NCBI GenBank assembly: GCA_017938155.1 | Contig: JAGBCD010000019.1 | Span: forward strand, 1-34,389 | Source: Paludibacteraceae bacterium | GTDB taxonomy: Bacteria > Bacteroidota > Bacteroidia > Bacteroidales > Paludibacteraceae | Length of the DNA stretch: 34,389 nt | Reading direction: 5' to 3' | Part shown: in pieces, positions 1 to 34,389 of the stretch | How positions within the stretch are numbered: the first letter of the stretch is position 1 | How the letters are laid out: the number at the start of each line of letters is the position of its first letter | Position numbers and translations under genes: made by a program | Notes under the pieces: model-generated | What the model was told of the DNA's origin: nothing | Database searches by the model: none | Seen by the model: the letters and a program-made list of their open reading frames with translations, nothing else

Positions 1-308
1 GCTTTACGATAGATGCGTATCCAACTAGATAGAGCTGATTGAGATACACGATGTTCTGCAGATATACGATGCAAAGATATACCTTTTTCCACAAACATGT
101 AAACTAATTTGCATTTTTCTTCAAAATTTGTTCGTTTATTAGGACGTTTTTGTAAACCTTCGATGCCTTCTTTATTATAACATAATAGCCACTCGGATAT
201 ATAACTCTTATTTATACCCATCTCGAGACCAACATGATAAGGTGGATAACCATCTAAACATTTTTGCACAGCTAAGAGCCGTTCTTCTAAGGAATGCTTC
301 TTATACAT
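1..308 (-). CDS. IS3-family transposase OrfA (helix-turn-helix), partial
   Basis: Translating the minus strand from the ATG at 308 gives an open frame to the window edge, about 102 residues. It starts MYKKHSLEERLLAVQKCLDG and continues with GINKSYISEWLLCYNKEGIE and then GLQKRPNK. This is the two-HTH layout of IS150/InsJ-like OrfA proteins: a first helix-turn-helix near residues 10-45, a GLQ-(R/K)-R linker, and a second HTH (around RISAEHRVSQSALSSWIR). OrfA binds the terminal repeats and, in this family, is fused to the DDE catalytic OrfB by programmed -1 frameshifting. The frameshift site and OrfB are outside the window. Confidence in the family is high, in the exact IS low. Confidence 0.82.
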   Translation of the reverse strand, partial: MYKKHSLEERLLAVQKCLDGYPPYHVGLEMGINKSYISEWLLCYNKEGIEGLQKRPNKRTNFEEKCKLVYMFVEKGISLHRISAEHRVSQSALSSWIRIYRK

Positions 309-310
309 AA

Positions 311-349
311 AATAAACCCCAAAAGTTTTTGTCTAACTTTTGGGGGTCA
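311..349 (-). terminator. IS terminal hairpin, possible terminator for incoming transcripts
   Basis: CCCCAAAAGTT (317-327) pairs with AACTTTTGGGG (335-345), an 11 bp perfect stem with a 7 nt loop. On the minus strand it is followed by a T-rich stretch (TTTATTTTAT) just before the transposase ATG. It would form in any read-through RNA coming from hit. Hairpins at IS ends that block expression from outside transcription are known for other elements; the role here is inference. Confidence 0.45.
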
Positions 350-389
350 CTTCACGCGGCAGTCTTTTTTGTTGTTCATTGTGCTTATT

Positions 390-797
390 TCAACACTTCT
401 CGATTGCTTCTGCTATAGAATTTGCAATCTTAGCCATCTCTTCGCTCGAAAGCTGCAATTTAGGATTGGTGAATAACATATCCTTTTCTTTCTTCATTGG
501 GACAAGATGAATATGTACATGATTCACTTCCATTCCCATAACAGCCACGCCCACTCTCTTACATCCTGTAGCCTCTTTTATGCCCTTGGCTACCTTCTTG
601 GCAAAAACCATCAAGTCAGATAAGGTTTGATTATCCAAATCAAATATATAATCCGCCTCTGGTTCTGGCAACTTGGGTACAACCAATGTATGTCCTTTTA
701 CTATTGGATTGATATCCAAAAAAGCATAGCATGTTTCGTTCTCTGCTACTTTATAACTTGGTATTTCTCCTTGTATGATTCGTGTGAAGATTGTCAT
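390..797 (-). CDS. HIT family protein (histidine triad nucleotide-binding hydrolase)
   Basis: A 135-residue protein with the complete histidine triad H93-V-H95-I-H97-L-V (context NHVHIHLVP), the signature of HIT hydrolases that cleave nucleoside phosphoramidates or dinucleoside polyphosphates through a His-AMP intermediate. The N-terminal FTRIIQGEIPSYKVAE matches the usual HINT-type start, and the length is normal for the family. It is expected to be cytosolic. It lies 13 bp behind greA on the same strand and is almost certainly co-transcribed with it. The stop at 390 is followed only 40 bp later by the IS end. The substrate cannot be inferred. Confidence 0.93.
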   Translation of the reverse strand: MTIFTRIIQGEIPSYKVAENETCYAFLDINPIVKGHTLVVPKLPEPEADYIFDLDNQTLSDLMVFAKKVAKGIKEATGCKRVGVAVMGMEVNHVHIHLVPMKKEKDMLFTNPKLQLSSEEMAKIANSIAEAIEKC

Positions 798-810
798 ATC
801 GTTGATGCTA

Positions 811-1281
811 TTATAATCCTATTTCCAAAATCTCAAATTCTATCGTACCAGCAGGCACCTTTACTTGAGCCAATTCTCCTACCTTCTTACCCAACAAACC
901 TTTCGCTATAGGAGTAGTTACGGCTATCTTGCCTTCCAATATATTTGCCTCCCCTTCCGTCACCAATTGATACTCTTTTATTTGTCCATTCTTGGTGTTC
1001 TTCACTTTGACCTTAGTTAAGATTTGCACCTCATCTGTCTTGATAGAAGTCTCATCTATGATTCTTGCATCTATAATTTTTGCTTTGAGCATAGCTATCT
1101 TGCTCTCCAATTGTCCTTGCTCTTCCTTTGCTGCATCGTACTCTGCATTTTCACTCAAGTCACCCTTGTCACGAGCCTCTGCAATAGCAGCGATTACTCT
1201 TGGACGCTCTACACCCTCTAAGAACAATAATTCCTCTTTCAATTTTTGTAGACCATCTGCGGTCATGTAAGTTGTTGCCAT
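811..1281 (-). CDS. greA: transcription elongation factor GreA
   Basis: A 156-residue GreA/GreB-family protein. The N-terminal coiled coil carries the conserved LKEELLFLEGVERPRVI and ARDKGDLSENAEYDAAK blocks. The acidic tip residues D and E (about 39-44) are those that enter the RNA polymerase secondary channel and stimulate cleavage of backtracked transcripts. The C-terminal FKBP-like domain ends with VGELAQVKVPAGTIEFEILEI. Length and motifs are those of GreA rather than GreB. It is followed after 13 bp by hit and preceded by a small ORF. An 18 nt near-palindrome around TCATGGCCATGA (1308-1319) sits about 27 nt upstream of the start and may form structure in the leader. Confidence 0.97.
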   Translation of the reverse strand: MATTYMTADGLQKLKEELLFLEGVERPRVIAAIAEARDKGDLSENAEYDAAKEEQGQLESKIAMLKAKIIDARIIDETSIKTDEVQILTKVKVKNTKNGQIKEYQLVTEGEANILEGKIAVTTPIAKGLLGKKVGELAQVKVPAGTIEFEILEIGL

Positions 1282-1363
1282 TTTACTTATTCAATTTTAA
1301 TTGGACCTCATGGCCATGAAGTCTTTATATTATACAAATTTGAAGTAACCTCCAAAATTCTAA

Positions 1364-1486
1364 TTAATACTTACGATTAAATATTTCGCTTGCCAAAAAC
1401 GCAGCACGAGCATCATCCACAGTATTGAATTCTGGGATAACTATAGAATCATCATCAATAACTATATTTTTATTCTGTTCGCTCAT
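1364..1486 (-). CDS. putative 40-residue small protein upstream of greA
   Basis: A short frame on the minus strand runs from ATG at 1486 to TAA at 1364 and encodes 40 residues. It starts MSEQNKNIVIDDDSIVIPEF, has an acidic middle (VDDARAAF) and ends with a basic tail FNRKY. No transmembrane segment or Cys motif is visible. It lies between a good Bacteroidetes promoter (1583-1613) and greA, about 90 nt downstream of the predicted transcription start and 82 nt before greA, so it would be the first gene of the greA-hit transcript. I do not recognise the family. The clean ATG, the absence of alternative starts and the position in an otherwise unexplained leader argue for a real gene, but codon evidence from 40 codons is weak. 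Confidence 0.5.
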   Translation of the reverse strand: MSEQNKNIVIDDDSIVIPEFNTVDDARAAFLASEIFNRKY

Positions 1487-1582
1487 TACATAACACTTTA
1501 GGACAAACAATAGGAAACTTCCCAGCCTCCTATTGCCATTAAACCTAAACCTTAACTATGAAAATTTTATTTGTTTTCGATG

Positions 1583-1613
1583 CAAAGGTAATATATTTTT
1601 TTTATCTAACAAA
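1583..1613 (-). promoter_or_regulatory. Bacteroidetes-type promoter for the small ORF-greA-hit operon
   Basis: Read on the minus strand, TTTG (1613-1610) and TACCTTTG (1590-1583) are 19 bp apart and fit the -33 TTTG / -7 TAnnTTTG consensus. Predicted transcription start is near 1576. The surrounding DNA is strongly AT-rich. Confidence 0.6.
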
Positions 1614-1659
1614 AAAAATGCATGTTTTTTTTAATAAAAATGTTCATTTTCTTAAAAAA

Positions 1660-2988
1660 TTACGCTTTTTGCAATAATATTCCCTTCAAAGTAGCAGAAG
1701 AGGCCTCCTGAATTTTCACTTGTACAATATCTCCAATTGATGTTTTTTCTTTTGGGAATACAACAGTCTTATATTGTGAGGTCCTTCCATACATATCCTG
1801 AGTACTTCGTTTGCTATAGCCTTCTACCAACACATCCACCACTTTACCTATTTCACGCTCGTTGCTTTCCAATGATAATTGTGTCTGCAGTTCAATGATT
1901 TCATTCAATCTCCGCACTTTCTCTTCTTCAGGAATCAAATCTGGTAAATGTTTTTGTGCAAAGGTACCTGGGCGTTCACTATACTTAAACATAAAAGCCA
2001 TATCAAACCCAACCTCTCTCATTAGCGATAAGGTCTGCTGATGATCTTCTATCGTTTCGTCATGAAAACCACAGAAAACATCCGTTCCTATACTAGCATT
2101 AGGAACAATTCTTCTGATAGCAGCTATCCTATCCAAATACCATTCACGAGTGTACTTACGATTCATCAACTTGAGTACACGATTGCTACCACTTTGTACT
2201 GGCAGATGAATAAACTTACAGATATTCTCGTACTTGGCTATTACTTCCAAAGTCATATCGGACATATCTTTGGGATGAGATGTCGTAAATCGAATGCGCA
2301 TATCAGGAGCGCATAAGGCCACCTTCTCTAACAAGTGAGCAAAATCTATCGTTTGTCCATCAGCATAAGTAAAACGATACGAATTCACATTTTGCCCCAA
2401 CAAAGTCACCTCCTTATACCCCTTGGCACGCAAATCATTTACCTCATTCAAAATGCTTTCTACATCACGACTCCTTTCTCTACCACGCGTATAGGGAACA
2501 ACGCAATAGGAACAGAAGTTATTACATCCTCGCATAATACTAACAAATCCCGAAATAGACTTACCTATACGGGCAGGGATAATATCTCGATATGTCTCTG
2601 TTGTACTCAATTGAACATTGATTGCTTTTTGACCTAACTGACATTGCGCCAGCAAATTAGGTATATCCATGTAAGCATCAGGACCTGCCACAAAGTCTAT
2701 TCCAAACTTATGAATCAACTCCTCGCCCATTCTTTCTGCCATACAACCTATCACCCCAATGATAAGATTAGGATGAGCTTTCTTTTTTGATGCAATCAGT
2801 TCTTGGAGACGATGTTGCACTTTTTGTTCTGCATTATCTCGGATAGAACAGGTGTTGAGGAGGACAATATCCGCCTCCTCAACATTATCAGTACAAGTCG
2901 CTTGAGTAGTATTTAAAACCGCTGCTACAACTTCCGAGTCTGCCACATTCATCTGGCAACCATATGTCTCAATATAAAATTTCTTCAT
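1660..2988 (-). CDS. miaB: tRNA-2-methylthio-N6-dimethylallyladenosine synthase MiaB
   Basis: A radical-SAM methylthiotransferase that adds a methylthio group to i6A37 in tRNAs reading UNN codons. The N-terminal UPF0004 domain carries the three auxiliary-cluster cysteines C11 (ETYGCQMN), C47 (NTCSIRDNAEQK) and C82 (GCMAER). The radical SAM cluster is C155-x3-C159-x2-C162 (RGCNNFCSYC), followed by VPYTRGRERSR, and a TRAM-like RNA-binding domain closes the protein. I chose the ATG at 2988 (MKKFYIETYGC), giving 442 residues. The upstream extension to 3033 overlaps nagB and is not conserved-looking. The gene starts 7 bp after the nagB stop, so it is probably translated from the same message. Confidence 0.96.
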   Translation of the reverse strand: MKKFYIETYGCQMNVADSEVVAAVLNTTQATCTDNVEEADIVLLNTCSIRDNAEQKVQHRLQELIASKKKAHPNLIIGVIGCMAERMGEELIHKFGIDFVAGPDAYMDIPNLLAQCQLGQKAINVQLSTTETYRDIIPARIGKSISGFVSIMRGCNNFCSYCVVPYTRGRERSRDVESILNEVNDLRAKGYKEVTLLGQNVNSYRFTYADGQTIDFAHLLEKVALCAPDMRIRFTTSHPKDMSDMTLEVIAKYENICKFIHLPVQSGSNRVLKLMNRKYTREWYLDRIAAIRRIVPNASIGTDVFCGFHDETIEDHQQTLSLMREVGFDMAFMFKYSERPGTFAQKHLPDLIPEEEKVRRLNEIIELQTQLSLESNEREIGKVVDVLVEGYSKRSTQDMYGRTSQYKTVVFPKEKTSIGDIVQVKIQEASSATLKGILLQKA

Positions 2989-2995
2989 TGCTAAA

Positions 2996-3805
2996 TTAGA
3001 GCAACGATTTTGGGTCAAGATTATTTTTCTCAATATCCAAGAAATACTTGTATGTACCTACTTTCAACTCATCACATGCTGCTTCATCGCAAACAATGAT
3101 ACCATGTTGATGCATTTGCAAAGCACTGATTGTCCACATGTGTGAAATAGGTTTTTCAATAGCGTGCAATAAAGCTCTTGCCTTACCATGACCATTAACC
3201 ATAATAAGAACTTCTTTTGCATCCATGATTGTACCCACACCAACGGTAAGAGCTGTTTTAGGAACTTGATTCACATCGTTATTGAAGAAACGTGAATTTG
3301 CAATGATTGTATCCGTAGTAAGTTCTTTTTTTCTTGTTCTACTCGAAAGAGATGAACCTGGTTCATTGAAAGCAATATGTCCATCAGGACCTATACCACC
3401 CAAGAACAAATGAATACCACCGTAGTTTTTAATTTTCTCTTCATAACGAGCGCACTCTGCCTCAAGGTCAGCTGCATTTCCATTCAAAATATTTACATTC
3501 TCTTTACGAATATCAATGTGGCTAAAGAAGTTATTCCACATAAAACTATGATAACTTTGAGAATGCTCTTCTGGAATACCTACGTATTCATCCATATTAA
3601 ATGTCACAACATTGCGGAAACTTACTTTCCCTTGTTTGTACAATTCTATCAAATGCTTGTACATTCCTAATGGTGAACTACCTGTTGGCAAACCAAGAAC
3701 AAAAGGATTACTTTCTTTAGGTGCATACTCATTGATACGTTTTGCTACATAGTTAGCTGCCCATTCTGACAACAAATCATAATTTTTTTGAATAATTAGT
3801 CTCAT
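2996..3805 (-). CDS. nagB: glucosamine-6-phosphate deaminase NagB
   Basis: A 269-residue isomerase/deaminase converting glucosamine-6-phosphate to fructose-6-phosphate and ammonia, the last step of amino-sugar catabolism. The phosphate-binding [13 protein letters not shown] lies near residues 37-49. Catalytic residues fall at the E. coli numbering: D72 (FNMDEYVG), D141, H143 and E148 ([15 protein letters not shown]). Length equals that of the hexameric enterobacterial type. It sits between glgB (43 bp upstream) and miaB. No promoter of the TAnnTTTG type is seen in the gap, so transcription from the yhcH promoter is likely. Confidence 0.96.
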
Positions 3806-3820
3806 AGTTGTTTTCTTTAT

Positions 3821-3834
3821 ATGTCGTGCGACAT
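3821..3834. repeat. short inverted repeat in the glgB-nagB gap
   Basis: ATGTCGTGCGACAT consists of two 6 bp arms with a 2 bp centre, about 16 bp upstream of the nagB ATG. It could be an operator half-site pair or a small RNA hairpin affecting nagB translation. There is no U-run on the minus-strand side that would make it a classic terminator. Confidence 0.35.
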
Positions 3835-3848
3835 GTTAATATTATTTT

Positions 3849-5867
3849 TTATTTGTCTATTCGTTTCAAAACCATCGCCGAACGAGCAGGGAGGTACAAT
3901 CTCAGCCACCCTTTATGCTCTGATTCATACAATGCATCGTATTGGGTAAAATGCTCCAACGAATCATCCGACAAACCAAAACCTGCAAATTGCTTACTAT
4001 CTGTATTTAATAGTACTTTGTATTTACCTTCAGGAGCCAAGAATCCGTAATCCACAAACGAACGCATGCCATTCCAATTGAATACAAAAATCAACTCTCC
4101 TCTCATGAAAGCAACCACTTGATCACCCTCCTTGTCCCACAAAGGAACTATAGAATCTTTTTTCACATTCATCTCATGCTGCAAAACATGCATCATTTGC
4201 TGGTCAAATGCGTTCAAATCGTGATAGAAGAAACGTTCATTATCTACCAAACTCCACTGACGTCTCGCATATTTATGACTCCAACCATTGCCCTGACGAG
4301 GAAAATCTATCCATTCTGGGTGACCATACTCATTACCCATAAAATTAAGATACCCCCCATTATTCGTTGATGCAGTGATCAATCGTATCATTTTGTGCAA
4401 CGCAATACCCCTATCCACCATATAGGTAGCATGTCCATGCTCAAAATGCCAATACATATCGGCATCTACCAAACGGAAAATAATTGTCTTGTCCCCCACC
4501 AATGCCTGGTCATGACTCTCGGCATACGATATGGTGCGCTCATCTGCTCTTCTATTGGTCATCTCGTACAAAATATGACCCGCACGCCAATCTTCATCGC
4601 GCACTTCCTTGATGTATTTGATCCAAAAATCAGGAATACCCATTGCCAAACGATAATCAAAGCCCATACCCCCATCCTTAAAAGGACAAGCCAAACCTGG
4701 CATTCCAGACATCTCCTCAGCTATCGTTATAGCATGCTTTTTAACTTGATGAATCAACTTATTTGCTAACGTTAAATAACATATCGCATCACCATCTTGA
4801 TTCAGGTTATAGTAACTGTCATACCCATTAAAATCTTCGCCTAATCCGTGACTAAGGTAAATCATCGAAGTCACACCATCAAATCTAAACCCATCAAAAT
4901 CATATTCATCCAGCCAGAACTTACAATTACTCAACAAGAAATGCATCACTTCATTCTTGCCATAATTAAAACAAAGACTATCCCACGCAGGATGCTCACG
5001 ACGCGCTCCACCATGAAAATATTGATAACCCGTTCCATCAAAATTACCCAAGCCCTCTAACTCATTCTTCACAGCATGCGAATGCACAATATCCATTATC
5101 ACATACATACCATACCCGTGTGCATCATCTATCAAACGTTTCAACTCCTCAGGAGTTCCAAACCGAGAACTTGCAGCGTAGAAATTGCTCACATGATAGC
5201 CAAAAGATCCATAATAAGGATGTTCCTGTATCGCCATAATCTGAACGCAGTTGTATCCTAACTTATGAATACGAGGGAGCACATTCAAACGAAACTCTTC
5301 ATACGTCGCTACTTTCTCCTCTTCCCCACTCATGCCAATATGACACTCGTAGATATACAACCCCGCACCATCAATTGAACATTTTTTTCTTTTCTTCTTA
5401 TTTCTCCACTCATAAGGCTCTACATCCCATACCTGTGCAGAAAAAATCTTACTACCTTCATCTTGCACTACTCGCTTTGCATAACTGGGAATACGCTCAC
5501 CAGCACCACCCAACCACTCAACCAGCAACTTATAATGCTCTCCATGATGCATCGCATCTAACGGCAATTTACATTCCCAAACACCATTCTCAAGAGCATA
5601 CAAACGATAATCCTCTCGCTTCTCCCAAGCATTAAAATCACCTACCACATAGATAGCCGTCGCATTAGGAGCCCACTCTCGAAGTATCCAACCATCTTGA
5701 GTCTTATGCAGTCCAAAATACATATAACCATTTGCCCACTCTGACAACGTTTGTTCCCCTACAAGTTCTTTCTCTCGCCGGAGAGCATAATCATAACGCC
5801 CCTGTATCGCAGAAGCATAAGGCTTAAGATAAGGATCGGACTTAATCAACTTAAGCGTCTTCATCAT
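3849..5867 (-). CDS. glgB: 1,4-alpha-glucan branching enzyme, eukaryote-like GH13_8 type
   Basis: A 672-residue branching enzyme that cuts alpha-1,4 chains and re-attaches them as alpha-1,6 branches during glycogen synthesis in the cytosol. A CBM48 domain occupies about residues 45-145 (EWAPNATAIYVVGDFNAW), then the GH13 barrel: MDIVHSHA (about 258-265), nucleophile D330 in DGFRFDGVTSM, acid/base E384 in AEEMSGMPG, and H452-D453 in YAESHDQALVGDK. A beta-rich C-terminal domain follows. The AEEMSGMPG and YDFDGFRFDGVTSM segments resemble the eukaryotic GBE1 subfamily rather than the E. coli type, as is common in Bacteroidetes. The ATG at 5867 overlaps the yhcH stop (ATGA), so the two are translationally coupled. 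Confidence 0.95.
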   Translation of the reverse strand: MMKTLKLIKSDPYLKPYASAIQGRYDYALRREKELVGEQTLSEWANGYMYFGLHKTQDGWILREWAPNATAIYVVGDFNAWEKREDYRLYALENGVWECKLPLDAMHHGEHYKLLVEWLGGAGERIPSYAKRVVQDEGSKIFSAQVWDVEPYEWRNKKKRKKCSIDGAGLYIYECHIGMSGEEEKVATYEEFRLNVLPRIHKLGYNCVQIMAIQEHPYYGSFGYHVSNFYAASSRFGTPEELKRLIDDAHGYGMYVIMDIVHSHAVKNELEGLGNFDGTGYQYFHGGARREHPAWDSLCFNYGKNEVMHFLLSNCKFWLDEYDFDGFRFDGVTSMIYLSHGLGEDFNGYDSYYNLNQDGDAICYLTLANKLIHQVKKHAITIAEEMSGMPGLACPFKDGGMGFDYRLAMGIPDFWIKYIKEVRDEDWRAGHILYEMTNRRADERTISYAESHDQALVGDKTIIFRLVDADMYWHFEHGHATYMVDRGIALHKMIRLITASTNNGGYLNFMGNEYGHPEWIDFPRQGNGWSHKYARRQWSLVDNERFFYHDLNAFDQQMMHVLQHEMNVKKDSIVPLWDKEGDQVVAFMRGELIFVFNWNGMRSFVDYGFLAPEGKYKVLLNTDSKQFAGFGLSDDSLEHFTQYDALYESEHKGWLRLYLPARSAMVLKRIDK

Positions 5868-6316
5868 TGCACCCTCGTTTTAACAATTACCTTACGATAC
5901 TTTTGACCTGCCGCTATTCCAGGAGCATGTGCATCACTTGGAAAGAAGACTACAAAATACCCCTTAGGCACAACGATTGAGGTCTCTGCCTTATCCTCAT
6001 AAAATTCGACGTCTTCACCTTCATCATAATCCTCCAACACATCCTGACAATCCACTTGAGCCTTCCATTTCATCACCTCATCAGCACCCAAAGGAATCTG
6101 AATATCAATATAATCTTTATGAGCCTCCAACTTACAATCCCCCTCTTGTTTACCCTCAAAATCCATTATATTTACAATCATATCATCACCATCAAGCTTA
6201 ATCTTGCATGGAGGGAGTTCTTCCAAATCGTTGTTGTTGAAAAAGTGAACAAATTTTTCTAATCTTGGAACGCATTCAAAATACAGATCTGCATTTTCTA
6301 ATTTATCAAGAATCAT
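5864..6316 (-). CDS. YhcH/YjgK/YiaL (DUF386) family protein, possible sialic acid anomerase
   Basis: A 150-residue cupin-like protein of the YhcH/YjgK/YiaL family. Family hallmarks are KDYIDIQIPLGADEVM (about residues 86-101), the acidic segment before FYEDKAETSIVVPKGYFVVFFPSDAHAPG, and the ending YRKVIVKTRVQ. E. coli YhcH (NanQ) is an N-acetylneuraminate anomerase, and other members act in sugar pathways. The nearby nagB makes an amino-sugar role plausible, but this is inference. I chose the ATG at 6316 (MILDKLENADLY). The longer frame to 6388 runs through the predicted promoter at 6344-6375 and cannot be the start. Confidence 0.88.
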   Translation of the reverse strand: MILDKLENADLYFECVPRLEKFVHFFNNNDLEELPPCKIKLDGDDMIVNIMDFEGKQEGDCKLEAHKDYIDIQIPLGADEVMKWKAQVDCQDVLEDYDEGEDVEFYEDKAETSIVVPKGYFVVFFPSDAHAPGIAAGQKYRKVIVKTRVQ

Positions 6317-6343
6317 GTCATTATAAGAATTAAATTTAGACTG

Positions 6344-6375
6344 CAAAGATACATTATTTATACGGAATAAGCAAA
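6344..6375 (-). promoter_or_regulatory. promoter for yhcH-glgB-nagB-miaB
   Basis: Minus-strand TTTG (6375-6372) and TATCTTTG (6351-6344) with 20 bp spacing match the Bacteroidetes consensus exactly. Transcription should begin near 6337, about 20 nt before the yhcH ATG. This also rules out the upstream alternative start. Confidence 0.7.
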
Positions 6376-6399
6376 TCTTATCAAGCAAAAATCAAAAAA

Positions 6400-6431
6400 T
6401 TTGTACAAATGTATTTTTTGTAGTAACTTTG
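6400..6431 (+). promoter_or_regulatory. divergent promoter for acyltransferase-pepO-Dabb
   Basis: TTTG (6400-6403) and TAACTTTG (6424-6431), spaced 20 bp, match the Bacteroidetes consensus. The predicted start of transcription is near 6438, which places the TTG at 6436 outside the message and supports the ATG at 6466. It is back to back with the yhcH promoter, with 24 bp between their -33 elements. Confidence 0.7.
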
Positions 6432-6465
6432 CACCTTGAAACACAATCAAAACATATTAACTAAC

Positions 6466-7521
6466 ATGACTAAATTATACTCAATCAAAGCTAATTCAAA
6501 TCGTCAATCAAACATGGAGTTATTGCGCATCGTCGCAATGTTTTTAGTACTTATCGTTCACGCAGATTTTGCTGCCATTGGACACCCTACATACGAAGAA
6601 ACGGTCAATGAAACAGTCGTCACATTATGGCGATACATCTTTGAAGCATTAGCCATCGTTTGTGTCAATGTGTTTGTATTGCTTTCTGGTTGGTTTGGTA
6701 TTCGGCCAAGTACCAAAGGATTTAGTAAATTCATCTTTCAAGTCTTTTTCTTCTCGTTGGGGCTATACCTCTTTGGTTGGGCAATGGGATGGAACGAACT
6801 AACATGGAACGGATGGATAGAAACCTTCACTTTCTCATCGCCTTTGTACTGGTTTATCGTTTCTTATATTGGTCTTTACATCCTATCACCTGTTCTGAAT
6901 GCTTATATTGAGAAAGCAAAAACGAACGAACTGGGATGGCTATTAGTCTTTTTCTATATTTTTCAAACCTTATACGGATGCCTTTTAGGCGACGAGTTTA
7001 CAATATTCAAAAACGGATATTCCACACTCTCATTCGTAGGATTATACTTATTAGCACAATATGTTCGTAGAGCACAACCCAAATGGAGTCAACTCAACAA
7101 AATGTATGATATGGTCATTTATCTTATCATATCTATTTTCATCGCTTTAATCGGATTTTTTGGTACATATTACAAGATAGACGGCCTTAACACTCAACTC
7201 TTGGCATATAGTGATCCTATCGTTGTGATGAGTTCCGTCTATTTATTACTCTTCTTTACCAAAATCAATATCCAAAGCAATGTAATCAATTTCATCAGCG
7301 CATCCTCATTTGCTGTGTTCTTGTTGCACTTGAATCCTAATTTTTATTTCAAGGCATTCAAAGAACCCATCCAATGGATGGATGCTACCTACCCTCCACT
7401 GCAATTGTTAGGGATCCTTACTATATTTCTAATCGCTATTTTTATATTAAGTATTATCCTTGATCAAATACGTATTGTTCTATGGAATGCTATCAGCTTA
7501 TTAAACAACAAACAAAAATGA
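6466..7521 (+). CDS. acyltransferase family 3 membrane protein
   Basis: A 351-residue multi-pass inner-membrane protein of the acyltransferase-3 (OatA/NodX-like) family. The N-terminal RQSNMELLRIVAMFLVLIVHADFA is the typical first helix with the catalytic-type histidine (H in IVHAD). About ten hydrophobic segments follow, with aromatic-rich loops, and LLHLNPNFYFK lies near the C-terminus. Such proteins transfer acetyl or similar groups to surface sugars, peptidoglycan or lipids; the acceptor here is unknown. The start at 6466 is chosen from the promoter position. Its TGA overlaps the ATG of the M13 peptidase (ATGA), indicating translational coupling. Confidence 0.87.
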   Translation: MTKLYSIKANSNRQSNMELLRIVAMFLVLIVHADFAAIGHPTYEETVNETVVTLWRYIFEALAIVCVNVFVLLSGWFGIRPSTKGFSKFIFQVFFFSLGLYLFGWAMGWNELTWNGWIETFTFSSPLYWFIVSYIGLYILSPVLNAYIEKAKTNELGWLLVFFYIFQTLYGCLLGDEFTIFKNGYSTLSFVGLYLLAQYVRRAQPKWSQLNKMYDMVIYLIISIFIALIGFFGTYYKIDGLNTQLLAYSDPIVVMSSVYLLLFFTKINIQSNVINFISASSFAVFLLHLNPNFYFKAFKEPIQWMDATYPPLQLLGILTIFLIAIFILSIILDQIRIVLWNAISLLNNKQK

Positions 7522-9548
7522 AACCTATTATCCACTTTTTTAATTCCTTTTGCCTTTTAACAATCATGCTTATTAGTCCTTCTTGTAATCAGAAACTATC
7601 CATTGGTATTCCTATAGCAAACTTAGATACCACCACCCTTGCACAAAACGATTTTTATCAATACGCATGTGGAGGATGGATGGCCAACAATCCCATTCCA
7701 AGCGAATATAGCCGTTTTGGTAGTTTTGACAAATTAGGATTGTCCAACTTGGAACAACTCAACGAACTCATCACCACACTCGGAAAAACCGAACACCCGC
7801 AAGGAAGCGTTGAGCAAAAAATAGGCGACTTATACCGCTTGTGCATGGACATGGACAAACGCAATCTATTGGGCACACAACCCGTACAACCAACGTTGCA
7901 AACGATAGACTCCATCACCTGCAAAGAAGAATTATCTGCCGCATTGGGAAAAGCCATGGAATTCGGTTTATGGGGAATGTATGTTGACGCAGACTCCAAA
8001 AATTCCACTATGAACATCCTTAACGAATGCCAAGCAGGATTAACTTTGGGCGAGAAAAGTTACTATTTAGATAAGGACGAACACACCTTATCTATCCGAA
8101 AAGCCTTCGAACAATACATCACACAAATGTTTACCGCTTTTGGTTACTCCAATGCGGATAAACATGCTCAAACTATCCTACGCATTGAAACGCGAATCGC
8201 ACAAGCAAGCAAAAGCAACGTTGAATTACGCGACCCTATAGCCAACTACAACAAAATGACTGTGGACGAATTGCAAGCATTGGTTCCACAAGTCAATTGG
8301 ACAACCTATTTCAACGAAATGAAGATTGTACCCGAAAGTTTATCTGTTGGGCAAATTGAACATCTACAAGAGATGGGACGCATCTTGGAGGAAGAAGATT
8401 TGGATGATTTGAAGTTGCTATTCACATGGCAAGTAATTGATGGAAGCGCACCATATCTCTCCGATTCCATCTACAATATCTACTTCAACTTCTACGGCAA
8501 AGTATTGAGTGGAAAAGAACAACCAAGCCCACTTTGGAAACGTGCTGTATCAACTGTCAATGGTACCTTAGGCGATGCCGTAGGACAAATGTACGTGAAG
8601 AAATATTTTCCCGAAGAAAACAAACAAAGAATGCTTGCTTTAGTCAAGAATCTCCAACTCGCCTTGCAAGAACGAATCCTCGCACTCACATGGATGAGCG
8701 ACACTACCAAAGCACAAGCCGTGGAGAAACTCAATTCTATGAATATCAAAATAGGATATCCTAACCAATGGCGCGACTATACCGCACTGACCATTGATGC
8801 GAACGAGTCCTACTATACCAACATCCAATACGCGGCCAAGTTTGCAATGGACTACAGCCTCAGCTTCCTCAACAAACCCGTAGATAGAGAAAAATGGTAT
8901 ATGTATCCACAAACAGTCAACGCCTATTACAACCCCACCACCAACGAGATATGTTTCCCTGCTGGTATCCTACAATATCCATTCTTCGATATGACTGCGG
9001 ATGACGCATTCAACTACGGTGCAATTGGAGTAGTTATTGGACATGAAATGACGCACGGGTTTGATGACCAAGGCTCGCAATTCGACAAGGATGGAAACCT
9101 TAACAATTGGTGGACGGAAGAAGATAGAACACGTTTTGAAGAACGCACCAAAGTCCTGTTGGATTATTTCAACAATATTGAAGTCGCTCCTGGGGTAAAT
9201 GCAAATGGAGCCCTAACATTAGGCGAGAACATTGCTGACCACGGAGGACTACAAATAGCATATCAAGCATTCTGTAACAACGAAGCATCCAAACCATCCG
9301 AACAAAGACTAACCGAGCAAGAAGGGTTCACTCCTGCACAACGTTTCTTCCTTGCATATAGCCATGTTTGGGCAGGAAATATCCGAGCAGAAGAGATTTT
9401 GCAACGAACCAAAAACGACCCTCACTCATTAGGCAAATGGCGCGTCAACGGAGCATTACCACACATCAACGCATGGTACGAGGCTTGGCAGATAGACTCT
9501 TCTTCTCCTATGTATATAGCACCCGAAGAGAGGGCAAGTATTTGGTAA
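7518..9548 (+). CDS. M13 (neprilysin/PepO) family metallopeptidase, lipoprotein
   Basis: A 676-residue zinc endopeptidase of family M13. The start at 7518 gives a signal peptide ending ISPSC, with Cys23 as the lipidation site, so it is probably anchored at the outer membrane or periplasmic face. The N-terminal domain shows the M13 pattern DFYQYACGGWMANNPIPSEY. The catalytic domain has NAYYNPTTNEICFPAGILQ, the HExxH zinc motif H509-E-M-T-H513 (VIGHEMTHGFDDQGSQFD), and the third ligand E570 in GENIADHGG. The C-terminal W is in a SIW ending, as in the PepO/neprilysin group. Length is normal. It is coupled to the acyltransferase and followed 23 bp later by a Dabb gene. Confidence 0.95.
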   Translation: MKPIIHFFNSFCLLTIMLISPSCNQKLSIGIPIANLDTTTLAQNDFYQYACGGWMANNPIPSEYSRFGSFDKLGLSNLEQLNELITTLGKTEHPQGSVEQKIGDLYRLCMDMDKRNLLGTQPVQPTLQTIDSITCKEELSAALGKAMEFGLWGMYVDADSKNSTMNILNECQAGLTLGEKSYYLDKDEHTLSIRKAFEQYITQMFTAFGYSNADKHAQTILRIETRIAQASKSNVELRDPIANYNKMTVDELQALVPQVNWTTYFNEMKIVPESLSVGQIEHLQEMGRILEEEDLDDLKLLFTWQVIDGSAPYLSDSIYNIYFNFYGKVLSGKEQPSPLWKRAVSTVNGTLGDAVGQMYVKKYFPEENKQRMLALVKNLQLALQERILALTWMSDTTKAQAVEKLNSMNIKIGYPNQWRDYTALTIDANESYYTNIQYAAKFAMDYSLSFLNKPVDREKWYMYPQTVNAYYNPTTNEICFPAGILQYPFFDMTADDAFNYGAIGVVIGHEMTHGFDDQGSQFDKDGNLNNWWTEEDRTRFEERTKVLLDYFNNIEVAPGVNANGALTLGENIADHGGLQIAYQAFCNNEASKPSEQRLTEQEGFTPAQRFFLAYSHVWAGNIRAEEILQRTKNDPHSLGKWRVNGALPHINAWYEAWQIDSSSPMYIAPEERASIW

Positions 9549-9571
9549 AGTAACTATAAAACACTATTTCT

Positions 9572-9877
9572 ATGATAAAGCATATTGTATTTTTCCGTCT
9601 CGCAGACGAAGCAGAGGGACGTAGCAAACTTGAGAACGCAGCGATTATCCGCGACGGATTGTTGGCACTCAAACAACATGTGGATGTGTTGGTATCTGCC
9701 GAAGTAGGCATCAACATCCCTAACGCTCCAAAAACAGATCATGACTTGTGCCTTATTTGCACGTTTGAAAAATGGGAAGATTTGGACACCTACCAAAATC
9801 ATCCAGAGCATGTTAAGGTTGCCGAATATATTGGTAAATGCAAGACTAATCGTTCTGCGGTGGATTACGTTATCTAA
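9572..9877 (+). CDS. Dabb (stress-responsive A/B barrel) family protein
   Basis: A 101-residue single-domain ferredoxin-like protein that begins MIKHIVFFRLADEAEG, the classic Dabb start. It has the internal DHDLCLICTFEKWEDLDTYQ and HPEHVKVAEYI segments that form the dimeric barrel. Members have varied or unknown roles, some in stress and some as cyclases in other lineages, so no substrate is proposed. It is the last gene of the acyltransferase-pepO transcript and is followed by a strong hairpin terminator. Confidence 0.9.
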   Translation: MIKHIVFFRLADEAEGRSKLENAAIIRDGLLALKQHVDVLVSAEVGINIPNAPKTDHDLCLICTFEKWEDLDTYQNHPEHVKVAEYIGKCKTNRSAVDYVI

Positions 9878-9943
9878 TATCTCATTCTTGGGTAGAGATA
9901 ATAGCATCACGCAGCAAGAATAACGGCAAGTCTTATCTTATTG

Positions 9944-9972
9944 AGCCCCAACCATTATGTTGGGGCTTCTTT
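9944..9972 (+). terminator. rho-independent terminator after the Dabb gene
   Basis: AGCCCCAAC (9944-9952) pairs perfectly with GTTGGGGCT (9959-9967) around a 6 nt loop. It is followed by the T-rich TCTTTG. It lies 66 bp after the stop codon of the Dabb gene. Confidence 0.8.
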
Positions 9973-9994
9973 GTGAGATGCTATTGTGGAAATA

Positions 9995-10022
9995 ATTCAT
10001 AATTCAATATTCAATATTCAAA
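9995..10022. repeat. heptamer tandem repeat ATTCAAW, four units
   Basis: Four contiguous 7 bp units (ATTCATA, ATTCAAT, ATTCAAT, ATTCAAA) fill this stretch. A related array of ATTCAAA occurs at 18887-18914, again beside the palindromic repeat described at 18822-18864. Confidence 0.7.
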
Positions 10023-10077
10023 AAACACCTCCCCTAAGTTAGGGTGTGAAGGAGTGCAACGGAATGCACAATCAACT

Positions 10078-10107
10078 CCTCCTCAATAGAGGAGGTGCCC
10101 GAAGGGT
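10078..10107. repeat. palindromic intergenic element (CCTCCTC hairpin)
   Basis: CCTCCTC (10078-10084), AATA loop, GAGGAGG (10089-10095) forms a 7 bp perfect hairpin. It is followed by a second small hairpin GCCC-GAA-GGGT (10097-10107) and a purine-rich GGAGGAG. From memory, similar short intergenic elements recur in other Bacteroidetes genomes. No function is visible. Confidence 0.5.
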
Positions 10108-10129
10108 GGAGGAGTCTGTTACCAAAAAA

Positions 10130-10152
10130 CAAACTAAGACTGTGTCTGTTTG
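10130..10152. repeat. palindromic repeat, copy 1
   Basis: Arms CAAAC and GTTTG (10130-10134 / 10148-10152) and AGAC and GTCT (10137-10140 / 10144-10147) form a stem with a 2 nt bulge (TA) and a TGT loop. It is the first of four related hairpins in the window. Confidence 0.65.
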
Positions 10153-10153
10153 C

Positions 10154-10196
10154 AAAATCGGGGCCCCCAGAGTAAACCAAGACTTCGTCTGTTTGC
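10154..10196. repeat. palindromic repeat, copy 2, within a 43 bp block identical to 18822-18864
   Basis: These 43 bp are identical and in the same orientation at 18822-18864. The left part contains the GGGGCCCC palindrome (10160-10167). The right part (10172-10196) is the hairpin GTAAAC-CA-AGAC-TTC-GTCT-GTTTGC. Confidence 0.85.
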
Positions 10197-10211
10197 GAAA
10201 AAAAACGGGTA

Positions 10212-10249
10212 CCCAAAAGTAAACCAAGATTTATCTGTTTGCTTTTGGG
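10212..10249. repeat. palindromic repeat, copy 3, with extended stem
   Basis: The arms CCCAAAAGTAAAC (10212-10224) and GTTTGCTTTTGGG (10237-10249) pair over 13 positions with one G-T. After a CA bulge, AGAT pairs with ATCT around a TT loop. Compared with copies 2 and 4, AGAC/GTCT has become AGAT/ATCT, a paired change that keeps the stem. Confidence 0.75.
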
Positions 10250-10470
10250 AGAAGAGAAGCGGAGGTACGAGTTGCTTTCAATGATAGAGCAGAGCGATAT
10301 CATTCGCGCAATCTCGTCACCGAACGCGCGGGCGGAGGGGTATAGCAAGGGTATACATATCTTTATCCTTATATATTATAATGGGTAGCCTTTTTATTTA
10401 CCATTTGCGGTTTTCTAATCTTGAAAAATGTAGAAAAAATCTCTCAAAAATCAGAATATTTTCTCAAAAA

Positions 10471-10502
10471 TTTGCGTATTTTATTGAAAACATGTATCTT
10501 TG
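10471..10502 (+). promoter_or_regulatory. promoter of the susC-susD-susE operon
   Basis: TTTG (10471-10474) and TATCTTTG (10495-10502) are 20 bp apart and match the Bacteroidetes consensus. Transcription would start near 10509, leaving an unusually long leader of about 190 nt before susC. Confidence 0.7.
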
Positions 10503-10545
10503 CGGGCTTTTATGTGGTCTTTATATGCCTAAATCACACATAAAA

Positions 10546-10604
10546 TCCTATCCAGGTACTTCATGCTTAGCATATTTTTGTGCGAAATACCTAATTGTTT
10601 AGGA
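10546..10604 (+). promoter_or_regulatory. possible structured leader of susC
   Basis: Nested arms TCCTA (10546-10550) with TAGGA (10600-10604), AGGTA (10554-10558) with TACCT (10588-10592), and ATGC with GCAT (10563-10573) suggest a folded element in the leader. No known riboswitch class is recognised. The arms are short, so chance is possible. Confidence 0.3.
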
Positions 10605-10695
10605 TACAATTAAAACACATATTTTATTAATCAATCTTTAATTAATCATGCGAAGGATGCAGTGTTAGACACTCTCCATTGTGTTAAATTTAATT

Positions 10696-13600
10696 ATGAT
10701 GAAAAGCAAACGTATTTTGTTCGTACTGGCATCAATTATTGGAACTTTTGGTTCTTTGATGCACGCTGAGGTAACAGGAACGGTCTTGGAAGATGGTACA
10801 GGATGGCCTGTTATTGGTGCTACTGTTTTGCAAGTAGGCACCACTAATGGTACAGTGACTGACTTTGATGGAAATTTCGTATTGAATGTCGAAGAAGGTA
10901 CAGAATTACAATTTAGTTACATGGGATTTGCTTCACAAGTACTCCCCGCCACAACAGGTATGGTTGTTCGTTTGAAAGAAGAAACCGAATTACTTGACGA
11001 AGTGGTTGTAGTTGGTTATGGTTCACAAAAGAAAAAAGAGGTAACAGGTTCTGTTGCTTCTATCAAGGCTGAGGACTTCAACGCAGGTGTTAAGTCCAAC
11101 CCTGTCGGATTGCTACAAGGCAAGGTTGCTGGTTTGAACATTATCAACAACACATCTGACCCTACTCAAGGAGGTTACAACATCCAAATCCGTGGTTTCT
11201 CAACATTGGATAAAGGTGCGGGTAGTAGTCCTTTGTATATCGTGGACGGTGTGCCTGTGTCAAGCATTGACAACATCGCACCAGAAGAAATCGCTGCAAT
11301 GGACGTTTTGAAAGACGGTTCAGCTGCTGCTATCTACGGTACACGTGGTACCAATGGTGTTATCTTGATTACCACCAAACGTGGCGAAGGATTCTCCGAC
11401 CAACCTCATACACAAGTAGAGTATTCAGGCTATGTTAGCACATCATGGGCTAATGGAGATATGGGTATGGCTACTCCTGAAGAGTTTGTTAACTTGGAAG
11501 AGATTTCTGGAGGAGTTATCAAACCTACATTATATTACACCCACCTTCCTAATGGTGATAGCACAATCATGCGCACCAATTGGATGGAAGCATTGATTCG
11601 CAAAGCAGCTATCACACACAACCATAATGTCGCTATTTCAGGTGCACACAAAAACTTCAACTACCGTGCATCTGTTGCGTTCAAAAATGCTGAAGGTATC
11701 GCACGCAACAACAATCGCCAAGAGGTAATGGCGAAGATTGCTGCACAACAAAAAGCACTGAATGGTTGGTTGGATTTGCAATACGATATGTCATACATGC
11801 ACTATCGCAACGACTATTTCTGTGGCGACTTCAAAATGGCTGCTACATTGAATCCTACTTATCCTATCTATGATGCTAAATCTCCTACCGGCTACTTCAA
11901 ACCAACAGGTACAGGTTTGAGCAACCCTGTAGAGAATATGAATCAAAAAGAAAGTTACCAAGATGGTAACTACTTCCGCGGAAGTATCAAAGCTACTGTT
12001 AATATCAAGGCTGTTGAAGGTTTGAAAGTGAGCGGTTTTGCTGCTATCGAAGAAGGTGACAACCGCAACTACTGGTCCAACAAACAAATATCTACCGACG
12101 AGAGTGGTTCAGGTATGGCTGGCCGCAGCAATAGCATGAACATTAGCCAACTATACGAAGGAACAGTTGACTATGCACACAGCTGGGGCAACCACACCTT
12201 GGTAGGAGTAGCAGGTTTCTCATACCAAAAATTCATGTACGACGGATCAGAAATCTCTAACAAAGGTTTCCCAACCGACAACATGAAATATTTCCAAATC
12301 GGTAATGGTGATGCTACCAAACAATATTTGAACGTATCTTCATATCGCAACTCCAACTCTTTGGCTGCTGCTTTCTTACGTTTGAACTACAACTTCAAAG
12401 AGAAATACCTCGTTTCTGCTTCTTTACGTGCTGAAGGTTCAAGCCGCTTTGGTGCCAACAACAAGTGGGGTTGGTTCCCTGCAGTGAGCGCAGGTTGGCG
12501 TATCAAGGGTGAGGACTTCATGCGTGACCAAGACTGGTGTAACGAGTTGAAACTACGTGTTGGTTTCGGTGTTACTGGTAACAACTTAGGTTCTGACCTC
12601 CAATCCATCGCTATGTTGAGCAACGGCGGTACATTCTGGTATAACGGTGCATACGTTTACACCTATGCCGTTAGCCGTAACGTCAACCCAGACTTGCGTT
12701 GGGAGAAGAAATTTGAGTACAACATCGGTGTTGACTACTCCTTCTTAGACAACCGCTTGTATGGTAGCTTGGACGGTTACTATCGTAATACCAAAGACCT
12801 CTTGTGGGATTACGAAGTACCTACTCCTCCATATCAATACCCTACCTTGTTAGCCAACGCTGGTGAAATGAAGAGCTACGGTGTGGAATTAGCTATCTCA
12901 GGTATTCCTGTTCAAACCAAAGACTGGACATGGGTTTCTACTCCTACTGTTGCATGGAACCGTTGCTACATCTCCAAACTCTCTGACCCAAGCAAGGGCT
13001 TCAACTATACCCAAACTACATCAGGTGGTATCGGTGGTGAGAATGGTTTGATGAACACCAACACTCAAATCCTTATCGAAGGTCAATCTATTGGTGAGTT
13101 CTACGGATACAAGTTCTTCGGTATCAAGGATGATGGTTCATGGGTTTATACCACCCCTGCAGGAGGTTACACTTCATCTCCAGTAGAGAGCCATCGTCAA
13201 GCATTGGGTAACGCACAACCTGCTGTTACTTATGGTTGGAACAACACCATCAAATGGCGTGATTTGGACATCACAATCTTCATGCGTGGTGTGATTGGCA
13301 ACAAGATTTTGAATGTTACCCGTATAGCATATGGTCCACAAAGCAGCTTGTCAAGCAATATCTTTATGCACGATGTATTGAATCATTACTACTACAACGG
13401 TAAGGATATGGGTATCATCAACTCCAACAAGACTGACTTCTCTGACTACTACTTGGAAGATGGTTCATACCTCAAGTTGGACAACATCACTGTAGGTTAT
13501 ACCTTCAAGTTCAACGACAACAAGTATGTTAAGTCCCTCCGCTTGTACGCAACTGCTCAAAACTTGTTCACCCTCACTTCTTATTCAGGTCAAGATCCTG

Positions 13601-13701
13601 AGGTTAATACAACCAACGTATGGGGTGCAGGTATTGATGACGTAAGTTTCTATCCAACTACTGCAAGTTGCATGTTTGGTGTTAATCTAACATTATTCTA
13701 A
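10696..13701 (+). CDS. SusC/RagA family TonB-linked outer membrane transporter
   Basis: About 1000 residues. A signal peptide (KSKRILFVLASIIGTFG) is followed by a carboxypeptidase-regulatory-like beta domain (GTVLEDGTGWPVIGATVLQV, with DFDGNFVLNV). Next come the SusC-specific LDEVVVVGYGSQKKKEVTGS segment, a plug domain with LYIVDGVPVSSIDNIAPEEI and DGSAAAIYGTRGTNGVILITT, and a 22-strand barrel ending in GVNLTLF. SusC proteins import large ligands, mostly glycans, with a SusD lid, powered by TonB-ExbBD. Starts at 10696 and 10699 (ATGATG) are equally good; the GTG at 10681 is not needed. It is followed 20 bp later by susD. The ligand cannot be read from the sequence. Confidence 0.95.
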   Translation: MMKSKRILFVLASIIGTFGSLMHAEVTGTVLEDGTGWPVIGATVLQVGTTNGTVTDFDGNFVLNVEEGTELQFSYMGFASQVLPATTGMVVRLKEETELLDEVVVVGYGSQKKKEVTGSVASIKAEDFNAGVKSNPVGLLQGKVAGLNIINNTSDPTQGGYNIQIRGFSTLDKGAGSSPLYIVDGVPVSSIDNIAPEEIAAMDVLKDGSAAAIYGTRGTNGVILITTKRGEGFSDQPHTQVEYSGYVSTSWANGDMGMATPEEFVNLEEISGGVIKPTLYYTHLPNGDSTIMRTNWMEALIRKAAITHNHNVAISGAHKNFNYRASVAFKNAEGIARNNNRQEVMAKIAAQQKALNGWLDLQYDMSYMHYRNDYFCGDFKMAATLNPTYPIYDAKSPTGYFKPTGTGLSNPVENMNQKESYQDGNYFRGSIKATVNIKAVEGLKVSGFAAIEEGDNRNYWSNKQISTDESGSGMAGRSNSMNISQLYEGTVDYAHSWGNHTLVGVAGFSYQKFMYDGSEISNKGFPTDNMKYFQIGNGDATKQYLNVSSYRNSNSLAAAFLRLNYNFKEKYLVSASLRAEGSSRFGANNKWGWFPAVSAGWRIKGEDFMRDQDWCNELKLRVGFGVTGNNLGSDLQSIAMLSNGGTFWYNGAYVYTYAVSRNVNPDLRWEKKFEYNIGVDYSFLDNRLYGSLDGYYRNTKDLLWDYEVPTPPYQYPTLLANAGEMKSYGVELAISGIPVQTKDWTWVSTPTVAWNRCYISKLSDPSKGFNYTQTTSGGIGGENGLMNTNTQILIEGQSIGEFYGYKFFGIKDDGSWVYTTPAGGYTSSPVESHRQALGNAQPAVTYGWNNTIKWRDLDITIFMRGVIGNKILNVTRIAYGPQSSLSSNIFMHDVLNHYYYNGKDMGIINSNKTDFSDYYLEDGSYLKLDNITVGYTFKFNDNKYVKSLRLYATAQNLFTLTSYSGQDPEVNTTNVWGAGIDDVSFYPTTASCMFGVNLTLF

Positions 13702-13721
13702 TCACAAATACATTCGAACAA

Positions 13722-15422
13722 ATGAAAAAGTTATTTATATTAGCAATCGCTGCAGTTGCGCTTCTTACCACTTCATGTGAAGGATTCTTAGAAGAAGAGA
13801 ACTTTGGCAATCCTACTATCGAGGATATGATGTCTAACGAAGCAAACGTTGTTTTGTTGGTTGGACAAGCATATGCCGAAGTAAAATGGGTACACGACCA
13901 CTGGGGTTATTGGGGTGTATCATCCCTTACCGCTGATGAGTGTGTATGTCCTACTCGTACCCCAGGTGAACACTGGGCTGATGGTGGATATTGGAAAAAC
14001 CTCAATACACACAACTGGAATGCATTTGGTGATGCGTTCAAGAATATTTGGAACTCTACTATCTCTGGTGCCGTTTTGTGCAACAAACTCATCCAAACAC
14101 TTGATGACTATCAAGAGAATATGAGCACCGAGATTTATCTCCAATACCGTGGTGAGTTGGAGGTTATGCGTTCCTATTATTATTATTTATTGTTCGACTG
14201 CTTCGGCCGCATTCCTTATTTGGAGAGCTTTGAAGACGTTACCGAACCATTGATGGAGCCAGAGATCGTTTGGTCACACCTCGTTGCATGTTTGGAGCGC
14301 AATGCGCCTAACTTGCCAGCAGTGAACGATGCTACCCGTGCTACCAATTATGGTCGCGTAACTCAAGGTATGGCATACTCTTTGTTAGCACGTTTGTACC
14401 TCAATGCTGAGTCTTATGGTTGTACAACTGACAATATCAAGTTCCCAGAAGGTTGCGAAGTGAAGATCGCTTCAACCAACGATTTCTATACCAACGCTGT
14501 TCGCTGCTGCGATATGGTTATCAACTCTGGCTCTTACAGCATCGAGGAAAACTTCTTTGATAACTTCAAGATCTTGAACGAGAATAGTCGTGAGAACATC
14601 TTCGTTATCGTAGAAGATGGCAATGCTAAGTTTGATATGCGATACAATGGCTCTATGGCCAACAAGATGCGTATGGTGCACTTGTCCCTACACTACTGCC
14701 ACCAAACCACTTGGAACATGATCGAGAAACCTTGGAACGGTTTTGCTGCACGTCCTTCTTTCATGGCATTGTATGATGGCAAAGACGTTCGCGGTGCTGG
14801 TGAAGCATATGGTACCGATACATTAGGAACCAAAGGTACCCAACAATTTGGTTGGTTCATCGGCCCTGTAACAGACAAAGATGGCAACGTCTTGAAAGAC
14901 GAAAACGGCGACCTCGCTATCGTTACCAAAGACATTGAGGAAACTTTGACCGAAGCTACATGGAATGATGGTGCACGCTTCTGGAAATATGAAGTGGACA
15001 AAGCTAAAAAATACGACTGGGCAGAGAACGACTATGTGTTGATGCGTTATGCTGATGTTCTTTGGATGAAGGAAGAGGCTATCCTCCGTGGTGGTCAAGG
15101 AACTTCTGGTTTCAATACTCCTGACTTCGAGCGCCTCAAAAAACGTGCGTTCGCTTACGAACCTAATGGTTTGGCTGCTTACAACGCTGCTTACCCAGAC
15201 GTTTTGACATTAGACAAGATTTTAGACGAGCGTGGTCGTGAGTTTGCTTGGGAATGTATTCGTCGTCGCGACTTGATCCGTTTCGGCAAGTTCGAAGAGG
15301 TACAATACGTTGATGCTAAACAACCTTATCGCCAATGGTTCCCTATCCCATTCTCAGTTATTGAGAAGGCTAAACGTGATGAACAAGGTAATCCTATTTG
15401 GACTCAAAACGAGGGTTACTAA
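13722..15422 (+). CDS. SusD/RagB family surface lipoprotein
   Basis: A 566-residue partner of the upstream SusC. The signal peptide MKKLFILAIAAVALLTTSC puts the lipidated Cys at 19, followed by the acidic EGFLEEE that fits a surface-export signal. The SusD core is recognisable from the N-terminal SusD-like region (residues about 20-210, with MRSYYYYLLFDCFGRIPYLE), TPR-like helices, and the C-terminal block with MRYADVLWMKEEAILRGG, DKILDERGREFAWE and RRRDLIRFGKF. SusD closes over the SusC barrel and binds the ligand on the cell surface. Spacing to susC is 20 bp and to the next lipoprotein gene 55 bp, consistent with one operon. Confidence 0.95.
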   Translation: MKKLFILAIAAVALLTTSCEGFLEEENFGNPTIEDMMSNEANVVLLVGQAYAEVKWVHDHWGYWGVSSLTADECVCPTRTPGEHWADGGYWKNLNTHNWNAFGDAFKNIWNSTISGAVLCNKLIQTLDDYQENMSTEIYLQYRGELEVMRSYYYYLLFDCFGRIPYLESFEDVTEPLMEPEIVWSHLVACLERNAPNLPAVNDATRATNYGRVTQGMAYSLLARLYLNAESYGCTTDNIKFPEGCEVKIASTNDFYTNAVRCCDMVINSGSYSIEENFFDNFKILNENSRENIFVIVEDGNAKFDMRYNGSMANKMRMVHLSLHYCHQTTWNMIEKPWNGFAARPSFMALYDGKDVRGAGEAYGTDTLGTKGTQQFGWFIGPVTDKDGNVLKDENGDLAIVTKDIEETLTEATWNDGARFWKYEVDKAKKYDWAENDYVLMRYADVLWMKEEAILRGGQGTSGFNTPDFERLKKRAFAYEPNGLAAYNAAYPDVLTLDKILDERGREFAWECIRRRDLIRFGKFEEVQYVDAKQPYRQWFPIPFSVIEKAKRDEQGNPIWTQNEGY

Positions 15423-15477
15423 TTTATATAGCAAATTATTTACTTTATTATTAACTTAATTTAACTATTAAATTATT

Positions 15478-16923
15478 ATGAAGAAATTTGGAATTTTTAT
15501 GTGCTCATTAGCACTTGCTGGTATGATGTTCACATCATGCGATGGCAACAATGGAAATGGTAATGGCAACATTGACATCAACAACTTGGTAGAAGACGGT
15601 TTCTACGCTGTTGGTGAAGCTTGCCCTATCAAGTCTGTTAACGACAAAGATGCTGTTTTGGCTCAAATGTCACAAGGTATCAACGAAGTGTTGATGGATC
15701 AACAAAAATTACCTTGGGAAGAGTCTAAACGTGCAGGTATGTGGGAGAAATACATCTACCTTGAGGCTGACAAAGAGTTCGAACTTATTTTGAAAGAAGG
15801 TGAAAACGCTACTATCTATGGTGCTGACCTTACCAAACAAGAACTTGTTACCGATGGTAGCCCACTTGAGGGATACAAAGGTAGCCTTATTATTGGCAAG
15901 AAAATGAAAGTTCAAGAGAGTGGTCTTTATCACATCGTTCTTGACCTTAACATGGACGGTGCACTCGACTTGACAGGTAAAGAGCAAATCATCGTTGCTC
16001 CTGTTACATGGGGTGTTTCTGGCGCTATGAACGGTTGGGGTATGACCGAAGGTACTATGGAATTTAAATCAGCTAAAGAAATCGTTTGGACATGGAAAGA
16101 TTGCGACATGGCTGCTGGTGGTAAATTCAAATTCAAAGATGTTAAGAGTGCTTGGAAGATCGTTCTTGACGATGCTGGTGCTGTAAAAGCTCACACCAAC
16201 CTCGGTATGGATTGCCAAAACGGTGGTGCTGACATCGCTGTTGAGAAAGGTGGTTTGTATGACATCACTTTGACTTACAACTTGGCTAAAGGTGTTATCG
16301 CTAACAGCTACAAATACGAAGTTGTTTTGACCAAAGAATCTACATTGCCTACTACAATGAACATGATCGGTGAAGAGTTTGGTAACTGGTTATGGGACAA
16401 CGCTGGTGTAGTTGAGTTGACTCCTGTACACTCAAAACCAGGTATGTTCTGGTGCACACGCCTTATCAGCGCTGGCAAACCATTCAAATTCTGCGCTAAG
16501 AAAGAGTGGAATGGTGACTTCACCAACCTCGGTGCTGAAGATACTGGCTTCACCGTAGCTGATAACAACTGTACAGTAGCTGAAACTGGCCTTTACACTA
16601 TCGTTGTCGACATCAAGGGTGCTAAGATCACTATCGCTAAGGCTGAAGTATTTGGTATCGGTGATGCATTTGGTAGCTGGGATGCTGGTAAATATCCATT
16701 TACTATCAACGAAGATGGTACTGTTACTATCACTACCGCTGCTGCTGGTAACCTCCGTATGTACACTGCTGTTCCTGGCGTTGACTGGTGGCAAGCTGAG
16801 TACAACATCTACGATGGTAAGATCCAATACCGTGGTGAAGGTGGCGACCAAGCTGCTGTAGCTGTAGCTGCTAACGCTACTGTTACCGTTAACTTCAACG
16901 CTGGTACTGGTGAGATCAAATAA
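15478..16923 (+). CDS. SusE/SusF-like surface glycan-binding lipoprotein
   Basis: A 481-residue lipoprotein with signal peptide ending MMFTSC (Cys21) and a Gly/Asn-rich flexible linker (DGNNGNGNGNID). After an N-terminal beta domain (about 40-170) come three tandem modules that each open with a small/aromatic motif: GAMNGWGMTEG (about 180), GEEFGNWLWDN (about 300) and GDAFGSWDAGKY (about 398). They contain KFKFKDV / PFKFCAKKEWNGDF strands. This is the arrangement of SusE/SusF starch-binding proteins, so alpha-glucan binding is plausible. That is inference, because no amylase lies in the window. It is the last gene of the operon, followed by a strong terminator. Confidence 0.82.
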   Translation: MKKFGIFMCSLALAGMMFTSCDGNNGNGNGNIDINNLVEDGFYAVGEACPIKSVNDKDAVLAQMSQGINEVLMDQQKLPWEESKRAGMWEKYIYLEADKEFELILKEGENATIYGADLTKQELVTDGSPLEGYKGSLIIGKKMKVQESGLYHIVLDLNMDGALDLTGKEQIIVAPVTWGVSGAMNGWGMTEGTMEFKSAKEIVWTWKDCDMAAGGKFKFKDVKSAWKIVLDDAGAVKAHTNLGMDCQNGGADIAVEKGGLYDITLTYNLAKGVIANSYKYEVVLTKESTLPTTMNMIGEEFGNWLWDNAGVVELTPVHSKPGMFWCTRLISAGKPFKFCAKKEWNGDFTNLGAEDTGFTVADNNCTVAETGLYTIVVDIKGAKITIAKAEVFGIGDAFGSWDAGKYPFTINEDGTVTITTAAAGNLRMYTAVPGVDWWQAEYNIYDGKIQYRGEGGDQAAVAVAANATVTVNFNAGTGEIK

Positions 16924-16952
16924 TCTGATTTGATTATACATCTCTATACATG

Positions 16953-16980
16953 GCCCCGAGTTCTTCTCGGGGCTTTTTTT
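16953..16980 (+). terminator. rho-independent terminator of the sus operon
   Basis: GCCCCGAG (16953-16960) pairs with CTCGGGGC (16966-16973) around a TTCTT loop and is followed by seven Ts. It lies 29 bp after the stop codon of the SusE/F-like gene. Confidence 0.9.
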
Positions 16981-17053
16981 ATATCCTATACACATCATTA
17001 CCCAATATCTAAAGACAAAAAGCATGGCTACCAGATCATAAACGTCACAAAAA

Positions 17054-17085
17054 TTTGCATGGAATATGATTTTTTAGTAATTTTG
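17054..17085 (+). promoter_or_regulatory. promoter of nadB
   Basis: TTTG (17054-17057) and TAATTTTG (17078-17085) with 20 bp spacing match the Bacteroidetes consensus. The predicted transcription start lies near 17092, about 16 nt before the nadB ATG, and no Shine-Dalgarno is evident. Confidence 0.7.
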
Positions 17086-17107
17086 CAATCACTAACAACA
17101 TTGTGTT

Positions 17108-18709
17108 ATGACACATCAATATGATTTTCTCATCATCGGCGCTGGTGTTGCTGGAATGAGTTTTGCGCTCAAAGTAGCGCGCACACAGAAGTATCGCATT
17201 GCCTTGTGCTGCAAGACTACGTTATCGGAGGCCAATACGGCCAAAGCACAAGGAGGAATAGCCTCTGTGACTAATCTGCAAGTAGATGATTTTGACAAGC
17301 ACATCCACGACACGATGGTGGCGGGCGACTGGCTTAGCGACCCTGCTGCGGTAGAACAAGTGGTTCGTAATGCTCCCAAACAGATAGAAGAATTGGTCAA
17401 TTGGGGCGTTTGTTTCGACAAGAACGAGCACGGCGATTTCGATTTACATCGTGAGGGAGGACATTCCGAATTCCGCATCCTACACCATGCTGACGATACG
17501 GGCGCTGAGATCCAGCGAGGATTGATAGAGGCGGTGAAAAGCAACCCGTATATTGATATCTACGAACATCATTTCGCAGTAGAGATTATCACGCAGCACC
17601 ATTTAGGGGTACGGGTCACCCGACGCACACCCGATATTGAGTGTTATGGTGCTTATATCCTCAATCCTGACACACAAAAGATTGACACTTTCTTGAGCAA
17701 GGTCACTTTGATGGCTACGGGAGGTATAGGGGCTGTCTATGCCACCACCACCAATCCTGATATCGCTACTGGAGATGGTATAGCGATGGTGTATCGTGCC
17801 AAGGGACAAGTGAAGGATATGGAGTTTGTGCAGTTCCACCCAACCGCTCTTTATAGTCCCAACGAGACGCATCCTGCTTACCTCATCACAGAAGCCATGC
17901 GTGGCTATGGAGGTATCTTGCGTTTGCCTAATGGGGAGGAGTTTATGCAGAAGTATGACGCACGACTCTCGTTGGCTCCACGCGACATAGTGGCACGTGC
18001 TATTGACAACGAGATGAAGATACACGGTTTGGACCATGTTTGTTTGGACGTGACGCACAAGCCTGCTGAGGAGACGAAAATGCATTTTCCTAATATCTAT
18101 GCCAAGTGTTTGAGTATGGGTATTGATATCACCAAGCAGTATATCCCAGTTACGCCATGTGCGCATTATATGTGTGGGGGTATCAAGGTCAATTTAGATG
18201 CGGAGTCCAGTATCCGTCGTTTGTATGCGGTGGGTGAATGTTCGTGTACGGGCTTGCATGGGGGCAATCGTTTGGCGAGCAATTCGCTTATTGAGGCGGT
18301 TGTTTATGCAGATGCAGCGGCCAAACACAGTTTGTCTGTTATTGAGAAGTATGAGTTCAATACCGATATACCTGAATGGAATGATGAGGGAACGATGACC
18401 AATGAGGAGTATGTATTGATTTCGCAGGATATGCGTGAGGTGGGTCAAGTGATGTCCACGTATGTAGGTATTGTGCGTTCGGATTTGCGTTTGCGTCGTG
18501 CTTGGGAGCGTTTGGATTTGTTGTACGAGGAGACGGAAGACTTGTTCAAGCGTGTCAAGGCTACTAAGGATATATGTGAATTGCGTAATATGATTAACGT
18601 GGGGTATTTGATTACTCGCCAGGCTATTGAGCGTAAGGAGTCCAGGGGGTTGCATTACACGATTGACTACCCCAAGCAGGAGAACAATAATATCAACGAA
18701 GTGTGGTAG
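17108..18709 (+). CDS. nadB: L-aspartate oxidase NadB
   Basis: A 533-residue FAD enzyme that oxidises L-aspartate to iminoaspartate, the first step of de novo NAD synthesis, in the cytosol. The dinucleotide-binding LIIGAGVAGMSFAL is at residues 8-21. NTAKAQGGIASV, HREGGHSEFRILHHADDTG, ATGGIGAVYATTTNP and MEFVQFHPTALY are the family blocks shared with succinate dehydrogenase flavoproteins. The APRDIVARAI arginine and the C-terminal GGNRLASNSLIEA follow, with a helical domain at the end. The ATG at 17108 fits the promoter. nadA and nadC, its usual partners, are not adjacent. Codon use becomes G-richer toward the 3' end. Confidence 0.95.
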   Translation: MTHQYDFLIIGAGVAGMSFALKVARTQKYRIALCCKTTLSEANTAKAQGGIASVTNLQVDDFDKHIHDTMVAGDWLSDPAAVEQVVRNAPKQIEELVNWGVCFDKNEHGDFDLHREGGHSEFRILHHADDTGAEIQRGLIEAVKSNPYIDIYEHHFAVEIITQHHLGVRVTRRTPDIECYGAYILNPDTQKIDTFLSKVTLMATGGIGAVYATTTNPDIATGDGIAMVYRAKGQVKDMEFVQFHPTALYSPNETHPAYLITEAMRGYGGILRLPNGEEFMQKYDARLSLAPRDIVARAIDNEMKIHGLDHVCLDVTHKPAEETKMHFPNIYAKCLSMGIDITKQYIPVTPCAHYMCGGIKVNLDAESSIRRLYAVGECSCTGLHGGNRLASNSLIEAVVYADAAAKHSLSVIEKYEFNTDIPEWNDEGTMTNEEYVLISQDMREVGQVMSTYVGIVRSDLRLRRAWERLDLLYEETEDLFKRVKATKDICELRNMINVGYLITRQAIERKESRGLHYTIDYPKQENNNINEVW

Positions 18710-18774
18710 AGGAATTGCAACGGCCCTGCCGTCTAAACCCAGTGAACCAATCCCCTCTCTGTAGGCACTATGTG

Positions 18775-18819
18775 CCGTCCTCTAAACAGTAGGGTCTCTG
18801 CCCGTCCTCTAAACAGTAG
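18775..18819. repeat. 18 bp direct repeat pair downstream of nadB
   Basis: CCGTCCTCTAAACAGTAG occurs at 18775-18792 and again at 18802-18819, 27 bp apart. A weaker relative (GCCGTCTAAACCCAGTG) lies at about 18729-18745. They lead directly into the 43 bp repeat block. Confidence 0.7.
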
Positions 18820-18821
18820 CA

Positions 18822-18864
18822 AAAATCGGGGCCCCCAGAGTAAACCAAGACTTCGTCTGTTTGC
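18822..18864. repeat. palindromic repeat, copy 4, second copy of the 43 bp identical block
   Basis: Identical to 10154-10196 in sequence and orientation. It includes GGGGCCCC and the hairpin at 18840-18864. It lies between nadB and the OPT transporter, about 60 bp upstream of the transporter ATG. Confidence 0.85.
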
Positions 18865-18886
18865 TATGGGGATAACCATGGGTCTA

Positions 18887-18914
18887 ATTCAAAATTCAAA
18901 ATTCAAAATTAAAT
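18887..18914. repeat. heptamer tandem repeat ATTCAAA
   Basis: Three exact ATTCAAA units and a variant ATTAAAT run head to tail just before the OPT start codon. The array resembles the ATTCAAW array at 9995-10022. Confidence 0.7.
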
Positions 18915-18922
18915 TAACTTTT

Positions 18923-20872
18923 ATGTCAAAGATTCAACTTCCTGAGAATGCCAATCGTCCTCTCAAACCAGGAGAGAAGTACGAACCTATTCTCAAACCA
19001 CAAAATGATTATCCTGAAGTAACTCCTTACAGTGTATTAATGGGAGTATTGATGGCTGTTATTTTCTCTGCGGCCGCAGCTTATTTGGGACTTAAAGTAG
19101 GTCAAGTATTTGAAGCCGCTATTCCTATTGCTATTATTGCGGTAGGTTTATCTTCAGCACTCAAGCGCAAGAATGCTTTGGGTGAGAATGTAATGATTCA
19201 GTCTATTGGTGCCAGTAGTGGTGTGATAGTAGCGGGTGCTATTTTCACATTGCCTGCTTTGTATATCTTACAGGCCAAGTATCCTGATATCACGGTTAGT
19301 TTCATGCAAGTGTTTATGTCATCCTTATTAGGTGGATGTTTGGGTATTTTGTTCTTGATTCCTTTCCGTAAGTATTTCGTTCAGGAGAAGCATGGTGAGT
19401 ATCCTTTCCCTGAGGCTACAGCCACTACTCAGGTTCTCGTTTCGGGTGAACAGGGAGGTAACCAAGCCAAACCTCTTATTTGGGCTGCGGGTATTGGTGG
19501 TTTGTATGATTTTGCTGTTTCCACTTTCGGTCTTTGGACGGAGAGTCTGAGTACTCGTATGATGGGTTGGGGTGAAGCGTTGGCTACTAAGTTCAAACTT
19601 GTTTTCTCCATCAACACCTCTGCTGCAGTATTGGGTTTGGGTTATATTATTGGTTTGAAGTATGCTGCGGTTATTTGTGCGGGTTCCTTCTTTGTTTGGT
19701 GGGTATTGCTTCCATTGCTTGGCAGTATCCCTGGAATGGCTGAAGTAGATCCACAAACGATGTTCGTGGACTATGGTCGTAATATCGGTATTGGTGCTAT
19801 TGCTATGGCGGGATTGATTGGTATTGTTAAGAGTTGGGGTGTTATCAAGTCGGCTGTTGGATTGGCGGGCAAAGAGCTTGGAGGCAAAGGCAAGGCGGTG
19901 GTAGCAGCATCTCTTCGTACCGAAAAAGACTTGAGTATGAAGTTTGTTGTTTTGGCTATTGTAGTGGCTTTGCTTGTTACGTTAGTTTTCTTCTGGGTAG
20001 GAGTATTGAGCAATTTCTGGCAGGCGCTGGTTGCTTTCCTTGTGGTAGCTGTTATTGCTTTTCTCTTCACAACGGTGGCGGCTAATGCTATTGCTATTGT
20101 GGGTAGTAACCCTGTAAGTGGTATGACGTTGATGACGCTTATTATTGCTTCTGTAGTTTTTGTGGCTATTGGTATGAAAGGTTCGAGTGGTATGGTAGGT
20201 GCTATGGTTATCGGGGGTGTTGTTTGTACTGCATTGGCTATGGCAGGTGGATTTATCACGGACTTGAAGATTGGTTATTGGATTGGTACCAGTCCATACA
20301 AGCAAGAGACTTGGAAGTTCTTGGGTACGTTGGTTAGTGCGGCTACTGTTGGTGGTGTGATGATTATTTTGAACAAGACGTATGGTTTCGTAGGTGAGAA
20401 TGCTCTTGTTGCTCCTCAGGCGAATGCGATGGCAGCTGTTATTGAGCCATTGATGAGTGGTCAGGGGGCTCCTTGGATGTTATATTTGGCGGGGGCTATT
20501 TTGGCGTTGATTCTCAATTTCATGGGTGTACCTGTATTGGCTTTTGCTTTGGGTATGTTCATCCCATTGAGTTTGAATACTCCGTTGTTGGTAGGTGGTG
20601 CTATCTCATGGTTGGTAAGTCGCAAGCGTGAGAAAGATGGTGACAAGGCTGAGGAGTTGGCACAGGCTCGTAACGAGAAGGGCACATTGATTGCTTCAGG
20701 TTTCATTGCTGGTGGTGCGTTGATGGGTGTAGTGAGTGCATTGATTAAGTTCGTAGGTGTTGAGTGTTATCTTAGCGCATGGGCTGCAAGTAATGGTGCT
20801 GCTTTAGTGGGTGTAGCTGCATATATTGCTTTGATTGTGTATTTCATTCTTGCCAGCAAGAAAACCAAATAA
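18923..20872 (+). CDS. OPT family oligopeptide transporter
   Basis: A 649-residue multi-pass transporter with roughly 15 hydrophobic segments. The start region MSKIQLPENANRPLKPGEKYEPI is followed by TPYSVLMGVLMAVIFSAAAAYLGLKVGQ and the conserved NVMIQSIGASSGVIVAGAIF. Further on are EYPFPEATATTQVLVSGEQGG and IVGSNPVSGMTLMTLII, all typical of the bacterial OPT subfamily that imports peptides with proton symport. The ATG at 18923 is chosen because the open frame upstream (to 18770) only translates the direct repeats and palindromic block. No TAnnTTTG promoter is visible in the 213 bp upstream. A terminator follows. Confidence 0.94.
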   Translation: MSKIQLPENANRPLKPGEKYEPILKPQNDYPEVTPYSVLMGVLMAVIFSAAAAYLGLKVGQVFEAAIPIAIIAVGLSSALKRKNALGENVMIQSIGASSGVIVAGAIFTLPALYILQAKYPDITVSFMQVFMSSLLGGCLGILFLIPFRKYFVQEKHGEYPFPEATATTQVLVSGEQGGNQAKPLIWAAGIGGLYDFAVSTFGLWTESLSTRMMGWGEALATKFKLVFSINTSAAVLGLGYIIGLKYAAVICAGSFFVWWVLLPLLGSIPGMAEVDPQTMFVDYGRNIGIGAIAMAGLIGIVKSWGVIKSAVGLAGKELGGKGKAVVAASLRTEKDLSMKFVVLAIVVALLVTLVFFWVGVLSNFWQALVAFLVVAVIAFLFTTVAANAIAIVGSNPVSGMTLMTLIIASVVFVAIGMKGSSGMVGAMVIGGVVCTALAMAGGFITDLKIGYWIGTSPYKQETWKFLGTLVSAATVGGVMIILNKTYGFVGENALVAPQANAMAAVIEPLMSGQGAPWMLYLAGAILALILNFMGVPVLAFALGMFIPLSLNTPLLVGGAISWLVSRKREKDGDKAEELAQARNEKGTLIASGFIAGGALMGVVSALIKFVGVECYLSAWAASNGAALVGVAAYIALIVYFILASKKTK

Positions 20873-20895
20873 TCGCTTCTCTAAATCCTAAACAC

Positions 20896-20931
20896 AAAAA
20901 CTCGGATGTGCTTTGCGTGTCCGAGTTTTTT
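20896..20931 (+). terminator. rho-independent terminator after the OPT gene
   Basis: AAAAACTCGGA (20896-20906) pairs with TCCGAGTTTTT (20920-20930) around a 13 nt loop, ending in a T-run. It marks the left border of the defence-like island. Confidence 0.85.
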
Positions 20932-20978
20932 ATTCCCCGCTGCCGAGTAAATAGTTTTCTATTGCCTTGACTTGTTAG

Positions 20979-21036
20979 TCGAGTATCCCCTCTTCCTTTG
21001 TCCATTGTCCCGAATATCATTCGAGTATCCCCTCTT
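20979..21036. repeat. 16 bp direct repeat upstream of the methyltransferase
   Basis: TCGAGTATCCCCTCTT occurs at 20979-20994 and 21021-21036, 42 bp apart centre to centre. The second copy touches the promoter of the methyltransferase. It may be an operator pair or a junction left by insertion of the island. Confidence 0.6.
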
Positions 21037-21071
21037 TTTTTTGCATAGTTGCAAAAAAAGTTGTATCTTTG
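21036..21071 (+). promoter_or_regulatory. promoter with overlapping inverted repeat, head of the defence-like operon
   Basis: TTTG (21040-21043) and TATCTTTG (21064-21071), spaced 20 bp, match the Bacteroidetes consensus. An inverted repeat, TTTTTTTGCA (21036-21045) with TGCAAAAAAA (21050-21059) around TAGT, covers the -33 box and most of the spacer. It is a natural candidate for a regulator site. Transcription should start near 21078, only about 12 nt before the methyltransferase ATG. Confidence 0.65.
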
Positions 21072-21089
21072 GGGGCTAAATAGTATTTT

Positions 21090-22166
21090 ATGGCACGGAG
21101 TAATAAAACATATGAAGTAATTGACCTATTTTGTGGCATAGGAGGACTAAGTTATGGACTCAAATGCCAAGGAATGAAAATTCTTGCAGGTTTTGATTTA
21201 GACTATACTTGCCAATATGCCTATGAAACAAATACAGGTGGCAATTTTTACTATAGAGATGTGAAAACTATCTCGGGAGACGAGATAAATAAATTGTATT
21301 CTCAAAAGAAAAATGTTATTAGGGTTTTAGCAGGTTGTGCTCCATGTCAACCGTTCTCATCTTATGCCTTTAAAAACAAAAACAAAGATAAAGACAAATA
21401 CAACTTGTTATATGAGTTTGGCAGACTTGTAAAAGAGGTACATCCTGATATTGTAACAATGGAAAATGTTCCTGCGATAGCTTCATTTAAACTAAAATCT
21501 GTATTAGCTGATTTTGTAGAAGTATTGCAGAATGAGGGATACAATGTTAAATACAAAGTTGTTTATTGTCCTGATTATGGTATACCACAAACTAGGAAAC
21601 GATTGGTATTGTTAGCTTCACGTCTCGGAAATATTGATTTAATATCGCCAACTCATAAAAAAGAGAATTATGTAACGGTTAAAGATACTATTGGACATCT
21701 CCCCCCACTTGAGGCTGGACAAGGTTGCCCTACAGACGCATTACATCGATGCCGTGCATTGTCTCCTCTTAATCTTCAACGCTTGAAATCTACTCCTTAT
21801 GGCAGAAGTTGGAAAGATTGGCCTGCTGATTTAATGCTAGAGTGCCACAAAAAGGAAAGTGGAAAGAGTTTCGGAAGTGTTTATGGCCGAATGGTGTGGG
21901 AAGAACCATCGCCTACAATGACAACTCTTTGTACGGGAATTGGCAATGGACGATTTGGTCATCCAGTACAGAATCGTGCTATTTCAGCAAGAGAAGCAGC
22001 TCTATTCCAGACTTTTCCAATCACATATAAATTCTTTCCGAATGAACACGAGGTTTCTTTGACAAAAGCCTCTAGATATATTGGCAATGCGGTCCCTCCA
22101 AAGTTGGGAGAGGTTATTGCGCAAAGTATAAAAAATCATATAGAAGACCTTAAAAATAAAGCATAA
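21090..22166 (+). CDS. DNA (cytosine-5)-methyltransferase
   Basis: A 358-residue C5-cytosine methyltransferase with the motifs in normal order: motif I VIDLFCGIGGLSYGL (10-24), motif IV with the catalytic Cys86 in GCAPCQPFSSYAF, motif VI ENVPAI (125-130), motif VIII QTRKRLVLLASR, and motifs IX-X (ISAREAALFQTFP and RYIGNAVPPKLG). The target-recognition region between VIII and IX (about 190-285) decides specificity, which I cannot predict. It is the first gene of the island, behind a promoter with an operator-like repeat, and 3 bp before the GHKL gene. Together with the McrB-like and nuclease genes downstream it would serve as the protecting enzyme of a restriction system. Confidence 0.96.
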   Translation: MARSNKTYEVIDLFCGIGGLSYGLKCQGMKILAGFDLDYTCQYAYETNTGGNFYYRDVKTISGDEINKLYSQKKNVIRVLAGCAPCQPFSSYAFKNKNKDKDKYNLLYEFGRLVKEVHPDIVTMENVPAIASFKLKSVLADFVEVLQNEGYNVKYKVVYCPDYGIPQTRKRLVLLASRLGNIDLISPTHKKENYVTVKDTIGHLPPLEAGQGCPTDALHRCRALSPLNLQRLKSTPYGRSWKDWPADLMLECHKKESGKSFGSVYGRMVWEEPSPTMTTLCTGIGNGRFGHPVQNRAISAREAALFQTFPITYKFFPNEHEVSLTKASRYIGNAVPPKLGEVIAQSIKNHIEDLKNKA

Positions 22167-22169
22167 ACC

Positions 22170-24272
22170 ATGGAAGATAATGGAACATTAAAATGGCGTT
22201 TTGATGTCAGTACATTTAGGCTAATTGGACGAGATCTTATTACGGATCGCGTTACCGCATTATTCGAATTGGTAAAAAACTGCTATGATGCAAATGCTAC
22301 AGAAGTGACAGTCAAGTTCGATAATGTGGGTTTGGACAAACAAAATTCCGCCATAACAATTTCAGACGACGGCTTTGGTATGTCTTTTGCAGATATACGA
22401 GATAAATGGATGGTAATAGGAACATCCAATAAACGCTCTAATCCTTATACACCACTTCCCTTTCATCGTAAATGTGTAGGAGAAAAAGGTATTGGACGGT
22501 TTGCTGTGGATAAATTGGGAGACAAGGTTAACATTATTACCAAACAGGAAGGAGAAAATGATTGGCTGAATGTAGAAATTGATTGGGAATCTTATTATAA
22601 TAACAGCAATAATCAGCAATTAAGCCTCTTCACGGATATAGAGAATCACTATGAGTTTTATCCAGCAGAAGATAAAACAGAACATGGGACAATGCTAAAT
22701 ATTACCAATATTCGAGAAGTCTGGGTGGAGGATGATATTCAGCGATTCATCGCAGAGGTGGCAAGGCTTATCTCTCCTTTTGAGAAGATGAGTCTTCCTT
22801 TCAATATTAGAGTGATTGCTCCAGAATACGGTATTGACACAATAGCTAACAAAGGTATAGAGGATATAAAGTTAGCAACAGTTAGTTTCTCCATAACTTA
22901 CAATGCAGAGCAAAATATTCAAGAAACAGTGTTTTTCAATGAGTCTTCTGGAAAAATTGAAATCCAACGAGCTTCAATAAAATCTTTTGGCGGTATCAAA
23001 ATGAAAGTTTATTTCTTTGATGATACTGCGAGAAGGCAATATCGAAAAGAATTCAAAAATAGCCAGATTGACGGTATAAAGATTTATAGAGATGGAGTTA
23101 TAACTACACCTTTTGCTGAAAGCGAATCCAATGAAGACAAAAAACGAGATATTTTGGGTATTGATAAGCGATTATGGCAGGATATTTTCAATCGTGTAAG
23201 TACTCGTGAGATAATTGGTATAGTCGAAATAACAAAAGCTGATAACCCCAGTATTATTGACGCTACCAATAGACAGGATTTTGTGGACAATAGTGAATAC
23301 CGCGAACTGAAAGAGTTTATCATTAACCAACTGGATGCAATACAACATTTCAAAGAATATACACGAAAAATTCGCAAGCAGCAAAATGCTGATACATTGA
23401 AATCAGCAGGCGAAGACTTGCAATCTTTTATCTCCTCTGTTGAAACTATTGCTCAGCAGAATCCAGGCTTGAAGGCTCAATTGGATCCTGTTCTTAAGCA
23501 AGCTAAGAAAACAGGAAAAGCGGTCAAAACAGCCATTAAAGATAAAAAAGAAGCTGAAGATGAATTTGCTCGCAAAGAAAGCATTTACATGAGTATTATG
23601 TCACTACAAGAGTATGCCATCCATATTACTCATGCAGTGCGAACTACGTTGAACAAGATAAGGGATAGAGTAGAATACTTCAATTTATTTTTCCCAGATC
23701 CTAACGACCAGGACATTTTCGAGCGTTATGCAAAAGAGATGTATGTTGAGTTTGAGAATGTAAATAAAGTTATTGATTATATGTTGAGTTACTCTCAAGC
23801 TAATATACTGCCAGAAGATATTCAGCTAAATGACACTATCCGAGAAATCTTTACGGAATATCAACCTATGTTCGCAGCTAATAACATAAAACCAGATATT
23901 ATACTTCCTGAAAATATAACATTAAAAAATACACATAGGCAATTCTTTAGGGATATTATTCAAAATATTTTGGACAATTCCATAAAGGCACTTAAAGATG
24001 CTCCGCAGAAAATTATAAGATGTACTGTCAGTATTAAAGATAAGTCTCTCACTATCAAAATATCAGATACAGGTGTAGGTATCCCTATTGACAAAAGAGC
24101 ATGGGTATTTGGAATATATAATACCACCACCCAAGAGCAGGGCGGAGCTGGAATAGGTTTGTATATTGTCAAAACACGTGTTGAATCGCTAAAAGGTACT
24201 ATTGCTGTGGTTGATAGCGAATTTGGCGAAACAGGAACAACTATAAAGATAGAATTACCATTTAAACAATAA
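22170..24272 (+). CDS. double-GHKL protein: MORC/Hsp90-like ATPase fused to a histidine-kinase-like module
   Basis: 700 residues with two ATP-binding GHKL modules. The first (about 10-200) has the N-box ELVKNCYDANAT (33-44), DDGFGM (66-71) and GEKGIGRFAVDKLG (104-117), as in MORC/MutL/Hsp90-like ATPases. A middle domain (about 200-400) and a helical, charged stretch (about 400-470) follow. A DHp-like helix pair then carries HAVRTTLNKI with candidate phospho-accepting His488, where the usual acidic neighbour is Ala. The last part is a kinase-type GHKL: QNILDNSIKAL (598), DTGVGIP (633), WVFGIYNTTT and GGAGIGLYIV (658-667). No membrane segment is seen. It is 4 bp before a receiver-domain gene, so a soluble two-component pair is likely. 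MORC-like ATPases are known in restriction-modification operons. Confidence 0.85.
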   Translation: MEDNGTLKWRFDVSTFRLIGRDLITDRVTALFELVKNCYDANATEVTVKFDNVGLDKQNSAITISDDGFGMSFADIRDKWMVIGTSNKRSNPYTPLPFHRKCVGEKGIGRFAVDKLGDKVNIITKQEGENDWLNVEIDWESYYNNSNNQQLSLFTDIENHYEFYPAEDKTEHGTMLNITNIREVWVEDDIQRFIAEVARLISPFEKMSLPFNIRVIAPEYGIDTIANKGIEDIKLATVSFSITYNAEQNIQETVFFNESSGKIEIQRASIKSFGGIKMKVYFFDDTARRQYRKEFKNSQIDGIKIYRDGVITTPFAESESNEDKKRDILGIDKRLWQDIFNRVSTREIIGIVEITKADNPSIIDATNRQDFVDNSEYRELKEFIINQLDAIQHFKEYTRKIRKQQNADTLKSAGEDLQSFISSVETIAQQNPGLKAQLDPVLKQAKKTGKAVKTAIKDKKEAEDEFARKESIYMSIMSLQEYAIHITHAVRTTLNKIRDRVEYFNLFFPDPNDQDIFERYAKEMYVEFENVNKVIDYMLSYSQANILPEDIQLNDTIREIFTEYQPMFAANNIKPDIILPENITLKNTHRQFFRDIIQNILDNSIKALKDAPQKIIRCTVSIKDKSLTIKISDTGVGIPIDKRAWVFGIYNTTTQEQGGAGIGLYIVKTRVESLKGTIAVVDSEFGETGTTIKIELPFKQ

Positions 24273-24276
24273 AAAT

Positions 24277-24885
24277 ATGAGTTTCAAATTAGTATTTATT
24301 GATGACAATATGCGCGAGGGAGTTAATCATCCTTTTGTGCGTGCGATAGGTAAATTACAAACAGATGCAGAGATTACTGTTTGTCAAGATCCTCAAATTG
24401 GCTTACAATATGTGTTAGATAATCTTAACAGTAAGATGATTGTCTTTCTTGATTATAAGTTTGATGGATATGGCTTACAAGGTATTAACGTGTTAAAACA
24501 AATTCGTCAACGAACATCTCTACTCTATATAGTGATGATGTCTGCCAATGCTATTACTCAATTCGCTGCTACAGATATTATTGAGATGATTAATGAAGAT
24601 TATATTTGGTTCTTTGATAGAAATAATGGAACAGTACCTCGTGCATGTGAGTTGATTACGGAAATAAAGCATCTATGGGACGTGCGTTTTGATTGCATAC
24701 TTGAGCAATGGTTGGTGCGTCATCCTGAAGATAATAATAAGGAAGCCTATAGTGAACTTGGAGGAAAAACATATACGTGGGAAGATATATTAGTTGAGCT
24801 AAGACAACAGACACCTATAGGAAAGGCTTTCGAAGGAAAATTAAACGAGTTCTACATTTATCAACTCAATCGATCAAAGAAATAG
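24277..24885 (+). CDS. response-regulator receiver protein without recognised output domain
   Basis: 202 residues. The N-terminal 120 form a receiver domain: acidic pair D9-D10 (VFIDDN), phospho-acceptor D59 in IVFLDYKFDG, and S89 in VMMSAN. The conserved lysine near the end of the fold is not obvious; the place reads WFFDRNNG (111-118), so phosphorylation or switching may be atypical. The remaining 80 residues (KTYTWEDILVELRQQTPIGK) show no DNA-binding motif that I recognise. Spacing to the double-GHKL gene is 4 bp and to the protease-like gene 2 bp, suggesting a signalling chain. Its likely partner is the GHKL kinase-like protein; its target is unknown. Confidence 0.8.
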   Translation: MSFKLVFIDDNMREGVNHPFVRAIGKLQTDAEITVCQDPQIGLQYVLDNLNSKMIVFLDYKFDGYGLQGINVLKQIRQRTSLLYIVMMSANAITQFAATDIIEMINEDYIWFFDRNNGTVPRACELITEIKHLWDVRFDCILEQWLVRHPEDNNKEAYSELGGKTYTWEDILVELRQQTPIGKAFEGKLNEFYIYQLNRSKK

Positions 24886-24887
24886 GT

Positions 24888-25481
24888 ATGGCTTTTATTC
24901 TTATTGCGTATAATAATGATACATCCGCAGAACTGCATGAGTTTATGGAGTCATGTGGAGATAATGTGATGCAATACTGTTACGATAAGCAGATTGAATA
25001 TACACAATTGACTCCACCTTACCTTACTGAGCACGAAATGATGTCTCAAATCAAGGAGCATCATATATGCTTTATTGCGGGGCATGGGGATGATGACGGA
25101 ATTTATAACGAAACGGACGAAGATGTAATATCAACACGCACAACAAATTATAATTTCCAAGGTAAAGCATTATATTGTGTGTCTTGTTGTAGTGCGGTAA
25201 ATCTATGCCCAAGTCTCATGCAGATAGGTCTAAAATTGTATGTCGGTTACAATGATACATTTGAGGTAAGAGGAGATTATTCGCCTTTCTTGCAGAGTGC
25301 TTTATCCGGCTTAAAATGTTTGCTAGACGGAGATGATGCCAAAACTGCAAAAGAAAAAATGAATCAAATATATGATGAGCAGATTGATATACTGAATCAA
25401 GAAAATCCATGGGCTGCTGTTTGTTTGCTGCATAACAAAGAATCACTTGTTTTTCAAGGAGATGAAAACTATTCTATTTAG
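24888..25481 (+). CDS. predicted caspase/CHAT-like (clan CD) cysteine protease
   Basis: 197 residues matching the core of clan CD proteases. A strand ends in the catalytic-type histidine H66 (ICFIAGHGDDDGIY). A second strand ends in cysteines (ALYCVSCCSAVNLC, with C101 at the position of the CHAT LSAC motif and C100 as alternative). LYVGYNDTFEV then matches the strand after the active site, and LQSALSGLKCLLDG-AKTAKEKMNQIYDE the C-terminal helices of CHAT domains. It is short, with no extra repeat or targeting domain, so its substrate must be supplied by partners. The receiver protein 2 bp upstream is the obvious candidate regulator. Its amber stop is followed in the same frame by a winged-helix segment. 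Confidence 0.68.
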   Translation: MAFILIAYNNDTSAELHEFMESCGDNVMQYCYDKQIEYTQLTPPYLTEHEMMSQIKEHHICFIAGHGDDDGIYNETDEDVISTRTTNYNFQGKALYCVSCCSAVNLCPSLMQIGLKLYVGYNDTFEVRGDYSPFLQSALSGLKCLLDGDDAKTAKEKMNQIYDEQIDILNQENPWAAVCLLHNKESLVFQGDENYSI

Positions 25482-25520
25482 CGAGCAGATAGTATTACTA
25501 CCCAAAAGGCAAATGATGGG

Positions 25521-25718
25521 TTGAATACTACTACCCAAAAGAGAATATTGGATTACTTAAAGAACTACCCCAAAGCTACTAGGCAGGAAGTTGCAATAGC
25601 GTTAGGTGATATTACGGAAGATGGAGTAAAGTTCAATATCGGCTTGTTGCAACAATATGGAGTTTTGCAACGCAAAGGTGGAAGAAAAGAAGGAGAATGG
25701 ATAGTTTTTGTTGATTAG
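25521..25718 (+). CDS. winged-helix DNA-binding small protein, or displaced C-terminal domain
   Basis: 65 residues from a TTG codon. The helices QKRILDYLKNYPKATRQEVA and ALGDITEDGVKFNIGLLQQYG, followed by the wing VLQRKGGRKEGEWIVFV, are the winged helix often found at the C-terminus of AlbA_2-type ATP-binding and Fic proteins. No ATG is available. The frame is open back to 25482, directly behind the amber stop of the protease-like gene and in the same reading frame. It could be a free protein started at TTG, a domain reached by stop read-through, or the remnant of a lost larger gene. The motif TACTACCCAAAAG is repeated 33 bp apart at 25496 and 25529. Confidence 0.5.
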   Translation: MNTTTQKRILDYLKNYPKATRQEVAIALGDITEDGVKFNIGLLQQYGVLQRKGGRKEGEWIVFVD

Positions 25719-25814
25719 AACTTATTCCTTATTATTCCCTTCGCAACAAATATTACGCGAACAATGAGTGCTTTATAAGCGAAAGATAATAGAGAAAATA
25801 TAAATTATATAATA

Positions 25815-26921
25815 ATGATGCATGACGAAATGTTTGCTGCATGTAATCTTGAAGGCAAGGTTATTGAAGGCTGGTATGTAAAAACAAAACTACCTAAACC
25901 TGATACTTCTAAAGGAGAATCAGGTGGAAATTTCTCCATCTGCTATATTGTAGAAAAGGAAAACAAGGACTTTTTCATGAAAGTGCTAAATTACCAAAAC
26001 ATTATATTTGGAACTCCTCCTTCAGGAATGAGTTTTTCTGAATATATGGAAATAGCCCTTAAAGAATTTAATTATGAAAAAAGTCTTTCTAAATATTGCA
26101 AAGAAAAACGAATTTCAAAGGTGGTCATTTACGAAAGTTCTGGAGAAATTAATATTAATGAATATCAGTTTCCGGTTGTTTCATATATTATTTATGAAAA
26201 AGCCAATGGAAATATCCGAAAGTTCATAGAATATTCACAAAAAATGGAGTTTTCCGCACGAATTAACACATTGTCTGAAAAACTTCGATCATTGAGAGAT
26301 GTCGCTACTGGATTAAGTAGTTTACACCGCAATAATATAACTCATCAAGATTTGAAACCTTCCAACATTATGGAGTTTGGGAATGAATCAAAAATAGGAG
26401 ACTTAGGAAGGTCGTTATGTTTCGATAATGCTATAGAATGTCCATACATCGTGCGCTCATTCCATGGAGATTGGAACTATGCCCCGCCAGAAGCTATTTT
26501 TGGCTATTTACTTCCAGATGTTCAAGAAAGGCTCTATCAGATGGATAACTACACATTCGGAGGGTTAATATCGTATTATTTAACAGGAATGTCATTTAAT
26601 GCACTAATAAATTTGAATCTTCCCTACGACATGTTACACATGAGACAAATGGGACTAACATATGAAAATATAAAAGTAGATTTAATAAATGCTTTTGCCA
26701 AAAGTTTACAAATGTTACGTAATGAGATTCCATTAGAGAGCATACGCGAGTCTATAGTTACTGTTGTTGAATACTTATGCAATCCCGATCCTGCAAAAAG
26801 GGGACATCCTCAAAATTTAACCCCAAAAAATAAAACGCCAAATTACGATTTGCAAAGAACAATCACAGAATTAGATGTTGTTCATCACAAAGCTAGATTA
26901 GAATTACTAAAGCTTAATTAA
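25815..26921 (+). CDS. Hanks-type Ser/Thr protein kinase
   Basis: 368 residues, a cytosolic eukaryote-like kinase without transmembrane or sensor domain. A glycine loop at GESGGNFSICYIV (34-46) is followed by the ATP lysine K56 (FFMKVLNY). The catalytic loop is HQDLKPSN (177-184, Asp179). The magnesium motif is DLG (196-198) instead of DFG, and YAPPEA replaces APE. All catalytic residues are present, so it should be active. It begins after a 96 bp gap behind the winged-helix ORF and ends 3 bp before a TPR-protein gene, its likely partner. The DNA is clearly more AT-rich than that of the McrB-like gene. Phage-responsive Stk kinases are known, but I see no specific match. Confidence 0.88.
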   Translation: MMHDEMFAACNLEGKVIEGWYVKTKLPKPDTSKGESGGNFSICYIVEKENKDFFMKVLNYQNIIFGTPPSGMSFSEYMEIALKEFNYEKSLSKYCKEKRISKVVIYESSGEININEYQFPVVSYIIYEKANGNIRKFIEYSQKMEFSARINTLSEKLRSLRDVATGLSSLHRNNITHQDLKPSNIMEFGNESKIGDLGRSLCFDNAIECPYIVRSFHGDWNYAPPEAIFGYLLPDVQERLYQMDNYTFGGLISYYLTGMSFNALINLNLPYDMLHMRQMGLTYENIKVDLINAFAKSLQMLRNEIPLESIRESIVTVVEYLCNPDPAKRGHPQNLTPKNKTPNYDLQRTITELDVVHHKARLELLKLN

Positions 26922-26924
26922 TTT

Positions 26925-28454
26925 ATGGCAGCTTTTAATGAAATAGACAAACGAAATGTTTTGCCAAATTGGCGAAGCTATATTAAAACAGCGATTAGTG
27001 GTGAATTCCAGTCTTCAAAAAAGCAGAATTTTAGTATTCCTTTATTTCCGTTGGACGAATATATTTTTGCATGGAAAGAAAACAAAAATATCCCATATGC
27101 TTCAGACTTAGTTTCTGCGGCAATGACGAACGGACAAACAGAAAATTTGGAAGTACTTGAAGCTGCAAAATATATAATAGCTCATTCGGAAGATTGTTCC
27201 AACACACAGGTAATCTGTGCTCAAAGTATTATATCTGACAATAAATCTCAGAACATCAGAAATGATATTGGATTAGCAGATAAATTGTCTTGTATAAAAG
27301 ATAAAGAGACGCATTATAGGGAAAGTATTAGAATTTTAAAACAACAGAATTTATTGTTTCCTTATAATGCAATTAATTACTGTGAATTAGCAAGGTATTA
27401 TGCTAATTTGGGACAATGGGAGAAAGCAAAAAAGATGATGCATACAGCCATTCTTTTAGCCCCTGAATCTCGATATATATCCAGAAGTGCAGCAAGACTC
27501 TTTTCGCATATAGAAGAATATGATATAGCACATAAAGTCTTAACTAAAAACCCAGGATTGTTAAAGGATCCATGGATTATTGCATCTGAAATTGCAGTTA
27601 AGACTGCTATTGGGCGTAGTTCAAAATATATTAAAAGAGGGGCAGAACTGATTGCATCAGGCAATTACAATCCATTCAGTTGCTCAGAATTAGCCAGTGC
27701 TCTTGCTACATTAGAAATGAATCATGGGAATCGGAAAAAATGTCGCAACTATATGAATATTGCACTTCAACGACCAAACGACAATAGTTTGGCTCAAGCT
27801 GAATGGATTATTCACAAAGATCAAAATGTTGGATTTATTTTTGGAGATTATTCGTATTTGCAAAATAAAGCAGAAGCCGATTGTAGATATGCATATTTTA
27901 GAGAAGACTATTCAACAGCTTTGTCCGTAGGTGTTGATTGGATTGCAGACTATCCATTTGATTTAGATCCTATATATTTTACTGCGGAAATGGCATATAC
28001 ACATTTAAAAAAATATGATACTGCTATTGATATTATTCATTTAGGATTAAGATCTAATCCAGAAGATTTAGGACTATTAAATAATTTAGCCTACTGCTAT
28101 GCTTTATCTGGGCAAGTTTTAAGGGCGGAAAGCATTTTGGATAAAATTAATTTAAACGCTATAAATGTACCCAATAATACAAAAATTTGTTTAACAGCAA
28201 CAAGAGGTTTAGTCGAATATCGTAAAGGAAATACTGAATCAGGTCGAATGTTATATATGAAAGCCATGACAGATGCCCAAGGCTTAGGATGTGAGAAGGG
28301 GTTAATAGAGAAAGCATTATTAAATTTTATTAGAGAGGAGATAATGTTTAATACTAATTATGATACAGGTTTGTTATATCTAATGGATAATGTTACATCT
28401 AACGATAAAGAAATAAATCAACTAAAAAAGGATATACTTGCGATTATAAAATAA
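26925..28454 (+). CDS. TPR-repeat protein paired with the kinase
   Basis: 509 residues, almost wholly alpha-helical. TPR-like helix pairs are clear at about 147-215 (INYCELARYYANLGQWEKAK, then APESRYISRSAARLF) and about 350-405 (AEMAYTHLKKYDTAIDII, NLAYCYALSGQVLRAESIL). The first 110 residues form an unrecognised domain starting MAAFNEIDKRNVLPNWRSYI. No enzymatic motif, signal peptide or membrane segment is seen. It starts 3 bp after the kinase and shares its AT-rich base use, so the two look like one module in which the TPR protein is a scaffold, sensor or kinase substrate. This role is inference. Confidence 0.75.
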   Translation: MAAFNEIDKRNVLPNWRSYIKTAISGEFQSSKKQNFSIPLFPLDEYIFAWKENKNIPYASDLVSAAMTNGQTENLEVLEAAKYIIAHSEDCSNTQVICAQSIISDNKSQNIRNDIGLADKLSCIKDKETHYRESIRILKQQNLLFPYNAINYCELARYYANLGQWEKAKKMMHTAILLAPESRYISRSAARLFSHIEEYDIAHKVLTKNPGLLKDPWIIASEIAVKTAIGRSSKYIKRGAELIASGNYNPFSCSELASALATLEMNHGNRKKCRNYMNIALQRPNDNSLAQAEWIIHKDQNVGFIFGDYSYLQNKAEADCRYAYFREDYSTALSVGVDWIADYPFDLDPIYFTAEMAYTHLKKYDTAIDIIHLGLRSNPEDLGLLNNLAYCYALSGQVLRAESILDKINLNAINVPNNTKICLTATRGLVEYRKGNTESGRMLYMKAMTDAQGLGCEKGLIEKALLNFIREEIMFNTNYDTGLLYLMDNVTSNDKEINQLKKDILAIIK

Positions 28455-28496
28455 ATGATTCATACCTGTCACAGATAATATATTAATCATGTCTAT

Positions 28497-30476
28497 ATGA
28501 AAAACAATTACAAACTTCGTATCGGAGACTATTCAGATAATGGTCAGATCACTATTATTGATGAAGATAGATTGTGCTATGTAGTACAATCTGTGAACAG
28601 AGGTGCTAGCGGATTACGCACAATATCGAAAGCCCTGTTAAAAGAATTTGTGGACTATTTATATCACCATCCAGAAAACCAATCAAGAGTTGTTAGGGAA
28701 GCATTATGTGGGCAAAGTGATATTGACAAATTTGAATACGGATATGAATCTACTTTATTATTGATGGCGAAGATGGTATTGAGACTGGAGCATGTTAATC
28801 ATAACCAAACGGTGTACGATTCATCTTCTCTCCAACAAATCTTCTACGGAGCACCTGGTACTGGAAAGAGTCATAAGGTAAACAAGGAGATTCAAAATAC
28901 TCCCAATGCACTCGTTTTCCGCACGACTTTCCACCCTGATAGTGACTACTCTACATTTGTCGGTGCATACAAACCTACCATGAAGAGTGTGGATAGATTA
29001 TATTCGGCAGATGAGTTGATAGACAAGCTCTCTGAAATCAAAACATTAGGACATACCTATCCTTGCCATAAGTTTGCTGCAAAATATTGGTATTCATTGA
29101 AAGGACTTTCTGCAGCTGATATTAAGCGTATCATTCTCGCTTGCGATTTCCCTGAATCAATGACTGTAGAAGTGGGTAAAGGCATCGCCATTGGCGAAGA
29201 AATGGCAAAGCATGTACAAAACGACAAAATCGTTTACTCCTTCGTCCCTCAAGCTTTTCTCAAAGCTTATGTAGCAGCATGGCAGAATCCAGAGCAGCCT
29301 GTATTCCTTGTGATTGAGGAAATCAACCGTGGTAACTGTGCACAAATCTTCGGCGATATATTCCAACTCCTCGACCGCAAAGATGGCGTATCGGAATACC
29401 CAATCAAGGCAGATCAAGACATCCGTGACTATCTCGCAAAAGAGTTTGCAGGGTATGACTTGGATGCAAATATCCTATCGGGTGAGGAACTTGTACTCCC
29501 AGCCAACCTCCACATTTGGGCGACGATGAACACTTCAGACCAATCACTCTTCCCAATTGACAGCGCCTTCAAACGCCGTTGGGACTGGAAATATATGCCA
29601 ATCCATGATGCAGGCGAGAATTGGACAATCGCCCTGTCAGATGTAGAATACGATTGGTGGGACTTTGTGGAGAAGATCAACAATGTGATTGGTAACATGA
29701 CAAGCTCCGAAGATAAAAAACTTGGCTACTTCTTCTGCAAAGCTTGCAACGGCAAGATTGATGCAGAGAAATTTGTCAACAAAGTGATCTTCTACCTTTG
29801 GAATGATGTATTCAAAGACTACGAACTCTCTGACAAAGCATTCCAAGACGGAGAAGGAAAACTAACTTTTAACAAGTTCTACACTCCATTAGGCGATGCC
29901 AATGAAGCAACCATCAAGACATTGATGGAGAATATGGGAGTAGAGCTAAAAGAGATTGACCATGAACCCGAAAGTGAAGAAGATGAAAACGAGCTAGAAG
30001 ATAGTACTAGTCCTGCCGTTGCTCTACGAAAACAAAAGTGTAAAGAGTTTTGGACAGATTTCCTCCAATATGCCCAGAATAACTCTACCTATATGAGTAT
30101 CTTTAGTGGACGCAAAACTCCAACAACAGATCATTGGTATACATACAATGTGTTTGGTCGTCCTCTAACTTATTTGTGTGTAGATCAATTCCGCCGCCGC
30201 AATGAGTTAGTTGTGTCTATAAGTATGGATAAACCATCCTTTGCAAAACTAGCCGAACTTTACAAAAATGAGATAGAGCAAAAATTGCAGGGAATGGACC
30301 TCAAATGGGTACAAGACTTGCAAAAAAGTACTACAAAAAGCAATATCAGAGAAGTTTTACATGTAACTAACTTTGAAGACCCGATAGAAAGACAACAGCT
30401 ATTTATCCACATTGTTGATAGACTGATTCGTATGTATGGTGTATTCAATGAGTATTTTGGAAAAATCTCTGAATGA
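28497..30476 (+). CDS. McrB-like AAA+ ATPase/GTPase with C-terminal DUF4268-like domain
   Basis: 659 residues. An N-terminal domain of about 100 residues (unrecognised) precedes a McrB-type AAA+ motor: Walker A GAPGTGKS (118-125), Walker B VFLVIEEINRG (269-279), and sensor/GTP-type motif MNTSDQSLFPID (344-355) followed by the FKRRW arginines. A helical insert sits between the Walker motifs. The tail from about 510 (FWTDFLQYAQNN, LVVSISMD, HIVDRLIRMYGVFNEYF) resembles DUF4268 of restriction-associated proteins; this is a tentative match. McrB proteins translocate or remodel DNA and activate a nuclease partner. The stop overlaps the ATG of the nuclease gene by 4 nt, the classic mcrB-mcrC layout. 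Confidence 0.88.
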   Translation: MKNNYKLRIGDYSDNGQITIIDEDRLCYVVQSVNRGASGLRTISKALLKEFVDYLYHHPENQSRVVREALCGQSDIDKFEYGYESTLLLMAKMVLRLEHVNHNQTVYDSSSLQQIFYGAPGTGKSHKVNKEIQNTPNALVFRTTFHPDSDYSTFVGAYKPTMKSVDRLYSADELIDKLSEIKTLGHTYPCHKFAAKYWYSLKGLSAADIKRIILACDFPESMTVEVGKGIAIGEEMAKHVQNDKIVYSFVPQAFLKAYVAAWQNPEQPVFLVIEEINRGNCAQIFGDIFQLLDRKDGVSEYPIKADQDIRDYLAKEFAGYDLDANILSGEELVLPANLHIWATMNTSDQSLFPIDSAFKRRWDWKYMPIHDAGENWTIALSDVEYDWWDFVEKINNVIGNMTSSEDKKLGYFFCKACNGKIDAEKFVNKVIFYLWNDVFKDYELSDKAFQDGEGKLTFNKFYTPLGDANEATIKTLMENMGVELKEIDHEPESEEDENELEDSTSPAVALRKQKCKEFWTDFLQYAQNNSTYMSIFSGRKTPTTDHWYTYNVFGRPLTYLCVDQFRRRNELVVSISMDKPSFAKLAELYKNEIEQKLQGMDLKWVQDLQKSTTKSNIREVLHVTNFEDPIERQQLFIHIVDRLIRMYGVFNEYFGKISE

Positions 30477-32725
30477 AACTCCTTCTTGAGGAATATAAAT
30501 ACCCAGTAGAGCTCGTTCGTGAGGTGCTACATGGCATTGGGTCGGATGCATTGCAAGATATTGAAGGCGATGTATCACTCAGTTATGTGGGCTATTTCTA
30601 CAATCCTCAGCTGCGGGATTGTGTCTTTATACTCCCAAAGGTTCTGATGGATGAGAGCGGAAAAGTATTTGGGAAATATGACCCAAAAGCTCTTATTGAT
30701 TTGGACAAAAAGGAGAATGCTCTCACACAAGAGGAACGCAAATTCATCTACGAGTTTGCTGTTTGGATTCATCGTGCTATATCCGTCTTCCAACAATCAC
30801 ACAAGCAAAGCGATATCATCTACCATCGCCAAATATCACAAGTGGGACATGGTATGCGCCGTCGCTCTAATACGCTATTGGATATTCTGCTATCACTCAT
30901 CCAATTTAACAAAGACCACCAAGATTTCATCACCTTTATCCTCAAGAATATTCATTCTGGTTACAACAAGATCAATTGGACTCGCACAATCAATCGCTCG
31001 CAAGCTATCATCCAAGATAATAGCCCTATCTACCTCAATCCTGTTAATAAGAAGCGACAAATTAATTTTGATGAGGAACTTCTGATTATCTATTACTCCA
31101 TCCTCAACTATATCAGCGAGGCGTATGGCTTCCAAGTGAAAATTAATGTAGGTTTTCCACTCATCAAAGGAGCACAGTTTGCAAGCTATATGGCGGGGAG
31201 AGGACGCATCCGTTTGCGCCAAATCAAATACAAATACTATTCAGACCTTGCCCTTGAGCTTTGGGATTTGTGCTACGCATTCTTTGACAACGCTGAGAAG
31301 ATACATATCACAGCTGACCTCAAAGAGTATCTGCTCGTCAAGAACTTCTATATTGTCTTCGAAGCCATCATTGACGAGTTAATTGGTAGTAGTGTGGATA
31401 AAGCAGCCTTGCCAAAAGAACTAACCGAACAAAAAGACGGCAAGCTCGTGGACCACCTCTATACCTATAAAGGGCTCATGCAGCCTGAGGGCGAAGAAAC
31501 GCAAACCTACTACATTGGCGATAGCAAGTACTATCGCATTGGCGGACACCTTGGTGAGCATTCTATCTACAAACAATACACTTACGCACGCAATATCATC
31601 CAGTATAATATTGACTTGTGGCTAAATGATAATGTAACCGAAAAGCCAGAGATCAAGGTGCGTGACGACCAAACAGAAGGCTACAACATTTTGCCTAACT
31701 TCTTTATCAGCGCAGCGATGGAGAAGGACGATTTCAGCTATTCACATCGTGAAATCAAACTCACCCCGATGAAGGACAACCCAACAGTGCAATACCAGTT
31801 TGAGGACCGCCTCTTCGACCGTGACACCTTGTTACTATCGCGCTATAATGTCAATTTCTTGTTTGTGATTGCGCTATATGCTCGCAACAAACAATCGGAA
31901 AAAGCCGTTTGGAAAGATGAGGTGCGCCGTGAGTTCCGAAAGAATATACAAAGCGTATTGGATCAGCACTATCAGTTCTATCCTATGCGTTCAAAAGGCG
32001 TAAATCCAAACGAATACGTGCAAACGCATTTCAAACAACTAATTGGCAAAGTCTTTACGCCATTTGAGGACAAGGAGATTCTAACCCTCGCCCTACAAAC
32101 ACCAAATGATATTGAAAATCCTGAAATGCGTGCACAAGTAGAAACCAAACATGCGCAACTACTCGCAATGTTGGAAAAGGATTTCACGATACAAAACAAC
32201 TACAAACTTGGTCAACAACCGCAGCTCCCCCCACGCGCAGCAATCCAATGCAGCAGCACCGATTTTGTACTGGTAGGATATTATAAAAACTTTGAGCATC
32301 TTGCATGGATTAAAACAAAGAAACTATATACTATCCGATTAGGTGATGCCAAAGGCTCAATGTCCATCAATCCTGAACTATTATCTACGAAATACCTTCT
32401 CTTGCATGGCGAAAAAGGGGTTAGCTTATTGGAATTAGAGACAGAAGGACCAAAGATAAAGAGTAAAGCAGACTTGATAACCAACCATCAGTATCCATCC
32501 AAAGATATGGAAGGCACCCAATACTATTTAGTATTCAAGATTAAAGGTAGCAAAATCCAAAACAATGTATTAGTAGAACATGGTTTTGAAATTGATACCC
32601 TTTGGGATAAATTAGGTATTGAGCACAAATCGGGTCTTGCATCCCGCACTTTAATTCCACATATAACCACCATCCCACAAGTCATGGACTGCCTTACTAC
32701 GCCAATAGAGGAGATAGGAGAATAA
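30473..32725 (+). CDS. PD-(D/E)XK nuclease partner of the McrB-like protein (LlaJI/DUF2357-like)
   Basis: 750 residues, translationally coupled to the McrB-like gene. The nuclease signature is YYIGDSKYYR with D350 and K352, followed by IYKQYTYARNI with Gln at about 366. This is the pattern seen in LlaJI-type and McrC/DUF2357-type endonucleases. Upstream, about 220 helical residues and a conserved-looking GRGRIRLRQIKYKY segment precede the active site. Downstream, residues about 570-750 form an extra beta-rich domain (DFVLVGYYKNFEHLAWIKTKKLY) of unknown kind, perhaps DNA- or modification-binding. With the McrB-like motor and the upstream m5C methyltransferase it could form a BsuMI/LlaJI-like restriction system. 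A modification-dependent type IV enzyme is the alternative. Confidence 0.8.
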   Translation: MKLLLEEYKYPVELVREVLHGIGSDALQDIEGDVSLSYVGYFYNPQLRDCVFILPKVLMDESGKVFGKYDPKALIDLDKKENALTQEERKFIYEFAVWIHRAISVFQQSHKQSDIIYHRQISQVGHGMRRRSNTLLDILLSLIQFNKDHQDFITFILKNIHSGYNKINWTRTINRSQAIIQDNSPIYLNPVNKKRQINFDEELLIIYYSILNYISEAYGFQVKINVGFPLIKGAQFASYMAGRGRIRLRQIKYKYYSDLALELWDLCYAFFDNAEKIHITADLKEYLLVKNFYIVFEAIIDELIGSSVDKAALPKELTEQKDGKLVDHLYTYKGLMQPEGEETQTYYIGDSKYYRIGGHLGEHSIYKQYTYARNIIQYNIDLWLNDNVTEKPEIKVRDDQTEGYNILPNFFISAAMEKDDFSYSHREIKLTPMKDNPTVQYQFEDRLFDRDTLLLSRYNVNFLFVIALYARNKQSEKAVWKDEVRREFRKNIQSVLDQHYQFYPMRSKGVNPNEYVQTHFKQLIGKVFTPFEDKEILTLALQTPNDIENPEMRAQVETKHAQLLAMLEKDFTIQNNYKLGQQPQLPPRAAIQCSSTDFVLVGYYKNFEHLAWIKTKKLYTIRLGDAKGSMSINPELLSTKYLLLHGEKGVSLLELETEGPKIKSKADLITNHQYPSKDMEGTQYYLVFKIKGSKIQNNVLVEHGFEIDTLWDKLGIEHKSGLASRTLIPHITTIPQVMDCLTTPIEEIGE

Positions 32726-32738
32726 AAACTTTAACTAT

Positions 32739-34115
32739 ATGATATTCACATCTTCAACACCAGAAATACTATCTGATAGTCCCTTTAAAAATGACTTGTT
32801 ACAACGAGAGCAATATGCTGATATATTAACTTCGTTAATTGATACATCAGAAAAGGGATTCACCATGTCTATCAATGCAACTTGGGGATATGGTAAGACG
32901 ACTTTTATTCGCATGTGGGAGAAAAAGCTTAAGAATCTTGGATATTCGACAGTATATATCAATGCGTGGGAGAAAGATTTTATAGATGATCCCTTTGCTG
33001 TTGTTATGGCAACCATTTGGGAGCAAACGCAGAAGCAAGATGCACATATTAAAAAGCCATCTGAAGTACTAAAAACATTGGGAGATATTGCAGGGAAAAT
33101 CATTGCTCATCGCTATATTGGAGAAGCGGCATTAGATGCCATGAAAAATGGTATTAGTAATGATGTACAAATTCCTTATGCATTAGATAAGTATATAAAA
33201 CAAGTTGAGAATATAAAGCAATTTAAAGAGCAGTTAAGTGTTTATGTCCAACAATTGAAATCGGAAGAAGAAAATGCAAAGGATAAATTGATAATATTTG
33301 TGGATGAGCTAGATAGATGCAGACCTGATTATGCAATAGAGATGTTAGAACGTATAAAACACTTGTTTTCGATTGATAATGTTATTTTTGTTTTGTCGGT
33401 AGATCAATCTGTTTTGCAAGAAACTATAAAAGGATTCTATGGTAGTTCAAATATTAGTGCAGAAAACTATCTTAGAAGATTTATTGATATTGAATATAGA
33501 TTGCCAGAACCTTCAACTGATGATTTTATAGAATTCCAAGTTCAATATCACAAACTAGATCAATATATCACAGAGCATACTCCACATCCTATGTTCTCTC
33601 GCGATAATACAGATTATTCCATTCTATTTCCTTTAATGGTAAAAATATTGTTTGAGGCTATTCCATGCAGTCTAAGAGACATAGAAAAATATTTTAATCA
33701 CATAGAATATGTAATAAGAACACTTAATTTGAATCGTGGTGACTTCTTTGTTTCTGTTTTCTTGACCTATGTATATATCTTCAAAAGGGATATCTATGAG
33801 CAAATTAGAGAATGCCAATATAACGATGTAGAATTATTACATACAATAGAGGATTTGCTTATTGCAGGTAAAATAGAATTGGATTCTAATCTTGGACAGT
33901 TAACGATAGAAATAATGGTAGAAATAATAAATAGATATCGAGTTACAATTGAATCGCAAAATGTAAAAGATGATGAACGATTAACGGATTTGGCAAAATT
34001 CAAATCAAAACATATTTTAAGTTTAGATTCTAAAAATGTATTTCGATATAACTATTTGTCAAAATCATTAGACACATATATCAACAAGATTGAAATGACT
34101 GAGGCAATTCGTTAA
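32739..34115 (+). CDS. KAP family P-loop NTPase
   Basis: 458 residues of the KAP P-loop family (type member PifA of plasmid F). Walker A is ATWGYGKTTF (47-56), followed by VYINAWEKDFIDDPF, the family's INAW motif. Walker B is IIFVDELDRCRPDYA (185-199), then HLFSIDNVIFVLSVDQSVL. The two transmembrane helices often inserted between Walker A and B are not seen; that interval here (about 80-170) is charged and helical. The gene starts 13 bp after the nuclease stop and is followed by a possible terminator, so it is the last gene of the run. Some KAP proteins act in phage exclusion or appear in defence islands. Its exact job here is unknown. Confidence 0.86.
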   Translation: MIFTSSTPEILSDSPFKNDLLQREQYADILTSLIDTSEKGFTMSINATWGYGKTTFIRMWEKKLKNLGYSTVYINAWEKDFIDDPFAVVMATIWEQTQKQDAHIKKPSEVLKTLGDIAGKIIAHRYIGEAALDAMKNGISNDVQIPYALDKYIKQVENIKQFKEQLSVYVQQLKSEEENAKDKLIIFVDELDRCRPDYAIEMLERIKHLFSIDNVIFVLSVDQSVLQETIKGFYGSSNISAENYLRRFIDIEYRLPEPSTDDFIEFQVQYHKLDQYITEHTPHPMFSRDNTDYSILFPLMVKILFEAIPCSLRDIEKYFNHIEYVIRTLNLNRGDFFVSVFLTYVYIFKRDIYEQIRECQYNDVELLHTIEDLLIAGKIELDSNLGQLTIEIMVEIINRYRVTIESQNVKDDERLTDLAKFKSKHILSLDSKNVFRYNYLSKSLDTYINKIEMTEAIR

Positions 34116-34122
34116 ATCTCCT

Positions 34123-34152
34123 TCTCCTCATCTATATATACAATTGAGGAGA
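34123..34152 (+). terminator. possible terminator after the KAP gene
   Basis: TCTCCTCA (34123-34130) pairs perfectly with TGAGGAGA (34145-34152) around a 14 nt AT-rich loop, 7 bp after the stop codon. There is no T-run, so termination strength is uncertain. Confidence 0.45.
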
Positions 34153-34229
34153 TCAACATAACATCTCAGAAAATACAACTAATTTGCACTTTTCTCTCCA
34201 TACTGACAAGATTTAGCAGTTTGATGTAG

Positions 34230-34237
34230 TACCTTTG
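34230..34237 (+). promoter_or_regulatory. -7 promoter element upstream of the RhuM gene
   Basis: TACCTTTG matches the Bacteroidetes -7 box and lies 25 bp before the RhuM ATG. No good TTTG is found 19-21 bp upstream, so the -33 box is weak or the promoter is regulated. Confidence 0.45.
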
Positions 34238-34262
34238 CAGCGGATTTTAAAACATATAAACT

Positions 34263-34389
34263 ATGGACAACAATATGAGTATTCAATTGGCCTCAAACGA
34301 TGAAATTTTGATTTACCAATCCCAAGATGGTATAATTAAAATCGATGTTTTGTTCGAAAACGAAACAGTTTGGCTGAACCAGAATCAAC
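34263..34389 (+). CDS. RhuM family protein, N-terminal part
   Basis: The first 42 residues are visible before the window ends. DEILIYQSQDGIIKIDV followed by FENETVWLNQNQ is the conserved start of the RhuM family, in which a helix-turn-helix-like region normally follows. RhuM was first described on a Salmonella pathogenicity island. Homologues are common in bacterial accessory regions, often near restriction or toxin-antitoxin genes, and their biochemical role is not established. It has its own -7 element and is separated from the KAP gene by about 150 bp, so it may be a separate unit. Confidence 0.85.
   Translation, partial: MDNNMSIQLASNDEILIYQSQDGIIKIDVLFENETVWLNQNQ

Follow-up and report, generated by a model that had tools for sequence, protein, structure and literature searches.

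In the phage defence system Detocs, a TPR-fronted histidine kinase (HK) and a receiver lead to an ATP-cleaving effector, and in type IV Thoeris defence a TIR protein leads to a caspase-like protease through a nucleotide signal. GHKL modules fused to an output domain are found in defence or restriction-modification (R-M) loci, according to the text of papers on paraMORC (PMC2292703) and on the GHKL-Shedu protein VcSduA (PMC12137116). Moreover, a sister pair of HK and response regulator (RR), HEF_HK/Response_reg_2 (PF19191/PF19192), was described in 2021 beside C5 methylases and sometimes near Vsr; the text of that paper proposes a paraMORC origin for HEF_HK kinases and speculates on a role in R-M control (PMC8011034).

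Here we analysed contig JAGBCD010000019.1 of Paludibacteraceae bacterium (GCA_017938155.1), positions 1-34,389 of the forward strand, and this whole stretch of 34,389 nucleotides is called the window. It contains an operon whose first four genes, a methyltransferase (MTase), an HK, an RR and a caspase-like protein at 21090-25481 (the cassette), are a core unit that is conserved across Bacteroidota. The features are as follows.

21064-21071, + strand: probable -7 promoter box of the operon, TATCTTTG (motif match)
21090-22166, + strand: DNA (cytosine-5) methyltransferase, cassette gene 1 (PF00145, 7e-58; TIGR00675 over cut-off)
22170-24272, + strand: double-GHKL HK, with an N-terminal MORC/MutL-like ATPase half, an H-box and a kinase ATPase (PF13589, 1e-22; PF02518, 7e-25)
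24277-24885, + strand: receiver (RR) with a short conserved C-terminal extension (PF00072, 6e-4, under cut-off)
24888-25481, + strand: small caspase-like (predicted clan CD) protein of 197 aa, putative effector (invariant H66-G67 and C100)
25521-25718, + strand: winged-helix-like ORF of 65 aa, possibly a remnant (phmmer; label from the original prediction)
25815-26921, + strand: Ser/Thr kinase, M71A of PADLOC candidate PDC-M71 (2.7e-114)
26925-28454, + strand: TPR protein, M71B of PDC-M71 (1.1e-155)
28497-30476, + strand: McrB-like AAA ATPase with a DUF4268 C-terminus (PF07728, PF14088; AAA_5 1.8e-5, over cut-off)
30473-32725, + strand: LlaJI-like restriction endonuclease that pairs with the McrB-like ATPase (RE_LlaJI, PF09563, 9e-5, just under cut-off; phrog_16589, a restriction endonuclease family)
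32739-34115, + strand: KAP P-loop ATPase, PADLOC candidate PDC-S20 (PF07693, 2e-39; PDC-S20, 1e-115)

The original prediction, made from the window alone, described nine large genes and one small ORF on one strand, and all ten ORFs were found on the + strand at 21090-34115. The gaps from gene 1 to gene 10 are 3, 4, 2, 39, 96, 3, 42, -4 and 13 bp, the -4 being an ATGA overlap at 30473; that most would be ATGA overlaps or gaps of 2-14 bp is right for six of the nine, which are short, but not for those of 39, 96 and 42 bp. The TATCTTTG box, which we take to be a Bacteroidetes-type -7 box, ends 18 bp upstream of the first ATG of the operon, and the motif is frequent, with 64 matches in the window versus 38.5 expected. 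Concerning the two terminator-like hairpins proposed to flank the operon, the upstream one (20900-20926) is followed by a T-run and, read by eye, is a good terminator for the preceding gene, but the downstream one (34123-34152) lacks a T-run. A terminator scan of the window gave 9 sites versus 7.7 expected, no excess, and neither flanking hairpin was among the 9.

To sample the cassette, close relatives of the HK were collected in one scan with two peptide patterns, and the best 80 of 119 relatives were kept; one of them, L110, was left out because its HK is cut, giving 79 loci, for which strands were taken from the locus maps. These loci were chosen by the HK regardless of its neighbours, and all four cassette genes are together in 77/79, with the methylase gene, predicted to encode a cognate m5C methyltransferase, upstream of the HK; one exception starts within the HK and the other is an archaeal MAG. 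Residue conservation was read from 68 aligned cassettes, in which one record appears twice (L007 = L091). The MTase residues C86, E125, N126 and V127 are present in all 68, and the MTases fall into two groups, A and B (34/34), that are separated by a single change on the HK tree. HK clade thus tracks methylase group, showing co-inheritance of the two genes at group level.

Across 57 dereplicated cassettes, partial rank correlations were high only between neighbouring genes (MTase-HK 0.64, HK-RR 0.38, RR-caspase-like 0.49; non-neighbour pairs -0.14 to 0.18), a result that is also compatible with simple linkage. Moreover, the neighbour pattern fails within methylase group A, where MTase-HK and MTase-RR are both 0.26, and within group B, where MTase-HK is 0.24 versus 0.28 for HK-caspase-like. 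Since the pattern is absent inside both groups, the overall MTase-HK value of 0.64 is largely due to the A/B split.

The HK carries in its front half the HATPase_c_3 feature of paraMORC/GHKL ATPases, whose Glu is catalytic and corresponds to E33, and its back half is a histidine-kinase core. E33, N37, D66, H488, N603, D633, G659 and G661 are each invariant in 68/68 cassettes, and position 491 is R or K in all 68. HK residues 11-425 align to positions 5-384 of 659 of the BbrUII/HgiDII family NF050001 (1.9e-23, below the curated cut-off) and residues 6-425 to phrog_6203, which suggests that the front half resembles BbrUII/HgiDII restriction enzymes. In the RR, D10 and D59 are invariant (68/68) and position 89 is S or T in 68/68, so that the two-component phosphotransfer residues, namely H-box His, N and G boxes and receiver Asp, are invariant in HK and RR; at the position of the canonical receiver Lys, only 36/68 sequences have an aligned Lys, and the window RR does not. 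PF00072 was matched at E ≤ 0.01 by 37/42 aligned RR relatives, and no recognised DNA-binding output domain was found by Pfam in the window RR or its aligned relatives.

The fourth protein is predicted to be caspase-like, a name resting mainly on an invariant His-Gly and Cys, and its fold is putative. In clan CD, the pattern is His-Gly followed by Cys, forming a catalytic dyad; here H66-G67 is found in 68/68 and C100 in all 67 sequences that reach that position, at a spacing of 31-35, even though mean pairwise identity is lower for this protein (0.28) than for any of the other three cassette proteins. The window protein matched nothing in Pfam (E 0.1), PADLOC (0.1), NCBIfam (0.01) or PHROGs (0.001), nor anything in plasmids; Peptidase_C25 was matched by 1/55 family members (6e-4), and none of ten diverse members matched any protease family when compared with Pfam to E 5. 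With hhalign, the family gave no significant match to Peptidase_C14 or CHAT and its scores were under that of an unrelated control, in a comparison whose C14-CHAT positive control was itself weak, and in a PDB profile search caspase chains were weak (E 0.2-0.9) and ranked below unrelated proteins. The clan CD protease foreseen in the original prediction is supported mainly by its invariant residues, and the window protein has no family match. The expected vicinity of phospho-signalling genes and a protease-like effector is borne out by Pfam and PADLOC matches for the HK, RR and Ser/Thr kinase and by this His-Gly/Cys pattern.

Downstream of the cassette, the 65-aa ORF is matched by phmmer in 5 loci, counting the window, and two of these matches fall within ORFs of 471 and 515 aa. 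Stretches from 4 other genomes carry the kinase-TPR pair but no cassette; among the other fetched loci, the pair adjoins a cassette once (L044) and a KAP gene in none (both by phmmer, with flanks ≤10 kb, some of them cut). The LlaJI-like nuclease pairs with the McrB-like gene in relatives too, and some stretches of other genomes contain this McrB/LlaJI-like pair but not the cassette. Due to the fact that it lies 3′ of the cassette on the same strand in 18/59 loci (window included) and 5′ in 0/67, with at least 6 label changes in its presence on the HK tree, coupling of cassette and pair is plausible in Bacteroidales, many of these being ruminant-gut MAGs by title. No separate methylase lies between cassette and pair in the window, and no second methylase was labelled there in L037, L041, L101 and L102; thus, the pair may share the cassette methylase.

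These data show that 21090-34115 is a real operon, but a stack of separable modules rather than a single system. The single composite system of all genes that had been proposed did not hold, as only the MTase-HK-RR-caspase-like unit is conserved; in contrast, the recurrence of gene order past close relatives, posed at the same time as a check, extends for these four genes far beyond, across Bacteroidota. One obligate system of ten genes was rejected because kinase-TPR and McrB/LlaJI-like pairs occur without the cassette and most cassettes are without the latter, and a mere juxtaposition of two unrelated systems was rejected because the core is conserved in its own right. The predicted gene identities (MTase, double-GHKL kinase, receiver, Ser/Thr kinase, TPR, McrB, nuclease, KAP) agree with Pfam/PADLOC matches, some under cut-off, and the PADLOC run that had been suggested returned PDC-M71 (kinase, TPR) and PDC-S20 (KAP). 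A restriction core formed by the outer genes was right for the McrB/LlaJI-like pair, but the MTase is part of the HK cassette, not of that core only.

The distribution of the cassette is patchy and mobile. A full-length HK was found in 1/246 other genomes of the order, among the matches listed, the Parabacteroides and Hoylesella cassettes share 95.8% identity across 4416 bases, and one copy is carried by a prophage, adjoining the tape-measure gene. In three same-genus relatives, the stretch 3′ of the OPT gene (12.5, 12.5 and 6 kb) is occupied by other genes, none of them from the operon, and because gene order differs among these relatives no clean empty site for the operon was seen. The third gene differs in some distant HK relatives, which have an HNH protein in place of the caspase-like one (L117 and L123 by Pfam; proteins similar to that HNH protein in L156, L174, L177, L179 and L180).

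Compared with Detocs, the cassette shares an HK and a receiver with a presumed effector, but it differs in its double-GHKL sensor, methylase and caspase-like protein, and neither a TPR in the HK (Pfam) nor an ATP-cleaving effector domain (Pfam, PADLOC) was found. Type IV Thoeris likewise has a caspase-like effector, but uses a nucleotide signal and no methylase, whereas the cassette would use a phosphorelay. Type II R-M of the BbrUII/HgiDII kind (NF050001; PADLOC REase_II) shares an m5C methylase beside a GHKL-fronted enzyme, with the HK match being below the family cut-off; it has an endonuclease, whereas the back half of the cassette HK is a kinase core and, apart from the partial match of the HK front half to REase families, searches of Pfam, PADLOC and NCBIfam showed no nuclease family in the four proteins. 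The window's McrB-like ATPase and LlaJI-like nuclease are like LlaJI/BsuMI-type restriction, whose relatives have their own m5C methylases (L219, L221, L222), unlike the window pair. PDC-M71 and PDC-S20 are strong matches, yet they are neighbours of the conserved cassette rather than its parts. As described in the text of PMC2292703 and PMC12137116, paraMORC and VcSduA outputs include nuclease or TIR, while in the cassette the GHKL module is joined to a kinase, and the receiver and caspase-like partners are separate proteins. The HEF_HK systems, as presented in PMC8011034, are alike in their soluble HATPase_c_3, H-box and HATPase_c kinase, receiver-type gene and C5 methylases; however, the RR-like query there is 600 aa versus 202 aa for the cassette RR, and no caspase-like gene is mentioned there, the words protease, peptidase, caspase and phage being absent from the main text of PMC8011034. 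Membership in HEF_HK was rejected because PF19191 is absent from the window HK at E ≤ 0.1 and the 7 families that any of 42 RR relatives hit at E ≤ 0.01 do not include PF19192; a plasmid relative, L124, matches PF19191 at 1.3e-4, just under cut-off. No paper on the four-gene set, or on a caspase-like partner to such an HK-RR pair, was found in open-licence PMC literature among the matches listed, in agreement with the prediction that no named system has this exact set.

We infer a signal, a relay and the direction in which it runs, protease activity and a role in phage defence as follows. Our best reading, to which we give about an even chance, is an R-M-like defence system in which the endonuclease is replaced by a phosphorelay driving a suicide protease. 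The methyltransferase would mark the host's own DNA, and the MORC/MutL-like half of the HK would sense unmarked DNA or methylase loss and close on ATP; this closure would turn on the histidine-kinase half (H488), resulting in phosphorylation of RR Asp59. The phosphorylated RR would release or activate the caspase-like Cys/His protein, which would cut host or phage proteins, and cell death or arrest would end infection. A broader form, put forward more tentatively, is restriction without cutting, where a histidine kinase would have taken the place of the endonuclease of a BbrUII-like R-M system and unmethylated or foreign DNA would act through the HK phosphorelay on the caspase-like protease to cause death. 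The cassette would then be one branch of a larger modular class that keeps its methylase and kinase but exchanges the output (caspase-like, HNH, others).

An ordinary two-component pair that tunes nearby restriction genes, with the caspase-like protein as a minor regulator or inactive scaffold, would fit the small winged-helix-like ORF downstream, the receiver-family matches of most RR relatives and the control of R-M speculated for the sister pair in the text of PMC8011034. We regard it as unlikely, since the RR is without a recognised DNA-binding output domain, the McrB/LlaJI-like pair follows only 18/59 cassettes (only this restriction type being counted), and H66 and C100 are invariant despite the lowest identity. 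The proposal of the original prediction, that the whole 13-kb operon integrates two layers, restriction and then kinase-receiver-protease suicide on its failure, seems to us less likely still: the one-sided position of the McrB/LlaJI-like pair and the four loci without a second labelled methylase, where one methylase could guard against both arms, speak for it, but most cassettes are without this pair, kinase-TPR adjoins in L044 only and KAP in no other locus, and both pairs exist elsewhere without the cassette. We put equally low a selfish post-segregational guard that kills cells losing the methylase, rather than dedicated phage defence; its anatomy is like that of selfish R-M, and transfer and the prophage-borne copy are consistent with it, but the present data do not distinguish it from phage defence, and both may apply together.

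If the R-M-like reading with a phosphorelay and suicide protease is true, R-M can shift from DNA cutting to signalling, and DNA self-marking would be tied to programmed cell death via classical two-component chemistry. Moreover, methylase-adjacent paraMORC kinases, given a speculated regulatory role in the text of PMC8011034, would have a concrete effector, and bacterial caspase-like effectors would gain another member.

The window is the entire contig C12 of a 1.96-Mb draft genome, and nine genes tested upstream of position 20872 have ordinary functions (OPT transporter, SusC/D-like, M13 peptidase and others). Ten ORFs on one strand form the operon at 21090-34115, with the following parts:

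21090-25481, module 1: methylase, double-GHKL kinase, receiver and caspase-like protein
between modules 1 and 2: 65-aa ORF
25815-28454, module 2: kinase and TPR, PADLOC candidate PDC-M71
28497-32725, module 3: McrB-like ATPase and LlaJI-like nuclease
32739-34115, module 4: KAP ATPase, PADLOC candidate PDC-S20

A terminator-like hairpin at 20900-20926 closes the gene preceding the operon, and a TATCTTTG box lies directly before the operon's first ATG. 3′ of the last gene, a hairpin is followed by a TACCTTTG box at 34230. The original prediction of an operon between two terminator-like hairpins holds on the upstream side; the downstream hairpin has no T-run. The next gene, from ∼34264 (34264-34389 in the window), has this TACCTTTG box upstream and is RhuM-family-like by eye; by eye, a similar ORF lies near the kinase-TPR pair of locus L216. 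Stretches of 32-45 bp from the operon promoter region (21035-21080) are repeated with 87-89% identity at four other sites of the genome (contigs C7, C15, C17 and C18), and probably represent a shared promoter-like repeat. Within ∼110 bp of its start, the listed OPT ORF holds 40-55-bp stretches found again at several sites of the genome, and shorter stretches of this start recur across the genus (18770-18875; 10154-10253).

Relatives of module 1 were drawn by the kinase alone. Among the matches listed for 247 genomes of the order (own included), one other genome, G104, has a full-length kinase match (41%) and carries all four genes, and in a second, G070, a receiver and a truncated caspase-like gene accompany the back half of a kinase. 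Searching the genomes of 84,980 species with two peptide patterns gave 119 kinase relatives, of which the best 80 were used; in 77 of the 79 loci with an uncut kinase all four genes are present, with the order read from the locus maps. The check proposed with the original prediction, whether the gene order recurs beyond close relatives, comes out positive for this core. The two exceptions are L054, which starts inside the kinase, and L114, an archaeal MAG with the order kinase, 203-aa gene, methylase. A stricter script requiring tight adjacency passed 68 of 81 loci (window and L007 included), and the failures inspected were mostly due to overlapping ORF starts; these 68 aligned cassettes count one record twice (L007 = L091). 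Module 1 is therefore a real unit. Among 66 cassettes examined for neighbours, a same-strand ORF of at least 100 aa follows within 150 bp in 29 and is absent in 34, and 3 cassettes end with the contig; such an ORF lies within 150 bp upstream in 19; the cassette is therefore not tied to fixed partners.

The other modules behave as neighbours. Of the 59 loci extending 6 kb or more beyond the cassette (window included), 18 have the McrB/LlaJI-like pair downstream on its strand; the pair lies upstream in 0 of 67, and this label changes at least six times on the kinase tree (60 rows). A match to the window's nuclease, in several cases over its C-terminal part only, occurs in 14 of 198 genomes of the order (own included). 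In five stretches read, the pair stands beside m5C methylase genes (L219, L221, L222), beside an adenine-methylase-like gene by eye (L220) or alone (L223). The kinase-TPR pair was found in four other genomes among the 198, in stretches of 3.4-11.4 kb that do not hold the cassette; besides the window it was seen next to the cassette only in L044, and KAP only in the window. The cassette is widespread and sits here within a stack of known candidate systems. A second protein best matching the kinase within one 22-kb locus in L051 and L055 is possibly a sign of stacked cassettes or an ordinary kinase.

Across the 68 aligned cassettes, E33, N37, D66 and the glycines of the N-terminal ATPase, H488, N603 and D633 of the kinase half, D10, D59 and S/T89 of the receiver, and methylase C86 are conserved; the receiver Lys is found at its aligned position in 36 of 68, the window not among them. 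HK residues 11-425 match positions 5-384 of 659 of BbrUII/HgiDII restriction enzymes (1.9e-23; 82.9 bits versus a curated cut-off of 550), and residues 480-700 match solved histidine kinases. HK therefore joins a restriction-enzyme-like front, aligned with the front half of those enzymes, to a kinase back in place of theirs, and the half thus missing is presumably the nuclease.

Identity to the window methylase splits the 68 into group A (n = 34, at least 47%) and group B (n = 34, 27-32%), and this label switches once on the kinase tree, so methylase and kinase are inherited jointly at group level. Over 57 dereplicated cassettes, strong partial rank correlations are confined to chain neighbours, a pattern that linkage alone could explain and that fades inside the methylase groups (MT-HK 0.26 and MT-RR 0.26 in A; MT-HK 0.24 and HK-CASP 0.28 in B).

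The weak point is the putative effector, called caspase-like on account of two invariant sites that follow each other as expected: H66-G67 in 68/68 and C100 in 67/67 proteins reaching that position (the L045 protein is cut before it), spaced by 31-35 residues. Profile tests of this protein did not confirm the label.

In more distant relatives, the gene behind the kinase varies between loci. A methylase is annotated in 8 of 13 fetched plasmid stretches, with none annotated within the fetched DNA of L120 and L124-L127, and an m5C-type gene lies in the mapped neighbourhood of 17 of 28 viral loci; by annotation the methylases are m5C, Eco57I-type or N-6. An HNH protein (Pfam) accompanies the kinase on one plasmid of Deinococcus and one of Bacteroides finegoldii, and five viral contigs (L156, L174, L177, L179, L180) encode similar proteins. 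The RR-like genes of HNH-type loci L117 and L123 match PF00072 weakly, those of L174, L177 and L179 resemble that of L123, and those of L156 and L180 were assigned from position and by eye. L124-L127 share a 633-714-aa partner, the L124 kinase being HEF_HK-like. Double-GHKL-like kinases also occur in viral contigs L157-L165 and L168-L170; nine of these, some near-copies, share a ∼450-aa partner (L158, L160, L161, L163-L165, L168-L170), often with an m5C methylase, and form a second large branch of the kinase family. Plasmid record L116 (CP031730.1, Stenotrophomonas, a host label doubtful because the DNA is AT-rich by eye) has, in this order, a methylase, a kinase, a receiver (profile 3e-8) and a protein of 226 aa, caspase-like by eye, to which the cassette caspase profile gave no match; its last two genes are without annotation in the PLSDB table. 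Viral contig L166 has the same order and a weak caspase-profile match (2e-4).

Parabacteroides goldsteinii and Hoylesella timonensis belong to different families, and their cassettes share 95.8% identity across 4.4 kb. A complete cassette is also present on viral contig L155, ∼2 kb ahead of a gene for a tail tape-measure protein; since the kinase and the tape-measure stretch of L155 are identical to those of Flavobacterium locus L108, the two are the same element and a single observation. Of the 79 kinases, 8 have a Vsr-like gene nearby, that of L114 among them.

The receiver and the caspase-like protein are absent from PADLOC-DB 2.0.0 at E 0.1, as is the kinase apart from a partial REase_II match, and no paper describing the four-gene set was found among the matches listed from mainly open-access literature. 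PMC8011034 describes a sister pair of kinase and receiver encoded next to C5 methylases, derived from paraMORC ATPases and speculated to control R-M systems; its main text does not mention a protease, whereas our cassette carries a caspase-like gene. GHKL modules coupled to nucleases or to other outputs (PMC2292703, PMC12137116) and receivers without kinases in conflict systems (PMC8195603) are also reported. The cassette, not found described elsewhere, would be a variation on restriction-modification and two-component defence, and the GHKL kinase of PMC13373217, which is switched on by single-stranded DNA and controls immune operons, offers a precedent for DNA-sensing kinases.
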